64,000 bases of DNA from the NCBI GenBank assembly GCA_039802005.1, contig JBDRVV010000011.1, positions 1-64,000 on the forward strand, given 5' to 3'. This document shows, in pieces, positions 1 to 64,000 of this stretch (position 1 is its first letter; each line of letters begins with the position of its first letter). A program made the translations under genes and the position numbers. This DNA is from a candidate division WOR-3 bacterium. GTDB lineage: Bacteria > Hydrothermota > Tepidihabitantia > SM23-42 > JAOAFX01. Below the pieces are notes generated by a model that did no database searches, was not told the origin of the DNA, and saw nothing but the letters and a program-made list of their open reading frames with translations.

Positions 1-170
1 ATGCGGGCAATATCAACTCCACAAAGGACACCGTCTTCCTTAGGAAAAATTATCCCCAGTGTCTGTGAATCAGGTGGCACGATTGGATCGGTTGTGATAT
101 CACCTTTGCCGAGATCTTCCTTTAAGGCATTTCTTACTATTTTTCTTATTTTGCTTTCAAAAGTATTGAT
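1..170 (-). CDS. nadC: Quinolinate phosphoribosyltransferase (N-terminal fragment)
   Basis: NadC makes nicotinate mononucleotide from quinolinate and PRPP in NAD synthesis. Only about the first 56 residues are in the window; the rest lies beyond base 1. The reading frame gives the family's N-terminal signature (a helix, then ALKEDLGKGDITT) and continues towards GVDIAR. A perfect AGGAGG lies at 175-180, directly after the uvrB stop, so the two genes are probably cotranscribed. No ATG, GTG or TTG is in frame after it. The first plausible codon is ATC at 168-170, four nt from the SD, so the start is non-canonical or misassembled. The family call is firm; the exact start is not. Confidence 0.82.
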   Translation of the reverse strand, partial: MNTFESKIRKIVRNALKEDLGKGDITTDPIVPPDSQTLGIIFPKEDGVLCGVDIAR

Positions 171-182
171 ATTACCTCCTTT

Positions 183-2177
183 TTAAAAATTTCTAATTTT
201 TTTATTATATCGTCTTTCACTAATTTCCATTTTTTTCTTTATCTCTTTTATTTTATCCCTGAGTTCCGCAGCCTTCTCAAATTCCATTAGAGATACCGCA
301 TCAGCCATTTCCTTATAAAGCCTTTCTATTTCTTCGAAGGATTCTTCTTCTTTTTTATCTTCAGATAATAATCTATCTGCTACAGAGGTTGCCTTGAGAA
401 TCTCTTCTTTTGTTTTCACAATACTGCGCGGTGTGATATTGTGAATGCGATTGTATTCAATCTGTTTGTTGCGACGGCGTTCCATCTCAGATAGTGCTCT
501 TTTCATTGAGTCCGTTGTTTCGTCAGCATAAAGTATGACTTCACTACGGACATTCCGTGCAGCACGACCTGCTGTCTGTATCAAAGACCTTTCGCTTCTT
601 AAAAATCCTTCACGGTCAGCATCAAGGATTGCGACGAGCCCAACTTCAGGAAGGTCAAGCCCTTCCCTTAATAAATTTATGCCAATCAGGACATCAAATT
701 CGCCGAGTCTCAAACCGCGTAGTATCTCAACCCTCTGTATTGCATCAATCTCTGAATGCATATAACGAACTCTTATACCAATTTCATTGAGATACTGGGC
801 GAGTTCTTCAGCCATCCTTTTAGTAAGGGTTGTGACCAATACCCGCTCATTATTAGAAATATGTTTCTGGATTTCGTTGATCAAATCGTCAACCTGATTG
901 CTTGCTGGTTTCACAACAACCTGAGGATCAACAATACCGGTAGGCCTCACAATCTGTTCAACTATCCGATTATTAGATTTCTTTATCTCCCATTCTGCAG
1001 GCGTTGCAGAGATACAGATTGCCTGATTGATTAGAGATTCAAATTCATCAAATTTTAATGGTCTGTTTTCTAATGCTGATGGTAGTCTAAATCCATATTC
1101 TACAAGGGTCAACTTTCTTGAATGGTCGCCTTCATACATTCCCTGAATCTGAGGGATTGTTACATGGGATTCATCAATCACGATTAGAAAATCCTTTGGA
1201 AAATAGTCTATCAAGCAAAAGGGCCTTTCTCCTGGTTTTCTCCCGGAAAGATGCATTGAGTAATTTTCTATGCCTGGGCAATAACCGAGTTCTAACAGCA
1301 TTTCGCAATCAAATAAGGTGCGCTGTAGTAAACGTTGTGCCTCAAGTAATTTTCCCTGTTTTTCAAATTCCGCAACCCTTTTTTCAAGTTCAATCTTTAT
1401 ATTTTTCACCGCCTCTTCAAGCCTTGGTCGGGTTGTGATAAAGTGTTTTGCCGGGAATATAATTACTTCATTCAACTCTTTTAATAAATTGCCAGTTAAA
1501 GGGTCAAAGATATAAATTTTCTCTATGAATTCATCAAAGAATTCTACTCTTATTGCATTTTTCTCATCGGCAGGGAATATGTCAATTACATCCCCGCGGA
1601 CACGGAAAGTTCCCTGGGTGAATTGAATATCATTGCGCTTATATTGAATACCTACGAGTTGGTTGATTAATGATTCCCTACCTTTTTCAACTCCTTTTTT
1701 TAAGAATACAACGAGCTCTTTTACCTCATCTGGAGAACCAATATTATAAATACAGGAAACAGATGCAACTATTATGACATCATTTCTGGTTAAAAGTGAA
1801 GAGGTTGCCTTCAACCGGAGGCGTTCAATCTCTTCATTTATAGATGCATCTTTTTCTATATACAAATCACTTTCCGGAACATAAGCCTCAGGTTGATAAT
1901 AATCATAATAAGAGATAAAATACTCAACTGCATTCTCCGGAAAGAAAGATTTGAATTCACTATATAACTGGGCGGCAAGGGATTTATTGTGCGATATGAC
2001 AAGGGTCGGCTTTTGAACCTGTTCAATTACATTGGCAATCGTAAATGTTTTACCTGAACCAGTAACACCAAGCAAGGTTTGGAATCTGTATCCTGATTTG
2101 ATGCCCTGGACTAATTTTTCAATTGCCTCAGGCTGGTCTCCGGCAGGTTTGAAGTTAGATATTAGTTTAAATTTCAC
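183..2177 (-). CDS. uvrB: UvrABC excision nuclease subunit B
   Basis: UvrB is the damage-verification helicase of nucleotide excision repair; it is loaded by UvrA and recruits UvrC. The 664-residue length is normal. Walker A GVTGSGKT is at residues 37-44, the beta-hairpin [12 protein letters not shown] at about 90-101, the DEAD-type IDESHV in the middle and [10 protein letters not shown] after it. A C-terminal UVR domain ([18 protein letters not shown]) is present. The start [16 protein letters not shown] matches family starts and overlaps the end of the upstream GH13-like gene by 11 nt, so translation may be coupled. nadC follows on the same strand. Confidence 0.97.
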
Positions 2178-3840
2178 GCTTCAAGATTTTAAATGACTTG
2201 GCAGGTAGAGACAGTCTTAGCTGTTGGGTTGCTACTGTCATTTTTTCCCCAGTCATAAGGTTCGTGTAAGTTCCGTTCCAGACTGGTAGGACGGTATAAC
2301 TTTGGCTATCACCACTATTGATTATAACAATTATCCCACCACGATCATAGGCATAGACACGATTTATGTCATTTACATACAATGTATAGTAGTATTTATT
2401 GTTGAGAATTGGATTGTTTTTACGAATGGTTATTAATTTTTTTATCTCTTCAAATAAAGAACGGTTTTGTTTTTCGTATTCCCAGGGAAAACTGCCCATA
2501 TTTAGAAATTGACCATCTTTCATTCCTACTTCGTCGCCGTATGTTAAAACTGGGGAACCACAGAAAGTGAAGAGAAAAGCATTGAGTAACAAAAGATTAT
2601 CAATACTTGCTATGTTTGATATTCTAATGTTAAAATCACTCAAATCAATAAGGTTGGTAAGATTAATCTGTGAGGGCATGAAAAAGAGGATTTTTTTCAA
2701 TTCGCTGTCGAATTCGCTGGTGGATATTTTATTATGGACGAAATAATTCATTATCAAATCGGCAATCTTTTTGTTGGCAGTTCCATCAAAACCGTTGATA
2801 CCAAAATTTTCTGAACTACCAAGAACGAGGAGTTCTGGGTATTTTCTTTTGAGGGAATTTTTCAGAATACGAACAAAATCAGGGTCTATTTTAAAATCTT
2901 CTCCTATATAAACACCATCAAATCCAAAATGTAGCCAGTAGTCAATATAACCAATTAAGAATGCCTGAACCGATGGTTCTTTCAAATTTAATTTAGGAAA
3001 ACGGGCATCATTGAGCCAACAGTCGTAATTTGGAGGGGATGTTTTGACTGGTAAAGAGTGGATGAAATACCAGTTATAATATTTTGAGGCTGAGCCATTT
3101 TTTATTACATCCTGAAAACTCGCAAAATCTGTACCAGTATGGGTGACAATGAACTTTAGTATTATACGCTTTTTCCTTAAATGGATTTCGTTTATTAAAT
3201 TCTTTAGTTCAATTGTATCACCAAGATGTATATCAAGATTTGCATAATCACGCAGGTCATATTTATGATTAGAATTGGCAGATAGGATCGGTTGCAACAA
3301 TAATATATCAAAATCTAAGGAATCAAGGTAAGGCAATTTTTCAATAATCCCCAGCAGGTCTCCGCCATAAGAGTATTCCCTATCCGGAATTTTTCCCCAG
3401 GGGGCAACATTCTTGGGATCATTTGTTTTGTTTGCATTATAAAATCCGTCCGGAAATATACTGTAATAAACCTTACTGTATGCCCACTCAGGAATTATAA
3501 AAGGTTGCTGCAGGCATTTGAATGTGCCGGTCTGGGGCAAAAATAATGAGTCGGTTTTATCACGCACAAGTATTTGATAATTGAATGTTGTATCAAATTT
3601 TCCAACATCAGCGGTAAAATAGTCGTATCTATTATCTTGAAAACCGAGTGTCATTTTTGTTCTTTTATTAGCATAAATAACAAAGGCTTCAAGGACAGTT
3701 CCTTTACTAACACGCAGTTTTATTTCACCCATCCAGGGATTAGCATAAAAAATGTTATCCGGATTATGGTTCAAGGCATCAAAATCAAGAGCATTAGATA
3801 GAATGATAAACACTATTGTGCTAATGACTATTTTCTTCAT
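2167..3840 (-). CDS. Secreted GH13 (alpha-amylase-like) protein with degenerate active site
   Basis: This 557-residue protein has an N-terminal signal peptide ([16 protein letters not shown]) and an alpha-amylase-type barrel: [17 protein letters not shown], and [13 protein letters not shown] near the end of the barrel, then a beta-rich C-terminal domain. The four conserved GH13 regions look damaged. Region I reads [10 protein letters not shown] instead of a D...NH pattern. Region II reads [10 protein letters not shown], without the Arg and nucleophile Asp of G-x-R-x-D. Region III lacks a clean GE. Region IV has LSD where NHD is expected. It may be a binding-only or divergent glycoside hydrolase. 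A TTGACA/TAAAAT promoter abuts the ATG and there is no Shine-Dalgarno site. Confidence 0.8.
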
Positions 3841-3847
3841 ACAAAGA

Positions 3848-3875
3848 ATTTTACATAATGTAAAAGATTTGTCAA
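3848..3875 (-). promoter_or_regulatory. Leaderless-type promoter of the GH13-like gene
   Basis: On the minus strand TTGACA (3875-3870), a 16-bp spacer and TAAAAT (3853-3848) stand 7 nt before the ATG at 3840. No Shine-Dalgarno sequence lies between. Transcription would begin at or next to the start codon. Confidence 0.65.
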
Positions 3876-3886
3876 TAGGGAGATGC

Positions 3887-3914
3887 TTGACATTAGATTT
3901 TTTTTAATTATTAT
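3887..3914 (+). promoter_or_regulatory. Leaderless-type promoter of ddl
   Basis: TTGACA at 3887-3892, a 16-bp spacer and TATTAT at 3909-3914 end 6 nt before the ATG at 3921. It is divergent from the GH13 promoter in the same 80-bp gap. The AGGA at 3915-3918 is too close to the ATG to act as a normal ribosome binding site. Confidence 0.65.
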
Positions 3915-3920
3915 AGGATT

Positions 3921-4859
3921 ATGAGAAATGAACGGGAATTTTTGTTAAAGAAAACAATAGGTGTTTTATACGGCGGTTGGTCATCGGAAAGAGAGATATC
4001 CATAGGTTCGGGAAAGACAGTTGCCGAATCATTAAAAAAACAGGGATTTACGGTAAAAGAGATTGATGTAGACAGGAATTTTATTAAAAAATTGCGCGGT
4101 ATTGACATTGCATTTATTGCATTACATGGTAAACCAGGTGAAGATGGTACTATTCAGGGGATACTTGAATTTTTGGGGATCCCTTATACCGGTTCGGGTG
4201 TTATTGGTTCCGCAATAGGTATGGATAAAATTATTTCTAAATATTTATTTGAATCCCGTGGTATTCCTACACCAAAATATTATTACGAGAAAGACATGGA
4301 TATTGATAAGATTATTGAGAAACTCGGTCTGCCTGTTGTTATCAAACCCCGGGCTGAAGGTTCAAGTGTGGGGGTTTTTATCCTTGAAACGCGTGAAGAA
4401 CTTGCCAAAAAGATAAAATCTGTTACAAAGAAATATCCTGATATTTTCTTTGAACAATACATACCCGGTATGATGGCAACCTGTGGAATTTTAAATGAGG
4501 TCCCCCTTCCAGTACTTGAGATCGCCCCCAGGAAGAGAAAATTTTATGATTATAAATCAAAATATACAAAAGGGATGACTGAATATATAATCCCGGCAAG
4601 ATTACCTGAGGATAAATACAAATTAACGCAGAGCTTTGCCTTATCAGCACACCAGTCAATCGGTGCCTATGGTTTTTCCAGGGTAGATTTTGTTTTTGAT
4701 TTTGAACATAATCCATATGTGCTTGAAGTCAATACTATCCCCGGATTGTTACCAGAGTCAAATTTGCCCCTTGAAGTAAGGGCGATCGGTCTAAATTATG
4801 ATGAACTTATTTTTGAAATCCTGAAGACTGCGCTCATAAGGGTGCAGGGAAAAAAGTAA
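3921..4859 (+). CDS. ddl: D-alanine--D-alanine ligase
   Basis: Ddl joins two D-alanines with ATP for peptidoglycan synthesis. The 312-residue ATP-grasp protein carries the N-terminal GVLYGGWSSEREIS, HGKPGEDGTIQG, EGSSVGVF in the ATP-binding lid region, and the C-terminal metal/product motif EVNTIPGLLPES. The ATG at 3921 is used because a good promoter ends 6 nt upstream; a start at the TTG encoding residue 8 (LLKKTIGVLYGG) is possible. It stands alone between divergent and downstream promoters. Confidence 0.95.
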   Translation: MRNEREFLLKKTIGVLYGGWSSEREISIGSGKTVAESLKKQGFTVKEIDVDRNFIKKLRGIDIAFIALHGKPGEDGTIQGILEFLGIPYTGSGVIGSAIGMDKIISKYLFESRGIPTPKYYYEKDMDIDKIIEKLGLPVVIKPRAEGSSVGVFILETREELAKKIKSVTKKYPDIFFEQYIPGMMATCGILNEVPLPVLEIAPRKRKFYDYKSKYTKGMTEYIIPARLPEDKYKLTQSFALSAHQSIGAYGFSRVDFVFDFEHNPYVLEVNTIPGLLPESNLPLEVRAIGLNYDELIFEILKTALIRVQGKK

Positions 4860-4900
4860 GGTAAGTATTTATTTTTCACATTATTTTGTTTACTTAATTA

Positions 4901-4928
4901 TTGACTTTTTTCTTTTTTTTGTTATAAT
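4901..4928 (+). promoter_or_regulatory. Promoter of the hydrogenase operon
   Basis: TTGACT at 4901-4906, a 16-bp spacer and a perfect TATAAT at 4923-4928 lie 9 nt before the ATG at 4938, with no Shine-Dalgarno sequence. This is the only strong promoter seen for the operon that runs to about 21371. Confidence 0.7.
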
Positions 4929-4937
4929 CTATGTCTT

Positions 4938-5942
4938 ATGAATTTTTTCTTATTGCCTTCTAATAATCTCAATCAGCTCTTAAAGAATTTTTCAAAAGGG
5001 GCGAAAATATTCTACCCTTTTTCTGAAAATGGTAAAAGCCATATTATTGAGTATAATCCTGAACATAATTTTGAGCCTGATTTTAGCAAAATCAGAACCG
5101 CACAGAATATCAAAAATTTCTTTTTTCCAGCAAGGGGTATTGTTGCCCGTTTTCCCGCAAAAATAGAACTTAGAAGCAATCCAATTGTACTTATGGGCGT
5201 TAAGAACTGCGATTTAAGGGGGATTGAGGTCTATGACCGTGTGTTTTTGAAATGGCAGCCGGTTGATCATATATATAAGGAAAGAAGGGATAATATCATT
5301 ATTATCTCTGCTGACTGCCCTGAACCGCACGATACCTGTTTCTGCAATTTTGTTGGGTTGAAACCGTATCCTGAAGGCATAAGCGATTTGAATATAACTG
5401 TTGTAAAATCGGGTTATTTATTTGAAGTATTTTCAGAAAAAGGTCAAAACTTGATAGATGAAAATAAGGGATTATTTATAGAGGCTGAAAGTGAAAGCAT
5501 AAACGAAAGGAATAATTTAAGAAAAAGTGCAATTGAAAAACTCGAAAATATAAATAAAAAGAGAATAAAAGAGAAGGTTTATGAACTGGTTGAAAAGGCA
5601 GATAAAAGGACCATAAGGGAAGCCCGTGACGAATGTGTTGAATGTTTCTCCTGCCTCCATTGCTGTCCTACATGCTACTGTTTTTTGTTAAGTGATTATA
5701 AAAAGGGTGATGATATTGAAAGGGTAAGGGTCTGGGATGCCTGTTATTATGCTGCCTATGCCCGGGTTGGCGGTGGTGCGAATCCACGCAGTCGCATAGA
5801 TGAAAGATTCTGGAATAGATTCCAATGTAAATTTAATTATTTTTATCAATATGAAAAATTCTTTGCCTGTTCAGGCTGTGGAAGATGCTTTGTTGGTTGT
5901 TCGGCAAAGATTGATATAAGAGAAATTCTTAATAAAATATGA
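4938..5942 (+). CDS. Hydrogenase/sulfhydrogenase beta-type 4Fe-4S protein (HydB-like)
   Basis: This 334-residue protein resembles the beta subunit of soluble sulfhydrogenases and AsrA of anaerobic sulfite reductase, which pass electrons between a flavin subunit and the catalytic core. A KNCDLRGIEVYDRVF stretch lies near residue 90. The C-terminus has two [4Fe-4S]-type Cys clusters: CVECFSCLHCCPTC from about 233 and CSGCGRCFVGCS from about 311. It is first in the operon and overlaps the next gene by 4 nt (ATGA). With the flavoprotein it probably forms the NAD(P)H- or ferredoxin-facing module of the complex. Sulfur reduction remains an alternative. Confidence 0.8.
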   Translation: MNFFLLPSNNLNQLLKNFSKGAKIFYPFSENGKSHIIEYNPEHNFEPDFSKIRTAQNIKNFFFPARGIVARFPAKIELRSNPIVLMGVKNCDLRGIEVYDRVFLKWQPVDHIYKERRDNIIIISADCPEPHDTCFCNFVGLKPYPEGISDLNITVVKSGYLFEVFSEKGQNLIDENKGLFIEAESESINERNNLRKSAIEKLENINKKRIKEKVYELVEKADKRTIREARDECVECFSCLHCCPTCYCFLLSDYKKGDDIERVRVWDACYYAAYARVGGGANPRSRIDERFWNRFQCKFNYFYQYEKFFACSGCGRCFVGCSAKIDIREILNKI

Positions 5943-6745
5943 ATCCTTACGAACCGATATTGACAAAGATTAAAAAGATAATTCCGGAGACGCCAACAAT
6001 AACAACATTCGTTCTTGACGGCAAACCTATAGAATTTGAAGCAGGACAATTTGCAGAACTAACTGTATTAGGTGTTGGTGAAGCACCTTTTACACCTTCT
6101 TCATCCCCTTATGCAAAAGACTTGGAATTCACGATAATGAAGGTGGGCAGGGTTACCCAGAAGTTGTTTGAGTTGAAAGAAGGGGATACGGTAGGGGTGC
6201 GGGGACCATTTGGAAAACCATATCCTTTAAAAGAATTTAAGAAAAAAGATGTATTTATCGTTGGAGGCGGTGTTGGTTTTGCCCCGCTTCGTTCATTATT
6301 CCTGGCGCTGGTGGAGAACATTAAGGACTATAAAAAGATATATATTAGATATGGTGCAAGGACACCAAAAGATATTGTCTATAAATATCTGCTACCCGAA
6401 TGGCAGAAGATAAAAAATGTTGATATTTTATTGACTGTTGATGTTGGTGATGAAGAATGGAAGGGCAGGGTTGGTGTGGTTACGACAATCCTTGATGAAA
6501 TCCCGGTTGATATAAAGACGACTCCGGCTATCGTGTGTGGACCACCATTGATGATGAAGTTTACTACCCAGCGGCTTGTTGATGCGGGATTTAAGGATTC
6601 AAATATATATCTTTCTATGGAGAAGAATATGTCCTGCGGGATTGGAAAATGTAATCACTGCCGGGTCGGCAGATTCTATGTATGTAAGGATGGACCGGTG
6701 CTGACCTGGAAGGATGTGAAAGACATAGAGGATCCATTCCTATGA
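5939..6745 (+). CDS. FAD/NAD(P)-binding oxidoreductase subunit (HydG/AsrB-like)
   Basis: This 268-residue ferredoxin-reductase-type flavoprotein resembles the gamma subunit of sulfhydrogenase. The FAD-binding barrel is N-terminal. The pyridine-nucleotide site is seen as VFIVGGGVGFAPLRSL and YGARTPKDIVY, and CGPPLMM follows. The C-terminal MSCGIGKCNHCRVG...YVCKDGP supplies four Cys for a [2Fe-2S] cluster. It starts inside the stop of the HydB-like gene and ends overlapping the next gene, so translation is coupled. It probably moves electrons between NAD(P)H and the FeS subunits. Orthologues also occur in sulfide dehydrogenase and NfnA, so the physiological partner is inferred from context. Confidence 0.85.
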   Translation: MNPYEPILTKIKKIIPETPTITTFVLDGKPIEFEAGQFAELTVLGVGEAPFTPSSSPYAKDLEFTIMKVGRVTQKLFELKEGDTVGVRGPFGKPYPLKEFKKKDVFIVGGGVGFAPLRSLFLALVENIKDYKKIYIRYGARTPKDIVYKYLLPEWQKIKNVDILLTVDVGDEEWKGRVGVVTTILDEIPVDIKTTPAIVCGPPLMMKFTTQRLVDAGFKDSNIYLSMEKNMSCGIGKCNHCRVGRFYVCKDGPVLTWKDVKDIEDPFL

Positions 6746-8307
6746 GCGTTAACCGTTTACCGTTTACCGTTAAACGAACTTTATGTACATTCTGTGGATA
6801 TGGTTGCGAATTGGGGATTGTTTTTGATGATTTTGGCATAAGGGGTGTAGAATATTTAAAAGACACACCAAATCAGGGTAGAGTTTGTCCCAGGGGGAGT
6901 GCTTCTGCTTTTTATCTAAACCATTCTAAAAGGCTTTGTGTTCCCGTAGAAAACGGCAAGTATAAAAACTGGGAGTTTATCAATCAATTGTTCCGGGAAG
7001 TATTAAAACAGCCTGATTCGATTGCAATAACTGTTGATAGAAATGTAACAATAGAAGAAGAGAATACAATCATTGGATTTTGTAAAAAACACAAAATAAA
7101 TAATATTGCATCTACTTATTTTGAATCCGAGGCACTGCTGAAAAGATTTATTGATGAAAAATCACCAGTTTCACTTGATGAGATAGAGAAATCTCAGATG
7201 ATAATTATTCTTGGTGATGTTTTTAATTATGCACCAATGATTTCAAAGAATTTGATAAACTGGAAGTTGAGCGATAGAAAACATCGTCTTGTAGTGATTG
7301 ATTCTATAAAAACTCATACCTCATACTTTGCTACAGATTTTCTAATGGTAAGGCCGGGAACCGAGGGACTCGTGCTACTTGTGCTTGCCGGTGAAACACT
7401 GTCAGGAATTAATGTTTCTGAAATAACCGGTATCCCAGAAAAAGTTGTTGAAAGAATCACAAAGGATTTTAAATCTGCGGAAAATGGACTTTTGATTGTT
7501 TCAATGCCCTTTGCCCATAGTTATGAACCGCAAATAATCGCTGAAGGGGTTAAGAGATTTGCAGGTGAGAGCAAGAAGAAGGTTCTGCCAATATTTGAGT
7601 TTATGCATTATAATGATTTTACACCTTTTGGAAGAATTTTTGATTTAATAAAAAATAATAAGATAAAATATATTATAAATTTTGGCGAATTGTTTCCGTT
7701 TTATTATCCACAATTGGTAAATGAATTATCCCAGGTTGAAATTTATGCTACATCAACCTTACGTTTTAAAGATTTTGTTCAATTCCCTGTCCCATTGAAT
7801 ATGGAAAAAGCAGGCACGATTCTCACAATATCGGGCAGTAAAGGCATCGGTGGTGAAATAAAACCAGCAAACGGGGCAAAAAACATCAATGAACTTTTAA
7901 ATATTTTTGGTGTCGAGGATTCAACAATAGAGAAGAAAGACCTCAAGGTTGATATAAAATCCGGGGCAAAAAGGATAGCGGATTATTCGAGTAAGAAGAC
8001 GGAAGGATACTTCAGACTATTCGGGGAGAAAGTCGCATACTATTATCTTGGTTTATTTGATAAACCAATTTTGAAAATAAACCCGGTGGATGCAGGTGAA
8101 CTGGGAATTAAGCAGAATGATATTGTAAATGTGGAATCAAAAATCAGCAAAACTAAGATTCAAGTGAAGATAACGAATGAAGTACCAAAAGGTGTTTTAT
8201 ACACTCAACCAGAGATACCAGAAGTACGTGGATTGTTTGAATATGAGATTGTTGATGATTTTGTTAATTTCATTCCGACCGAGGTTAGAATATGGCAAGA
8301 AGAATAG
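6742..8307 (+). CDS. Molybdopterin-oxidoreductase-like FeS protein (NuoG/FdhA-type, short)
   Basis: A 521-residue protein with an N-terminal [4Fe-4S] motif, Cys15-x2-Cys18-x3-Cys22 and Cys49 (RVCPRGSA), as in formate dehydrogenase alpha and NuoG. Its C-terminus (NPVDAGELGIKQNDIVNVESK...) is a molybdopterin-dinucleotide-binding fold. It is shorter than true formate dehydrogenases, and I see no Cys/Sec in the expected Mo-ligand position, so it may be an electron-transfer relic like NuoG. Residues 3-12 (VNRLPFTVKR) are encoded by a 7-nt repeat array found elsewhere in this operon, so the first dozen residues look acquired. It overlaps both neighbours. Confidence 0.75.
   Translation: MSVNRLPFTVKRTLCTFCGYGCELGIVFDDFGIRGVEYLKDTPNQGRVCPRGSASAFYLNHSKRLCVPVENGKYKNWEFINQLFREVLKQPDSIAITVDRNVTIEEENTIIGFCKKHKINNIASTYFESEALLKRFIDEKSPVSLDEIEKSQMIIILGDVFNYAPMISKNLINWKLSDRKHRLVVIDSIKTHTSYFATDFLMVRPGTEGLVLLVLAGETLSGINVSEITGIPEKVVERITKDFKSAENGLLIVSMPFAHSYEPQIIAEGVKRFAGESKKKVLPIFEFMHYNDFTPFGRIFDLIKNNKIKYIINFGELFPFYYPQLVNELSQVEIYATSTLRFKDFVQFPVPLNMEKAGTILTISGSKGIGGEIKPANGAKNINELLNIFGVEDSTIEKKDLKVDIKSGAKRIADYSSKKTEGYFRLFGEKVAYYYLGLFDKPILKINPVDAGELGIKQNDIVNVESKISKTKIQVKITNEVPKGVLYTQPEIPEVRGLFEYEIVDDFVNFIPTEVRIWQEE
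6744..6778 (+). repeat. 7-nt repeat array (CCGTTTA unit) inside a gene start
   Basis: Tandem imperfect copies of CCGTTTA form the first codons of the molybdopterin-like gene. The same unit, or its complement TAAACGG, recurs at 10167-10200, 16203-16232 and 16588-16665. Confidence 0.7.
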
Positions 8308-8759
8308 TTTTAGACCTTGATTTATGCTGTGGGTGCAGGTCCTGCGAAGCCGCCTGCAAGGTTGCATTCAAGGGTGAGGCAAGGATAAGACACGGTGATA
8401 TAGAAGGTGTAGCATATCTACCTTTGGCTTGTAAACATTGTAAAGAGGCACTGTGTCTTGCGTCCTGCCCGGTTGAGGCAATCACCCGCGATGAAAAGAC
8501 CGGACTTGTGGTGAGGTCATCATTTAAGTGTATCGGGTGTCGGAGTTGTGCTTATGCCTGCCCATTTGGAGTTATTGATGCGCCACTTGTGCGCCATATA
8601 TCACAGAAATGTAATCTGTGTAAGGACCGTGAAGAAGGTCCGAGATGTGTATCCGCCTGTTCATCTGGTGCACTCCAGTACCTTGACGAAGAAGAAATAA
8701 AGAAGATGGAGATTGGCGTAAGGATGGTTTCAAAGGATGCGTTTGTGAGGAGAAGATAA
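8292..8759 (+). CDS. Four-cluster ferredoxin (CooF/HycB-like)
   Basis: This 155-residue protein has four Cys-rich [4Fe-4S] motifs: CCGCRSCEAAC, CKHCKEALCLASCP, CIGCRSCAYACPFG and CNLCKDREEGPRCVSAC. This is the pattern of polyferredoxin electron carriers such as CooF, HycB and HydN. It overlaps the previous gene by 16 nt and ends at TAATG shared with the NuoH-like gene. It probably wires the soluble entry module to the membrane hydrogenase. Confidence 0.88.
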   Translation: MARRIVLDLDLCCGCRSCEAACKVAFKGEARIRHGDIEGVAYLPLACKHCKEALCLASCPVEAITRDEKTGLVVRSSFKCIGCRSCAYACPFGVIDAPLVRHISQKCNLCKDREEGPRCVSACSSGALQYLDEEEIKKMEIGVRMVSKDAFVRRR

Positions 8760-9679
8760 TGAATTTTATCAGAATTCTATTTAACTATTTTATATTTCCT
8801 GGTTTTCTATTCACTGCAATTGTAGGTATGTTTTTAACCTGGATTGACCGCAAGGTGACCGCAAGGGTCCAGATGAGGGTTGGACCGCCGTGGTATCAAC
8901 CTTATGCCGATTTTATGAAATTGTTGCTTAAAGAAACAATAATCCCCGAAGGTGCATCAAAGACTCTTTTCTTTATGGGACCAATTTTTGGTTTGATTTC
9001 AATGTCAATCCTTGCGGTTATGTTATTTACAATGAATTTTTCACCGGAAAATTCTTTTGCTGGTGATTTGATTGTGATGATTTATCTACTTGCCCTACCG
9101 CCGATTGGGGTGATCATTGGTGGTTCTGCTTCAAAAAATCCTTTAGCGAGTGTTGGCGCTTCAAGGGAGATGACACAGTATTTTGCCTATGAATTGCCAT
9201 TCTTGATAACTATCGCCGGGATTGTTCTAAAATCTGGTGGAACGATAAAATTTGGTGAGATAGTATATCTGCAAAGAGTCAATGGGCCATTTTTATATTC
9301 AATATCAGGGATAATATTTGCCATAGTATTTTTGCTCGTGATACAGGCAAAATTGGGGTTTGTGCCATTTGACATACCTGAGGCGGAACAGGAGATTATG
9401 GCAGGACCTTATATTGAATATTCAGGTGTTGCACTTGCAATTTATAAAATAACAAAGGCAATGATGTTGTTGCTTCTGCCGGTATTTATGATTTCCATTC
9501 TTTGGGGTGGAGTTGGCGACTGGTGGGCAATTTTGAAATTATTATTGATTATTGTCTTGATAATTTTGATAAAAAATACCAATCCAAGATTGCGCATTGA
9601 CCAGGCATTAAAATTTTTCTGGATATTTTTGGGAATTTTTGCTATTATTGGATTGGTGCTGGCAATGAAGGGATTATAA
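8759..9679 (+). CDS. NuoH/EchB/MbhM-like membrane subunit of the hydrogenase
   Basis: A 306-residue protein with about eight hydrophobic segments. It carries the complex I subunit 1 signature after TM1 (WIDRKVTARVQMRVGPPWYQPYADFMKLLLKE) and the second conserved loop VPFDIPEAEQEIMAGPYIEYSG. These acidic and basic loop residues form the quinone-chamber or proton-channel entrance in relatives. It anchors the hydrogenase core to the membrane. Its start overlaps the ferredoxin stop by one base. A short GGGTGAAGAA repeat array follows it. Confidence 0.92.
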   Translation: MNFIRILFNYFIFPGFLFTAIVGMFLTWIDRKVTARVQMRVGPPWYQPYADFMKLLLKETIIPEGASKTLFFMGPIFGLISMSILAVMLFTMNFSPENSFAGDLIVMIYLLALPPIGVIIGGSASKNPLASVGASREMTQYFAYELPFLITIAGIVLKSGGTIKFGEIVYLQRVNGPFLYSISGIIFAIVFLLVIQAKLGFVPFDIPEAEQEIMAGPYIEYSGVALAIYKITKAMMLLLLPVFMISILWGGVGDWWAILKLLLIIVLIILIKNTNPRLRIDQALKFFWIFLGIFAIIGLVLAMKGL

Positions 9680-9730
9680 AGGGTAAAGAAGGGAGAAGAA
9701 GGGTGAAGAAGGGTGAAGAAGCGAAAATAA
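9680..9730 (+). repeat. 10-nt direct repeat array (GGGTGAAGAA)
   Basis: Four to five imperfect copies of GGGTGAAGAA fill the gap between the NuoH-like and NuoB-like genes. A related array lies at 19202-19240 in the same operon. It looks like one arm of the palindromic elements seen in other gaps. Confidence 0.7.
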
Positions 9731-9745
9731 AAAAGGAGGTAATTG

Positions 9746-10165
9746 ATGGGGGATTTTAAACTCTGGGGATTGAAGAAGTCACCCTGGGTTTTCCATGTTG
9801 CGGCTGCTTCGTGTAATAACTGTGATATTGAAATTCTTGATGTTTTAACGCCGAAATGGGATGTCGAGAGATTCGGTATCGTTCTTGTTGGTTCACCAAG
9901 GCATGCCGACGCATTGCTAATTACTGGAGTTTTGAACAGAAAGAGTTTACCGAGGGTTTTGCGTGTTTATGAACAGACACCAAAACCCTGTCTTGTTATT
10001 GGCGTTGGAACCTGTACCTGTCATTGCCATATGTTTGAAAAATCTTATAATGTGGTTGGACCTTATGATAGACATATACCGGTTGATGTTTTTATCCCTG
10101 GTTGTCCCCCTAAGCCCGAGGCAATAATAATGGGTGTGGTTAAGGCATTGAAGAGGCTTGGATGA
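9746..10165 (+). CDS. NuoB/EchC/MbhJ-like hydrogenase small subunit
   Basis: This 139-residue small subunit carries one [4Fe-4S] cluster near the NiFe site. Cys23 and Cys26 (SCNNCDIE), Cys in GVGTCTCHCH and Cys in GCPPKPEA are the expected ligands. The ATG at 9746 is preferred over the TTG at 9743, because GGAGG at 9735-9739 is then 6 nt upstream. It is short, as in group 4 hydrogenases. It follows a direct-repeat array and precedes another repeat-rich gap. Confidence 0.93.
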   Translation: MGDFKLWGLKKSPWVFHVAAASCNNCDIEILDVLTPKWDVERFGIVLVGSPRHADALLITGVLNRKSLPRVLRVYEQTPKPCLVIGVGTCTCHCHMFEKSYNVVGPYDRHIPVDVFIPGCPPKPEAIIMGVVKALKRLG

Positions 10166-10166
10166 A

Positions 10167-10262
10167 TCGTAAAACGTTTACCGCGAACCGTGAAACGAAA
10201 AATGTAGCGGTGCGATTTATCGCACAAAAAAATATTAATGTAGCGCTCAGATTTATCTGGAC
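10167..10262 (+). repeat. Repeat-filled gap: 7-nt array plus two TGTAGCG hairpin units
   Basis: After the small subunit come ACGTTTACCG-type repeats (10171-10200). Two units beginning AATGTAGCG follow. The first (from about 10200) contains the perfect hairpin GTGCGA-TTTA-TCGCAC. The second (from about 10236) carries a different hairpin core, CAGATTTATCTG. No gene is apparent. Confidence 0.65.
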
Positions 10263-10282
10263 GGAAATTGAATAGGAACAAT

Positions 10283-10723
10283 ATGAAGAAAGAATATTCA
10301 GAAGAGATATTGAATGAGATAAAAAAGAGATTTCCCGAAGTGGAGATTAAGATTCATTCTCCAAGAAGAACCTATATAAAAATAAATCGGGAAAGGGTTT
10401 ATGAATTCGCAAAATATCTTTTTAATGAGTTGAATATGAGACTATCTATTGCGACCGGCATTGACACCCGTGATGGGATAGAGATATTATATCATTTTTC
10501 ACATGATGCGAGTGGAACATACTACAATATCAAGACCCTTGTGCCTAAAGACGACCCGAAGATTAAAAGCCTTGCCGATTTTCTACCTGCCGCAAACTGG
10601 ATTGAACGGGAGATTCATGAACTTCTTGGCGTTGATTTTGTTGGACATCCTAATCTTATTCCACTTTTGACCTCAGATGACTGGCCGGAAAGGACTTATC
10701 CACTGAGGAGAGATTATGAGTGA
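10283..10723 (+). CDS. NuoC/EchD/MbhK-like hydrogenase subunit
   Basis: This 146-residue homologue of complex I 30-kDa subunit bridges core subunits. The C-terminal signature is clear: LADFLPAANWIEREIHELLG, then GHPNLIPLLTSDDWPE and YPLRRDYE. The ATG at 10283 is chosen because AGGA at 10274-10277 precedes it at good spacing; an upstream in-frame TTG at 10268 is less likely. It overlaps the large-subunit gene by 8 nt. Confidence 0.9.
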   Translation: MKKEYSEEILNEIKKRFPEVEIKIHSPRRTYIKINRERVYEFAKYLFNELNMRLSIATGIDTRDGIEILYHFSHDASGTYYNIKTLVPKDDPKIKSLADFLPAANWIEREIHELLGVDFVGHPNLIPLLTSDDWPERTYPLRRDYE

Positions 10724-11930
10724 ACTAAATCCGAAATCCGAAATCCGAAATCCGGAATATCGTGTTGTTCCCATCGGACCTTATCATCCACTCCAGGAAG
10801 AGCCTGAGTTTTTCAAATTGATAGTTGAAGGTGAAAAGGTCGTTGATTTGGAGATCAATCTCGGCTACAATCATCGGGGGCATGAATATATAGCACAGAC
10901 AATGACCTTTGACCAGGTGCCTTTTCTGGTGGAAAGAATCTGTGGGATATGTTCTGATTCCCATCCCTATGCCTATTGTCTTGCAGTAGAAGATGTCTGT
11001 GGCATCAAGCCGCCCCCAAGGGCACAATATATAAGAACGATCATTGGCGAACTGGAAAGGATCCATTCCCATTATCTCTGGCTTGGGCTTGCCGGGCATT
11101 TTATTGGATATAATACAGTCTGGATGTGGGTATGGCGTTATCGCGAGCCGCTGCTTGATTTGTTTGAACTCATAATGGGCAATCGGAATCATTATGCAAT
11201 AAATAAAATTGGTGGTGCAAGAAGGGACATTTTGCCCGAAGATTATCCAAAGATTGAAGAATATTTGAATCTGATTGAAGAGAAAACGGCAATGTTTACA
11301 AAGGCGATACTTGATGACCCGGTAATTCGTGCCCGACTTGAAGGGGTTGGTATTTTGAAAAAAGAAGACGCGATTGCCTACGGGGTTTTGGGTCCGACTG
11401 CCCGCGGTTCGGGTGTGGCTATTGATGTTCGTAAAGATGATCCATATGATGCCTATGATCAGGTGGATTGGAATATTGTGGTATTTGAAGAAGGGGATGT
11501 TCTGGCAAAGGCGAAAGTAAGATTACTGGAGTGTTTTGAGTCCATAAAGATTGTGCGCCAGTGTCTTAGAAATATGCCCGAAGGTCCGATTGAGACAAGG
11601 ATTGAAGAGATTCCACCCGGTGAAGGTATCGGCAGGCATGAGGCACCAAGGGGAGAGGTTTTTCATTATGTCCGTTCAGATGGTTCAAATATGCCGGTGC
11701 GGCATAAAATCAGGGCACCGAGTTATATGAATATTGCTTCTAATGTCGCAGCGGTGAAGGGATATTCCATTGCGGATGCGGCTTTGGTTCTTGCTGCAGT
11801 TGATCCCTGTTATTGTTGCACGGAGCGAACTATTGTTTATGAGAATGGTAAGAAGAAATATGACGGCAGAGATTTATTGAAATTTTCCTGGGAAAAGACT
11901 GAGAAGATAAGAAGGAGATATAATAAATGA
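10716..11930 (+). CDS. [NiFe] hydrogenase large subunit, group 4 (NuoD/EchE/MbhL-like)
   Basis: The 404-residue catalytic subunit keeps both nickel-binding motifs: RICGICSDSHPYAY near residue 70 and DPCYCCTER near the C-terminus. It is therefore a hydrogenase and not a quinone-binding NuoD. The DPCxxCxxR motif is followed by about 30 residues, as expected for a C-terminal extension removed by a maturation protease; no such protease gene is in this window. Residues about 4-14 (NPKSEIRNPEY) are encoded by a 9-nt repeat (AAATCCGAA) and look acquired. It belongs with the Mbh/Mrp-linked group. Confidence 0.95.
   Translation: MSELNPKSEIRNPEYRVVPIGPYHPLQEEPEFFKLIVEGEKVVDLEINLGYNHRGHEYIAQTMTFDQVPFLVERICGICSDSHPYAYCLAVEDVCGIKPPPRAQYIRTIIGELERIHSHYLWLGLAGHFIGYNTVWMWVWRYREPLLDLFELIMGNRNHYAINKIGGARRDILPEDYPKIEEYLNLIEEKTAMFTKAILDDPVIRARLEGVGILKKEDAIAYGVLGPTARGSGVAIDVRKDDPYDAYDQVDWNIVVFEEGDVLAKAKVRLLECFESIKIVRQCLRNMPEGPIETRIEEIPPGEGIGRHEAPRGEVFHYVRSDGSNMPVRHKIRAPSYMNIASNVAAVKGYSIADAALVLAAVDPCYCCTERTIVYENGKKKYDGRDLLKFSWEKTEKIRRRYNK
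10726..10761 (+). repeat. 9-nt repeat array (AAATCCGAA) inside the large-subunit gene
   Basis: Four imperfect copies of AAATCCGAA lie in frame just after the ATG and encode NPKSEIRNPEY. A variant of the same unit starts the element at 11938-11962. Confidence 0.75.
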
Positions 11931-11937
11931 GAAATTC

Positions 11938-12080
11938 TAAGTCCGAAATACAAAATCCGCAAAGATGGGCAAACGTTTTACGGTTGCGAAATGTGCTACG
12001 GTTTGGAAAAACGGTTTCGATTAACGAAAAACGACAGACGAAGCGCTTTTCTCAACCGACAAACGATAACTTTCCTTCTG
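11938..12080 (+). repeat. Palindromic intergenic element, copy 1
   Basis: The gap between the large subunit and the first pump gene holds an imperfect inverted repeat. The left arm (ACGTTTTACGGTTGCGAAAT, from 11972) is roughly complementary to the right arm ending near 12070. The segment 11961-12075 is about 80% identical by eye to 19755-19870. An in-frame 63-codon ORF crosses it, but I treat that as an accident of the repeat. Confidence 0.75.
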
Positions 12081-12114
12081 AATTTACAAATTTAGCAACT
12101 GAGGTAAAATTCTT

Positions 12115-13317
12115 ATGAATCCCAATTTTCTCTTTGATCGATTCGGAATATTCTTGAGCATCACCTTTGCCTTTATTGGATTGATGTCTTTTATCTATGC
12201 CCTTGCTACAATCAGACAGAAGGGGCACAGGCTGGAGTACTATTTAATGCTGTTATTGATTGTTGTCGCGGGCATTGGTGTTGCAATTACTACAAATTTA
12301 TTATGGATATTTATTTTCTGGGAAATTTCAACATTTGCAGTCTGGCGGGCAGTGGTTTATTATCGTCGACCCGACCAGATTTCTTCAGGCAATGTGGTAT
12401 TTATTACAAATATAATTTCAGCCGGCTTAATGCTGATAGGTATTGGGATGTTATATCTTGATAACAATTCGTTCGTTATCTCTGAGATTAAACAAATCAA
12501 TATTACTGCTCTTACATTTATTACAATCGGAATTTTTGCCAAGTCTGTAATTTTGCCGATCCATTTCTGGCTGATTCCTGCCTATGCCTCAATACCTTCT
12601 GCAATTGGCGGTTCGCTCGCGGGGATTGCTGAAAATCTGGGTCTCATCCTGTTCTATCGTCTTTTCACAAACAATATTAACATACCTGAAAATTATTTCA
12701 CAATCGTTGCCTGGCTTGCAGTGATATCAAGTTTGATTGCTGGTGGTTCTGCATATAGAACAAATCGCTTGAGATATCTACTTGCCTATTCAACCATCAG
12801 CCAGATCGGATTTATATTATTAGGGTTTTCGGTAAATAATTTTTTTGGTAGTTATGGCGCAATCATATATATCCTTGCGCATGCCCTTGCAAAATCAGGG
12901 TTATTTTATGGTGTAGGGACGATTGAGGATATAACCGGAGAGGCAAATATAAAAAATATTTCCTGTATGTTAAGGGTTTCACCGGCATTGACTGTGATGA
13001 TGGCATTATTATTCAGTTCAATCGTTGGATTTTTCCCAATGATTGGTTTCTTTGCAAAATTGATGGTTGTAATTGGCGCAGTGCAAAGGAATTATCTTTT
13101 TGGATTTTTTGCGATTGCCTCAGCGGTATTTACTCTTTTATACAGCGACCGTTTTTATCATGAATTATTTTATGGAGAAAAATGTGATATCGCGGAATTG
13201 AAAACAGAAAGAAGACCCGGGGTTATTGAAATTGGAGTGGTCTTTATTCTCACACTGCTTTCTCTAATATTGGGTGTGCTTTTCTATGAAATATTAGCAT
13301 TCGTCGGAGGTATCTAA
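12115..13317 (+). CDS. Antiporter-like membrane subunit (NuoN/HyfB/MrpD family)
   Basis: A 400-residue polytopic protein with about 11-12 TM helices of the proton/Na+-conducting family. Conserved lysine/histidine helices are visible as FAKSVILPIHFWLIPAYAS and ILAHALAKSGLFYGVG, and YLLAYSTISQIGFILLG marks the broken-helix region. It is shorter than the usual 480-500 residues, so terminal helices may be missing. Its ATG overlaps the end of the repeat-born ORF. It is one of three pump subunits in the operon. Confidence 0.88.
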   Translation: MNPNFLFDRFGIFLSITFAFIGLMSFIYALATIRQKGHRLEYYLMLLLIVVAGIGVAITTNLLWIFIFWEISTFAVWRAVVYYRRPDQISSGNVVFITNIISAGLMLIGIGMLYLDNNSFVISEIKQINITALTFITIGIFAKSVILPIHFWLIPAYASIPSAIGGSLAGIAENLGLILFYRLFTNNINIPENYFTIVAWLAVISSLIAGGSAYRTNRLRYLLAYSTISQIGFILLGFSVNNFFGSYGAIIYILAHALAKSGLFYGVGTIEDITGEANIKNISCMLRVSPALTVMMALLFSSIVGFFPMIGFFAKLMVVIGAVQRNYLFGFFAIASAVFTLLYSDRFYHELFYGEKCDIAELKTERRPGVIEIGVVFILTLLSLILGVLFYEILAFVGGI

Positions 13318-15218
13318 TGAAAGAGATTTATGTTATTATGCTTTTACCTGTTATGTGCGGTTTGTTAGGATTTCTGGTAAGAAGATTGCGTAATGAAATG
13401 GGATTTTTGGGGTTTGTTATCACCTTCTATTTTGCATTAAGAATCTTTTTGACATTCCAAAATCAGACATTTTCATATAGTATCGCAGAGATAGCCGGCA
13501 TTAACTTCAGGATATATTTGGATAACCTGACAAGATTTATACTTCTTTTTAATTCCATTTTCGCACTTTTGATTTTACTTTATTCAATTTCTCCAATGAG
13601 AAAAATGCCGGGTGAAGGTGTTTATCAATTGTATCTCGGTTTGACACTTTCTGGTGCTAACGGTGTTGTGCTAAGTGGCAATCTCATATTAATGTTGATA
13701 TTCTGGAATATGCTTGTGTTTTCGCTATACGGAATTTTATTGGTCGGCAAGAAAGAAAGTGTTATTGCAGCGAGAAAGGCATTGACAATCGTTGGTGTTT
13801 CGGATTTTGTTCTTATGTTGGGTATCATTATTGTATATGCCATAGCCGGAAATGTTGACTTCCCTTCGGACCCGCGTCTACCTTTAAATAGTGGTATCCT
13901 GATTACTACATATATTTTATTACTTGTCGGAGTCCTTGCCAAGGCAGGTGCGATGCCATTGCATACCTGGATTCCCGAGGCAGCAAAGGTTGTACCTGCT
14001 TCAACGATGGCGTTTATTCCAGCGAGTCTTGATAAACTATTAGGTATATATTTTCTCGTCAGGATTTCTTATTATATATTTGACATAACTCAGTCAATGC
14101 CGATAAGAATGACTTTGATGGTTATTGGTGCAATAACGATTATCTTTGCCGTTATGATGGCACTCGTGCAAAAAGAGGCGATGCGCTTGTTATCATTCCA
14201 TGCGGTATCACAGGTTGGTTATATGGTTTTGGGTATTGGAACTGGAATACCGGTTGCTATTGCGGGCGGTTTATTCCATATGATTAATCATGCTATATAC
14301 AAAGCCTGTTTGTTTTTATCTGCAGGTTCGGTGGAATATCGTGCACGCACAACCGAACTTGACCATCTTGGTGGTCTTGGTACAAGGATGCCTTTGACCA
14401 TGTTCTGTTTTATCATTGCCGCATTTGCTATTTCCGGTGTTCCACCATTAAATGGTTTTTATTCAAAATGGATGTTATATCAGGGAATAATTGAGTTGAA
14501 TAAAGAAACAAATCTGTGGATTGTATTTTTGATCGCTGCAATGTTCGGAAGCGTTTTGACTTTAGCATCATTTTTGAAAATGACACACTCTCTATTTTTA
14601 GGTGAAAGACCAAAGGAACTTGATAAGGTGCGTGAAGTGAGATTTGGAATGATAACGCCTACACTGATTCTTGCTTTTCTTTGTATTGTATTCGGCATTT
14701 TTGCTGAAAAAATTCCCCTCGCACGATTGATATATCCGTCCTTACCATTCTTTAAAATTGAACCAATCGGATTTTGGTCTGCAGGATTGACAACAATTCT
14801 AATGATTTTAGGTCTTGTAATCGGATTGATTATTTTTATTTTGGGAACCGGACTCAAGCCCAGGAAGGGAAAGGTATTTGTTGGCGGAGAGGTCCTTGAT
14901 ACTGAAGAGGCAAGGATTACCGGTCCGAATTTTTATTCATCTGTCCACCAAATTGATATGTTAGAAAAGACATACAAATTTGGTGAAGAGGGGGCGTTTG
15001 ATTTTTATAATTATCTCCGCGGGGTATTGGGTGGATTTTCAGTTCTTTTCAGAGAAGTGATTAATCAATTCTTTGTCATAATCTATCAGTCTTTGTCAAG
15101 AATCGTGGTCGCGCTTGGAAGTATCTTTTCTGCTATTCACACTGGTGAGCTACAGGGATATATAGGTTTGATATTTTTAGGGCTATTGATAATATTGCTA
15201 CTGTTAGGAGTGAGATAA
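13317..15218 (+). CDS. Large antiporter-like subunit (NuoL/MrpA N-terminal type)
   Basis: A 633-residue pump subunit with about 14-16 TM helices. LAKAGAMPLHTWIPEAAKVVPA and LLSFHAVSQVGYMVLG hold the channel residues. HMINHAIYKACLFLSAGSV is the Lys/His helix. After the core comes a segment with KVFVGGEVLDTEEARITG, then a long tail with a terminal TM helix, which resembles the lateral-helix extension of NuoL or a HyfB-like tail. It shares TAATG junctions with both neighbours. The C-terminal parts of classical MrpA are encoded by the next gene. Confidence 0.88.
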   Translation: MKEIYVIMLLPVMCGLLGFLVRRLRNEMGFLGFVITFYFALRIFLTFQNQTFSYSIAEIAGINFRIYLDNLTRFILLFNSIFALLILLYSISPMRKMPGEGVYQLYLGLTLSGANGVVLSGNLILMLIFWNMLVFSLYGILLVGKKESVIAARKALTIVGVSDFVLMLGIIIVYAIAGNVDFPSDPRLPLNSGILITTYILLLVGVLAKAGAMPLHTWIPEAAKVVPASTMAFIPASLDKLLGIYFLVRISYYIFDITQSMPIRMTLMVIGAITIIFAVMMALVQKEAMRLLSFHAVSQVGYMVLGIGTGIPVAIAGGLFHMINHAIYKACLFLSAGSVEYRARTTELDHLGGLGTRMPLTMFCFIIAAFAISGVPPLNGFYSKWMLYQGIIELNKETNLWIVFLIAAMFGSVLTLASFLKMTHSLFLGERPKELDKVREVRFGMITPTLILAFLCIVFGIFAEKIPLARLIYPSLPFFKIEPIGFWSAGLTTILMILGLVIGLIIFILGTGLKPRKGKVFVGGEVLDTEEARITGPNFYSSVHQIDMLEKTYKFGEEGAFDFYNYLRGVLGGFSVLFREVINQFFVIIYQSLSRIVVALGSIFSAIHTGELQGYIGLIFLGLLIILLLLGVR

Positions 15219-15748
15219 TGATTGAGATATATCTATTTTTAGTCTTTATGATTATCGCTGCAATCATTGCGATTGAAATAAAGGATTTGCTTGCAGCAGC
15301 TATTGCTGTTGGCGCAGTTGGCTTTTCAGTGGCAATTCTTTTTATTTTGCTCCAGGCACCAGACCTTGCTATTGTCCAGATTGTTGTAGAGATTCTTACA
15401 TTGATAATATTTGTTGCTGTAATTTTCAGGACAACGGATATTGATGAGACCGTGGATAAGAAATTCACACCAGCACAGATTGTAGGTTTGGTTTTTTATG
15501 GGTTTTTTGTGATACTATTTATTGTTGTAATGGAGCGTATATTCAACACTCTGCCACCTTTCGGCTCACCAATTATGAAAGTGGCGAGCGAATATATAAA
15601 ACTGGGTTTGCCCAAAGTCGGTGGTGCAAACATTGTGGCAGATATAATCCTTGATTTCCGCGGACTTGATACACTCGGTGAGGCAACGGTACTATTCACA
15701 TCAGTGATTGGAGTACTGGCGGTGATGAGAAAGATAGGAAGGAAATAG
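15218..15748 (+). CDS. MbhD-MbhE fusion (MrpA C-terminal/DUF4040 type)
   Basis: A 176-residue membrane protein that joins two Mrp pieces. The N-terminal half (LLAAAIAVGAVGFSVAIL, LQAPDLAIVQIVVEIL) is the DUF4040/MbhD domain. The C-terminal half, ending NIVADIILDFRGLDTLGEATVLFTSVIGV, is the MbhE signature. It sits between the NuoL-like gene and mnhB, exactly where MrpA's C-terminus would be. It probably links the pump to the hydrogenase. Confidence 0.9.
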   Translation: MIEIYLFLVFMIIAAIIAIEIKDLLAAAIAVGAVGFSVAILFILLQAPDLAIVQIVVEILTLIIFVAVIFRTTDIDETVDKKFTPAQIVGLVFYGFFVILFIVVMERIFNTLPPFGSPIMKVASEYIKLGLPKVGGANIVADIILDFRGLDTLGEATVLFTSVIGVLAVMRKIGRK

Positions 15749-15756
15749 GAGGTCTT

Positions 15757-16188
15757 ATGAGTCTCATTGTCAAGCGCGTCACAAATCTCGTCAGTGGTTT
15801 TATATTTATGTATGGTATCTATATTATTTTGCATGGACATTTAACACCGGGTGGTGGTTTTGCTGGTGGCGTTATTGTTTCGGGTGCATTAATTTTGCGG
15901 GTCCTTTCTTTTGGAAGTGCTGCGGAAAAAGAAAAAAGATTATCTACGATTGGTTCGGTATTTGAAAGTATCGGTGCCCTGCTCTTCTGGGGTGCAGCGT
16001 TTACGGGATTATTGGTAGCAGGTGTATTCTTTTTGAACGAACCCATTTTTGGACTCGGTAAACCCTTACATCTTTTCAGTGCTGGTTTGATACCAATATG
16101 TAATATTGCGATCGGTATAAAGGTTTCGGTTGGCCTATTATCTATTTTCCTTGCCCTTGCCGCATTGAAATATATAATGGAGGACTGA
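15757..16188 (+). CDS. mnhB: Na+/H+ antiporter subunit B (MnhB/MbhF)
   Basis: A 143-residue, four-TM MnhB protein with the hallmark HGHLTPGGGFAGGVIVSGAL. An AGGAGG-type site precedes the ATG. As an Mrp subunit it is thought to take part in Na+/H+ exchange driven by the hydrogenase. A four-helix-bundle gene embedded in repeats follows it and separates it from its usual partner mnhC. Confidence 0.93.
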   Translation: MSLIVKRVTNLVSGFIFMYGIYIILHGHLTPGGGFAGGVIVSGALILRVLSFGSAAEKEKRLSTIGSVFESIGALLFWGAAFTGLLVAGVFFLNEPIFGLGKPLHLFSAGLIPICNIAIGIKVSVGLLSIFLALAALKYIMED

Positions 16189-16189
16189 T

Positions 16190-16684
16190 ATGAGTGAAAA
16201 GCCGATAAACGTTAACCGTGAACCGTTTACCGATTATAAAAATTTTGTTTTTGATTTTGAAAAACTTGATGTCTATCAACTTGCGCTTGATTTTGTTGAC
16301 GAAGTTTTTGAAATTACTTCTAAAATACCGTGGCAATTGCAAAGTTCGCTCGGTGACAATTTCAGACGTGCCGCACTTTCTATTGTGAGCAATATTGCTG
16401 AAGGCAGTGGTAAGATTTCTAATAGAGAGAAAAAGCATTACTACAAGATAGCACTAACATCCGACCGTGAATGTATCCCAATGATAACGCTTTTGAAAAG
16501 GCGTAAGCTCATAAGTCAGAATATTTATGAAAATCTCCGCGAAATTTGCATTCGTATTTCTTCTATGTTGATTAAACTTGAGCAATCGGTTAACGGTAAA
16601 CGGTCAACGGTAAAAGGTACGCATAATTATGATGTCGGTCAACGGTCAACGGTAAACGGTAGACGATATAATAAGGAGGACTAA
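16190..16684 (+). CDS. Four-helix-bundle protein (S23 family) in a repeat-bounded insert
   Basis: A 164-residue member of the 23S-rRNA-intervening-sequence (S23) four-helix-bundle family: FEKLDVYQLALDFVDEVFEI, SLGDNFRRAALSIVSNIAEG and the C-terminal helix follow the family pattern. Such ORFs are known from rRNA intervening sequences and relate in fold to Avd of diversity-generating retroelements; their function is unclear. Its first codons and last about 30 codons are made of CCGTTTA/TAAACGG repeats in inverted orientation, so the arms could pair in RNA. It interrupts the order mnhB-mnhC and looks like a recent insertion into the operon. Confidence 0.85.
   Translation: MSEKPINVNREPFTDYKNFVFDFEKLDVYQLALDFVDEVFEITSKIPWQLQSSLGDNFRRAALSIVSNIAEGSGKISNREKKHYYKIALTSDRECIPMITLLKRRKLISQNIYENLREICIRISSMLIKLEQSVNGKRSTVKGTHNYDVGQRSTVNGRRYNKED
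16203..16665 (+). mobile_element. IVS-like element: S23 ORF between inverted 7-nt repeat arrays
   Basis: The left arm 16203-16232 (GTTAACCGTGAACCGTTTAC) and right arms 16588-16612 and 16632-16665 (TAAACGGTCAACGG type) are inverted complements flanking the S23 gene. The whole unit lies between two Mrp genes. No transposase is present, so any mobility would need help in trans. Confidence 0.6.
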
Positions 16685-17022
16685 TGGTTGTTTTCGCAAG
16701 TTGTATGATTTTATTTCTAATTGGTTTGTATGCAGTTGTTGCAAAGCGCAATTTAATAAAGATTGCGATTGGATTTGCAATAATGGAGTATGCCGTAAAT
16801 TTGCTCTTTGCATTAATTGGTTTTAAAAAGGGCGCGATTGCACCAATCATAACGAAACTTGATATGCCTCATAATTTTGTTGACCCGGTTCCGCAGGCAC
16901 TTGTTCTTACCGCAATTGTGATCGGTCTTGGAACAACCGCCCTGCTCCTATCCTTCATCGTCCGAATATACGAAAAGTTCAAGACATTTGATGTGAGTGA
17001 GATAAAGAAGTTAAAGGGCTAA
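16684..17022 (+). CDS. mnhC: Na+/H+ antiporter subunit C (MnhC/NuoK-like)
   Basis: A 112-residue, three-TM protein of the MnhC/NuoK family, with the conserved tail DPVPQALVLTAIVIGLGTTALLLSF. A clear AAGGAGG precedes the ATG at 16684. Its Glu in helix 2 (IMEYAVNLLF) is the usual ion-path residue. It lies between two repeat-bounded S23 inserts. Confidence 0.93.
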   Translation: MVVFASCMILFLIGLYAVVAKRNLIKIAIGFAIMEYAVNLLFALIGFKKGAIAPIITKLDMPHNFVDPVPQALVLTAIVIGLGTTALLLSFIVRIYEKFKTFDVSEIKKLKG

Positions 17023-17600
17023 AAATGGCGAAAGAGGGCTCAAGAGGGCAAGAAGGCGAAAGGATAGAAATGGCAGAAAGAGATAGTAAAGAGAGAAAGA
17101 TTGGGTTGAAAGGGCATGAGCAAATGATTGTATGGCAAAACATAGACAAACTTGATTCTTATGTTCAATTTCTACTAAAGAAATTGCCTAAAAATGAATA
17201 CAAGATGAGATCACAAATAGACGATGCATCAGATTCAGTTGGAGCGAATTTTGTCGAAGGCTATTATAGTGGCTCATTGTCTGAATATTTGAGATTTTTA
17301 CACTATAGCCGAAGGTCGGCAGGAGAATTGAAAGAAAGGGTTAGAAGAGTGTTGCGTAAAGGTTATATTTCTGAAACAGAATATGAAAATTTTAATAATT
17401 TAGCTACCGGTGCCATGTATCTTTTGGACCGACTTATTCTGTCGTTAAGGATAAAAAAGGATAACCTATGATTACAGGATTTAAAATAATATCTATTCCG
17501 CTCAGCCATTTTGAGCCTTTTATTGCTCTTTTCAAGATGCCTTGTTGCCCCCTCGCCCTTTTTAGCCTTTTTGAGCCTTTTACTGCCTTTTATAGGAGGT
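17010..17600 (+). mobile_element. Second IVS-like element: S23 ORF between inverted AAGGGCTAAAA-type arms
   Basis: The left arm 17012-17062 (GGGCTAAAAATGGCGAAAGA and following) is roughly the reverse complement of the right arm 17512-17598 (CGCCCTTTTTAGCCTTTTTG and following). The S23 gene lies between. The sequence family differs from the first insert, but the architecture is the same. The gap 17472-17604 holds only the right arm. Confidence 0.6.
17025..17471 (+). CDS. Second four-helix-bundle protein (S23 family)
   Basis: A 148-residue S23-type protein. HEQMIVWQNIDKLDSYVQFL, MRSQIDDASDSVGANFVEGY, LRFLHYSRRSAGELKERV and the final helix GAMYLLDRLI follow the four-helix plan. It is only distantly similar to the copy at 16190. 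The first about 25 residues are low-complexity (KEGSRGQEGER) and come from a repeat arm, so the native start may be the ATG at 17070 or later. It separates mnhC from mnhD. Function is unknown. Confidence 0.82.
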   Translation: MAKEGSRGQEGERIEMAERDSKERKIGLKGHEQMIVWQNIDKLDSYVQFLLKKLPKNEYKMRSQIDDASDSVGANFVEGYYSGSLSEYLRFLHYSRRSAGELKERVRRVLRKGYISETEYENFNNLATGAMYLLDRLILSLRIKKDNL

Positions 17601-17604
17601 CTGT

Positions 17605-19095
17605 ATGATCTTTCTCCCCCTTTTCATTGCCTTGCCCCTTCTGGCTGCTTTTTTGATTCCATTGTTATCCAAATTATGGAAACCATTTGCACCAATTATT
17701 GGCAATATTACTACTTTTTTATTATTTGTTCTTTCGTTATATGGAATTGCAGTAATCCAGGGATTTCCGATGCTCGTTTATAAATTTGGTAACTGGCCAC
17801 CGCCGATCGGTATCGTATTCAGTTTTGATGCCCTATCGGCATTTATGGTATTGGTGATTTCAATTGTAGTATTTTCAGGGGCAATATTTGCTGTCCGTTA
17901 TTTAAATCATTATACAGGTCAATGGAAATTCTGGACATTATATATGTTGATTACTACAGGTTTAATGGGTATTTCTGTAACCGGTGATTTATTCAATATG
18001 TTTGTCTGGATAGAAATCTCTGCAATCGCTTCTTATGCCCTTGTGAGTTTCGGTATAGAAGCAGAAGAACTTGAGGCTTCTTTTAAATATATGGTGATGG
18101 GCGAAATCGCCGGTATGACACTTCTTTTGACGATAGCATTGATTTATGCTAAGACTTCAACATTGAACCTTGCGGATATCGCCCTTTCTTTGCAATCAAT
18201 AAAGGATTCGGCATTCTACTGGTCCGTCCTTGCGCTTTTACTCTTTGCCTTTTCAGTAAAGGCAGCACTCGTTCCTTTCCATTTCTGGCTTCCGGATGCC
18301 CATCCGTCAGCACCTGCACCAATATCGAGTCTACTTTCTGGTGTGTTTATCAAAGTCCTTGGAGTTTATACAAGTGCTCGTTTTGTTTTCAATATCTTTG
18401 GTCTCAGCCGTGAAAACGCACCTTTCTTCTTTAATATTCTCATTGGCTTGGGGCTTTTATCAATAATCTTCGCAGGAGTTACTGCACTAAACCAGAACGA
18501 TTATAAACGCCTGTTAGGATATTCTACGGTTTCCCAGGTGGGTTATATAATGCTTGGTTTAGGGGTTGGTAATTTTTATGGTGTTGCGGGTGCAATACTA
18601 TATATCCTTGCCCATGCACTTGCCAAAGGCTTACTATTTTTAACATCAGGTTCTGTAGTATATGCGACCAACACAAGGGAAATTAACAAACTCGGCGGTC
18701 TGGGTGAAAAAATGCCGACAACTGCCTGGGGTTTCAGGTTTGGTGCTTTATCTTTGATTGGTTTGCCCCCACTCGTTGGTTTCTTTGCAAAATTTTTGAT
18801 TGCCATTGGTGCGATAAAACAAGGGTTCTTGTGGCTTGCAATCGTGGCAATTGGATTCAGCGGTGTTACACTTGGCTATTTGCTAAAGATTGAAAACAAT
18901 GTGTATTTGAAGAAAAATGGGGTAGAGGCTAAAGAATCTCCATTCCTTATGCGTGTGGCAATGGTATTTTTGGTCATTTTAATTATTCTCTTGGGAATTG
19001 GGTATAAACCAATGATGGATTTTGTGATACAACCGGCGGCTGAGGCATTGCTCAGAGGAACTGAATACATCAATCTGATATTGGGAGGATTTTAA
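17605..19095 (+). CDS. mnhD: Na+/H+ antiporter subunit D (MnhD/NuoN-like)
   Basis: A 496-residue polytopic pump subunit of full family length with 14 predicted TM helices. Conserved sites are FSVKAALVPFHFWLPDAHPSAPAP, LLGYSTVSQVGYIMLGLG and ILAHALAKGLLFLTSGSVVYAT. An AGGAGGT site precedes the ATG, within the right arm of the S23 element. It is the third antiporter-like subunit of the operon. Confidence 0.93.
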   Translation: MIFLPLFIALPLLAAFLIPLLSKLWKPFAPIIGNITTFLLFVLSLYGIAVIQGFPMLVYKFGNWPPPIGIVFSFDALSAFMVLVISIVVFSGAIFAVRYLNHYTGQWKFWTLYMLITTGLMGISVTGDLFNMFVWIEISAIASYALVSFGIEAEELEASFKYMVMGEIAGMTLLLTIALIYAKTSTLNLADIALSLQSIKDSAFYWSVLALLLFAFSVKAALVPFHFWLPDAHPSAPAPISSLLSGVFIKVLGVYTSARFVFNIFGLSRENAPFFFNILIGLGLLSIIFAGVTALNQNDYKRLLGYSTVSQVGYIMLGLGVGNFYGVAGAILYILAHALAKGLLFLTSGSVVYATNTREINKLGGLGEKMPTTAWGFRFGALSLIGLPPLVGFFAKFLIAIGAIKQGFLWLAIVAIGFSGVTLGYLLKIENNVYLKKNGVEAKESPFLMRVAMVFLVILIILLGIGYKPMMDFVIQPAAEALLRGTEYINLILGGF

Positions 19096-19245
19096 TGAAA
19101 CCATTCCGCCATTCCCTATCCCTTGAAGGGAGAGGATTAAGAGCCTGCCCTGAATTCATTTCAGGGTGAGGGTGAAGGGAGGTATGATGCTTCCACGGAA
19201 GATGGGTGAAGAAGGGTTAAGAAGGGTAAATAAGGTTGAAAAAGG
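19096..19245 (+). repeat. Repeat-filled gap between mnhD and mnhE
   Basis: This gap holds a CCCTTGAAGGGAGAGG...AGGGTGAGGGTGA palindromic unit (19120-19182) followed by GGGTGAAGAA-type direct repeats (19202-19240). A shorter version of the first unit recurs at 33345-33378. A 24-codon ORF at about 19095 is a by-product of the repeat. Confidence 0.65.
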
Positions 19246-19254
19246 ATGGTTCCT

Positions 19255-19740
19255 ATGAAATATGTAATTTATTTTGTAATTGGCTTTGGGCTATGGCTCT
19301 TATTAACTTTGACAACTAATTTAGACCATATTATTGCGGGTGTGATTGTAGTTCTTTTAGGAACGATATTATTTGGTGGTTATTTTACTGATAAGCCACA
19401 AAAATTGCTCCAGCCGCATAGATTATTCTGGTTGATAATTTATGTTCCTGTATTTATATGGTATATGATCAAAGCAAACCTTGATGTAGCATACCGAACT
19501 CTCCATCCCCAGAGACCATTGAAACCAGGTATTGTTAAGATTAAGACGAATCTGAAATCCGATACCGGAAAAGTATTTTTGGCGAACTCAATTACCCTTA
19601 CCCCAGGAACGATGACCGTGGATATAGATGGAGATTATCTCTACATCCACTGGATTTATGTTCAGGCAACCGATATTGAGAATGCATCAAAGATTATTGC
19701 CCGACCATTTGAGCGATTTTTGAGGAGGATATTTGATTAG
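19255..19740 (+). CDS. mnhE: Na+/H+ antiporter subunit E (MnhE)
   Basis: A 161-residue MnhE protein with N-terminal TM helices (VIYFVIGFGLWLLLTLTT) and a cytoplasmic domain. The family signature LANSITLTPGTMTVDIDGDYLYIHWI is complete. The ATG at 19255 is favoured because AAGGA at 19242-19246 precedes it; the ATG at 19246 is an alternative. Confidence 0.92.
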   Translation: MKYVIYFVIGFGLWLLLTLTTNLDHIIAGVIVVLLGTILFGGYFTDKPQKLLQPHRLFWLIIYVPVFIWYMIKANLDVAYRTLHPQRPLKPGIVKIKTNLKSDTGKVFLANSITLTPGTMTVDIDGDYLYIHWIYVQATDIENASKIIARPFERFLRRIFD

Positions 19741-19980
19741 CACCCGAAACCCGAAAAGATGTTCAAGCGTTTTACGGTTGCGAAATGCGCTAAGGTTTAG
19801 AAAAGCGGTTTCGTGTTACGACCAACTACAGACGAATCGCTTTTCGCAACCAACAAACAACGACATTTCATTTGGATTATTGAAATTCGTGATTTGTTTG
19901 GGATTTGGTGCTTGGGATTTGGGATTTATAGAGAAAAGTGCATTTGCTCGATTTATCTGGCATTCAATGAGGAGTGTATT
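19741..19980 (+). repeat. Palindromic intergenic element, copy 2, with extra arm
   Basis: Bases 19755-19870 repeat the element at 11961-12075 (shared TTTTACGGTTGCGAAATG and AGACGAA.CGCTTTTC blocks) and have the same inverted-repeat form. They are followed by a GATTTGGGATTT-rich stretch, the complement of CCCGAAA-type units at the left end. No gene is supported until mnhF. Confidence 0.75.
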
Positions 19981-20235
19981 ATGATTCTGATGTTTATAGT
20001 TCTTACCTTCAGTGCGTTCTTATGTTTATATAGAATTCAGCAGGGTCCGACAATTCCGGACCGTGCCGTGGGTGTGGATATTATGGGAACGATATTTGTA
20101 AATATTACCGCCCTCACTGCAATCTTCTATAACCTGCCTTATCTAATGGATCTGGCAATCATCATCGCCTTGTTCAGTTTTATTGGCACCCTTGCCCTTG
20201 CAAAGTATCTGGAAAGAAGGAGTTTAGATGATTAG
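19981..20235 (+). CDS. mnhF: Na+/H+ antiporter subunit F (MnhF)
   Basis: An 84-residue, three-TM protein with the MnhF motif RIQQGPTIPDRAVGVDIMGT. The ATG at 19981 follows GAGGAG at good spacing; an upstream extension in frame would only read through the repeat. It overlaps mnhG by 8 nt. Confidence 0.92.
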   Translation: MILMFIVLTFSAFLCLYRIQQGPTIPDRAVGVDIMGTIFVNITALTAIFYNLPYLMDLAIIIALFSFIGTLALAKYLERRSLDD

Positions 20236-20587
20236 CCCGATTGGCTGGATAATAATCTGGATTGGAATTTTGTTTAATTTGTTAGGAACCGTGGGACTTG
20301 TCCGATTCCCTGATATTTACAATCGTCTCCAGACTTCTACAAAATGTGTTACCCTTGGTTCATTCGGTTTAATGATTGGTATATTCTTGCTTTATGGCTT
20401 TTCCCAGACGGGTATAAAGGCGTTAATCTGTGGTGTATTCTTGCTTTTGACCAATCCTGTGGGTGCCCATGCAATACTGAAAGGGTCGCTCCATTATGGA
20501 ATAAAACTCTGGAAAGAGTCAATCATTGATAGATACGGTGCTGAGAAGTTGGGTGGAGAGCAGATAGAAAAAGAAATAAAAGGCTAA
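20228..20587 (+). CDS. mnhG: Na+/H+ antiporter subunit G (MnhG)
   Basis: A 119-residue, three-TM MnhG protein: LLGTVGLVRFPDIYNRLQTSTKCVTLG is diagnostic. It completes the Mrp set B to G. Its last codons run into the left arm of the ORF-less palindromic element. Confidence 0.92.
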   Translation: MISPIGWIIIWIGILFNLLGTVGLVRFPDIYNRLQTSTKCVTLGSFGLMIGIFLLYGFSQTGIKALICGVFLLLTNPVGAHAILKGSLHYGIKLWKESIIDRYGAEKLGGEQIEKEIKG

Positions 20588-20757
20588 AGATGGCGGAAGA
20601 AGGCTTAATAAGGCTAAATGGACAAAAAGGCAAAAAGAAGGCAAGAATGGAAATAAGATTGTTGTATAGCCATTTGAAATTTTTTGCTGTCTTTTCAGCC
20701 CTTGGTCGCCATTTCACCATTTTTAGCCCTTTTGAGCCTTTTATCCGCCTTTTATTG
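20580..20757 (+). repeat. ORF-less palindromic element (MITE-like relative of the S23 insert)
   Basis: The left arm 20580-20650 (AAAAGGCTAAAGATGGCGGA type) and right arm 20670-20757 (ending GAGCCTTTTATCCGCCTTTT) are inverted complements in the same sequence family as the arms around the second S23 gene. Here no ORF lies between them. Confidence 0.7.
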
Positions 20758-20765
20758 GAGGTAGA

Positions 20766-21371
20766 ATGAGGAAACCTAAATTAAGAGAACTTGGTGAGGC
20801 AATAAGGGCGATATTTAAAGGTCCTTATACAAGTAAATTTCCGTTTAAACCTTCTCCAGCGGCAAAAAGATTTCGTGGTAAAATAGAATTTAATTTTGAC
20901 AAGTGCATTTTATGCGGTGCCTGTGTTGAGGTATGCCCGGCAAACGCCCGTGCCCAGATTGACGATAAAATCAAAAGAGTGCGCCGGGAGATCCATTATC
21001 AGGAGCGTTGTATATATTGTGGTCAGTGTGTAGCATACTGCACAACAAAAGAAGGGATATATCACACCCAGGAATATGACCTGGCGCAGATAACAAAAGA
21101 AGGTTATGAGAATGCGATTGAGAAGGAATTGATTCTTTGTGAGCGCTGCGGTGAGGTGATCACCACCCGGGCGCAGTTATTATGGATTGCACGCCGGGTT
21201 GGCGAACTTGCCTATGCCAATCCCAATCTATTTTTGGTATTATCACAAGAATTCGGTGAGGAGGCGATACCCAAAATGCCTTCTCCACCACCATACCGTA
21301 GTGAACATTTAAGATTTTTGTGTCCATCCTGTAGAAGAACCGTATATCTCCGGGAAGTCTGGGGATATTAG
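20766..21371 (+). CDS. NuoI/MbhN-like ferredoxin subunit with C-terminal zinc-ribbon-like domain
   Basis: A 201-residue subunit with two [4Fe-4S] motifs, CILCGACVEVCPANA and CIYCGQCVAYCTTKEG, as in NuoI, EchF and MbhN. After the ferredoxin fold it has an extra domain with CERCGEVITT and CPSCRR, four Cys suited to zinc or rubredoxin-like iron. It passes electrons to the small subunit and closes the hydrogenase operon. GGAGGT precedes the ATG. The following radical SAM gene overlaps its stop. Confidence 0.9.
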   Translation: MRKPKLRELGEAIRAIFKGPYTSKFPFKPSPAAKRFRGKIEFNFDKCILCGACVEVCPANARAQIDDKIKRVRREIHYQERCIYCGQCVAYCTTKEGIYHTQEYDLAQITKEGYENAIEKELILCERCGEVITTRAQLLWIARRVGELAYANPNLFLVLSQEFGEEAIPKMPSPPPYRSEHLRFLCPSCRRTVYLREVWGY

Positions 21372-22864
21372 TGAAAATCCTTTTTGTCTATCCACAATTC
21401 CCGGTAACCTTCTGGGGATTTAAATACGCATTAAAATTTATTTCTAAGAAAACCGCATCACCGCCGCTTGGTTTGTTAACCGTCGCCGCAATGTTGCCTG
21501 AAGATTGGGAAAAGAGATTCATTGATATGAATACCACAAGATTGAAAGACAAACATATAAAATGGGCTGACTATGTCTTTATAAGTGGTATGGCATTACA
21601 GCGAGAATCAGCCAAGGCACTCATTGAGCGGTGTAAAAAATTGGGAGTCAAAACCGTTGCAGGTGGTCCTTTATTTACTACAGAATATCAATCTTTTAAT
21701 GATATTGACCATCTTATTCTGGGTGAAGTTGAAGATATTATGCCACAATTTATTAATGATTTGGGAAATGGCAAACCATTACATATCTATCAGCAGAAGG
21801 ATTTTCCAGATATTACAAAGACCCCGATCCCTTTATGGAAAATTGTTAATAAGAGAAAATATAGCCTTATGTCTATTCAATATTCACGGGGTTGCCCTTT
21901 TGATTGTGAGTTTTGTAGTGTCACTGCACTTAATGGACACAAACCAAGAACTAAAACGAGGGAACAAATCATAAATGAACTCAATGCACTATATAATTGG
22001 GGATGGCGGGATGCGGTTTTCTTTGTTGATGACAACTTTATCGGTAACAAGAAGAAATTAAAAGAAGAAGTATTACCTGCAATTATTAAGTGGATGTCAG
22101 AAAGAAGATATCCATTTACATTTTCTACTCAATGTTCTATTAACCTTTCTGATGATAATGAACTTATGGATTTAATGGTAAAAGCAGGTTTTCAGACTGT
22201 TTTTATTGGCATTGAGACTCCGAACGAGGCAAGTTTGAATGAATGTGGCAAAAAAGGTAATATGGGAAGAGACCTGGTTGAGAACATAAAAAATATACAA
22301 AGCCATGGGATTGAGGTCCAGGCAGGATTTATTCTTGGTTTTGATAATGACCCAGAGTCAATCTTTGTACGCCTTGCTGAGTTTATCCAGAACACCGGTA
22401 TTAGCACCGCAATGGTGGGTTTGCTCAATGCGGGTAGGGGTTCGAAACTATTTCAAAGACTAAAATCGGAAGGCAGGTTGCTAAAAGAAACAAGCGGTGA
22501 CAACACTGATTTTTCAATAAATTTTGTTCCGAAGATGGATTACAAAACACTAATCAATGGCTACAAAGATGTTCTTTCCCGTATTTATTCTCCAAAACAA
22601 TATTATGAACGGGCAAAGAGATTTTTAAGAGAGTTTAATCCACCAAGATTGCGGCCTGTTTATTTTCGCTTTATCCATCTCAAGGCATTTTTCAGGTCTA
22701 TCTGGTATCTTGGTATTGTAGGCAAAGAGAGATTGTATTTCTGGCGATTGTTTTTCTGGACCTTGGTCAAAAGGCCGACTTTATTTCCAACTGCCGTAAC
22801 AATATCAATCCAGGGTTATCACTTCCGCAGGGTATGTGAGAACCGAAACAAATTCACAAGCTAG
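21371..22864 (+). CDS. B12-binding-domain radical SAM protein
   Basis: A 497-residue enzyme. The N-terminal ~140 residues form a Rossmann-like B12-binding domain, then the radical SAM motif CPFDCEFC stands near residue 175. Further conserved patches are FFVDDNFIGNK, FIGIETPNEASL and AGFILGFDNDPE, and a DUF4070-like C-terminus follows. The start is GTG, overlapping the TAG of the NuoI-like gene. Members methylate or rearrange unactivated carbons in lipids or cofactors; the substrate here is unknown. It is cotranscribed with the hydrogenase operon, perhaps only by position. Confidence 0.85.
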   Translation: MKILFVYPQFPVTFWGFKYALKFISKKTASPPLGLLTVAAMLPEDWEKRFIDMNTTRLKDKHIKWADYVFISGMALQRESAKALIERCKKLGVKTVAGGPLFTTEYQSFNDIDHLILGEVEDIMPQFINDLGNGKPLHIYQQKDFPDITKTPIPLWKIVNKRKYSLMSIQYSRGCPFDCEFCSVTALNGHKPRTKTREQIINELNALYNWGWRDAVFFVDDNFIGNKKKLKEEVLPAIIKWMSERRYPFTFSTQCSINLSDDNELMDLMVKAGFQTVFIGIETPNEASLNECGKKGNMGRDLVENIKNIQSHGIEVQAGFILGFDNDPESIFVRLAEFIQNTGISTAMVGLLNAGRGSKLFQRLKSEGRLLKETSGDNTDFSINFVPKMDYKTLINGYKDVLSRIYSPKQYYERAKRFLREFNPPRLRPVYFRFIHLKAFFRSIWYLGIVGKERLYFWRLFFWTLVKRPTLFPTAVTISIQGYHFRRVCENRNKFTS

Positions 22865-22925
22865 ACTATCAACTCGTTCAAATGTCCATACCGGTTTATT
22901 TCCTGTAATTCTAAAAATTAAGTAC

Positions 22926-22953
22926 TTGACAACAATAAAATTCTGACTAAAAT
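22926..22953 (+). promoter_or_regulatory. Leaderless-type promoter of the AAA/DUF4143 gene
   Basis: TTGACA at 22926-22931, a 16-bp spacer and TAAAAT at 22948-22953 end 8 nt before the ATG at 22962; no Shine-Dalgarno site is present. Confidence 0.65.
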
Positions 22954-22961
22954 TGTAGTGT

Positions 22962-24236
22962 ATGAATAAAAATCTCGTCCAAAGGGATGTTTTCCCTTCA
23001 ATTCTTAGTAGTCTTTCAGAAAAAGAAATAACTGTAATTATCGGACCGAGGCAGACCGGGAAAACTACGATTTTATCTCAGCTGAAAGAACATATGATAG
23101 AAAAACAGAATATCCCCGCTCAGAAGATAAAGATTTTCAATTTGGATTTGATGACTGACCTTGCTCTATTTAGCAGCCAGACAGATTTTCTGAAATACTT
23201 GGAAGATGAATTAAAGATTCACAAAAATTTATACCTATTTATTGACGAGGCGCAGAGATTAGAAAATCCTGGACTTTTTTTGAAAGGAATATATGATCAG
23301 ACACTACCTGTGAAATTTGTAGTTACTGGTTCTTCTTCACTTGAAATGAAATCAAAGTTTTCAGAATCGCTTGCTGGAAGAAAAAGAATATTCCGAGTAT
23401 ATCCTTTTTCTTTCTTTGAATTTCTAAAACATAAGGACCCAACCTTGTTTAAAATTTTGTCCACTAGTGATAAGATTTCATCTTATCACCACAATCATAT
23501 TCTTTCTTATCTTTATAATTTTATTATTTTTGGTGGCTATCCCAGGATAGTTCTTGAAGAAAATAAAGAGCAAAAGATAAAACTTCTGGAAGAAATTTAT
23601 TCAAGTTATATAGAGCGTGATATTATAGGATTTATGAGGATAAAGAATCCTTTTGCCTTCAACAGGTTGGTTACACTACTCGCCGGCCAGATTGGTCAAA
23701 TGACCAATTTCCATGAAATCTGCACGACGATAAAAATGAATTATCGGACGCTTGAGAATTATCTTTCAATCTTGGAAAATACATTTATTCTATCACTGGT
23801 ACGACCTTATGCGACAAATTTAAGAAAAGAATTAACCAAGATGCCCAAGGTGTATTATGTTGATACTGGGTTCAGAAACTTTGCTCTGAAAGATTTTACT
23901 AACTTTGAAAATCACCGTGACAGAGGTTCTCTGTTGGAAAACTTTTGCTATTCTGAATTTTCAAAAAGATGGAATGGAGCAATATACTTCTGGCGAACAA
24001 AAGAAAAGGCTGAGGTTGATTTTGTACTGAAGGATTATTATGGCAATATAATTCCACTTGAGATCAAAGCACAGGAAATGTCCAAACCTTCAATAACGAG
24101 AGGTCTTCAAAGTTTCATAAAAACCTATCCTGTGAAAAAGGCGTATGTAATTAATCTCGCCTTGAAAGAAAAGATAATGTTGAATTCTACCCAGATTGAA
24201 TTTATTCGACCATATGAGATTTTATCAATAACATAA
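22962..24236 (+). CDS. AAA ATPase with DUF4143 domain
   Basis: A 424-residue protein of the AAA_14/DUF4143 family, abundant in anaerobes and archaea. Walker A GPRQTGKTT is near residue 29, Walker B LFIDEAQRLE near 95, sensor VTGSSS next. The C-terminal nuclease-like part has EVDFVL and PLEIKA. These proteins are of uncertain role (defence or mobile association has been suggested). It is monocistronic, with its own leaderless-type promoter. Confidence 0.88.
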   Translation: MNKNLVQRDVFPSILSSLSEKEITVIIGPRQTGKTTILSQLKEHMIEKQNIPAQKIKIFNLDLMTDLALFSSQTDFLKYLEDELKIHKNLYLFIDEAQRLENPGLFLKGIYDQTLPVKFVVTGSSSLEMKSKFSESLAGRKRIFRVYPFSFFEFLKHKDPTLFKILSTSDKISSYHHNHILSYLYNFIIFGGYPRIVLEENKEQKIKLLEEIYSSYIERDIIGFMRIKNPFAFNRLVTLLAGQIGQMTNFHEICTTIKMNYRTLENYLSILENTFILSLVRPYATNLRKELTKMPKVYYVDTGFRNFALKDFTNFENHRDRGSLLENFCYSEFSKRWNGAIYFWRTKEKAEVDFVLKDYYGNIIPLEIKAQEMSKPSITRGLQSFIKTYPVKKAYVINLALKEKIMLNSTQIEFIRPYEILSIT

Positions 24237-24465
24237 CAATCTCTTTATATCCGTTAGCGTTCTTCAATCTTTTCCCGTTTTATTGTATTGTACATGGTTG
24301 CCTTTAATATTCTTCTTGTTACACTTTATTCTTGAAGTTGTCCACATTAATTTCTTTCTTTTAAAAATTTTTGAAATTATGCTACAAAAATTTACTACAA
24401 ATTTAAGAACCAAAATCGTGCAAACCCGCATAAAATCAGGTTTTTTACCCATATTCATTTTCCTC
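24237..24465. other. Gap without a supported gene
   Basis: AT-rich spacer after the AAA ATPase. A 70-codon plus-strand ORF at 24283-24495 has no ribosome binding site, is hydrophobic by T-richness and overlaps the promoter, so I reject it. No terminator hairpin with a T-run was found. Confidence 0.5.
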
Positions 24466-24493
24466 TTGACAAAAAACATTATGTTAATAGAAT
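24466..24493 (+). promoter_or_regulatory. Promoter of the RiPP-like cluster
   Basis: TTGACA at 24466-24471, a 16-bp spacer and TAGAAT at 24488-24493 end 5 nt before the ATG of the repeat-containing ORF at 24499. This is the only strong promoter seen ahead of the cluster. Confidence 0.65.
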
Positions 24494-24498
24494 AGACT

Positions 24499-24733
24499 AT
24501 GCTGTTAATAGGAATTAGTAAATACTACCTACCTACCTACCTACCTTATAAGTCCATACAGCTTTTTTGAGTTATCATATTTTTTGCGCAAACAATTTAT
24601 GTTAAATTCTTCGCACGAATGCAGCCATTTATCAGAGAATGGGAAGTTGCTCTGGCTAGTAACAGAATACATACCTATTGATTTAGATGAAACAGAGGAA
24701 AAAATTCTATGCCAAAGGAAATCGTCATTTTGA
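24499..24733 (+). CDS. Short leaderless ORF split by a CTAC tetranucleotide repeat (possible phase-variable gene)
   Basis: From the leaderless ATG, 23 codons run through the repeat (24525-24546) and stop at TGA. Another frame from about 24548 is open to TGA at 24731-24733 and reads like protein (SFFELSYFLRKQF, then LLWLVTEYIPIDLDETEEKI). It has no ATG ahead of the repeat. Removing one 4-nt unit would join the two into a 76-residue protein that overlaps the HlyD-like start by 25 nt. The acidic tail faintly recalls PqqD-like peptide-binding domains; this is a guess. It could also be decayed sequence. Confidence 0.45.
24525..24546 (+). repeat. Tetranucleotide microsatellite, five CTAC units plus CT
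   Basis: Five exact CTAC copies and a partial sixth lie eight codons after the leaderless ATG at 24499. Slippage by a unit changes the frame of everything downstream up to 24733. Confidence 0.9.
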
Positions 24734-25815
24734 AAACCCAGGTCTTCAGGATGATTCGTCGATACTTGTATATTATGAGCAGAAACGCAATATTTATTCT
24801 ATTTATCATCTTTTTGCTTGCTGTGATTAACATTTTGTTAATTATAAAATTGAGTACGAAACAGGAGATTGTTGCCTTAGGATATATTGATGCTAAAAAT
24901 AAAATCAAGGTGTATTCAAAAATAAACGGGATTGTAAAATACATATTTGTTAAGGATTGCCAGGAGGTTAAAATTGGGGATACACTGGTTATTTTTGATA
25001 AAACAGCTATCGAAAATGAATTATATTCGCTCTTGTTCAAACGTGAGAATCTTGAGGATGAGATATCTGAGTTACTTATTAGTGAAAAGAATTTATTTCA
25101 AAATTGTCTCTATGAATCATCTTGGGGGAATGTTAGTGTAGAGCAGTTAAAATATCAACTCGATGAAGCATATTCAAAATACATAATTGCAGAAACTCTC
25201 TATAGTAAACACCTAATAAGCAAATCAGATTACGATAGTAGAGTGAGAGACTACAAGATTAAACTCGCTACATATAATGTGTACAACCAGAGTGTAGTCA
25301 TACAACATAAGCGATATAAGAGATTAATAAAGCAGAAAGTGCGGGAGTTACAAGTGATTCAAAACGAAATATCTACTTTAAAGAGTAAGTTAGCCGCAGC
25401 AGTAGTTTGTTCACCCATCGATGGTTTTTGCTGTCTAAAAAATGCACTGGATGTGGGAAAAAAAATTAATGAAGGGGATGAATTACTTGAATTGTTTAAT
25501 TTAGAAAACATTTACTTTTCGTGCCATATAAGCGAAAACGAAGTTTTTAAAGTTAAGAGGGGAACAAAGGTTAAAATTTTTCTTAACGCATATCCATTTC
25601 CGCAATATCCGTGGCTTGATGGTGCAGTAGATGCAATAGACGAAATTGTAAATCCGGATGACTGGGGCAGAGGTTGGGTAAGGATGAAAATAACAGTTAC
25701 GAATGTCCCTGATTGCTTGATTTCAAAGCTTTACCTGTCAGGCAAGGCAAAAATCAGCACTCATTCAGATGTACCGTTAATTACCAAGATTTTTGGTGTA
25801 CATTCAAAATTTTGA
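24709..25815 (+). CDS. HlyD-family periplasmic adaptor (membrane fusion protein)
   Basis: A 368-residue adaptor with one N-terminal TM helix (AIFILFIIFLLAVINILLII, about residues 22-45). Then come a lipoyl-like half (KINGIVKYIFVKDCQEVKIGDTLVIFD), a long coiled-coil region (about 100-215), the second lipoyl half (AVVCSPIDGFCCLKN) and a beta-barrel segment. Such adaptors link an inner-membrane ABC exporter to the outer membrane, as in bacteriocin and RTX export. The ATG at 24709 has AGAGGA about 10 nt upstream. It heads a same-strand run with the maturase, precursor, peptidase and exporter. Confidence 0.88.
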   Translation: MPKEIVILKTQVFRMIRRYLYIMSRNAIFILFIIFLLAVINILLIIKLSTKQEIVALGYIDAKNKIKVYSKINGIVKYIFVKDCQEVKIGDTLVIFDKTAIENELYSLLFKRENLEDEISELLISEKNLFQNCLYESSWGNVSVEQLKYQLDEAYSKYIIAETLYSKHLISKSDYDSRVRDYKIKLATYNVYNQSVVIQHKRYKRLIKQKVRELQVIQNEISTLKSKLAAAVVCSPIDGFCCLKNALDVGKKINEGDELLELFNLENIYFSCHISENEVFKVKRGTKVKIFLNAYPFPQYPWLDGAVDAIDEIVNPDDWGRGWVRMKITVTNVPDCLISKLYLSGKAKISTHSDVPLITKIFGVHSKF

Positions 25816-25829
25816 AGATGGAGGATACA

Positions 25830-27290
25830 ATGGCAATGGACAATGAAAATTCTGTCAACGCTTCAGAAGTTTATTCGAATATACATTACGACCCGAGAGA
25901 AATTCATATTTTTAGAATTGAAAGCAAAAATTTAGCATTTAAATCTTCTACACTTGAAATATATCAGTTAGATGAGATGGCGTATGAATTTTTGACTTCT
26001 CCAAAAACAGCCATTGAAAAATATTCTTTGACTGAAATTAGTGACCTGTACGCTGCTTTATTGAAATTAGGCTTTTTTGATAGTCTCAAAGATGATAAAA
26101 TAGATAATCTATCCAGTGTGAATGCTTCTCAACCTATATCGCAATTAATGATGATTGTGTCACAAGATTGCAATTTGAATTGCATTTATTGCCTTGCTGA
26201 CAAAGGTGCTTTTTATAAAAGACACACGCCCATGCCACCCGAAATAGGCATTAAATCTATAGATTTTTTAATGCACGAATCTGGTGATGCAAAAATTTGT
26301 TTAGTTTCGTTTACGGGTGGAGAACCATTATTAAACTTTCCGACGATAAAGATCACCGTGGAATACGGCAAGAAAATGGCAGAGAAGTATAATAAAGAAA
26401 TTCTTTTTCTTCTTTCTACAAACGGTTCTGTTCTTGATGATAAAATACTGCAGTTTATAAAGAATTATAAAATATACCTGAATCTAAGTTTAGATGGACC
26501 ACCTGATGTCCAGAATCGATGTAGACCATTCAAAAACGGAATAGGTTCATATGACATAGTAGTAAAGAATCTCAAAAAATTATTAGAACATTATGATCCA
26601 GACAGGATATTAATAAGGACGACGATCACAAGGTATAATTTAGATATGATTAATACAGCTGAACATTTTTTTCAGCTTGGGGCAAGAAGACTTTCGTTTG
26701 GTAAAGCCGCGCCAAATGCGTTTTGTGATTATCGGATATATGGAATTGATCCTAATACCGCAATGGGAGAGATTTATCTTAAAAATTACCTTAATTTCTG
26801 TAAATACATGGTTGAGTGTTTTATGCAGCGTCCCGAGATATCTTTTGCTAATATGAGAGATATTGCAAACTTACATTTTAGATTAAGAAAACCCTTGGGC
26901 TGTGGAATGGGACAATACCAAGTTGCTATTTCGCCAAATGGCGAAATATATCCTTGCGGCGTGTTTATTGGACTTCAAAATTACCTCATGGGGAATTTGA
27001 ATCAAGGATTCAGCAGAAATTGTCAGTCGAAATATCACCAGATTATTAGTAACCGGAGAAAAATTTGTAATGTGTGTTGGGCGAGAAATATATGTGGGGG
27101 CGGATGTCATGCCGGGGATCTATTGGATGATTATAAACCAATTTCAGAAATTGTCTGTAATTTCGCCCAAAGAGTTCTTGAAATAAATTTGTTTGCTTAT
27201 GCTTATTTGGTTGACTTAGTTGGGTACGAATATTTAAATAAGAGACTTGCTAAATACCGGGCGGAGAGAACTTCTGCTGAGGGTACTTAA
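25830..27290 (+). CDS. Radical SAM/SPASM peptide maturase
   Basis: A 486-residue enzyme. The N-terminal ~100 residues (IHIFRIES...LEIYQLDEMAYEFL) resemble the recognition region of thioether-forming (SCIFF/ranthipeptide-type) maturases. The radical SAM motif CNLNCIYC is at about 113-120. TGGEPLLNF is the SAM-binding GGE motif. A C-terminal SPASM domain has CGMG, YPCG and CNVCWARNICGGGC for auxiliary [4Fe-4S] clusters. GGAGG at 25820-25824 fixes the ATG at 25830, although the frame is open further upstream. It probably modifies the Cys-rich peptide encoded 33 nt downstream. Confidence 0.9.
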   Translation: MAMDNENSVNASEVYSNIHYDPREIHIFRIESKNLAFKSSTLEIYQLDEMAYEFLTSPKTAIEKYSLTEISDLYAALLKLGFFDSLKDDKIDNLSSVNASQPISQLMMIVSQDCNLNCIYCLADKGAFYKRHTPMPPEIGIKSIDFLMHESGDAKICLVSFTGGEPLLNFPTIKITVEYGKKMAEKYNKEILFLLSTNGSVLDDKILQFIKNYKIYLNLSLDGPPDVQNRCRPFKNGIGSYDIVVKNLKKLLEHYDPDRILIRTTITRYNLDMINTAEHFFQLGARRLSFGKAAPNAFCDYRIYGIDPNTAMGEIYLKNYLNFCKYMVECFMQRPEISFANMRDIANLHFRLRKPLGCGMGQYQVAISPNGEIYPCGVFIGLQNYLMGNLNQGFSRNCQSKYHQIISNRRKICNVCWARNICGGGCHAGDLLDDYKPISEIVCNFAQRVLEINLFAYAYLVDLVGYEYLNKRLAKYRAERTSAEGT

Positions 27291-27323
27291 AGACAACAGT
27301 GCGGTTGAAAGGAGGTGATAGAT

Positions 27324-27461
27324 ATGGCACACATAAGGCTTCTTAATCGAGGACCAAGCGTGCCTCATACGACTGAACCACCATCGCCTTGTACCTGTTG
27401 CCCAGAATTAAACTTTGGGGCAACTGTTGAGTGCGATGGCCTTTATGTCTACATTCCATAA
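27324..27461 (+). CDS. Candidate RiPP precursor peptide, 45 residues, Cys-rich
   Basis: A short gene with an excellent Shine-Dalgarno site (AAAGGAGGTGATAG at 27308-27321). The product starts MAHIRLLNRGPSV, continues with a Pro/Thr-rich linker and ends in a Cys-bearing core: PCTCCPE, then ECDGLYVYIP. Cysteines are at 23, 25, 26 and 37. A basic leader, a Pro linker, four clustered Cys and a position directly after a SPASM maturase and before a peptidase and exporter are what a ribosomally made, modified peptide would show. It matches no family I can name. The modification (thioether or other) is inferred. Confidence 0.75.
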   Translation: MAHIRLLNRGPSVPHTTEPPSPCTCCPELNFGATVECDGLYVYIP

Positions 27462-27516
27462 ATAATCGCATCTCTGCAGGGTTCTTTCCGCCCTTATACG
27501 AAGAAAGGAGTTTAAT

Positions 27517-28557
27517 ATGAATCATGTTGTTCTAATAAAGTATCCTAAGCTTGTCATTTTTCTATGCCTCTTAACTTGCTTTCCCCACATTAATAGTGAA
27601 AAAAGCAAGTTAGTGCAAATAGAAGAAGCATGCCGCGAATACTTCAATACGGCATACACGCATAATTACGCTAAATACTTGCAGTTTTATTCAAAACATG
27701 ATACACCATCGGATTCTACTACTTTTGACAAATGGTGTAAAATCCTTTCTAATCTCAAAATTGTTGTGGATGGTGTTGAAAAGAAATCATACAATTCTAC
27801 TTCATATTATAGAGTTTTAGTTTCCGCTTATACAAAAGATGGTAAGCAAAAAGTAATGGAAAGGATTGTCTATTTTGCCGATGAGAATGGTAAGATAGTT
27901 ATTGTAAATTGGAAATTCTTTACAAAAGATTGGAAATTATTTCGGTCAAAATACTTTAATATCTATAGCAGGCAAATTGTATCTGATAGTATGATAACCG
28001 ACATTGATAATTTTTATGAAGATGTAACACAGGAACTGGGAGTACAGCACGAACGAATCGATTACTATCTATGCAAAGACAAAGAGGAAGCAGGCTTGCT
28101 CCAGGGTAAACTAAGTAGTGCAGGTGGTACTTGTTTCCCCGGGAAAACAAAAACAATAATTGCTCCCGCGCTGAGTTATCATGAAATAGTTCACGCAATT
28201 ACATATGCGATTGTTGATGTTTCCATGGACTTTTTGGTGGAAGGAGTTGCTACTTACTATACGTTTATATGGGAACCACAGAAGCTAGATAGTATTATAG
28301 ACGAATTGAGATTGAAAAATCAATTAGCTCCTCTTGATACTCTTATGTGGAAATTTCGTAGTATTCCTGAAGACATTGCCTATTTTGAGGCTGCTTCTTT
28401 TGTTAAATTCTTGATTACAAATTATGGCATTAAGTCTTTTGTGGCATTATACAAAGGAGCAAAAAGTTGGGACAGCCTTGTTGCAGCGTTACACGAAATC
28501 TATGGAAAGGCGCTGAATGAAATTAATGACGAATGGTTATTGTGGTTAACGAAGTAG
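27517..28557 (+). CDS. Secreted HExxH metallopeptidase-like protein
   Basis: A 346-residue protein with an N-terminal hydrophobic signal (KLVIFLCLLTCFPHINS), so it acts outside the cytoplasm. The N-terminal ~130 residues (FNTAYTHNYAKYLQFYSKHD) resemble an NTF2/DUF4440-like fold. The C-terminal half has a gluzincin zinc site, HEIVH at about 222-226 with the third ligand in LVEGVATYY some 15-20 residues later. AAAGGAG precedes the ATG. In this cluster it may trim the exported peptide or act in self-protection. Neither role can be decided from sequence. Confidence 0.78.
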   Translation: MNHVVLIKYPKLVIFLCLLTCFPHINSEKSKLVQIEEACREYFNTAYTHNYAKYLQFYSKHDTPSDSTTFDKWCKILSNLKIVVDGVEKKSYNSTSYYRVLVSAYTKDGKQKVMERIVYFADENGKIVIVNWKFFTKDWKLFRSKYFNIYSRQIVSDSMITDIDNFYEDVTQELGVQHERIDYYLCKDKEEAGLLQGKLSSAGGTCFPGKTKTIIAPALSYHEIVHAITYAIVDVSMDFLVEGVATYYTFIWEPQKLDSIIDELRLKNQLAPLDTLMWKFRSIPEDIAYFEAASFVKFLITNYGIKSFVALYKGAKSWDSLVAALHEIYGKALNEINDEWLLWLTK

Positions 28558-28567
28558 GAAGTAGAGA

Positions 28568-30334
28568 TTGGATAACAAATCAGACTTCGGAGTTGAACTA
28601 AGATTTATACGCTCTTTTATCTTACCTCATTGGAAAGTAGGAATTACAATTCTATGTGCCACTTTATTATCTACGGGCTTAAGGACCGTTAGACCACTGT
28701 TGATTCTATTCTTGATTGATGATGTTTTCGTGTGCAAAAATTTTACATTGTTGAAGGGCGTTGCCTTTCTGTATTTCCTAAATGTAGCCATATCTTATAT
28801 TCTCCTTTTGCTTCAAGACTTTTGGATTGAAAAAACAAAACAGAAAATCAAATTTTTTATACTATTGGGTTTGTTTAAGCATATTCAACTATTGCCAATT
28901 TCTTTTTTCAGAGATAAGGAATCAGGATACTTAAGTACCCGAATAATATCAGACACAGAATCATTGGGCAACATATTTACTGATATATTTACTAATATTG
29001 CTACCCCTTTCTTTACCATTATCGCTATCATTTCCATAACATTTGCAATTAGTGAAATCTTAGCTCTTGCTATGATTATTTTAATTCCTATTTATGTTTT
29101 GATGACATTTTTATTTCTTAGAAGAATAAGACGAGTAACTAATGAAGTACAAGAAGCACAAGCAACCATGGGGAATAAATATCAGGAAGTTTTCTCTTCC
29201 GTTTATTTTATCAAATCGCATGGTCTTGAAAACTTTTTTAAATTAAGAATAATTAAAGATTTAAAAGCTTTAATTAAAAGGTCAATAGTAAAAGAATATC
29301 TAAGGGCAGCTATCTATGATACAACTTCTTTGATAACTGCCTTGAGCACATTAGCTGTGATATACATCCTTGGAATTCAAATTATGCACGGCAGAACATC
29401 TGTGGGAACGGTCTATGTTGTGATTGCGTATCTAAATATGATTTTTTCGAATATCCAATCTCTCATATATACAAATACAAGGATTCAACAATCAATTGCT
29501 ATAATTAAAAGAATTTATCATGTTTTAGATACCCCTGTTTCTGGTGAATATCAATGTGGATTAGCACCTCCCGTGGTAAAGAAAGTGCGATATTATAATG
29601 TTACGTTTGCCTATGATTCAAAGAAGGAAATATTAAAACAGATAAATTTAGTTTTTAATGAAAATGAAATTACTGCACTGGTGGGGGAGAGTGGTACAGG
29701 GAAGACAACTATAATAAATTTGTTGTTAGGATTATACGATTCATATAAAGGGAAAATCTTTCTAAATAACACGGAATTAAGAAGAATTGACAAACGAGCT
29801 TTAAGGAGGATGATAAGTTTGGTTCCACAGGAACCGTTCTTGTTTAGCACTACAATCAAAGAGAACATAAAGATGGGAAAACCTGATGCCTCTGATAAAG
29901 AAATAGTAGAATCAGCGAGATTGGCTTACGCCCATGATTTTATTAACAATCTTCCCTATCGTTATGAAACGATAGTTGGCGAAAAAGGTGCTAAACTATC
30001 GGGCGGTGAAAAACAAAGGATTGCATTAGCACGCGCAATCATAAAGAATCCAAAAATTTTGATTATTGATGAAGGAACTTCCCAAATTGATTCATTTTCA
30101 GAAAATCTCATCCAGAAATCTTTGAAGAATTTAAAGCGCGGACGTATCATTATTTTAGTAGCTCATAGGCTTGCCACCATATTAGAAGCCGATATGATAT
30201 TTGTGTTAGATAAAGGCAAAATTGTTGCTAAAGGAAACCATGATTATTTATTAGAAAACTGTGAATGTTACCGACATCTATTTGAATCTCAGATTGAAGC
30301 GCTAACACCAAAAAATTTATCAAAAAATCAGTGA
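28568..30334 (+). CDS. ABC exporter (fused TMD-NBD)
   Basis: A 588-residue type IV ABC half-transporter with six TM helices in the first ~320 residues. Walker A GESGTGKTT is near 374, Q-loop LVPQEPFLFS, signature LSGGEKQRIALARA near 477 and Walker B ILIIDEG near 497. There is no N-terminal C39 peptidase domain, so leader removal must be done by another protein, plausibly the HExxH neighbour. The start is TTG at 28568 after AGGA. With the HlyD-like adaptor it would form a trans-envelope exporter for the peptide. Confidence 0.9.
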   Translation: MDNKSDFGVELRFIRSFILPHWKVGITILCATLLSTGLRTVRPLLILFLIDDVFVCKNFTLLKGVAFLYFLNVAISYILLLLQDFWIEKTKQKIKFFILLGLFKHIQLLPISFFRDKESGYLSTRIISDTESLGNIFTDIFTNIATPFFTIIAIISITFAISEILALAMIILIPIYVLMTFLFLRRIRRVTNEVQEAQATMGNKYQEVFSSVYFIKSHGLENFFKLRIIKDLKALIKRSIVKEYLRAAIYDTTSLITALSTLAVIYILGIQIMHGRTSVGTVYVVIAYLNMIFSNIQSLIYTNTRIQQSIAIIKRIYHVLDTPVSGEYQCGLAPPVVKKVRYYNVTFAYDSKKEILKQINLVFNENEITALVGESGTGKTTIINLLLGLYDSYKGKIFLNNTELRRIDKRALRRMISLVPQEPFLFSTTIKENIKMGKPDASDKEIVESARLAYAHDFINNLPYRYETIVGEKGAKLSGGEKQRIALARAIIKNPKILIIDEGTSQIDSFSENLIQKSLKNLKRGRIIILVAHRLATILEADMIFVLDKGKIVAKGNHDYLLENCECYRHLFESQIEALTPKNLSKNQ

Positions 30335-30464
30335 CAACATCTGGGGGGGCGTCTTTCATCAAAATAAAATCTTACCCAAATTAAATTTAGATTCTCAGGC
30401 GAATAAGAGTATAGTTTTAGAATTGAATTAATCATGCTCTTTACTCCTGTGATCATATCTCTTT
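30335..30464. other. Spacer between the exporter and transposase remnant
   Basis: No gene seen. The stretch includes a run of seven G after the exporter stop and AT-rich sequence. It marks the boundary between the peptide cluster and insertion-sequence debris. Confidence 0.4.
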
Positions 30465-31366
30465 CTATGCACTCGGACAATTCAAAGCCCGATTGTATGG
30501 CGTATCAATATCATAGGTCTTATAAACCTTGCCCCCAACCCGCACCTTCTTCTGCAGCATCATCTTGGGAATAAAATAATTATGCAAGGTGGAAATCAAC
30601 GGCATCAACTCTTTTAAAAGCATCCGTATCATAACGACAATAACCAACATACGAACGCACCAAAGTAAAATTCTGACTTTCCACTGTCCTGCCCAAACCA
30701 TCGTTATTCTGTGCCGTTCTGAATTCAACTCCACATTCCTAACCCGACCTTTGGCTTCTCAAAATGCGGCTCCACCGGAATTTTCTTCTTCAAAACCGAG
30801 GCATGCGGATGGGGACGATACCGCCGGGCTATACGATACTGGTCTTTGATTGGTTTTAATAACCGCTCAATCGTTGCCGAACTGATGGTCTTTAAAAGGT
30901 CTTTAATTGATTCGGGAATATGTTTTAATGGCTGTAAATCATACCGTTCTTCTTCAGGAAATGTATCAAGATATGTTTGTGCGATACCATTAAAGAGCCA
31001 GTCTTGATTGATGGTAATAAAGGCTTTGAGATGGATGCTGGAGCGATAATGAGACAATACCCACAGGGCTTTGAGATAGGGTAATAATTCCTGGGTGTAT
31101 TTCTTTTTTCGGCCACGTTTATGGACAAAGGTAATAGTTGGGTCACCCACGAGTTTTACACCTTGGGGGGTATAATAGACCTTGCCGGTATGATTAAGAA
31201 GTGTAGTGATGTATTTTCTGTGCAAATGGAGGGCCTTTACGAGGTCATCAAGGATTTCTTTTTTCTGCTTTTTTGACGCCTTGCGATAAAGCAAGGCATT
31301 TGATTTAATTATTGACCTTTTGGCTTTCATGGTGTATACTTCCTCCGGAATATCTATTGCGATCAT
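30465..31366 (-). pseudogene. DDE-integrase-type transposase remnant
   Basis: Two overlapping minus-strand pieces belong to one decayed transposase. The 5' piece (30725-31366, 213 residues) has the helix-turn-helix region (KKEILDDLVKALHLHRKYIT) and linker up to EPHFEKPKVGLG. The 3' piece (30465-30734) ends with the typical tail YFIPKMMLQKKVRVGGKVYK. The central catalytic DDE core is missing, so the element has an internal deletion and frameshift. A short inverted pair, ATAGGGGCTCC/GGGAGTCCCTAT at about 31367-31405, may be its end. Confidence 0.8.
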
Positions 31367-31369
31367 AGG

Positions 31370-31627
31370 GGCTCCTTTCAGGAAATATATACTTGGGAGT
31401 CCCTATGTTTTCAAGTACCTGAGTAAGATAATTTATTTTGATTAAATAACCCCATTTCGGTAAGATTATTTTCTTTGAAATATTGTCAATATAACACCTA
31501 ATAACACTTACATTTTATTTTCTCCATTAAACGGTTATTAACTGGATATTTCCATACTCAATCTTCTTTCGGTGCTTTAAAGCATATTGTATTACCTCGG
31601 AGTCCCAGGTCCTAACCTTTGACCGAG
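31370..31627. other. Non-coding stretch downstream of the IS110-type transposase
   Basis: About 260 bases without a gene. Near the transposase end is a CTCGG...CCGAG stem (about 31596-31625, minus or plus). In IS110/IS1111 elements one non-coding end encodes the bridge RNA, so this or the upstream flank could hold one. I could not fix the element borders. Confidence 0.35.
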
Positions 31628-32677
31628 TCAGTGAAATTGACTAAAATAATGTGAGGTTTCCTGGGGCTCTTGGTACTCTTTTTTTGTTCGTAAAACCCAA
31701 TAAGCAAACATCGCTAATTTTCGCGCTGTCGCTATCGCCGCGGTGGCCTTGCCTTTTAAACGACTCTTTTTCTCATAATAGAAACCTAAATAAGGTGAAG
31801 ACCTTGTCGCCGGATAAACGGCCTCAATAAACGCCCACTTCAACCATTTATTGCAACCCTTGATTAAATGGCCATGATAAATCCGTCCACCAGAGGCATA
31901 GATTGAAGGGACTAAACCACAGTAACTCCAGAAATGGCGATAGCTTTTAAAGCGATTAATATCGTCAATTTCCAGGGCAATCAACGGGGCGAAGACCTCA
32001 CCAATCCCAGGTATGGTCTGTAAAAGTCTTACTCGTTCATCCTGGAATAAATCGTCTTTTATTACTTCGCGCAAGTCCTTTAATAAGGATTCGACATATT
32101 GGAGGAGTTGAAGATGCTGTTTGAGGAGCAAAGATTCTTCACCGGGCAGAACCACGGACTCAAGAAATCTTCTGCCTAATCTCCCAAATAAATCAGTAAC
32201 CGAGGGTAAGGGGATATGATTGCGCTCAAGGAGAATATGAATACGGTTTTTAATCCGGGTTGAAGTATTGACCAGGAAAGTGCGATGTCTAAGCAAGTAT
32301 TTTTTCACTCTGATTTCTTTGGCTGGGACGTAGACCTCAGGGATATAATTAACCCTTAATAAATGAGCCAGTGTCTTTGCATCAACGGTATCGGTTTTAA
32401 GGTGAGCATGGGCAATTGCTTTAACCTTAACAGGATTGGCTAAGAGTACTTTCTCCACCTGGGGCATGCTTTCAAATAAATCATACACCACGCCCCAATT
32501 TCTTCCTGCTTCTAAAACCACCTGATAAGTAGAATTGTTTTCCAAAGACGTAAAGAGCTTATGCACCTCCTCTACGGTATTTGCTATTCGCACAATAGTT
32601 TTGAACGTGCCATCTTCAGTTGCCACCGCTACCACAGAGTATTTTTTATGTGCATCCACACCAAGATAATATGTCAT
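31628..32677 (-). mobile_element. IS110-family transposase
   Basis: A full-length 349-residue DEDD recombinase. The N-terminal RuvC-like domain starts MTYYLGVDAHKKYSVVAVA with the first catalytic Asp. The second conserved block is LLQTIPGIGEVFAPLIALEI followed by YCGLVPSIYASGG, the transposase_20 domain with the catalytic Ser expected near GGRIYHG. GGGAGG precedes the ATG at 32677. It looks intact. Together with the broken transposase it separates the peptide cluster from the next operon. Confidence 0.92.
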
Positions 32678-32767
32678 AAAAACCTCCCTTTTCTAATCTT
32701 CTGCAATTATATTCCATTAATAATTAATTCCAATATTTCATTATATCCTTTGATTCAAATCGCATGG

Positions 32768-32795
32768 TTGACAAACAAAATTTTTTAATTATATT
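32768..32795 (+). promoter_or_regulatory. Promoter with a long structured leader
   Basis: TTGACA at 32768-32773, a 16-bp spacer and TATATT at 32790-32795 predict a start near 32802. The first gene with a ribosome site begins at 33023, giving a leader of about 220 nt. Confidence 0.6.
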
Positions 32796-32815
32796 TAAGT
32801 GTGATTTTTATGTTT

Positions 32816-32892
32816 TGCCTTTTCCGGTTCCGTAAAGGAGTACGGAAATGACTCCCCGGGTATTTAGACCCGGTCGGGTCTATGGAAAAGCA
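32816..32892 (+). ncRNA. Structured 5' leader element (candidate riboswitch, class unknown)
   Basis: A closing stem TGCcTTTTCC (32816-32825) with GGAAAAGCA (32884-32892) encloses two perfect hairpins: TTCCGTA-AAGGAG-TACGGAA (32828-32847) and CCGGGT-ATTTAG-ACCCGG (32856-32873). The first loop (GGAG) can pair with CTCC at 32852-32855. An alternative hairpin AGACCC-GGTC-GGGTCT (32866-32881) competes with the second stem. It lies in a predicted leader upstream of redox genes. I do not recognise it as a known class. Confidence 0.55.
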
Positions 32893-33022
32893 GAACCACT
32901 AACTTCCACACTATCATACAACAATCTTATAGTTTATTATTCCCAATTATTGCAAAAAAGTCTGCAACCAAGAGTAGATGGTTTTAAGGTTTTGGTTGGG
33001 ACGCTGGTCGAAAGGAGGCGAT

Positions 33023-33325
33023 ATGCCCAATCCCTGGGATAAAATAGTGGGAACAAAAGAATATAATAAAAACTACGAAAGGCTAATCAAGGTTGCCCGT
33101 CAAAAAGGCTATGTCTTTAATAAAAAGATAAGCCGGGTAAAAAAGGTGATTGGTCTGATGACAATGAATTATCTTGAATACGGAAAATACTATTGCCCCT
33201 GTAAACAGAGTGAACCACCGGACCTGAAAAATGATGTTCTCTGCCCCTGCCCGACACTTGATGAAGAAGTGAAAAAAGATGGACACTGTTTTTGTGAATT
33301 ATTTTTTAGGAAGGAGAAAAAATAA
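33023..33325 (+). CDS. Ferredoxin:thioredoxin reductase catalytic-type protein
   Basis: A 100-residue protein with the FTR beta-subunit Cys pattern: YYCPCKQ, LCPCP and GHCFCELFF. These ligate a [4Fe-4S] cluster next to a redox-active disulfide. The ATG at 33023 follows AAAGGAGGCGAT; an in-frame extension upstream is not needed. It probably hands electrons from ferredoxin to thioredoxin-like partners. It opens the operon behind the structured leader and is followed by a palindromic CCCTTGAAGGGAGAG unit at 33345-33378. Confidence 0.88.
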   Translation: MPNPWDKIVGTKEYNKNYERLIKVARQKGYVFNKKISRVKKVIGLMTMNYLEYGKYYCPCKQSEPPDLKNDVLCPCPTLDEEVKKDGHCFCELFFRKEKK

Positions 33326-33389
33326 GACCCTTAGCATTCTTCTTCTCCCTTGAAGGGAGAGAATACAGGTAAGGGTGAAAGGAATTTAT

Positions 33390-34667
33390 ATGTCTGGTAA
33401 CAACTATGAAAAGATGTGGCAAGAATTAGGACTTGATGTAAATTTGCATAACGAAGTCCTCAATTATATCAATAAATGTTTTCAAAATACCGTCGGGAAG
33501 CAAAAAAATCGTCCCAAAACGATGGAATATTTTGATAGTGTGCTCCACGAATCGCATGGTGGCAGGGTTGCAGAATTGATTGAAGAAAAATCCAAGGGCA
33601 AAAAGATTGTCGGATTTTTCTGTATCTATGTTCCTGAAGAGATAATAATGGCTTTGGATTTAGTGCCAATTGCCCTGTGCGGGGGCACAAATTTTTCTGT
33701 TCCTTATGCTGAAAAAATGCTACCCAGGGATATCTGTCCACTTGTAAAATCTACCTTAGGCCTTGCTTTCTCAAAGACCTGCCCTTATGCGCCAATAAAG
33801 AGTCTTGCCGTCGGTGAGACAACCTGCGATGCAAAGAAAAAAGTATGGGATATCCTTGCCCAGAAGGTAAATTTCCATATTATGGAATTGCCTCAAAAAA
33901 AGAATGTTATCGATGCCAATCTCTGGGAGAATGAAATTCATTTGTTTGCTGAGAATTTGGAGAAACTTGCAGAAAAGAAATTAAACCCATCTGTCTTGAA
34001 AGAAAAAATTGAGATAATGAATAATAAACGGAAAGTACTTCAGCGATTGGCTAAACTGAGACTCAAAGAACCAACACCAATCAGTGGTCTTGATACCCTG
34101 GTTGTTATGCAGGCAGCATTAAATGATGAACCTGTTCGCTTCACGAAAAAAGTTGAAGAATTGTGTGATGAACTTGAAGACAGAATAAAAAAAGGGATTT
34201 CACCATTTTCAGACAAGGCAAAACGAATTATGGTCTCAGGTTGCCCATCGGTTATGGGAAACTGGAAGATCCATTCTTTAATAGAAACTTCAGGGGGTGC
34301 AGTAGTAGTTGATGAGACCTGCACCGGTGTGAAATATTTCAAGGACCTTGTTGATACAAAGGCGAATGATGTTGATGGACTCCTTGGTGCAATTGCTGAC
34401 CGTTACTTAAAGTTAAACTGCTCCTGCTTTACACCGAATAATGACCGCCTTGATATGGCAAGGAATCTGGCAAAAGAAGGAAATGTAAAAGGGGTTGTTC
34501 AGTACATCCTTCAGTATTGCCACACTTATAATATCGAAGCTATCAGAATTGAAGGTGCATTAAAACAAGATAACATGCCGAGTTTAAAGATTGTTACCGA
34601 CTATTCAGAAGAAGATACTGCACAACTACGCACAAGGATTGAAGCGTTCTTAGAGACATTGAAATAA
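33390..34667 (+). CDS. 2-hydroxyacyl-CoA dehydratase/double-cubane-type FeS protein
   Basis: A 425-residue protein of the HgdB/BcrB/double-cubane-cluster family. It has many conserved Cys: DICPLVKS, KTCPYAPI, TTCDAKKK, SGCPSVMGNWK, ETCTGVKYF and NCSCFTPNNDR. GFFCIYVPEEIIMALDLVP is the family's N-terminal core. AAAGGA sets the ATG at 33390 (a GTG at 33375 is in frame). With the activase encoded downstream it would use ATP to reach very low potentials. The absence of a second dehydratase subunit nearby favours the single-subunit double-cubane type over a true dehydratase. Confidence 0.87.
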   Translation: MSGNNYEKMWQELGLDVNLHNEVLNYINKCFQNTVGKQKNRPKTMEYFDSVLHESHGGRVAELIEEKSKGKKIVGFFCIYVPEEIIMALDLVPIALCGGTNFSVPYAEKMLPRDICPLVKSTLGLAFSKTCPYAPIKSLAVGETTCDAKKKVWDILAQKVNFHIMELPQKKNVIDANLWENEIHLFAENLEKLAEKKLNPSVLKEKIEIMNNKRKVLQRLAKLRLKEPTPISGLDTLVVMQAALNDEPVRFTKKVEELCDELEDRIKKGISPFSDKAKRIMVSGCPSVMGNWKIHSLIETSGGAVVVDETCTGVKYFKDLVDTKANDVDGLLGAIADRYLKLNCSCFTPNNDRLDMARNLAKEGNVKGVVQYILQYCHTYNIEAIRIEGALKQDNMPSLKIVTDYSEEDTAQLRTRIEAFLETLK

Positions 34668-34714
34668 TGGGCAATAAAAGGCAATTAGGGGCAATTAAGG
34701 GCAATAAAGGCAAA
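34668..34714 (+). repeat. Direct repeat array (GGGCAATAAAG/GGGCAATTAA)
   Basis: Four imperfect 10-11-nt copies fill the gap between the dehydratase-type gene and its activase. They resemble the arms of the palindromic elements in the hydrogenase operon. A weak AAAGG in the last copy is the only possible ribosome site for the activase. Confidence 0.75.
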
Positions 34715-34716
34715 TA

Positions 34717-35487
34717 ATGGTTACCGCCGGAATTGACATAGGTTCAAGGACTATTAAGTTTGTGTGTCTTAATGATAATAAAATTTTTGATTACCAGATT
34801 ACTGATACCACAGTAGAACCACTTAAAAAGATTGAAGAGGTTTTAAAAGACAAGAAATTTGACCAACTTGTAGCAACCGGTTATGGAAGATACCTGATGC
34901 AGGAGAATTACAATTGTCCGATTGTAACCGAGATAAAGGCATATGCAACCGGCGCCTATTTTTTCTATCCCGACTGCCGGACCGTCATTGATATTGGTGG
35001 GCAGGATACAAAAGTGATAAAAATAAAAAGTGGGGAGGTTGCTGATTTCGAAATGAATGACCGTTGTGCCGCCGGGACCGGAAAATTCCTTGAGGTTATG
35101 GCACAGACACTCGGCTACAAAATAGAAGATTTTGGCACCGAAGCCTTGAAAGGTAGTAACTCTATACCAATAAATTCAATGTGCACGGTCTTCGCGGAAT
35201 CAGAAGTGATATCTCTTATTGCCCGTGGTGAAGATAAAAAAGATATCGCATTGAGTCTGCACCATTCAATAATTAACCGGGTAATGACCATGGTTTCAAG
35301 AATGAATCCTGAACAAAAAATTGTCTTTGCCGGCGGTGTGGCAAAGAATAAATGTATGGTTCAATTGCTGAAGAAAAAATTGGGAAATATATTAGTTCCT
35401 GAAGAGCCCCAGATAATCGGCGCCTTGGGCGCAGCAATAATCGCTGCTAAAAATTTTGAAATAATGACAATAAAAGAAAGGAGATAA
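34717..35487 (+). CDS. ATP-dependent activase of the dehydratase/BCR type (HgdC/BadF-like)
   Basis: A 256-residue ASKHA-fold ATPase. GIDIGSRTIKFV is the phosphate-1 loop, TVIDIGGQDTKVI the second, and the bridging [4Fe-4S] Cys are in NDRCAAGTGKFLE and INSMCTVFAESE. The homodimer injects electrons into its FeS partner when it hydrolyses ATP. Its partner is the protein encoded just upstream. A paralogue is at 51958. Confidence 0.93.
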   Translation: MVTAGIDIGSRTIKFVCLNDNKIFDYQITDTTVEPLKKIEEVLKDKKFDQLVATGYGRYLMQENYNCPIVTEIKAYATGAYFFYPDCRTVIDIGGQDTKVIKIKSGEVADFEMNDRCAAGTGKFLEVMAQTLGYKIEDFGTEALKGSNSIPINSMCTVFAESEVISLIARGEDKKDIALSLHHSIINRVMTMVSRMNPEQKIVFAGGVAKNKCMVQLLKKKLGNILVPEEPQIIGALGAAIIAAKNFEIMTIKERR

Positions 35488-35489
35488 AT

Positions 35490-36266
35490 ATGAACCGAAT
35501 TAAACCCCTCTATACAATCGCTATCTTGTTAACATTAGCAGGCATAAGCAGTTCTTCAGTTATGCCAATGATCGGGATAGATCTTCAGATGAGAAACAAA
35601 TATGTATGGCGCGGGGCGGTGTTTAATAATGAACCCGTGCTCTGGCCTGACTTATGGATAAACTGGTCTGGTATTACATTTTGCACTTGGGGATCCCTTG
35701 ATTTGACGGACACAAAGCAAAAACAATTTCAAATTACCGACTTGGCGTTCTATCTTGATTATACACGGGCTATAGGTCCTATTACGCCCACTATGGGTTT
35801 TGTCCTTTACACATATCCTGGGTCTGCTTACGGTCCATCATTTCCGACCACGGGTGAGATCTATCTTAAAATTGGTAGCGATCTAAAACTCGTTCAAGGA
35901 CTCCTTAGCATAAACTACGATATAATTAAAGCAAAAGGATTTTACGCTTCTCCATCTATTTCAAAAGGTTTCTCTTTTGGTCCACTTGGTGCAAATTTTA
36001 CACTGGCACTCGGTTTAGCAGATGGCAAACATAATGCCTACTACTACGGACTGGACAAGTTCTGCCTAACCGATTTTGGAGCAACGTTAAAAATTAATTA
36101 TATACCACCCGGGAATCTATCAAAATACCTAACCATTACCGGAGACATAAATTTTGCTGCAATTGTTGATTCCGAACTCAAAGAGTATATCCAGAGTTTT
36201 ACAAATACCCAGAACTTGCATGGTGGGTTCGGACTGAGTATCGTGTATTCATTCGGAGGTGAATAG
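35490..36266 (+). CDS. Secreted beta-rich (outer-membrane-like) protein
   Basis: A 258-residue protein with a signal peptide (LYTIAILLTLAGISSSSV). The rest alternates polar and aromatic residues in strand-like stretches (YVWRGAVFNNEPVLWPDLWINW; FTLALGLADGKHNAYYYGL), as in small outer-membrane barrels. It ends YSFGGE, not the usual terminal Phe. It overlaps the symporter gene by one base, so it may be a porin for the same solute. No family recognised. Confidence 0.7.
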   Translation: MNRIKPLYTIAILLTLAGISSSSVMPMIGIDLQMRNKYVWRGAVFNNEPVLWPDLWINWSGITFCTWGSLDLTDTKQKQFQITDLAFYLDYTRAIGPITPTMGFVLYTYPGSAYGPSFPTTGEIYLKIGSDLKLVQGLLSINYDIIKAKGFYASPSISKGFSFGPLGANFTLALGLADGKHNAYYYGLDKFCLTDFGATLKINYIPPGNLSKYLTITGDINFAAIVDSELKEYIQSFTNTQNLHGGFGLSIVYSFGGE

Positions 36267-37828
36267 TGGCGCCGACTTTCTTTTTCTGGTCCGCGGCAAT
36301 AGCATACTTTTTATTTGTAATAACCATTGGTTATGTAATTTGGCGAAAAATCCACAAAGATACCGCCACCCATCAAATTCTTGATTTCTGGATTGCAAGC
36401 AGACGTTTTCCTGGTTGGCGTCTGGCAATTTCTCTTACTGCTGGTTGGTTAATGTTAGGATGGTTAGGATACGGTATGTCTATGATTTACCAAATGGGAT
36501 TATCAGGTATATGGATACTGCCCTTACCATGGTTTATATTATGTTTTATCATAATCTTAATGGTTCCATTTGTGCGTAGATTACCAGCAATTTCACTACC
36601 CGAAGCTATTCAAAAAAGATTTGGGGGGCCAACACGCTTAATAATTGGATTATGTTCAATTTTCGTCTTCACATCCTGGACCGGTGCGGAATTATTTATG
36701 GTCGGGCATTTGGGGGCGCCGTTTTTGAAGATAACCCCGGTAACGACAATGATTATTGTGGCAATTCCAATAATGATCTACACCTATTTCGGTGGATTCA
36801 GGGCTGTAGTGATTACTGATTTTTTACAATTCGTATTTATGGCAATATTTATAACGGTATTGGGTATAGTTAGTATTAACACAGCTTCGGCAATTACAAA
36901 CGGAGATATCATCAGCACTTTGAAGAATACACCCACCCCTTATTATGGAAAAGATACCATGTTCAATCTTTTTGCCTGTGGTATTGCAATGCCGATTATT
37001 CTTTTATTCGCCTATCTCCCGGGATGGATGATTGAACAAGATCTATTATTGAGAATTCAGGGGGCAAATAGTTTAAAAGAAGCAAAGAAGGGTGCCTGGC
37101 TTGCGCTTGTTTTGATCACTGTCTTTGTTATAACAATCCCCACAATCATTGCTTTTTGTGCACTCATTCTCTTTCCTCCAGGGTTGGAGTCAAGTGCTAG
37201 TGCAATCGGTGCTGACGCAACGGGCATCATCTCCGCAATCATTTTGCAATATTTTCCATTCTGGGCGCAGATTCTTATGCTCGTGGGATTGCTCTCTGCC
37301 CAGATGTCTACAGTAGATACCTTTGCTAATGTTACTGCACTACCACTTACTTATGACATAATTCAACCAAATTTCATGAAAGGACTTTCACGCGAAAAGA
37401 TTGCCCAATTGTCAAGAATATTATCAATGTTTGCAATTGGGCTTGCGCTTATCTATGCTATTAATGCTACTTCTTTGATGGATGTTTATATCCTTTCATC
37501 TGGTGTTCTTACTGCGTCAATCGCAATACCTGCTTTTGCAATATTTTGGAAAAAAGCTAACCGTTTAGGCGTGATATTAAGCTCAATCCTTGGATTTGTC
37601 GGAAATGTTGCATTCTATATTCTCGAATATCATATCTGGAAGCACAATTATTCGCCAAAGTGGCTTGCAGATACATATTTAGGTTATATTATCATTGGAC
37701 TTGTTGGTTCGATCATTGGTTTAATTGTTGGCTCTTTGATAGGAAAACCTTCAACTCCCGAAGAAATAAAGGTAGTAGCACCTCAACCACTTGAAGGAGT
37801 TGAAATATTTGATATTGCAAAAGAATGA
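36266..37828 (+). CDS. Sodium:solute symporter (SSS family)
   Basis: A 520-residue protein with about 13 TM helices. Family patches include DFWIASRRFPGWRLAISLTAGWL and the inverted-repeat helices, with YTYFGGFRAVVITDFLQ and SAQMSTVDTFANVTA as the Na+-site signature. The start is GTG, overlapping the previous TAG, with GGAGG upstream. The substrate is unknown. It is followed by a small-molecule methyltransferase of the sarcosine/glycine type, so a methylamine or osmolyte is possible. Confidence 0.9.
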   Translation: MAPTFFFWSAAIAYFLFVITIGYVIWRKIHKDTATHQILDFWIASRRFPGWRLAISLTAGWLMLGWLGYGMSMIYQMGLSGIWILPLPWFILCFIIILMVPFVRRLPAISLPEAIQKRFGGPTRLIIGLCSIFVFTSWTGAELFMVGHLGAPFLKITPVTTMIIVAIPIMIYTYFGGFRAVVITDFLQFVFMAIFITVLGIVSINTASAITNGDIISTLKNTPTPYYGKDTMFNLFACGIAMPIILLFAYLPGWMIEQDLLLRIQGANSLKEAKKGAWLALVLITVFVITIPTIIAFCALILFPPGLESSASAIGADATGIISAIILQYFPFWAQILMLVGLLSAQMSTVDTFANVTALPLTYDIIQPNFMKGLSREKIAQLSRILSMFAIGLALIYAINATSLMDVYILSSGVLTASIAIPAFAIFWKKANRLGVILSSILGFVGNVAFYILEYHIWKHNYSPKWLADTYLGYIIIGLVGSIIGLIVGSLIGKPSTPEEIKVVAPQPLEGVEIFDIAKE

Positions 37829-37839
37829 AAGGGGGTATT

Positions 37840-38637
37840 ATGGAGATCTATAAAAAAGACTATACAATAAAGGATGTCCAGGATGTGTATGATGGTCCTG
37901 GTGGTCTGCTCTGGGAGGCAGTGATGGGGGAGCAGATTCACTCCGGCGGACCAGAAGCGACCGATGTCCTGGCACAAAAACTGGGTTTAAAACCCGGAAT
38001 GGTCGTTGCTGACCTTTGCAGTGCGCTCGGTGCACCAGCAAGGCATCTGGCAAGCAAATATGGGGTCTATGTGAAGGGAGTTGATGCCACAAAGACGATG
38101 TTAAAAAAGGCAATTGAAAGGACCAAGGCGGCAAAACTTGAACATATGATTGAATACTATGAAGGGAATGTGATGGATTTGCCTTTTAAGTCAGGAACCA
38201 TTGATGTCGTCTGGGGGCAGGAAGCTTGGTGTTATGTAACGGATAAAGAAAGACTTTTGCGTGAGGCATATCGGGTATTGAAACCCGGGGGCAAGATTGG
38301 ATTTACTGACTGGATTATTACCGGGAAAATCACGCCCCAGGAACTTGAACCACTCTACGATTCTATGGCATTTCCATATATGGAGTCGTTTGAAGGTTAT
38401 CAGGAGCTTATGAAGAAGGTTGGCTTTAAGGTTCTTGAGGCGATTGATAATACCGAGGCATTTGCCAAGCACTTTGACCAGTACTATGAAATGGTGACCG
38501 TAAAAATGAAACCCGATATTCTAAAGAACTTTGGTCCAGACCTCTATAGTTTTGCCGAGAACCTGGTCACGATCTGGCGCAAAGCCGCACACAACCATCA
38601 GGTCGGCAGCGGCTTATTTATCGGACAAAAACCATAA
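37840..38637 (+). CDS. SAM-dependent methyltransferase (UbiE/glycine-sarcosine type)
   Basis: A 265-residue class I methyltransferase. Motif I is modified to VADLCSALGAPARHLA, with acidic loop GVDATKTML, then GNVMDLPFKSGTIDVVWGQEA and LLREAYRVLKPGGKIGFTDW. The N-terminus (YDGPGGLLWEAVMGEQIHSGG) and C-terminus resemble sarcosine/dimethylglycine methyltransferases. AAGGGGGT sets the ATG at 37840. It might methylate a small amine or an arsenic/selenium species; the neighbouring YedE-type transporter makes the last idea worth testing. Confidence 0.82.
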   Translation: MEIYKKDYTIKDVQDVYDGPGGLLWEAVMGEQIHSGGPEATDVLAQKLGLKPGMVVADLCSALGAPARHLASKYGVYVKGVDATKTMLKKAIERTKAAKLEHMIEYYEGNVMDLPFKSGTIDVVWGQEAWCYVTDKERLLREAYRVLKPGGKIGFTDWIITGKITPQELEPLYDSMAFPYMESFEGYQELMKKVGFKVLEAIDNTEAFAKHFDQYYEMVTVKMKPDILKNFGPDLYSFAENLVTIWRKAAHNHQVGSGLFIGQKP

Positions 38638-38649
38638 AAAGGAGGTAAA

Positions 38650-39309
38650 ATGAAACAACTAAAAACCCTAATCATCCTTGGATGCATAGTGATTGCATCC
38701 CTCACTATCTTTTGCGGAAAAGAAGAGGAAGAAAAAATAACTGATCCCACACCATTGAATCCAGTAGTCATTGATACCGCTAATAATGAAGTGAAGATAT
38801 CCTGCGTAGTAAACAGGATGTGGGTAGATGATTCTGTATCAAATCATAATTGCATTGTTTCGAAATATGGCACCAATGGTGGCAAGGCAGTGCTGGTCGC
38901 TAATGTCCATCATTCCGATTTTTATTTTGCGTTACTCACTGTCGGTGCCGATCCCGGTGTTGACATTGGTGACCCCCCTGATACCAATGGAGTTCCTACG
39001 GGAACCGAATTCAAGGTATTGGTAAAGTTTGATGGCGATACTACGATATATGATATTAACGAACTTGTTGAAGATTCTTTAGGCAGAGAATTCAAATGCC
39101 GAATGCATAACAGTTATGCGCGTGCCGAAGCATTGAACAAAGGTTGCATCTGGTGTTATACCACTTGCAAGACTTCAATCACGAGCAACCCATCCTATAC
39201 TGCATATGATTTTTACTATAGCGGTGTAAAATGGCCCTTCAGACCGATCAAGGAAAAATGGCCTGCTGATGGCACTCATGCGGTTGTGATTTTCAGAAAG
39301 GTACAATAG
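38650..39309 (+). CDS. YdjY-domain lipoprotein, paralogue 1
   Basis: A 219-residue predicted exported protein: signal sequence, then a Cys (LTIFCGKEEEE) and a charged linker, then a domain that resembles YdjY: NEVKISCVVNRMW, HHSDFYFALLTVGADPGVDIG and PTGTEFKVLVKF. The tail carries GCIWCYTTCKTSITS, three Cys that could bind a cofactor. It shares about 45% of residues by eye with the protein at 40413. AAGGAGG precedes the ATG. Role unknown; a periplasmic electron-transfer role fits the redox neighbourhood. Confidence 0.75.
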   Translation: MKQLKTLIILGCIVIASLTIFCGKEEEEKITDPTPLNPVVIDTANNEVKISCVVNRMWVDDSVSNHNCIVSKYGTNGGKAVLVANVHHSDFYFALLTVGADPGVDIGDPPDTNGVPTGTEFKVLVKFDGDTTIYDINELVEDSLGREFKCRMHNSYARAEALNKGCIWCYTTCKTSITSNPSYTAYDFYYSGVKWPFRPIKEKWPADGTHAVVIFRKVQ

Positions 39310-39314
39310 AAACC

Positions 39315-39346
39315 GTTTGGGGGGGTGCGTAAGCATCCCCCCAAGT
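39315..39346 (+). terminator. Strong GC hairpin after the first YdjY gene
   Basis: TTGGGGGGGTGC-GTAA-GCATCCCCCCAA forms a 12-bp stem with one G-U pair and a tetraloop. No T-run follows, so it may be an mRNA-stabilising or attenuating hairpin and not a full intrinsic terminator. Confidence 0.6.
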
Positions 39347-39361
39347 GAATTGGAGGTCGAC

Positions 39362-40399
39362 ATTTATCATTCACCTAAATTCAAATCAATCCTAATCTTA
39401 TCTCTTGGAATAGTGATTTTCTTCTCCTGCAAATCAAAGATAGAACCTGATACCGAACCCCCTGAAGTAGAAATTTTAAGTCCCCAAAGTGCTGTGGTTG
39501 CAAATGTCTGTTCTATAAAAGTCGCTGCATACGACAGCAGTGGTATCTCAAGGGTAGAAATATATCTTGATAATCATCTGGTTCAGACTGCCGATGACTC
39601 TATATGTATGTATCAGTGGGATACAAGAAATGTGCCTGATAATTCAAGACATTCAATCTATGCCAAGGCATATGACCTCGAAGATAATGAAGGTACTTCA
39701 GATATATTGAATGTGACTGCTTTCAACAACCTTGATAACACGGAGATTTTTATCTGGCTCTTTGACCAGAATGATGTATTTTATGATTCAAACATCAATA
39801 AATCTATTGATTGCAGTTACTGGCTTGAACAGACAATAATTGTCAATGGATACAGTTGTGATAAACTGACTTTTTTACCACCGGATTTGAGTTCTTACAA
39901 GGTTGGTTTTATCACCCTCGGCTGGGAAAGAACTTGAGGGGATCTATCAATAATCGCTCAGGCTGAGCGACAAAGATTGACCGAATTTCTTGATTCAGGA
40001 AAAGGATTATATATTGAAGGATGTGATTTTGTGGGGCTAAGTGATACGACTCAATTGCTTAGACGCTTTGGTTGTGTGTTTGGAGGCGATGGATTGCCTA
40101 TGGATAGTGGTAATGTAAAACTTCTAATCGGACAGTCGGCATCGATAGTGGATTCATTCTCTTTTGGCTATTTATACAGACAGGGACCGGATCATTTAGT
40201 GGATAAATTAATCCCCCAGGAGGGAACGGTTTTATTTAAAGATCAAGACAGCATCGTCCGGGTTGCTTGTTGGTCTGGCAATTCCAATAACTATCGGGCA
40301 ATATGCTCCACAATAATCTTTGGGGCGTTAGTTGATAGTCTTAATAATAAAAATGAACTGATGCTTCGGTATTTGAATTATTTGTACAAAAGAGAGTAA
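39362..40399 (+). CDS. Ig-like-domain lipoprotein interrupted by an in-frame TGA
   Basis: One reading frame of 346 codons with a single TGA at 39935-39937; both halves are protein-like and fit together. The N-terminus is a lipoprotein signal (LSLGIVIFFSCKS), then an Ig-like domain (PPEVEILSPQSAVVANV...SRVEIYLDNHLV). The part after the TGA (AERQRLTEFLDSGKGLYIEG) resembles a ThuA/glutaminase-like surface domain. GGAGG at 39352-39356 points to ATT at 39362 as start, 5 nt on; no ATG fits. A perfect hairpin, TCGCTCA-GGC-TGAGCGA, begins 16 nt after the TGA. Nonsense mutation and selenocysteine recoding are both possible. Confidence 0.6.
39938..39970 (+). promoter_or_regulatory. SECIS-like hairpin downstream of an in-frame TGA
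   Basis: TCGCTCA (39954-39960), loop GGC and TGAGCGA (39964-39970) make a perfect 7-bp stem. The loop starts 23 nt after the TGA and begins with G, which agrees with the general description of bacterial SECIS elements. The stem is short, so chance is not excluded. Confidence 0.35.
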
Positions 40400-40412
40400 A
40401 AAAGGAGGTCGG

Positions 40413-41057
40413 ATGTTTAATAAAAAAATATCAATAATTCTCATCAGTTTTATCCTAACTATTAGTCTTTGTTCGAAGAAAAAAGAAGAGATTACCGATC
40501 CGACACCAGAAAAACCGATTGTTGTTGATATAGAAAATAAGGAAGTCCGGATTGCCACAAGATTGAATCGCATCTGGTGTGATGATTCAGCTTCTTTACA
40601 TAATTGCATCGTCTACCAGGGTGGGGTCAGGGCGCCCAAGGCTTTATTACAGGCATATTGTAATCATGCGGATTTTTTTGATGCCCTGATTGATATCGGT
40701 GCTGATCCGGGAATAGATATCGGTGATAACCCGGATAGCGCCGCAGTTGCCACGGGTAGCAAATTTGAGGTGACATTTCGCTGGGATGGAGCGCCCAAAT
40801 CTTATACCTTAAATGAGCTCGTGCAGGATAGCCTTAATCGCGGCTTTGAAATAAGAATGCACAATGGCAAGCAGAGGGCGATTGACACGAATATGGGGTG
40901 TATAATGTGTTATACTGCTTGTAATATAAGTATCACCAGCAATACGACTTATAACTGGTATGAGAAGATGATGCAGGTCTATACATTTAGACCGCGTGCC
41001 GAACTTTTACCCGCTGATTCTACACTGGTGATCGTTACATTTAAACTTGCCCAATAG
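40413..41057 (+). CDS. YdjY-domain lipoprotein, paralogue 2
   Basis: A 214-residue paralogue of the protein at 38650. It has a lipoprotein-type start (IILISFILTISLCSKKKEE), the shared linker EEITDPTPEKPIVVD, the YdjY-like core (CNHADFFDALIDIGADPGIDIG) and the same Cys motif GCIMCYTACNISITS. AAGGAGG precedes the ATG. The two genes flank the TGA-containing gene, so a tandem duplication around it is likely. Confidence 0.75.
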   Translation: MFNKKISIILISFILTISLCSKKKEEITDPTPEKPIVVDIENKEVRIATRLNRIWCDDSASLHNCIVYQGGVRAPKALLQAYCNHADFFDALIDIGADPGIDIGDNPDSAAVATGSKFEVTFRWDGAPKSYTLNELVQDSLNRGFEIRMHNGKQRAIDTNMGCIMCYTACNISITSNTTYNWYEKMMQVYTFRPRAELLPADSTLVIVTFKLAQ

Positions 41058-41061
41058 ATAG

Positions 41062-41253
41062 ATGAAAAGATTTGTTTTATATCTGTTGATACTTTTAGCA
41101 ATAATCATAAACTCCTGCTCGTCAGTCTTCAAAAAGTCTTCACCGCTCACCAAAGGTGATATGATGTTCGTTGACGAAGATAAAGATATTGATTTTATCC
41201 GTGCTGAAGAAACCGTTACCGAAGGGGGCAGTCATTCAGGCTGCCCAACTTGA
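41062..41253 (+). CDS. Small lipoprotein (DUF4266-like)
   Basis: A 63-residue lipoprotein: signal and lipobox LLAIIINSCSS, then SPLTKGDMMFVDEDKD and a Gly/Ser-rich end with Cys (GGSHSGCPT). Length, position and tail resemble DUF4266 proteins, which usually precede a barrel of the DUF3570 type, as here. There is no clear ribosome site, so translation is probably coupled to the upstream gene. Confidence 0.6.
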   Translation: MKRFVLYLLILLAIIINSCSSVFKKSSPLTKGDMMFVDEDKDIDFIRAEETVTEGGSHSGCPT

Positions 41254-41291
41254 CCGTGATTTTTTCTCAGAGTTCTGAGAGGAGATAGAAG

Positions 41292-42284
41292 ATGCTACAA
41301 AAAATAAACTTTTTAATTTTCCTGTTGTTAATTATGCCCTTATCTTTGGTTTTTCCTGCTGGTCCAACTCTTGAACCCACACTTAAGGCACGGCTGGACA
41401 TTAATTATCAATATGGTATATGTAACAGTCCATTACCTGAAGAAGATGAACCGGACACTGCGGACTTTTTGATTCCTACCCATAAGAGCATGTTTCGTTT
41501 ACGCAAAAGATTTACACCTAAAGATGTATTTGTTTTTAGATATGAATTTCGCGAATACACCCTGAAAGAAAATTCATACCGTAGATTTATTGAACCGATA
41601 ACCTATGAATTTGACCACCGGATTAAATTCGGTGCAGGGTACGCATCTTCACCCCAGGTATTTCCTTACTTTTTTTATGAATATCTCCGTTCTATAAATA
41701 ACAGTGAAAGCCATTCAGGCATCTTCGGTGCCCGCATCAATATCGGACTGGCATCAATGTTTGAACCCACATATTCAATGATGCTCAACAATGGTAGCGT
41801 TTTCCATTCTTTAGTTTTACGCTGGCAGCAGATTATTACGCCCCGCACCTACCTGATGTTCAAAAATACCTTTATTTTTCCAAATTTTTCTACAACTGCT
41901 CAAGAAGTTACCTGGACGAATGCATTTGAACCCTTTATTGCTCATCGTATAACAGAAAAAAATGCAATACATTTAGGTTACCGGCAGTTTAACAATTTTG
42001 CTGGTTCAGTATCGTATACAATCTGGTCACAATTTGTCCAGCAATTTAAAGAAAATAACTTCTTATGGATACGCATAAGAATTTATTCAAGACCACCAAG
42101 AGATACATTAACAAACAAATACAATTCAGCAAGTTTGGAATTAAGACTTATGCGTAAGCCATTATCATCAGGAGAAAGATTAAAAAACCTTTCACTGAGT
42201 GCGTATAATACCTTTTTGAAAAGTAATACAAATATCTGGGCAAATACAACAGGAATAGAATTGACTTATATAATCCCAAAATAG
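41292..42284 (+). CDS. Outer-membrane beta-barrel-like protein (possibly DUF3570)
   Basis: A 330-residue exported protein with a signal peptide (FLIFLLLIMPLSLVFPAG). The body alternates strand-like segments rich in Tyr, Phe and Arg (FRLRKRFTPKDVFVFRYEFREY; AIHLGYRQFNNFAGSV). GAGGAG precedes the ATG. The partner lipoprotein and context suggest the DUF4266/DUF3570 pair, often found with periplasmic redox proteins. The family match is by eye and only moderate. Confidence 0.65.
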   Translation: MLQKINFLIFLLLIMPLSLVFPAGPTLEPTLKARLDINYQYGICNSPLPEEDEPDTADFLIPTHKSMFRLRKRFTPKDVFVFRYEFREYTLKENSYRRFIEPITYEFDHRIKFGAGYASSPQVFPYFFYEYLRSINNSESHSGIFGARINIGLASMFEPTYSMMLNNGSVFHSLVLRWQQIITPRTYLMFKNTFIFPNFSTTAQEVTWTNAFEPFIAHRITEKNAIHLGYRQFNNFAGSVSYTIWSQFVQQFKENNFLWIRIRIYSRPPRDTLTNKYNSASLELRLMRKPLSSGERLKNLSLSAYNTFLKSNTNIWANTTGIELTYIIPK

Positions 42285-42297
42285 ATAGGAGAATAAA

Positions 42298-43362
42298 ATG
42301 GAAAAGAAATTATTTCTGTCACCGGGCTTGTTAATAACCGGCGGAGTAATGGGCTTTTTATTCGCATTTTTAGGAAAAATGGGAAATCCAGCAAATATGG
42401 GGATTTGTGTTTTATGTTTTTATCGCGATATCGCTGGTGCTATAGGTTTGCATAAGATTACTGCGGTCAGTTATATAAGACCCGAAATAATCGGATTTAT
42501 CCTGGGTGCAACGATATTTGCACTCTTTACCAAACAGATGCGTGCAACCTGGGGTGCAAAACCGATATTGAGATTTATCATAGGCATTCTTGTTGGTTAT
42601 AACGCCTTGATATTTTTGGGTTGTCCGATAAGAATGTTTGGCAGAATTTCTGCGGGGGACTGGACCGCCCTCTTTGGTTTATTGGGTGTGATCATTGCGG
42701 TTATAGTATTTAACTACTTTGTCAAAAGTGGATTATCTATGGGAAGATCATTAGAGACGAAAAACGGAAAATTTTTAGCCTGGTTAACACCTTTGATTGG
42801 AATAATATTATTAATCTTATTGATTTTTGATCCTACCGGCGTTAATAAAAAACATACTGCCCATGCACCAATTCTAATGTCACTCGGGGCAGGAATCTTA
42901 TTAGGCATTCTAGGTCAATGGTCTTCTTTCTGCTCCCTGGGTGGAACACTTGATCTGGTTATAATAAAAAGTTTTCATAGAGTCCAGGGGACGATTGCCT
43001 TTTTGATAGTTGCATTTATTGCAAATCTGGCATTTGGTCAATTCAAATCCGGTGCCCACCCGATTGCCCATACTGCTAATTTATGGAATTTACTTTCTAT
43101 GTTTGTGATTGGATTTGGTTCAATAATGCTTGGTGGCTGTCCTTTTAAGCAGACGATAATGGCGAGCCGGGGAAATCTTGACTCTTTAATAGCAATTTTC
43201 GGAATGTTTGTTGGAATTGCTATTGGACACAATTTCAATATCGTAGCATCCCCAAAAGGTGTGCCAATCCAGGCAATTTCAGGGGTTATTGTTTCAATTA
43301 TATTTTTATTGCTAATAGGAATTACAAGTATTGAAAGAGTTTCTAAAACTCCAAAAGGTTAG
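42298..43362 (+). CDS. yedE: YedE-type selenium/sulfur transporter
   Basis: A 354-residue membrane protein of the YeeE/YedE family with about 10 TM helices. Conserved Cys lie in helices and loops: NMGICVLCFYRD, LGCPIRMFGR, SFCSLGGTLD and GGCPFKQTIM. The overall pattern resembles the YedE form associated with selenium metabolism, although thiosulfate carriers share it. AGGAGA precedes the ATG. No TusA/YedF-like gene, which often accompanies it, is adjacent. It is the last gene of the operon begun at 33023. Confidence 0.82.
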   Translation: MEKKLFLSPGLLITGGVMGFLFAFLGKMGNPANMGICVLCFYRDIAGAIGLHKITAVSYIRPEIIGFILGATIFALFTKQMRATWGAKPILRFIIGILVGYNALIFLGCPIRMFGRISAGDWTALFGLLGVIIAVIVFNYFVKSGLSMGRSLETKNGKFLAWLTPLIGIILLILLIFDPTGVNKKHTAHAPILMSLGAGILLGILGQWSSFCSLGGTLDLVIIKSFHRVQGTIAFLIVAFIANLAFGQFKSGAHPIAHTANLWNLLSMFVIGFGSIMLGGCPFKQTIMASRGNLDSLIAIFGMFVGIAIGHNFNIVASPKGVPIQAISGVIVSIIFLLLIGITSIERVSKTPKG

Positions 43363-43746
43363 AACATAGATAAGTAGCGGATTACTTCGTTGCGCCAATT
43401 AGCGTAATGACGAAATGAAAAGTTCAGTAAAGATAAAGTAGAAAAATTTTAAAAAACGTCAATACCTTAACTTAATTCACTACAGGTATCGTTTTCCCAG
43501 TTGAGTAATATCTTATACCAGCAGAGTGGAGTCCATTGCTCAATGCATTTTGGTCTATCCATCAAATAAGATATACCCATTAGTTCCGCAGATTTTTGGG
43601 CATCCAAAGGAAAAGGTGTTACCAATATTCTAAACCCGGCCGAGGTGATTTCAAAAATTATTTCATCGGGATTCTGGCTATCAAAATAGTTTGTGTAATT
43701 TATTCGGCAAGTCTATTCGGTCTTAGTGCCGTAAAAATGGCGTCTC
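43363..43746 (-). pseudogene. Convergent gap with a degraded minus-strand ORF fragment
   Basis: Between the YedE gene and the restriction-modification gene, the minus strand from about 43710 to 43467 is open and protein-like (EIIFEITSAGFRILVTPFPL; KSAELMGISYLMDRPKCIEQ) and ends at TAA (43469-43467). It has no start codon and an upstream TAG. It may be the tail of a decayed gene tied to the restriction system. The rest of the gap holds a GATTACTTCGTTGCGCC...GCGTAATGACG repeat at about 43379-43415. Confidence 0.4.
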
Positions 43747-45327
43747 TCAAAACAATTTCGTTTGCTGCTGTTCATCCTTCAATCTTTGTTCGGCGGTCTT
43801 ACAATATTCTTCCGATATATCTATCCCAACAAATCTCCTTTTTAGCTTATATGCTACTAAAGTTGTAGTCCCAACACCATTGAATGGATCCAAAACAATA
43901 TCATCCTGATAGCTGAACAATTTCAATAATCGTTCTACTAACTCTTCTGGAAACATTGCTGGGTGGTTATATTTTTTCATATTACTTTCAGGAGCAATGT
44001 CCCAGCGTGCATATACCCACTTCTTAAATTCATCGCCAGTAATATCTATTTTTGAGACTTCACCTTCTTTTCTATGCGATTCTTTACAAAAAATTTCAAT
44101 AAACTCCCAGGTATATTTTAGATACGGCATACTGGGGCTTTTCCAACTGCCCCAAGCAGTATATTTACAATTATAATTGTGTTTCTCCCAGATGATTTCA
44201 GCCTTCCAAAGTAACCCCAACTCCATTAGTTGTTTTGAAATGATATGATGGGTTGGCATATAATCAGAAAATAAAGGTTGAATATTAACGCAAATTCTTC
44301 CTGCTGGTTTTAAAACTCGATAACATTCTTTCCAGATTCTATTTAATTTATCAAAATAATCCTGCCAATATAATGCATCTTTATTTTTGTCATTGTTGTA
44401 ATCCAATCCGAAATTATATGGTGGCGAAGTAATTATGATATCAACACAATTATCGGGGAAAGATTTCAATATAAACTCACTATCTCCACAAATAATTCTG
44501 TTTATTAAATGAGATACTGCAACCGTGGTAATCTGCGATTTTATTTGTGTTAAATGCTTTGTGCCGCCTCTCACCTTTTCCTTCTGAATCCTATTAATAA
44601 CTTTCCTTTCTCTTTTCATTAACTTAACATCAGGGTAAATTTTTACATTTCTATATTCAGCATTCGGCTCGTGGATAAATTTTTCCGTTTTATTTATGCT
44701 TAGTAGCATTACTTTTTTAAACTGTTCAATTGCATAGGTGAGCCTCTTTTCAGTAAGAGGTTTAAAATATTCTGGTTTGTGCAAAGGTTTGTTTATATCT
44801 CTATCACCATCTAGTAGAGTTATAATTTTCATATTTAGTTCTGGGAAAAGTCTGTTTAGCGTAATTACTGACTCACTGCCCTTTACTTCTATTTTTTTGC
44901 CGTAATCTCCACCTAAGAAATTCTCCAATTGCACAATAAAAAATGCGTTTATTGTGGGAACCGCAGCCTTGAGTAAACTGGCATCAACCAAAACTCTTTT
45001 ATACATTGCTACTTCTGTATAGGATTTACACTCCACACTGATTCTGAATATTCCATCAATATAGATATGAATATCTTGTGATAGTTTATATACCTCATCA
45101 TTTGTTTTGATAACAACTTTCTTTTTGTCCATTTTAAGACGGGTAGAATCAGCAGATATTTCTGACCATGCAATTTTAACAAGGTCTTTGGTAATATCCT
45201 CCACAATCTTACCTTTTGTATATCTGACAGCACCAGCAGTATCTTTGGTTCTTCTGCCTGCGTAAAGTTCCTGTGATGCAAGAATAGCCCTTTCATACTC
45301 CCGTTGAATATCTTTTATATTCACCAT
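43747..45327 (-). CDS. Fused restriction endonuclease-DNA methyltransferase
   Basis: A 526-residue protein. The N-terminal ~200 residues hold a PD-(D/E)xK-like nuclease core (DIHIYIDG...ISVECKSYTE, near 85-100). The C-terminal half is a beta-class amino-methyltransferase: motif IV TSPPYN near 302 comes first and motif I DPFNGVGTTT near 480 comes last, with VGIDISEEYC after it. SPPY favours N4-cytosine or some N6-adenine enzymes. Carrying both activities makes it a compact Type II-like system. It has its own leaderless-type promoter. The recognition sequence is unknown. Confidence 0.85.
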   Translation of the reverse strand: MVNIKDIQREYERAILASQELYAGRRTKDTAGAVRYTKGKIVEDITKDLVKIAWSEISADSTRLKMDKKKVVIKTNDEVYKLSQDIHIYIDGIFRISVECKSYTEVAMYKRVLVDASLLKAAVPTINAFFIVQLENFLGGDYGKKIEVKGSESVITLNRLFPELNMKIITLLDGDRDINKPLHKPEYFKPLTEKRLTYAIEQFKKVMLLSINKTEKFIHEPNAEYRNVKIYPDVKLMKRERKVINRIQKEKVRGGTKHLTQIKSQITTVAVSHLINRIICGDSEFILKSFPDNCVDIIITSPPYNFGLDYNNDKNKDALYWQDYFDKLNRIWKECYRVLKPAGRICVNIQPLFSDYMPTHHIISKQLMELGLLWKAEIIWEKHNYNCKYTAWGSWKSPSMPYLKYTWEFIEIFCKESHRKEGEVSKIDITGDEFKKWVYARWDIAPESNMKKYNHPAMFPEELVERLLKLFSYQDDIVLDPFNGVGTTTLVAYKLKRRFVGIDISEEYCKTAEQRLKDEQQQTKLF

Positions 45328-45332
45328 ACCAA

Positions 45333-45360
45333 ATTATACAAAAATCATTTAATAAGTCAA
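45333..45360 (-). promoter_or_regulatory. Leaderless-type promoter of the restriction-modification gene
   Basis: On the minus strand TTGACT (45360-45355), a 16-bp spacer and TATAAT (45338-45333) are followed after 5 nt by the ATG at 45327. No Shine-Dalgarno site is present. Confidence 0.7.
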
Positions 45361-45454
45361 TAACATATTTTTAGAGAATTAATTGGCTTACCGAAGTAAA
45401 TTATCTATTGCCAACGACAAATTCTTGAATAAAATAACTTTAAAAGGGGGCAAA

Positions 45455-46093
45455 TTGGATTTTGCATTGATTAAGAAAGCAGTGGTCGGGTTTGAAGAAG
45501 AGAAGGTCAAGAAGTTAGTTAAGGAATTTTTGGAAGAAGGTGTTGCGCCAAAAGATATTTTGGAACAGGGTTTGATTCCGGGTATGAAAGAAGTGGGCAG
45601 GCTTTTTGAGAGCAAAGAATATTATGTGCCTGAAGTTTTGCTTGCATCCGAGGCATTTTATGCCGGATTTGAGTTGATCAGGCCACTTCTCGTTGAACAG
45701 AAGATCGAAAAAAAGGCAAAGATTGTAATCGGTGTTGTCCAGGGTGACATACATGATATAGGGAAGAATATTGTAAAGGTAATGCTTGAGGCAAGCGGTT
45801 ATGAAATCATAGATTTAGGCAAGGATGTGCCCAATGAAAAATTTATTGAAATGGTTGCCCAGGAGAATCCCCAGATACTTGCCCTTTCTTCTTTAATGAC
45901 CACAACGATGATACAGATGGAGACAATAATTAAATTGTTAAACAAAAAGAAATTACGAAAATATGTAAAGGTAATAGTTGGTGGTGCACCGATAAATCAG
46001 GAGTATGCCGATAAGATCGGTGCGGACGGCTATGCCGAGGATGCAGCCGGGGCAGTGAAACTGGTGGATAAAATTATTGGAGTTAATTCGTAA
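45455..46093 (+). CDS. Corrinoid protein of a methyltransferase system (MtbC/MtaC-like)
   Basis: A 212-residue B12-binding protein. The N-terminal helical cap (LVKEFLEEGVAPKDILEQGL, GRLFESKEYYVPEVLLASEA) precedes the cobalamin domain with the DxHxxG motif GDIHDIGKNIV and the GGAP(I) patch. TTG at 45455 is chosen because AAAAGGGGG ends 4 nt before it; the frame is open up to another TTG at 45383. It shuttles methyl groups between the UroD-type methyltransferases encoded here. Its stop codon lies in a dispersed repeat. Confidence 0.92.
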   Translation: MDFALIKKAVVGFEEEKVKKLVKEFLEEGVAPKDILEQGLIPGMKEVGRLFESKEYYVPEVLLASEAFYAGFELIRPLLVEQKIEKKAKIVIGVVQGDIHDIGKNIVKVMLEASGYEIIDLGKDVPNEKFIEMVAQENPQILALSSLMTTTMIQMETIIKLLNKKKLRKYVKVIVGGAPINQEYADKIGADGYAEDAAGAVKLVDKIIGVNS

Positions 46094-46210
46094 GGATTTT
46101 ATGGAGTTAATTTGTAAGAAAGAGATAAAACCCTTACGGCTTAAATCCACGGAGATAAAAGCCTCACGGCTTAACTCCGGTGATAAAAGGAGTTAACTCG
46201 TGAGAGTTTT
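46078..46210 (+). repeat. Palindromic repeat cluster (GGAGTTAATTCGTAAG / CTTACGGCTTAAATCC)
   Basis: Two or more imperfect inverted repeats occupy the gap after the corrinoid gene: GGAGTTAATTCGTAAGGATT with CTTACGGCTTAAATCC, and CTCACGGCTTAACTCC with GGAGTTAACTCGTGAG. The left arm includes the stop codon of the corrinoid gene. A copy lies inside the next gene at 46485-46540. Confidence 0.8.
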
Positions 46211-46221
46211 ATTAGAATAAT

Positions 46222-47169
46222 ATGAACTTTATTGAAGAAGTAATTGAGAGAAAAAGAAGGTTTGCTATCTTCCCCATTGTCTGTGCAGATCACTGCGCCC
46301 ATATTTTAAATAAAAATTTTAAGGATGTTGCTACAAATCGCGAAGTACTTGCCGAAGTCTTAAAGTATGGATATAATCTCTATAAATATGATATGATTCT
46401 AATTTTTTCCGACCCTTATGTTGAAGCCGAAGCAATGGGTTGTAGATTGGAGTATTCGCCCTATCCGACATTGATTAGCAATTCGGAGTTAATTCGTAAG
46501 AATTTTATAAAAGGCTTACGCCTTAAATCCAAGGATAGAACTGATGAAATAATTAAATCTGCACAAATACTAAAAAACAAAGTTGATGTTCCGGTATTTG
46601 TCTCAATCAAAGGACCTTTTACCCTTGCCTGTTTTCTTTACGGCACCGAAGGTTTTTTGAGGATATTATTAAATAATGAAACAACTGCAAAATCAATTAT
46701 AAAAATAGCACTGGATTTTCAGATGCAATATCTTGAAAGGCTTTTGCAAATTCCGGTTCATATTTTTATCGGCGACCCCCTTGCATCATCGAGTGTCATA
46801 TCACCAGTTTTATTTAAAAAATTTGCCTATGAACCACTCAAAATTTTAATCAAAAAAATAAAATCCGAGGGTATGATTGCTGGGATTCATATCTGTGGGG
46901 ATACCAAGCCAATAATTTCATATCTTGACAGCCTCAAGGCTGATATTTTGAGCATTGAAGATATTACATTAAAGACCAGGACCTTGAAAATGGGTGGAAT
47001 TTCAACAATAACTTTGCTTAACGGCGATAAGAATAAGATTAAAAAAGAGATCGAATACGCATTAAAAGAAGATTTCCTTATTTTATCAACATCCTGTGAT
47101 GTTCCAGTTAACACCCCGACCAAAAATATAAAAGCAATGATTGAAATTGCACGGAAATATGAAAACTAA
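46222..47169 (+). CDS. UroD/MtaA-type corrinoid methyltransferase, copy 1
   Basis: A 315-residue (beta/alpha)8 protein of the uroporphyrinogen-decarboxylase/MtaA/CmuA group. It has no ALAD or haem genes nearby; the corrinoid neighbours suggest methyl transfer from or to a methylated cofactor. Conserved parts are FVSIKGPFTLA, IGDPLASSSVISP and GIHICGDTKPII with the zinc/substrate His and Cys. Bases 46485-46540 are a copy of the palindromic repeat in the preceding gap and encode about residues 88-106. No ribosome site is visible before the ATG. Confidence 0.85.
   Translation: MNFIEEVIERKRRFAIFPIVCADHCAHILNKNFKDVATNREVLAEVLKYGYNLYKYDMILIFSDPYVEAEAMGCRLEYSPYPTLISNSELIRKNFIKGLRLKSKDRTDEIIKSAQILKNKVDVPVFVSIKGPFTLACFLYGTEGFLRILLNNETTAKSIIKIALDFQMQYLERLLQIPVHIFIGDPLASSSVISPVLFKKFAYEPLKILIKKIKSEGMIAGIHICGDTKPIISYLDSLKADILSIEDITLKTRTLKMGGISTITLLNGDKNKIKKEIEYALKEDFLILSTSCDVPVNTPTKNIKAMIEIARKYEN
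46485..46540 (+). repeat. Copy of the palindromic repeat inside the methyltransferase gene
   Basis: GGAGTTAATTCGTAAGAATT matches the intergenic copy at 46080 in 19 of 20 bases. CTTACGCCTTAAATCC matches the other arm in all but one base. It is translated in frame as part of the protein. Confidence 0.8.
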
Positions 47170-48550
47170 TACATTATTAACATTGCTACAGAAGAAGGGT
47201 ATTTTTATTGATGCAAACTGTGGTGGTAAAGGAAGATGTGGAAAGTGCAGGGTGATGATAAAGGGGAATTTAAATCCGCCGGATGATATTGAAAAAATGC
47301 TGATCCCAGAAAATTTATTGAAAAAGGGTTATCGCCTTGCCTGCAGGATTAAAGCCGATGCATTCCCAGAATTATTTGAAATATCTTTACCAAAAAAGAA
47401 AATTAATAGTGAGAAAAATAAGTTAGATAATATTGGACTGGCGATTGATATTGGAACAACCATAATCAAGGGTGCCCTTGTTGAAATTAATAATGCGAAA
47501 ATTATCAAAAATGCGAAGGTTTTGAATCCCCAGCAATCCTGGGGTGGTGATGTTATTACCCGGATTGGTTTTGCTATCTCTGGAAATTACAAAATGTTAA
47601 GAGGCGCTCTACTCAGGGGAATAAAAGAATTAAAATCCGAATTAAAAATTTCAAAACCACAATTCACAACAATTGTTGGCAATCCAGTTATGTTATCATT
47701 CTATCTTGGTGAATCCGTTAAAAGCTTTGCCCATTATCCATTTGAAGGAAATATAAAAAAGGGTATCTATACAAAAAATCCACCAGGTTATGTATTTGGA
47801 TGTATCGGTGGATTTGTTGGCGGTGATACCATTGCCGGAATCATTGCCAGTGGATTATTATCAGAGAAAAAGCCGTCGCTTTACATTGACCTTGGCACGA
47901 ATGGTGAAATTGCCCTTATCACCGATAGAAAAATTTATGCTTTATCAACCGCAGCCGGACCGGCATTTGAAGGTGTAGGGCTCACCTGTGGTAGCCTTGC
48001 CTGTCCCGGTGCAATAGAAAAAGTTGAATATAAGAACGGATTTAAATTTCATACGATTGATAATAAACCACCTACCGGGTTTTGTGCATCAGGATTTATT
48101 GATTTGTTTGCAATACTATTGAAAAAAAAGTGGCTCACAGAATATGGAATGTTGAAGAAAAAAATTCAGATCAATGGTCTTAAGATAGAACAGATGGATA
48201 TTCGGAAATTACAACTCGCAATTGGTGCAATTCATACTGGAATAAAATTTTTGCTTGATTATGCAGGTATTTCATCATCAGAAATAAAAACAGCGGTCAT
48301 TACTGGCGAATTCGGCTCCCATTTGAATCCTTCATCTCTAAAAAGCATCGGCATAATTCCTCTGGGAATAGAAAATATCTTATGTAAAAATGACCTTCCC
48401 ATACTTGGGGCAATAAGATTTCTGCTAAATGAAATAAGACCAGAGGATATAGAACAGATAAGAAAAAGAGCCATCCATCTTGAACTTGCCATGCAAAAAG
48501 ATTTTCAGAAGAGATTCGTTGAAGGGTTAATATTAAAGCCATGGAACTAA
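47159..48550 (+). CDS. RACo-like ATP-dependent reductive activator of corrinoid proteins
   Basis: A 463-residue protein: an N-terminal [2Fe-2S] domain (DANCGGKGRCGKCRVM, then LACRIKAD), a linker and a large ASKHA ATPase part (GLAIDIGTTIIKGAL, GGDVITRI, YIDLGTNGEIAL, SGFIDLFA). RACo proteins re-reduce Co(II) corrinoids to Co(I). The [2Fe-2S] domain lacks its usual first beta-strands, so the start is uncertain; an ATG at 47141 adds six residues but is not better. It overlaps the upstream gene by 11 nt and the next by 10. Confidence 0.9.
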   Translation: MKTNTLLTLLQKKGIFIDANCGGKGRCGKCRVMIKGNLNPPDDIEKMLIPENLLKKGYRLACRIKADAFPELFEISLPKKKINSEKNKLDNIGLAIDIGTTIIKGALVEINNAKIIKNAKVLNPQQSWGGDVITRIGFAISGNYKMLRGALLRGIKELKSELKISKPQFTTIVGNPVMLSFYLGESVKSFAHYPFEGNIKKGIYTKNPPGYVFGCIGGFVGGDTIAGIIASGLLSEKKPSLYIDLGTNGEIALITDRKIYALSTAAGPAFEGVGLTCGSLACPGAIEKVEYKNGFKFHTIDNKPPTGFCASGFIDLFAILLKKKWLTEYGMLKKKIQINGLKIEQMDIRKLQLAIGAIHTGIKFLLDYAGISSSEIKTAVITGEFGSHLNPSSLKSIGIIPLGIENILCKNDLPILGAIRFLLNEIRPEDIEQIRKRAIHLELAMQKDFQKRFVEGLILKPWN

Positions 48551-49542
48551 TCGGATATTCTTGCTCTTATATTCCAGTAGAACTCCTTTCCTTAACTGGT
48601 TTGAAACCATATCGTTTACTACACGGGGACCTCCAACTTTCCCAGAAAGGAGAACGCATTGTTCGTGTTGATGCCTGCCCATTGGTCAAGTCAAATCTTG
48701 GATTTGTCTTTGAAAATCAGAAAAGATTTGCCTGTATCATTGGTTCAACAGGTTGCGATATGTCACGGAGAATGATTGAGGCGATAAAATTTACTACAAG
48801 CATTCCAGTTTACATATTTAATAATCCCCGTACTGATAACTTTGAAATTTTCAGTAATGAAATTGATATGTTGATCAAAGAATTAGAACATTTTTTCCAT
48901 CGTAAATTTGACAAAAATTTGATTCACCAAGAAAGTGAAAGAATTGAAAATATAAGACAGAATTTGCGTCAGATTGATGCCCGGCGAAGGACTAATCCAT
49001 CTTTGTTATCCACGGCCACATTCCAAAAAATAGTAATCAGTTATCTTCAGGGGAATTTTGGAGATATAAAATCAGAAATTCCGGAAGAAATGTCTTATAA
49101 ACCACGTGTCTATTTACTGGGCTCTCCTGTTTCCTATGAATCAGGTCCAATAATTGAATTGATTGAAAAGAGATTACGTATCTGCGGAGACTTTAATTGC
49201 GGATTATCAAGGGCACTATACATAAAGGTTGTAGAAAAAACAATTGAGGGACTAAAACAGGCATATTTCAAGCAACCACCTTGCATTTTCAAACGACCGA
49301 ATAAAGGATTGTATGAATATGTGGAAAAAGATCTGAAGGAAACAAAAAGCACAGGAATAATTGCCTTCGTCCTTGACTACTGCGACAATTTTGATTTTGA
49401 AATCGCAAAAATGGAAAAGAGATTTTCACTCCCGATTCTAAAATTAAAGAGTGATTTTTCACTACAGAATATCAGCCAATTAAAGGTCAGGATTGATGCA
49501 TTCATTGAGGTTCTTGCATCATATCGGGGTGGGATTGTATGA
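48541..49542 (+). CDS. 2-hydroxyacyl-CoA dehydratase-type FeS subunit (short)
   Basis: A 333-residue protein of the HgdB/BcrC group. GYSCSYIPVELLSLTGLKPYR, VDACPLVKSNLGF and IGSTGCDMSRRMIEAI are the family core with likely cluster Cys, and FVLDYCDNFDFEIAKM follows near the end. It overlaps the RACo-like gene by 10 nt and the following larger subunit by 4. Together with that subunit and the activase at 51958 it makes a complete ATP-driven two-subunit reductase set. Confidence 0.85.
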   Translation: MELIGYSCSYIPVELLSLTGLKPYRLLHGDLQLSQKGERIVRVDACPLVKSNLGFVFENQKRFACIIGSTGCDMSRRMIEAIKFTTSIPVYIFNNPRTDNFEIFSNEIDMLIKELEHFFHRKFDKNLIHQESERIENIRQNLRQIDARRRTNPSLLSTATFQKIVISYLQGNFGDIKSEIPEEMSYKPRVYLLGSPVSYESGPIIELIEKRLRICGDFNCGLSRALYIKVVEKTIEGLKQAYFKQPPCIFKRPNKGLYEYVEKDLKETKSTGIIAFVLDYCDNFDFEIAKMEKRFSLPILKLKSDFSLQNISQLKVRIDAFIEVLASYRGGIV

Positions 49543-50945
49543 AAAAAGTTAGAGAACTTACCCCAAAAAAGATTGGACTCAATGCCTGGTCTAATCAATT
49601 TGAAAAAATTTCTGTTGAAATTATTAAAAAGTACAAATACTACAATAATAACGAATGGGGAATATATCTTTCTCCACCCGCAACATTTATGGTCTATGGT
49701 GCAAGGGAATTGAAAAGATTGAAATTTGACAACTCGTTTGAGGCATTGAGAATGTGGGGATTTGTCTTTAATGAAACGGAAAGACTCTTCAGGGCGCGTC
49801 AGATCAATAAAAAGGTTATTGCAACAATGGGTGATTTGGGAACCGTGCCAGTATTAGTTTTATCCTTTCCGGATTGTGTGCCATTTTATCCTGAATGTCT
49901 ATGGTGGACTCCATTTTTTAAAGAATCTACGGATTTGCTTGATACTGCAAGCAAACTTGGACTACCCGAAGCCACCTGTTTTTCCCGTGCCGTTGCTTCA
50001 GCATTTTATAAAAAATCTTATTTTCCAAAGCCTGATTTAATCATTGCTTCGACTGGTGCCTCCTGTGATGATTATTCTTGTGTAATGCAAAATGTTGAGG
50101 ATATGGGTTATGATATAATGTGGATAGAAATTCCTTATAGAAAGTCTTTGGAATTTCTACTCACCAGACCAAAACAACAGGATCTGGAGAAGACAAAAAG
50201 TGGATTGGTTTATATAAAAAAATTGGAAGAATATTTAGTAAAAGAATATCACAAAATATGGCAGGCATTATTTAAATTGACCGGTGTTAATAATCCCCAT
50301 CGTTTTCTGGAAACCATAAAAAAGGTTAACCGGCTGCGAAGTCTTGTATTAGAAATAAAGAGAATGAATTCAGAGGCAGATATTGCGCCGCTACCCGCAC
50401 TGGAATTAATGACTATTGAGTTTGGAAATCTATATGGTTATGCTGATTTTGATGAGTGGGTGGAAATTGTGCAGATGATACACGATATGGTTAAAAAACG
50501 GGTAGAAAAAGGAATTGGTGTGCTGAAAAAAGATGCAATTCCCATTGCCTGGGTAACGCCGAGTGCTGACCCATATCTATTAAATCTTGTTGAAGACCTT
50601 GGATGCAGGGTTGTAGAAACTGAATATGTAATAAATCAGGCAATGGTCCAGATAGAAGAAGACATAGAGCCATTTCGTGCACTCGCGAGATCATTCATAA
50701 ATGCCTCACTTATTGGTTCTACTGAAGAAAGGGTAAAAAATATTAAAGAAAAGATTGCAAAAAAACTTATAAAAGGAGTTCTTATAACAAATATGCTTGG
50801 TGCATCCCATTGTTCAATGGAAACAAGGATAATAGAAAAATTACTTGATGATGTTCCAGTGCTTTCAATTGATGTCCCCGCACCATTTGGTATCACTCAG
50901 CAGATAAGAACCCGCCTTGAAGCATTTGTGGAGACGATTAAATGA
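49539..50945 (+). CDS. 2-hydroxyacyl-CoA dehydratase-type FeS subunit (large)
   Basis: A 468-residue paralogue of the preceding protein, of the HgdA/BcrB size class. Visible family features are SPPATFMVYGARELKR, DCVPFYPECLWWTPFFKES, ATCFSRAV, STGASCDDYSC and NMLGASHCSMETRIIEKLL. Its place between another dehydratase-type subunit and methyltransferases in a corrinoid operon is not that of a classical amino-acid or benzoate pathway. The substrate is unknown and may be the corrinoid protein itself or a methyl donor. Confidence 0.83.
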   Translation: MKKVRELTPKKIGLNAWSNQFEKISVEIIKKYKYYNNNEWGIYLSPPATFMVYGARELKRLKFDNSFEALRMWGFVFNETERLFRARQINKKVIATMGDLGTVPVLVLSFPDCVPFYPECLWWTPFFKESTDLLDTASKLGLPEATCFSRAVASAFYKKSYFPKPDLIIASTGASCDDYSCVMQNVEDMGYDIMWIEIPYRKSLEFLLTRPKQQDLEKTKSGLVYIKKLEEYLVKEYHKIWQALFKLTGVNNPHRFLETIKKVNRLRSLVLEIKRMNSEADIAPLPALELMTIEFGNLYGYADFDEWVEIVQMIHDMVKKRVEKGIGVLKKDAIPIAWVTPSADPYLLNLVEDLGCRVVETEYVINQAMVQIEEDIEPFRALARSFINASLIGSTEERVKNIKEKIAKKLIKGVLITNMLGASHCSMETRIIEKLLDDVPVLSIDVPAPFGITQQIRTRLEAFVETIK

Positions 50946-51973
50946 AAGACATTCTGACTCCTCGTGAACGATTTGGTATGCTGGTGATTGATGAAAAACC
51001 CGATCGCTGTCCGGTTATTCCTTTGATCACATCACATGCAGCAACTGTATCAGGCATAAAATTAAAAAGATACTATACAAATGGAGAAAAAATGGCTAAG
51101 GCACAGATAATTGCGTATGAGCTTTATCAGCATGATGCGATATCAATATTTTCTGAAGTAGGAATAATTGCCGAGGCAATGGGTTCCGAATTTTATTACC
51201 CGGATAATGACTTGCCCATATTAAAAAATCCTGCATTAAAAAATAATCTCAATGATAAAATCATAATTCCTAATCCCAAAAGGTCAGGCAGACTGCCCGT
51301 TTATCTTGAGGCAATAAAATATGCGTATAAGGCAATCGGTGATATTGTACCTATTCTCGCCTATGTACCTGCACCGTTTACAACGGGAATGCATTTATTA
51401 CCACCTGAAAAATTTTTGATTGATACATTAAAAAATCCCGAAGAGATTAAAATAATTCTTGATGCTGTCTTTGAGGCAACAATAAAATTTTGCTTTGAAA
51501 TAATAAATGCTGGTGCATTACCAGTCATCGTTGACCCGCTTGCCTCGGGAAGTGTGATAAGCCCTGCGGTTTATAAAGAAATTGCCTTGGGCTATGAGCA
51601 GAGATTGATTGATTATCTACACAGATATGATTTTGATGTGATATTGCATATTTGTGGCGATACCACACCAATCATTGAAAATCTATTAAATACCAATGCT
51701 GATTTGATCAGCCTTGACCGTGTGAATATGATTAAGGCTATGGAGAGGTTATCAAATAAAATGAGATTGATTGGCAATTTTGACACAGGGGCTCTTTTAC
51801 TCTTAGAACCAGAAGAGATTTACAGGACGACCGGAATTATGGTTGAGCAACTTAAATTTGCACATAAGGGTTATATTGCCTCAACCGGCTGTGAAGTGCC
51901 AATAAAGGCAAAAACAGATAATGTTTTGGCATTCATAAAGTCTGCAAAGGAGAAAGGATGGTACTGGGTATAG
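50942..51973 (+). CDS. UroD/MtaA-type corrinoid methyltransferase, copy 2
   Basis: A 343-residue homologue of the protein at 46222, with ILTPRERFGMLVIDEKPDRCPV at the N-terminus, FSEVGIIAEAMGSEFYY, PAPFTTGMHLLPPEKFL, VDPLASGSVISP and ILHICGDTTPIIENL. The His-Cys pair in the last motif suits a zinc thiol-activation site. It overlaps both neighbours (ATGA and 16 nt). Two different methyltransferases around one corrinoid protein are what a complete methyl-donor to methyl-acceptor pathway needs. Confidence 0.88.
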   Translation: MKDILTPRERFGMLVIDEKPDRCPVIPLITSHAATVSGIKLKRYYTNGEKMAKAQIIAYELYQHDAISIFSEVGIIAEAMGSEFYYPDNDLPILKNPALKNNLNDKIIIPNPKRSGRLPVYLEAIKYAYKAIGDIVPILAYVPAPFTTGMHLLPPEKFLIDTLKNPEEIKIILDAVFEATIKFCFEIINAGALPVIVDPLASGSVISPAVYKEIALGYEQRLIDYLHRYDFDVILHICGDTTPIIENLLNTNADLISLDRVNMIKAMERLSNKMRLIGNFDTGALLLLEPEEIYRTTGIMVEQLKFAHKGYIASTGCEVPIKAKTDNVLAFIKSAKEKGWYWV

Positions 51974-52677
51974 ATGTTGGTTCAATGTATACAAAGGGTG
52001 TTCTATTTGATGGACAGGTAATTAAAAAATTGGTTGTCAAAACTGCTTTCAAACCAAGACAGGCAATAAGTGAGATAAAAAATCAACTCAGTGGTTTCGA
52101 TAAGATTATTGCCACTGGATATGGAAGAGACATGGTTGAAGATGCTTATAAAGTCATTACTGAGATCTCAGCGTTTGCCCGTGGTTCAACATATTTTAAC
52201 CCTGAAATTAAAACGATAATAGATATTGGAGGCCAGGATAGTAAAGTAATAAAAGTAAAAAACGGCAAGGTAGTAAAGTTTGTTATGAATGACCGGTGTG
52301 CTGCAGGGACAGGAAATTTCATTGAAAAAATCGCCCAGTCTTTGAACTTATCCCTTATTGAATTTGGAGAACTGGCATTGAAATCAGAAAAACCAGAGAT
52401 AATAGATTCACTCTGTGTGGTTATGGCAGAAACCGAGATACTGAGTCTGATTCAGGAAGGTAAAAAACTTGAAGATATTATCTTTGGCGTTTGTGATTCC
52501 CTGATTCGTAGAATAAATGGTATTGCCGGGCAGATCGGAATAGAAGAACCATTATTATTCTGTGGTGGTGGGGCATTGAATCCAGGACTGGTTAAGGCAT
52601 TGAAAAGATATTATTCAGAAACCATAGTCCCTGAAGACCCGCAATTTGTTGGTGCAATAGGCGCAGCAATGACCTAA
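51958..52677 (+). CDS. ATP-dependent activase (HgdC-like), second copy
   Basis: A 239-residue ASKHA ATPase with GIDVGSMYTKGVLF, TIIDIGGQDSKVI, the cluster Cys in NDRCAAGTGNFIE and DSLCVVMAETE, and FCGGGALNPGLVKAL. It is the energiser for the two dehydratase-type subunits encoded upstream. It is similar to, but clearly distinct from, the activase at 34717. It ends the corrinoid operon. Confidence 0.93.
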   Translation: MVLGIDVGSMYTKGVLFDGQVIKKLVVKTAFKPRQAISEIKNQLSGFDKIIATGYGRDMVEDAYKVITEISAFARGSTYFNPEIKTIIDIGGQDSKVIKVKNGKVVKFVMNDRCAAGTGNFIEKIAQSLNLSLIEFGELALKSEKPEIIDSLCVVMAETEILSLIQEGKKLEDIIFGVCDSLIRRINGIAGQIGIEEPLLFCGGGALNPGLVKALKRYYSETIVPEDPQFVGAIGAAMT

Positions 52678-52700
52678 GATAAAAAACTCGAGAAGAAATA

Positions 52701-52728
52701 TTGACTTTTGCTTAAAAAAGTGTAAAAT
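52701..52728 (+). promoter_or_regulatory. Promoter of the inositol-phosphate synthase gene
   Basis: TTGACT at 52701-52706, a 16-bp spacer and TAAAAT at 52723-52728. The start codon at 52748 has an AGGAGG in between, so this gene has a short SD-containing leader, unlike the leaderless set. Confidence 0.6.
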
Positions 52729-52747
52729 TTAAGGTTAAGGAGGTTTG

Positions 52748-53863
52748 ATGGGCAAGATTAGAGTGGCGATCATTGGGGTTGGCAATTGCGCATCAAGTTT
52801 GGTCCAGGGTGTTTATTATTATCGTAATGCCCGTGAAGATGAGTTCATTCCCGGTATTATGCACACCAGACTTGGTGGTTACCATATTAATGATATAGAG
52901 TTTTCATTAGGAATTGATATAGATAAAAATAAGGTCGGTAAGGACCTTGCCGAGGCGATATATACTAAACCAAATAACACTTATAAATTCTGCTCGGTGC
53001 CAAAATTAAATGTACCGGTGGTCCGGGGTATGACCCACGATGGATTAGGTTATTATCTATCACAGATTATTGAGAAGGCACCGGGACCAACCGCTGATAT
53101 AGTAAGACTATTAAAAGAGACAAGGACCGATGTAGTTATAAATTTTCTACCTGTGGGTAGTGAAGAAGCGACAAAATGGTATGTTGAACAGGTCCTTACT
53201 GCAGGCTGCGCGTTTGTAAATTGCATTCCGGTATTTATCGCCAGCCAGAAATACTGGCAGAAAAGATTTATTGAAAAGGGGTTACCGGTATTGGGAGATG
53301 ACATAAAATCTCAGGTTGGTGCAACAATTGTCCATCGGGTTCTGGTAAATCTATTCAATGATCGGGGTGTAAAGTTAGAGCGCACATCACAGTTAAATGT
53401 GGGTGGAAATACAGATTTCTTAAATATGCTTGAACGTTCAAGGCTCCAGTCAAAAAAGATCTCCAAAACCCAGGCAGTGACTTCCCTTTTAAAATATAAC
53501 ATAGGCGACGAAAATATTTATATCGGACCTTCGGATTACATTGCCTGGCTCACAGATCGAAAATGGGCATATATGAGATTGGAAGGTAAGACCTTTGGCG
53601 ATGTCCCCTTAAATATTGAATTAAAACTTGAGGTCTGGGATTCACCAAATTCTGCGGGTGTTGTGATTGATGCTATAAGGTGTGCAAAACTTGCACTTGA
53701 TAATAAATTGAGTGGAGCAATAATTGAGCCTTCAAGCTATTTCTTCAAATCTCCACCAGTCCAGTATCCGGATTATATCTGCCGCGAAAAGACCGAAAAC
53801 TTTATAAAAAAGTATGGGAAAAAGAATTCCAAAAAAGTAAATGTTAAGAAAAAGAACAAGTAG
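52748..53863 (+). CDS. ino1: myo-Inositol-1-phosphate synthase
   Basis: A 371-residue NAD-dependent enzyme that converts glucose 6-phosphate to inositol 1-phosphate. The Rossmann motif is [13 protein letters not shown]. The family signatures are [42 protein letters not shown] and [11 protein letters not shown]. It is the type found in archaea, actinobacteria and some hyperthermophiles; inositol lipids or di-inositol phosphate osmolytes are possible products. The ATG at 52748 (after AGGAGG) is preferred to the TTG at 52745. Confidence 0.95.
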
Positions 53864-53906
53864 AAAAATTGCTTTCTATACTAAAATTAACCATTAATAA
53901 ATACTA

Positions 53907-54539
53907 ATGCCCAAAAGAGGTCTCTTCATCACATTTGAGGGTGTTGAAGGTTCTGGTAAAACAACCCAGGCTAAGGCACTCGCTGATTGGTTTGAACAGA
54001 ATGGTTTCGCCTGCATTCTTGTGCGTGACCCGGGTACGACAATTCCCGGTGAAAAGATAAGAGAGATTCTTCTCAATCCAGAGAATTCAATACATCCAAA
54101 GTGTGAAGTCCTTCTCTTCCTCGCCGCAAGAAGTCAACTTGTCTATGAAAAGATTCTCCCCGCACTAATCGAGAAAAAAATTGTAATATCAGATAGATTT
54201 TCAGACTCCACTTATGCATATCAGACATTTGCAAGAAATTTACCTGAAAGGCTGATTGCTATCTTCAACCGGTTTGCAACTGCGGGATTAAAACCTGATT
54301 TGACATTTCTCGTTGACATTGATATCCCATTAGGACAGGCAAGAGGCAAGTGTGTTGACCGTATGGAAAAAGAAAGTTTCTCTTATCACAATGAAGTTCG
54401 AAATGGCTATTTAAAACTTGCACGGCGTGCAAGGAAACGCATAAAAATTCTTGATGGTAAAAAATCCGTTGACGAACTGAAAAAAGAAGTGATTGATAAT
54501 GTAAAAAATTTGTTAATAAGAAAGGGGTATAAAATATGA
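53907..54539 (+). CDS. tmk: Thymidylate kinase
   Basis: A 210-residue P-loop kinase making dTDP from dTMP. The P-loop GVEGSGKTT is at residues 12-20, the DR(x) site is RDPGTT, and SDRFSDSTYAYQ carries the nucleotide-binding Arg and lid region. It overlaps the S41 protease gene by 4 nt. No ribosome site is seen; upstream AT-rich sequence may hold a poorly defined leaderless promoter. Confidence 0.96.
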   Translation: MPKRGLFITFEGVEGSGKTTQAKALADWFEQNGFACILVRDPGTTIPGEKIREILLNPENSIHPKCEVLLFLAARSQLVYEKILPALIEKKIVISDRFSDSTYAYQTFARNLPERLIAIFNRFATAGLKPDLTFLVDIDIPLGQARGKCVDRMEKESFSYHNEVRNGYLKLARRARKRIKILDGKKSVDELKKEVIDNVKNLLIRKGYKI

Positions 54540-56071
54540 AGAATAAGTTATTCATTCCCATAATCGTGATTTCCATAGTCTTTGCGGTTATAATTACACA
54601 ATGGGTCTGGGCAAGGACTGATGCATATACATCGTTAAGAATTTTTAATAAGATTCTTAAGGATGTAGAGGACAATTATGTCGATGAGGTGAATACTGAT
54701 TCACTTATAAGGGGTGCAATAAATGGAATGCTAAATTCATTGAAGGACCCACACACCCAGTATCTTACAAAAGAAGAATACGAACAATTACGCATGACAA
54801 CTGAAGGAGAATTCGGAGGTATTGGTGCCCAGATTGGTACGAGAGAAGATAAAATAGTCATAATTTCACCGATTGAAGGAACACCTGCTTATCGTGCCGG
54901 GCTTCTGCCTGGTGACCACATTATGATGGTGGATAGTGTTCCGACCAAAGGAAAGAGTGTTGATATTGTTGTAAAACAGATTCGCGGGACTCCAGGAACA
55001 AAGGTTTTACTAACTATCCAGCGTGAAGGCATTCCTGAACCTTTCACTGTTGAAATTACCCGTGCGGTGATAAAACTTGAGGCAGTTCCATATTATGGAA
55101 TGGTGGCAAAGGATATTGGATACATCTACCTTTCCAGTTTTTCCCGTGTTGCTGATGCAGAATTCAAAACCGGGCTTGATTCATTATTTGCCTGGGGTGC
55201 AAAGAAGATAATATTTGACCTCAGGGGAAATTCTGGTGGTTTATTACAGGAAGGCATCGCAATAAGTGAATTCTTTTTATCGCCAAACAAAGATATCGTT
55301 ACAACCAAAGGCAGGATTGAGCCACCACGGACCTTCAAATCTCAAAAATCTTATTCTTATGGTGAATTCCCTATGATTACCCTGGTCGATGGTGGCAGTG
55401 CCTCGGCATCCGAGATTGTTGCTGGCGCTTTACAGGACTGGGATAGAAGTTTAATTATCGGCACAAATACATTCGGCAAGGGTTCGGTTCAAAATGTCAT
55501 TCCTCTTGAAGACGGTGGTGCCTTGAAACTGACAACCGCCCGCTGGTATACCCCTTCTGGCAGATGTATTGATAAACCATTTGTAGATGAAGAGAATTCT
55601 GAAGAGAGTGTTACCAAAATTGACTCAAGCAAAAAAAATATTTATATCACATTAAATCTTAAACGGAAGGTCTACGGTAATGGTGGAATAACACCTGATA
55701 TTATGATAGAACCCAGAAAACTAACAAAATTGGAGACGGATATCTGGATTAAGGGCTATTTCTTTGACTTTGCTGTTCACTATACCAATACACACAAGGA
55801 TTTAAATAAAGATTTCGTTGTCGATAATAAAATGCTCGATTATTTTGCTACCTATTTGAAAGAAAAGAAAAAAATGGATTTTACACCGGCACAATTTGAT
55901 TCAGCAAAGACTGCATTGGCAGAAAGGATAAAACAGGAGATTACATTAAATCTCTTTGGCCGAAAAGAAATGTATCGCTACCGGACTGGTGTTGACCCAC
56001 TCGTGCAAAAGGCAGTAGAACTGCTGAAGGAGGTGGGTACACAAAAGGAACTTTTTCGTCACATTAAATGA
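54536..56071 (+). CDS. S41-family C-terminal processing protease
   Basis: A 511-residue periplasmic serine protease. A signal anchor (LFIPIIVISIVFAVIITQWVWA) is followed by a helical segment, a PDZ domain (GIGAQIGTREDKIVIISPIEG) and the S41 catalytic domain. The Ser is in GGSASASEIVAGA (near 285) and the Lys in GTNTFGKGSVQN (near 315). The C-terminal ~120 residues are an added helical region. Such enzymes trim envelope proteins. Coupled to tmk by ATGA. Confidence 0.95.
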   Translation: MKNKLFIPIIVISIVFAVIITQWVWARTDAYTSLRIFNKILKDVEDNYVDEVNTDSLIRGAINGMLNSLKDPHTQYLTKEEYEQLRMTTEGEFGGIGAQIGTREDKIVIISPIEGTPAYRAGLLPGDHIMMVDSVPTKGKSVDIVVKQIRGTPGTKVLLTIQREGIPEPFTVEITRAVIKLEAVPYYGMVAKDIGYIYLSSFSRVADAEFKTGLDSLFAWGAKKIIFDLRGNSGGLLQEGIAISEFFLSPNKDIVTTKGRIEPPRTFKSQKSYSYGEFPMITLVDGGSASASEIVAGALQDWDRSLIIGTNTFGKGSVQNVIPLEDGGALKLTTARWYTPSGRCIDKPFVDEENSEESVTKIDSSKKNIYITLNLKRKVYGNGGITPDIMIEPRKLTKLETDIWIKGYFFDFAVHYTNTHKDLNKDFVVDNKMLDYFATYLKEKKKMDFTPAQFDSAKTALAERIKQEITLNLFGRKEMYRYRTGVDPLVQKAVELLKEVGTQKELFRHIK

Positions 56072-56102
56072 AGGAAGAAGTTCTTTTTCAGATACAGGAC
56101 AA

Positions 56103-56216
56103 TTGAATACGAGGGCATTGATTATCGTTATGGTTTCCGCATTGGTTCTAATTCTTATTTTATTATGGCTGATTATATTTATTGGAATAAGGTTAAAGCG
56201 AGCACAAATCCAATGA
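56103..56216 (+). CDS. Small single-TM protein, 37 residues
   Basis: In the gap after the protease an unlisted ORF starts TTG at 56103 (AGGA 4-5 nt before) and ends TGA at 56216. It encodes a strongly hydrophobic helix (VSALVLILILLWLIIFIG) with a basic tail RLKRAQIQ. The composition is typical of small inner-membrane proteins. It could be chance, because the region is T-rich. Confidence 0.4.
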   Translation: MNTRALIIVMVSALVLILILLWLIIFIGIRLKRAQIQ

Positions 56217-56254
56217 AATCATTTTTGTATTTTTTAATATTATATATTTGAACT

Positions 56255-59047
56255 ATGTACCGGATTGAAATAAAAAGGAAGGACGACCCGCGGGGAAAAT
56301 TTGTAAAAGAGGATTTTGAATCAATCGGCTTCAAGGGGATTTCTTCGGTTGAAGTAAAGGATGTCTACTACATTTATGATAAAATTCCGTTTAAAAGGGT
56401 CGTTTATCTTGCCGAAAAATTATTTTGCGACCCGGTGGTTGAAGAATACAAGATATGCCAGGGGAAGGGTTTTGAAATACTATTCAATCCCGGTGTGACC
56501 GATCCAAAAGAAGATAGCATAAGAAAGGCGGCAAATGACCTGGGGATAAAACTTAACAGTGTCAAGACCGGGGTCAATTACATCTTTAGAGGTACTTTTG
56601 ATAAAGAAAAACTAAAGAGTTATGCAAGCTTATTTCTTTATAACCCATTGATACAGCATATCAAACAGATTGGAGAAAAAGATTTCAAGCCGCAGAGTCA
56701 GAAATATTCCTATTTGAAAATAAGTCTTGATACGGACCTCGTAAAATTGAGTAAGGATATGGGATTGTCATTATCAAAACTTGAAATGGAAACAATAAAA
56801 AGTTATTTTGAAAAATTAAATAGAGATCCTACCGATGTTGAATTGGAAACAATTGCCCAGACCTGGAGTGAACATTGCCGTCACAAGACATTTTTAGGAA
56901 AGATAAAAATAGGTAATAATGTAATTGACAATCTTCTAAAAAATACAATAATGAAGGCGACAAAAGAAATAAATCATCCACTATGTCTATCGGTTTTTCA
57001 TGATAATTCCGGTGTGATTGAATTTGATGAGAATTACGGTGTCTGCTTCAAGGTTGAAACCCATAATCATCCTTCGGCATTGGAACCCTATGGTGGTGCT
57101 GCAACTGGCATCGGTGGTGTGATAAGAGATATTCTGGGAACCGGACTTGGAGCAAAACCAATAATGAATACGGATGTTTTTTGTTTCGGCAAGCCAGAAT
57201 TAAAATACGAGAAACTGCCCGAAGGCATACTACATCCAAAAAGGATAATAAAGGGTGTCTATCAGGGTGTGAGGGATTATGGCAATCGTATGGGCATTCC
57301 CACAAAGAGTGGAGCAGTTTATTTTGATGATGATTTCCTTTATAATCCACTCGTGTATTGCGGAACCGTTGGATTGATTAGAAAGGACAGGATAAAAAAG
57401 GGTGCAAAACCAGGTGATTTGATATTGCTGGTAGGTGGAAAAACCGGTCGTGATGGAATACATGGTGCGACATTTTCTTCTGCAGAGCTTTCGGTAGAGG
57501 CAGAAAAATCCTGTGTCCAGATTGGTAATCCGATTGTTGAAAAAAGGGTTCTTGATTGTTTGCTAAAAGTAAGCGAACTTGGAATTCTAAATTCAGTTAC
57601 TGATTGTGGGGGTGGTGGACTATCAAGTGCCGTTGGCGAAATGGGAAAAAAGATTGGTGCAAGGGTATATCTTGAAAAGGTCCCTTTGAAATATGAAGGT
57701 TTGACACCAAGGGAGATCTGGATTTCTGAATCCCAGGAAAGAATGATATTATCTGTGCCTAAAAAATATATTAGAAAGGTTATAGATATATTTGAGAGTG
57801 AAGGGGTTGAGGCAACGGTTATCGGTGAATTCACAAATAATAAGCGATTATTGTTGTATTATAAAGGTCAGAAGGTCTGTGATATAGAGATGGAATTTTT
57901 GCACGATGGACTTCCTATGCCTGAGAAAAGGGCGAGAAAAAGAAAGATAGATTTAAAAGAAGTCAAATTTTCAATTCCAAAGGATTTAAATAAGGCCCTG
58001 CTTGAAGTCGTCGGCAGTCTGAATTGTTGTTCCCGGGAATGGCTGGTCAGGGAATATGACCATGAAGTTCAAGGTGCGAGTGTAATAAAACCATTTGTTG
58101 GAGTCTATAAAGATGGCCATCAGGATGGGGTGGTTATAAAACCTTTACTCCACAAAAATAAAGGGATCGTTGTTTCCTGTGGAATAAATCCTTCTTATGG
58201 AAAATATGACCCATATAATATGGCACTATCAGTCATTGATGAAGCCCTGCGCAACCTCGTGGCAACTGGCGGGAATATTGAAAAGGCAGCAATGCTTGAT
58301 AATTTCTGTTTTGCCTCTCCGGAAAGAGAAGAGGTACTTGGTGATATAGTCCTCAGTGCCCAGGGTTGTTATGATGGGGCAAAGGCATTTGGTGTGCCTT
58401 TTATTTCAGGAAAGGACAGTTTGAATAATGAATGGCTTGATCAGAATGGAGTAAGCCATCTCATTCCCCCAACTCTTTTAATATCGGCGATAGGAATCAT
58501 TGATGATGTAAAAAAATGTGTCACAATGGATTTTAAAAATATCGGAAGTTATATTTATCTTGTAGGTTTAACAAAAGAAGAGCTAGGCGGTTCGGAATAT
58601 TTCAATTATCTGGGAATAAAAGGTGGTGTTGTTCCTGGTGTAGACCTAAAAATGGCGCCTAAAATAATGAAGGCACTACATAATGCAATAATCAATGACC
58701 TTGTTCTATCCTGCCATGATCTATCTGAAGGTGGGCTGGGATTGGCGATTAGTGAAATGGCGATGGCAGGTGATATTGGATGCGAGATAGACATTGCAAA
58801 AGTAAAATTCAAGGGTAAAAATCACCGCGCTGATATTGTATTATTTTCTGAATCAAACACCAGATTTTTAGTAGAAGTCATTCCGGCAAAGGCAAGAGAA
58901 TTTGAAAATTATATGAAAACACTACCCTTTTCCATAATTGGAAAGACAATCAAAGAAAAGAAATTAAAGATATATGATTCAAATAAATTAATTATTGACT
59001 TGTCTGTTTCAAAACTAAGAACAAAATGGAAGAGAAAAATATTTTAG
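56255..59047 (+). CDS. purL: Phosphoribosylformylglycinamidine synthase, PurS-PurL fusion
   Basis: A 930-residue purine-synthesis enzyme. The first ~160 residues contain two PurS-like beta-alpha units (VEEYKICQGKGFEILFNPGV; YASLFLYNPLIQHIKQIG). The PurL part begins with ETIAQTWSEHCRHKTF near 204 and keeps VETHNHPSALEPYGGAATG, GGKTGRDGIHGATFSS and HDLSEGGLGLAISEMAM. There is no glutaminase domain, so a separate PurQ is needed; it is not in this window. No Shine-Dalgarno site precedes the ATG, but TATATT lies 6 nt before it. Confidence 0.95.
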   Translation: MYRIEIKRKDDPRGKFVKEDFESIGFKGISSVEVKDVYYIYDKIPFKRVVYLAEKLFCDPVVEEYKICQGKGFEILFNPGVTDPKEDSIRKAANDLGIKLNSVKTGVNYIFRGTFDKEKLKSYASLFLYNPLIQHIKQIGEKDFKPQSQKYSYLKISLDTDLVKLSKDMGLSLSKLEMETIKSYFEKLNRDPTDVELETIAQTWSEHCRHKTFLGKIKIGNNVIDNLLKNTIMKATKEINHPLCLSVFHDNSGVIEFDENYGVCFKVETHNHPSALEPYGGAATGIGGVIRDILGTGLGAKPIMNTDVFCFGKPELKYEKLPEGILHPKRIIKGVYQGVRDYGNRMGIPTKSGAVYFDDDFLYNPLVYCGTVGLIRKDRIKKGAKPGDLILLVGGKTGRDGIHGATFSSAELSVEAEKSCVQIGNPIVEKRVLDCLLKVSELGILNSVTDCGGGGLSSAVGEMGKKIGARVYLEKVPLKYEGLTPREIWISESQERMILSVPKKYIRKVIDIFESEGVEATVIGEFTNNKRLLLYYKGQKVCDIEMEFLHDGLPMPEKRARKRKIDLKEVKFSIPKDLNKALLEVVGSLNCCSREWLVREYDHEVQGASVIKPFVGVYKDGHQDGVVIKPLLHKNKGIVVSCGINPSYGKYDPYNMALSVIDEALRNLVATGGNIEKAAMLDNFCFASPEREEVLGDIVLSAQGCYDGAKAFGVPFISGKDSLNNEWLDQNGVSHLIPPTLLISAIGIIDDVKKCVTMDFKNIGSYIYLVGLTKEELGGSEYFNYLGIKGGVVPGVDLKMAPKIMKALHNAIINDLVLSCHDLSEGGLGLAISEMAMAGDIGCEIDIAKVKFKGKNHRADIVLFSESNTRFLVEVIPAKAREFENYMKTLPFSIIGKTIKEKKLKIYDSNKLIIDLSVSKLRTKWKRKIF

Positions 59048-59067
59048 TTTCATATATTAAATCTCCG

Positions 59068-59095
59068 TTGACAATCTTTTAAAATTCATTATAAT
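59068..59095 (+). promoter_or_regulatory. Leaderless-type promoter of the gene at 59101
   Basis: Perfect TTGACA (59068-59073), a 16-bp spacer and perfect TATAAT (59090-59095) end 5 nt before the ATG, with no Shine-Dalgarno site. This is the clearest example in the window. Confidence 0.8.
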
Positions 59096-59100
59096 TCAAT

Positions 59101-59514
59101 ATGCCAAACAAGGTAGTTGTGCACTATATAGATCATAGGATTGAACGGGGTTACACCTCGGATTTTAGACCTGATAAAGCCGTATTTCATCTCGTTGTCA
59201 AGGAAGGAAATAAGGAGAAATCCATACCGGTTAAGATTGCAAATCTAAAAGCAGTATTTTTTGTAAAAGAATTAATGGGAAAGTCAAGGGCAAGGCCTGT
59301 TGAGAAAAAGACATTTGACGATATAAAAGACAAGACGCTCGTGGGGAAAAAAGTAAAAGTAGAATTTATTGATGGTGAGGTATTATATGGCTTAACAATG
59401 GGATATTCCCCTCAGCGCCAGGGTTTTTTCTTCACGCCGATAGATCCGGATAGCAATAACGAAAGGATATTTGCGGTGCTCAACGCCGTGAAAGATATTA
59501 CATTTTATGATTGA
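59101..59514 (+). CDS. Uncharacterised 137-residue protein (DUF6982/PilZ-like fold)
   Basis: A soluble basic protein. Two similar beta-rich halves begin VVHYIDHRIERGYTSDFRP and KVKVEFIDGEVLYGLTMGYS, and the end reads FVLNAVKDI-like sequence. The pattern resembles DUF6982 proteins that sit beside signalling or motility genes in deep-branching bacteria. Own strong leaderless promoter. A weak ATTATCA...TGATAAT hairpin follows the stop (59514-59536). Function unknown. Confidence 0.7.
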   Translation: MPNKVVVHYIDHRIERGYTSDFRPDKAVFHLVVKEGNKEKSIPVKIANLKAVFFVKELMGKSRARPVEKKTFDDIKDKTLVGKKVKVEFIDGEVLYGLTMGYSPQRQGFFFTPIDPDSNNERIFAVLNAVKDITFYD

Positions 59515-59555
59515 TTATCACAAAAATTTGATAATACCCTAAAAATGGAGTTGCT

Positions 59556-59921
59556 ATGGACATAATAAAAAAATTGAAAAAGGATAAAAAACCTGAATCA
59601 GTGTTTGATTCTTTGATTAAAAAGAAACCTACTGAAGAAACACCTATACAAAAGCCCGAGGATATGGAAGTTACTGCCCTGACACCAGAAAAACCAGTTC
59701 CCGGAACTACCCCGGTGGCAGAAAAAAAAGAAACCACTCCAACCCGGGAATTCAGAACCGAAGGTATGCACGAATTTGATATTGAAAGTCTCGGTGTTGA
59801 TGGAAGTGCCTCATTAAAAATTGAATATAAGGCAAAGATAATGAGTCTTATAGATGAAAATAGATTTGATGAGGCAATTGAACTAATAAAAGAATTGAAA
59901 GAAAAGACTCGGGGCACATAG
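59556..59921 (+). CDS. Uncharacterised 121-residue protein
   Basis: A charged protein with a Lys/Glu/Pro/Thr-rich, probably disordered middle (ETPIQKPEDMEVTALTPEKP) and a C-terminal helix pair (KIMSLIDENRFDEAIELIKEL) that looks like a half-TPR. GGAG precedes the ATG. It shares a base with the GTG of the nucleotidyltransferase gene. No family recognised. Confidence 0.65.
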   Translation: MDIIKKLKKDKKPESVFDSLIKKKPTEETPIQKPEDMEVTALTPEKPVPGTTPVAEKKETTPTREFRTEGMHEFDIESLGVDGSASLKIEYKAKIMSLIDENRFDEAIELIKELKEKTRGT

Positions 59922-60886
59922 TGAATGTCATTATACCGGTTGCAGGTGAAGGTGTTCGTTTAAAACCCCATACCCATTTTCTGCCTAAATGCCTTTTATA
60001 TGTCGCCGGAAAACCAATCCTTGGGCATATCCTTGATGGAATAAAACATTTAAAAGTTACAAAAATAACAATTGTCCTCGGTGCAAATTCGGAGCAGATC
60101 ATACAATTTTGTAAAAATTATAATTATGATTTTAAATTTGTGATACAACAAAAGCGATTGGGTTTAGGGCATGCAATATATGTTGGCTCTAAAGGGCTGA
60201 AAGGACCCACCCTCGTCCTTCTCGGTGATACAATAACTGATTTCGATTTCAAAAGCCTTAAAATTAAGACAAACGTGCTCGGTGTAAAAGAAGTTGACAA
60301 TCCCCAGCGATTCGGAATTGTTGAAACTGCGGGTGAAAAGGTAATAAATGTGGTGGAGAAACCTGAAAAACCAAAGTCAAATCTTGCTATCGTTGGGGTT
60401 TATTATTTTACAGATATAAGAAAGATTCATCAAGCAATGGCGTTCGTGATAAAAAGGGGTATTAAAACAAAGAACGAATACCAGCTGACCGATGGACTGG
60501 CTCAAATGATAAAAAATGGCGAGCCCTTCTATATTTTGAAAATAAAAAACTGGTTTGACTGTGGAACTCCTGACGCGCTCATTGATACGAATCGCCATTT
60601 ACTTAAAAAGAACCATTATTTTCGTCCTCATAATAAAATGAAAATTATCGCCCCAGTATACATACCCGATTCTGTAGAAATAATAGACTCAATCGTCGGT
60701 CCTAATGTTTCCGTAGGCGAGTATGTCAAGATAAAAAATTCAATAATCCAGGATTCAATAATAAACAACAATACAATAATTGAAAATGCAATTTTAAGTA
60801 AATCAATAATTGGCCAGAATGCCATTGTTCGTGGCAGTTTCAAAAGATTGAATGTTGGCGATTCTTCAATCATTGAATTTCCCTAA
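59921..60886 (+). CDS. Sugar-phosphate nucleotidyltransferase
   Basis: A 321-residue enzyme. The N-terminal nucleotidyltransferase motif is GEGVRLKPHTHFLPK at 9-23, GHILDGI follows, and NWFDCGTPDALIDTN is the product-binding region. The C-terminal ~90 residues form a left-handed beta-helix of hexapeptide-like repeats (IKNSIIQDSIINNNTIIENA). The substrate is probably glucose or mannose 1-phosphate. GTG start overlapping the previous stop; TAATG junction with the TPR gene. Confidence 0.9.
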   Translation: MNVIIPVAGEGVRLKPHTHFLPKCLLYVAGKPILGHILDGIKHLKVTKITIVLGANSEQIIQFCKNYNYDFKFVIQQKRLGLGHAIYVGSKGLKGPTLVLLGDTITDFDFKSLKIKTNVLGVKEVDNPQRFGIVETAGEKVINVVEKPEKPKSNLAIVGVYYFTDIRKIHQAMAFVIKRGIKTKNEYQLTDGLAQMIKNGEPFYILKIKNWFDCGTPDALIDTNRHLLKKNHYFRPHNKMKIIAPVYIPDSVEIIDSIVGPNVSVGEYVKIKNSIIQDSIINNNTIIENAILSKSIIGQNAIVRGSFKRLNVGDSSIIEFP

Positions 60887-61869
60887 TGATTTTTAATCTT
60901 TTATCAATTATATTTTTTGGAGAATTATTTCTAAATCCACCAGAAATTCAAAATTTGATTCAAAACGGTCTTAACCTTGCGTATACAGAAGATTTTGATA
61001 GTGCATCTTTATATTTTGATAAGGTAATTGAAATTTATCCTGAAAATCCCGCTGGCTATTTTTTTAAAGCCGCTCTCTTACAATTAAAAATGATGGATGG
61101 ATGTCACTTCAACGACGAAAAGGAATATATCAATTTAATCAAAAAAGTAAGAACATTGTGTGAAGATATTCTGAAGAGAGAAGATAATTTATGGGCGGAA
61201 TTTTATCTCGGTTCAAGTTTTGCATACCAGGCGGTATATGAAGGGTTAAAAAAGAATTATCTTGAGACATTCAATTATGGTGTCAAAGGTGGCAGGATAC
61301 TGCAATCAATTACAAAAAAAGATTCTTTATTTTATGACGCCTATTTAGGAGCCGGCACCTATGAATATTTCTGGGCAAGGGCGAGCAGGTATCTGCCCTT
61401 TTTGAATCTTGCTGATGGCAATGTTGACGAGGCAATAAAAAAATTGCACATTGCCGCTGAAAAGAGTCTCTATTCCGGTCCGACCGCAAGAAATTCATTG
61501 GTATTTATTTATGGAGAGGAAAAAAAATTTGATATTGCGACAAGGATAATAGATAGTCTTTTACTCCAATATCCTGATTCAAAGACCTTCCACTGGAATA
61601 AAGCTGAACTTGAGTTCAAGAAAAAAAATTATGAGGTTGCACTGAGCATATATAAATGGTTATTTGACCAATACATTGGTGACGCAAATTATTCAAATTT
61701 AGCCCAGTGTAAATTATACATTGGTAAATGTTATTATGAGTTAGAAAACCGCGCTGAGGCAAAAAAAGCCCTGAAGGAAGTAATTGGATATAAAAAATAC
61801 CAGGACAAATATCCGAAGATAAAAGAATACTGCCGGGAGGCATACTCTTTATTAAGCAGGTTATTATAA
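60886..61869 (+). CDS. Tetratricopeptide-repeat protein
   Basis: A 327-residue exported or membrane-tethered protein with an N-terminal hydrophobic stretch (FNLLSIIFFGELFL). TPR units are visible at about 28-60 (GLNLAYTEDFDSASLYFDKV), 210-240 and 285-320 (CYYELENRAEAKKALKEVI). It could be a scaffold in envelope or polysaccharide work near the nucleotidyl- and glycosyltransferases. Confidence 0.85.
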   Translation: MIFNLLSIIFFGELFLNPPEIQNLIQNGLNLAYTEDFDSASLYFDKVIEIYPENPAGYFFKAALLQLKMMDGCHFNDEKEYINLIKKVRTLCEDILKREDNLWAEFYLGSSFAYQAVYEGLKKNYLETFNYGVKGGRILQSITKKDSLFYDAYLGAGTYEYFWARASRYLPFLNLADGNVDEAIKKLHIAAEKSLYSGPTARNSLVFIYGEEKKFDIATRIIDSLLLQYPDSKTFHWNKAELEFKKKNYEVALSIYKWLFDQYIGDANYSNLAQCKLYIGKCYYELENRAEAKKALKEVIGYKKYQDKYPKIKEYCREAYSLLSRLL

Positions 61870-61895
61870 ACTTGAAATTTGAATACCAATTGAGG

Positions 61896-61923
61896 TTGAC
61901 AATTGTAGTTTATACTGTATAAT
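61896..61923 (+). promoter_or_regulatory. Promoter of the glycosyltransferase gene
   Basis: TTGACA at 61896-61901, a 16-bp spacer and TATAAT at 61918-61923. The ATG at 61938 is 14 nt away and has no Shine-Dalgarno site, so the leader would be under 10 nt. Confidence 0.65.
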
Positions 61924-61937
61924 ATTATTACTATACT

Positions 61938-63164
61938 ATGAGAAAAAGATTGCTACTAATTACATATTACTGGCCACCCTGCGGAGGTCCTGGTTCAATA
62001 AGACCTTTAAAATTTGCTAAATACCTTCCTGATTATGGGATTGAACCTATTATACTAACGCGTAAAAATATTGCCTATCATTCAATTGATTTGGAACTGG
62101 GCAGCGATTTAAATGACATTAAAGTATACAAGACTGATTCTCTTGACCCAGCACGAATTCTATATCTCCTGGGTATGCGTAAATACAAACCAAAAAAGTG
62201 GGAGATGCCAATAAAGAAAACATTAAACTTCCCCGATAATAAGACCGGATGGATTCCATTTGCATACAATGATGGATTAAAGATCGATTTTGATTATATC
62301 TTTGTCACTGCACCGCCATTCAGCTCGTTTATTACTGGCTATATGCTGGCAAAAAGAACTGACAAACCGTTGATCCTTGATTTTCGCGATGCCTGGCTTG
62401 AATTTCCGTTTATTCGTTATGAGAATCAACTTCAGAGAAGATTCGTTTCTTACTGGGAGAGAAAGGTTGTAGAATATGCAAGATTAATAATTACAATTAG
62501 CGACGATATAAAAGATGCATTGGCGAAGCGCTACCCCGAGGTTGAAAGGAAAATTTATGTCATACCTAATGGTTATGACCCAAATGATTTTTCTCATCCG
62601 CCACTTCCCGAGAAATTTACAATATCCTATTTAGGAACGATAAGAGAAGAGAGAAATCCAGAAACATTCTTGTTAGCAGTTGAAAAATTTTTAAAAGAGA
62701 CAAAACTTTCTCCAGATAGTATAGAATTAAAATTTATTGGGCATATTGAAGAAGAATATATAAAACTGATAAAAAAATATCCTTATACCAGAATTCTTGG
62801 TCACCTTTCATATCATCAGGCTTTAAAAGAATTTTGCAATGCCCATATTGCATTAATGATTACAACCGGTGACGACTTCTTCTTTCCCAGCAGACAGAAT
62901 GAATATCTGGCAAGTGGCTTACCAATCATTTCCTGTGGCTGGTCCAGAGGGCTTTTTTTCTTTGATAAGGCGGCTGAAAAAGGTTATCCTGTTTATATGT
63001 TTGAATACGACAATACGATTGGTATGAAAGAAAAGTTGCATGAACTGTATGTAAAGTATAAATATAACAGAATAAATATAAGCCCTCATCCCCTGCCCGA
63101 GTATACCAGGCAAAATCTAACAGCCAAACTTGCAAATTTACTGAAAAGTATTGACAAATTTTAA
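61938..63164 (+). CDS. Glycosyltransferase (GT4-like, GT-B fold)
   Basis: A 408-residue enzyme. The N-terminal TYYWPPCGGPGSIRPLKFAKYL is typical of GT4 enzymes of the WcaI/putative colanic type. The middle includes LILDFRDAWLEFPF, IITISDDIKDALAKRYP and VIPNGYDPNDFSH. The nucleotide-binding half has ISYLGTIREERNPETFLLAV and FPSRQNEYLASGLPIIS. Probably acts at the inner membrane in surface glycan synthesis. Acceptor and donor unknown. Confidence 0.9.
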   Translation: MRKRLLLITYYWPPCGGPGSIRPLKFAKYLPDYGIEPIILTRKNIAYHSIDLELGSDLNDIKVYKTDSLDPARILYLLGMRKYKPKKWEMPIKKTLNFPDNKTGWIPFAYNDGLKIDFDYIFVTAPPFSSFITGYMLAKRTDKPLILDFRDAWLEFPFIRYENQLQRRFVSYWERKVVEYARLIITISDDIKDALAKRYPEVERKIYVIPNGYDPNDFSHPPLPEKFTISYLGTIREERNPETFLLAVEKFLKETKLSPDSIELKFIGHIEEEYIKLIKKYPYTRILGHLSYHQALKEFCNAHIALMITTGDDFFFPSRQNEYLASGLPIISCGWSRGLFFFDKAAEKGYPVYMFEYDNTIGMKEKLHELYVKYKYNRINISPHPLPEYTRQNLTAKLANLLKSIDKF

Positions 63165-63178
63165 AAAATAAATATAAT
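63151..63178 (+). promoter_or_regulatory. Promoter of secG-rplU-rpmA
   Basis: TTGACA at 63151-63156, a 16-bp spacer and TATAAT at 63173-63178. It overlaps the end of the glycosyltransferase gene. The leader of about 60 nt ends with AAAAGGAGA before the ATG at 63245. Confidence 0.75.
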
Positions 63179-63244
63179 ATAAATTCAGGATTGAATTATT
63201 ATTTTAATAAGATTATTAATAGTTTAGCCTAAAAGGAGAATTAA

Positions 63245-63589
63245 ATGTACGGAATAATCTTTGCCTTACATGTGCTTATATGCATATTGTTGATTATTGT
63301 GGTCCTTTTACAGCAGACCAGGGGTGCTGGTATGTCAAGTGTTTTTGGTGGTGGCGGAGGTACTGATTCTTTATTCGGTGGTAAGGGTGCTACGCCATTC
63401 TTTATTAAATTGACTTCGGGACTGGCAATAGGGTTCTTTTTAACATCCCTTTTTCTCGTACTCTTATCCCGGAGGCCTGTTGCAAAAACTGCGGTAGAGA
63501 AAGGATTGGAGACCGAGGTTCCGATTGCACCAACAACCCTACCTGAAGAACAACTTCCGACCCTTCCCCAGGAAAAAGGGGGTGAATAA
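63245..63589 (+). CDS. secG: Preprotein translocase subunit SecG
   Basis: A 114-residue SecG with two TM helices: IFALHVLICILLIIVVLLQ and a second one at about 58-80. The conserved loop GAGMSSVFGGGGGTDSLFGG lies between. The C-terminal ~30 residues are an acidic/Pro-rich extension. AGGAGA precedes the ATG; the stop overlaps the rplU start (TAATG). Confidence 0.95.
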   Translation: MYGIIFALHVLICILLIIVVLLQQTRGAGMSSVFGGGGGTDSLFGGKGATPFFIKLTSGLAIGFFLTSLFLVLLSRRPVAKTAVEKGLETEVPIAPTTLPEEQLPTLPQEKGGE

Positions 63590-63900
63590 TGTTTGCGGTT
63601 ATAAAGACAAATAGTTATCAGTATGTTGTTTCAAAGGGTGATAAGGTAATCATTCCTGCAGTCCTTGGCGAATCAGGGAAAGAAATTGAATTTGATAAAA
63701 TCCTGATGATAAAAGATGAGAGTGGAGTCGTCGTTGGGAAACCATATGTTGAAGGTGCAATAGTAAAAGGAGTTATAAGAAAAACAGGTAAACTGCCAAA
63801 GGTGATGGTTTATAAATTTATTAGAAGAGAAAATTATCGTCGTAAAAAAGGGCATCGGCAGTTATTTACCGAAGTTGAAATAACAGATATAAAAAAATAG
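63589..63900 (+). CDS. rplU: 50S ribosomal protein L21
   Basis: A 103-residue L21: FAVIKTNSYQYVVSKGDKVIIP at the N-terminus, GKPYVEGAIVKGVI in the middle and the basic KFIRRENYRRKKGHRQLFTEV signature. It is followed by rpmA, the usual order. Confidence 0.97.
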   Translation: MFAVIKTNSYQYVVSKGDKVIIPAVLGESGKEIEFDKILMIKDESGVVVGKPYVEGAIVKGVIRKTGKLPKVMVYKFIRRENYRRKKGHRQLFTEVEITDIKK

Positions 63901-63909
63901 GAGGAAAGT

Positions 63910-64000
63910 ATGGCACATAAAAAAGGTACTGGTTCAGCAAAAAATGGCAGGGATTCAGAAGGAAAACGGCTTGGTGTGAAGAGATTTGATGGACAGTTGG
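63910..64000 (+). CDS. rpmA: 50S ribosomal protein L27 (5' part)
   Basis: The first 30 codons are present before the window ends. [20 protein letters not shown] is the L27 N-terminus; it lacks the cleavable extension of Firmicutes. GGAGG at 63900-63904 precedes the ATG. Confidence 0.95.

Follow-up and report, generated by a model that had tools for sequence, protein, structure and literature searches.

Precursor ORF and cassette layout

In the 64,000-nucleotide (nt) stretch of DNA analysed here (the window), a short ORF lies between the genes for a radical-SAM maturase and a metallopeptidase, and the question is whether it encodes the peptide that the maturase modifies. An earlier note had proposed a Cys-rich precursor of 45 residues with Cys at residues 23, 25, 26 and 37, starting 33 nt after the maturase and ending 55 nt before the peptidase. 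Translation of 27324-27461 places the four Cys at these residues, and the gaps from the maturase stop at 27290 and to the peptidase start at 27517 are as claimed. The surrounding cassette has the order HlyD, maturase, precursor, MA peptidase and ABC exporter (Table 1).

Table 1. Coordinates of the cassette and its features in the window
Feature	Position	Strand	Evidence or remark
Five-gene cassette	24302..30348	+	99.6% identity with species G069 (blastn)
Sigma-70-like promoter TTGACA-N16-TAGAAT, 5′ of first cassette gene	24466..24493	+	Consensus match only, 11/12; best match of the region
HlyD-type membrane-fusion protein (predicted export)	24709..25815	+	Pfam HlyD_D23 1.2e-11
Radical-SAM/SPASM maturase with N-terminal RRE (predicted)	25830..27290	+	Pfam, NCBIfam, CteB 2e-56, AlphaFold, Foldseek
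Shine-Dalgarno AAAGGAGGTGAT	27308..27319	+	Ends 4 nt 5′ of precursor ATG 27324
Precursor peptide ORF, 45 aa	27324..27461	+	Translates to MAHIRLLNRGPSVPHTTEPPSPCTCCPELNFGATVECDGLYVYIP
Leader recognition motif MAHIRLLN (residues 1-8)	27324..27347	+	Matches CteA MKHIKILN, QhpC MKHLKxxN
Core CTCCPELNFGATVECDGLYVYIP (residues 23-45)	27390..27458	+	CxCxPEL common to window peptide and L013
MA-clan metallopeptidase, candidate leader peptidase	27517..28557	+	Pfam Peptidase_MA_2 1.8e-6, under curated cutoff
MsbA-type ABC exporter, TTG start as listed	28568..30334	+	Pfam ABC_membrane + ABC_tran; NCBIfam

The mechanical ORF list sets the precursor start at GTG 27315, which lies within its Shine-Dalgarno site. 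The ATG at 27324 is favoured because the homologous ORF of locus L013, described below, has the same layout. The site had been called the best of the cluster, and this agrees with its being the longest there, the remaining cassette genes having shorter ones, and with AAGGAGGTGAT, a near-complete complement of the anti-Shine-Dalgarno sequence, occurring only once in the window, both strands counted, and there 4 nt 5′ of the precursor ATG. The peptide had no match in Pfam (0.001), NCBIfam (E 10) or the PDB sequences (E 10), and an Rfam scan of the window gave no match.

The maturase

The maturase has a CxxxCxxC motif at C114/C118/C121 and SPASM Cys at 358, 376, 413, 416, 422, 426 and 443, and none of the three SAM-cluster Cys or the seven SPASM Cys varies among 29 sequences. 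Its closest solved relative by sequence is CteB. The AlphaFold model (486 residues, pLDDT 86.4, from 29 sequences) matched 5why and 5wgg over 452-453 columns in Foldseek, with a TM of 0.78 over 453, and residues 25-79 of the model fold as beta-beta-beta-alpha-alpha-alpha, a wHTH-like arrangement typical of an RRE. The maturase is thus predicted, with high confidence, to be a CteB-like, RRE-bearing enzyme with a seven-Cys SPASM domain.

In NCBIfam, the maturase scored high for the SCIFF, nif11, PapB and QhpD maturases and remained under every equivalog cutoff, with 243 bits for the SCIFF maturase TIGR03974 (cutoff 425) and 236 bits for PapB (NF047865; cutoff 340) of the PapA/PapB (freyrasin) system. 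Therefore, the family name does not tell which type of bond is made. The maturase tree groups the SCIFF maturases with 100/100 support and leaves the long-branched window maturase outside that clade.

A probable docking leader shared with known substrates

The chain of CteA residues 1-21 that was co-crystallised with CteB (PDB 5WGG) starts with MKHIKILN. On binding, the CteA leader is reported to join the RRE of CteB as an extra strand (PMC6231123, PMC8326336), and binding by QhpD requires the QhpC leader (PMC7876137). To score the resemblance of the precursor to such leaders, the seven residues after its start Met were compared with 10,188 ATG starts from 80 loci that had been chosen solely for the similarity of their maturases, and a score of at least 16 was taken as a good match. 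Forty starts reached this score, and 36 of them adjoin the maturase on its strand; since the loci are interrelated, these 36 matches are not independent events. They comprise SCIFF precursors (MKHIKTLN...), QhpC subunits (MKHLKxxN...) and a Cys-rich ORF of locus L045 (MKRIELLN...). With 399 shuffled leaders the mean was 0.5 maturase-adjacent matches, and the observed value was reached by two of them (2/399), which are anagrams of the same residues. Among 366 N-termini of the window tested, the precursor included, no other gave more than 10 such matches. The match is also not automatic, because in Omnitrophota, Eremiobacterota and Riflebacteria most of the related maturases have no such leader-bearing neighbour.

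Because the ORF begins with the same N-terminal docking tag as known substrates of the maturase clade, its product is almost certainly the raw peptide modified by the adjacent radical-SAM enzyme. Docking of the leader on the RRE of the maturase is strongly supported by analogy, and residues 1-8 would bind the N-terminal domain as the CteA leader binds CteB. In this way, a motif already explained by a crystal structure connects a small ORF that would otherwise go unrecognised with its maturase, and for the same reason the precursor claim can be tested at once by co-expression.

The SCIFF peptides and QhpC (loci among L018-L097) share an N-terminal M-x-H-[IL]-K-x-x-N despite their unrelated cores, and no statement of this common motif was found in the cited literature. 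The slightly wider form M-x-H-[IL]-[KR]-x-x-N may help to find hidden substrates of the clade beyond SCIFF and QhpC. In a Bacteroidetes MAG, locus L045 (5977-12261) encodes a maturase, the Cys-rich ORF (MKRIELLN...TPCCNTCNSD...), a TonB-dependent receptor and an ABC exporter; the leader of the Cys-rich ORF is of the same type, and the ORF follows a similar Shine-Dalgarno site (AAAGGAGGTGA).

A homologous locus in another family

L013 is a contig locus in G084, a genome of the same order and another family, and has the gene order HlyD (28% identical), maturase (33%), a 52-residue ORF (MTHIRKINDQNMGVPIENEAERCYVEPCGQCQYVYSCPCDPELPVCKQNDIC) and an MA-peptidase ORF. The last of these matches the window peptidase (E 7.5e-12), has HVLTH where HExxH is expected and runs off the contig. 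Because the tree branch joining the two maturases is long and unresolved, their sister relation is taken from synteny. The ribosome site AAAGGAGGTGATA is identical in the two loci, and the sequence 5′ of the small ORF is AAAGGAGGTGATAACTATG in L013 and AAAGGAGGTGATAGATATG in the window.

When the two peptides were aligned, a leader of the form M[AT]HIRx[LI]N, the first Cys at residue 23 and the motif CxCxPEL were common to both. In all the loci examined, with 16,366 ORFs together, C.C.PEL was limited to these two peptides, its repeated hits being overlapping copies of the two loci and the identical copy in G069, another species of the genus. The cores are otherwise strongly divergent, with four Cys in the window and seven in L013, and for this reason no single crosslink pattern is kept beyond CxCxPEL.

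These comparisons bear on several points of the earlier note. It had asked for a related ORF next to a related maturase, and L013 provides one, intact and directly 3′ of the 33%-identical maturase in the same gene order. No frame-breaking indel was seen, the G069 copy being 100% identical in DNA and the L013 ORF intact, though too divergent for third codon positions to be compared. As for the Cys positions, that of the first Cys and the C23/C25 pair are kept, and C26 and C37 are not clearly so. The CTCC spacing and terminal YVYIP had been called distinctive, and this does not hold for the family, which conserves the N-terminal leader and CxCxPEL instead; YVYIP is absent from the end of the L013 homologue, which has an internal YVY in its core. 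The precursor reading itself is supported by the syntenic homologue, the leader match to the substrates of related maturases and CxCxPEL.

A RiPP precursor is expected to be a short ORF that has a leader and a core, adjoins its modifying enzyme and is conserved in relatives, as is the case here, and the wHTH-like domain and near full-length match to CteB point to a leader-binding RRE in the modelled maturase. Synteny and the conservation of leader and core show the precursor identity, and the model shows the fold of the maturase. The ORF thus encodes a RiPP precursor belonging with the QhpD/SCIFF/PapB clade and, having four Cys, no match to the family and a maturase outside the SCIFF clade, is not a SCIFF.

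Proposed maturation and alternative readings

From the clade of the maturase (PMC8326336, PMC8172795), we infer that the enzyme most likely joins core Cys to nearby residues at non-alpha carbons. Since QhpD crosslinks Cys with Asp or Glu, the best candidate link would be a Cys-to-Glu thioether around CxCxPEL, from C23 or C25 to E28, and naming the conserved Glu as acceptor is a guess. A true precursor carrying another bond, either a sactionine to the alpha carbon or a carbon-carbon or ether link, is the strongest alternative and in our view unlikely, though it deserves weight: the maturase scores under all equivalog cutoffs and is long-branched outside the SCIFF clade, and the spacing to an acceptor is not clearly conserved. 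However, its closest characterised relatives (the SCIFF maturases, QhpD and PapB) make thioethers in which Cys is joined to a beta or gamma carbon (PMC8326336, PMC8172795), and four Cys in a 23-residue core behind a SCIFF/QhpC-type leader favour the same chemistry. The core lacks the Cys-x3-Asp repeats of PapA.

The precursor resembles QhpC, the gamma subunit of quinohemoprotein amine dehydrogenase, in its leader and in lying directly 3′ of a maturase of the same clade, which includes QhpD. It could accordingly belong to a periplasmic enzyme as a small cross-linked subunit instead of being a secreted natural product. We consider this improbable, because the cassette lacks dehydrogenase subunits, the flavoprotein QhpG and the subtilisin QhpE, has a different core and protease, and pairs a substrate of 45 aa, far shorter than QhpC, with a dedicated HlyD and ABC pair.

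There is also a likeness to the SCIFF ranthipeptides (SCIFF/ScfB/CteB, TIGR03973/TIGR03974; thermocellin, Tte1186), since both have the leader M-x-H-I-[KR]-x-[LI]-N, a maturase with RRE, radical SAM and seven-Cys SPASM domains, and a Cys-rich core beginning near residue 21-23. The 45-residue SCIFF core has six conserved Cys and the window precursor four; the SCIFF gene lies 5′ of its maturase and the window ORF 3′; the window maturase is about 30% identical to SCIFF maturases; and, unlike SCIFF, the window operon includes HlyD and an ABC exporter. That the precursor is a SCIFF with cysteines lost would explain its leader and is very improbable, given that it has no CQSACKTSC core and that its maturase falls outside the 100/100 clade. 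SCIFF identity was also refuted on the defining feature, as TIGR03973 gave no match at E 10 and a SCIFF control gave 5e-25. A chance ORF between two genes, suggested by its shortness and by DNA that is identical in the only close relative and so offers no substitution pattern, is hardly credible beside the syntenic homologue, the unique Shine-Dalgarno site and the leader match.

We return to the modified precursor, whose export and leader removal are inferred like its thioether chemistry and acceptor residue. Like double-glycine bacteriocins, it is a small peptide encoded with HlyD and an ABC exporter. Double-glycine/PCAT systems have a leader ending in Gly-Gly and a C39 domain, and the peptide has no GG and the exporter no C39 domain; apart from generic ATPase overlaps, the Pfam domains of the exporter are all those of ABC transporters. 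A separate protease is therefore expected, and the MA-clan peptidase is the candidate: its HEIVH motif and N-terminal hydrophobic segment suggest that it probably works outside the cytoplasm. The neighbouring proteins probably export and trim the peptide, which would leave the cell through the HlyD/MsbA-type system and have its leader stripped by the peptidase. In locus L018 (1299-2117) of a Bacillota MAG, an MA-clan peptidase likewise lies 3′ of a SCIFF-like maturase. Taken as a whole, docking of the leader on the RRE, formation of one or more non-alpha thioethers, HlyD/MsbA-type export and MA-clan trimming is a proposal that we hold to be highly probable.

Rarity, apparent transfer and further loci

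A profile of the window and L013 precursors found G000, G069 and G084 only among 147 genomes of the phylum (E 1e-22 or better; next best 0.01). The family is therefore rare, being present in 3/147 phylum genomes, and only two independent members are known. When the maturase search was widened to three other phyla and to 346 genomes of Bacteroidetes, the phylum of L045, many related radical-SAM genes were found; one G893 locus proved to be an ordinary SCIFF, and no further member of the precursor family was seen beside the genes inspected. Three plasmid regions were also inspected; there, radical-SAM genes adjoin genes of the FAD monooxygenase/halogenase type, or annotation is absent.

The 99.6% identity of the cassette to the locus in G069 exceeds that of the region just beyond it (33300-38700; 91%), which lies on a different contig in G069, and the immediate neighbours of the cassette differ on both sides between the window and G069. 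In the G069 locus, L012, direct repeats flank the cassette (6911-6955 and 14557-14601; 44/45 bases identical); by eye, they are alike over about 95 bases and have a hairpin-like sequence. The 45-base form occurs only in these two copies in the G069 genome and is absent from the window. The G+C content is 34% in the cassette and 38-40% around it. The higher identity of the cassette, its differing neighbours and the flanking repeats suggest that it moved recently as a unit. Directly left of the cassette in the window is an AAA/DUF4143 ATPase (22962-24236) matching the PADLOC candidate defence model PDC-S01, where G069 has a different gene. Directly right (30465-32677) are an IS110-family transposase (31628-32677) and a smaller ORF pair, absent from the G069 site.

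The precursor represents a new variation on a known enzyme clade and is rare in the searched genomes; with it, the QhpD/SCIFF clade gains a new substrate core, from an uncultured lineage. Tentatively, and with less confidence, it may represent a new RiPP family of an uncultured phylum in which an ancient QhpC/SCIFF docking leader carries its own CxCxPEL core (probably with a Cys-Glu thioether) and an MA-clan metallopeptidase trims it outside the cytoplasm, within a 6-kb cassette passing between species. If that reading is right, one leader motif is paired with several unrelated cores.

Two further loci encode Cys-rich ORFs beside QhpD-clade maturases. A second maturase of this clade in G084 (L014, 1180-2934) has an 89-residue Cys-rich ORF (MKHFKIITKLGQGLPIKAC...) upstream. 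A sigma-factor-like gene (3033-3536) lies close by, and the locus is likely another RiPP system. In a Clostridia MAG, two Cys-rich ORFs with spaced Cys/Asp (L022, 7438-7725 and 10373-10678) lie beside a QhpD-clade maturase and resemble freyrasin-type precursors.
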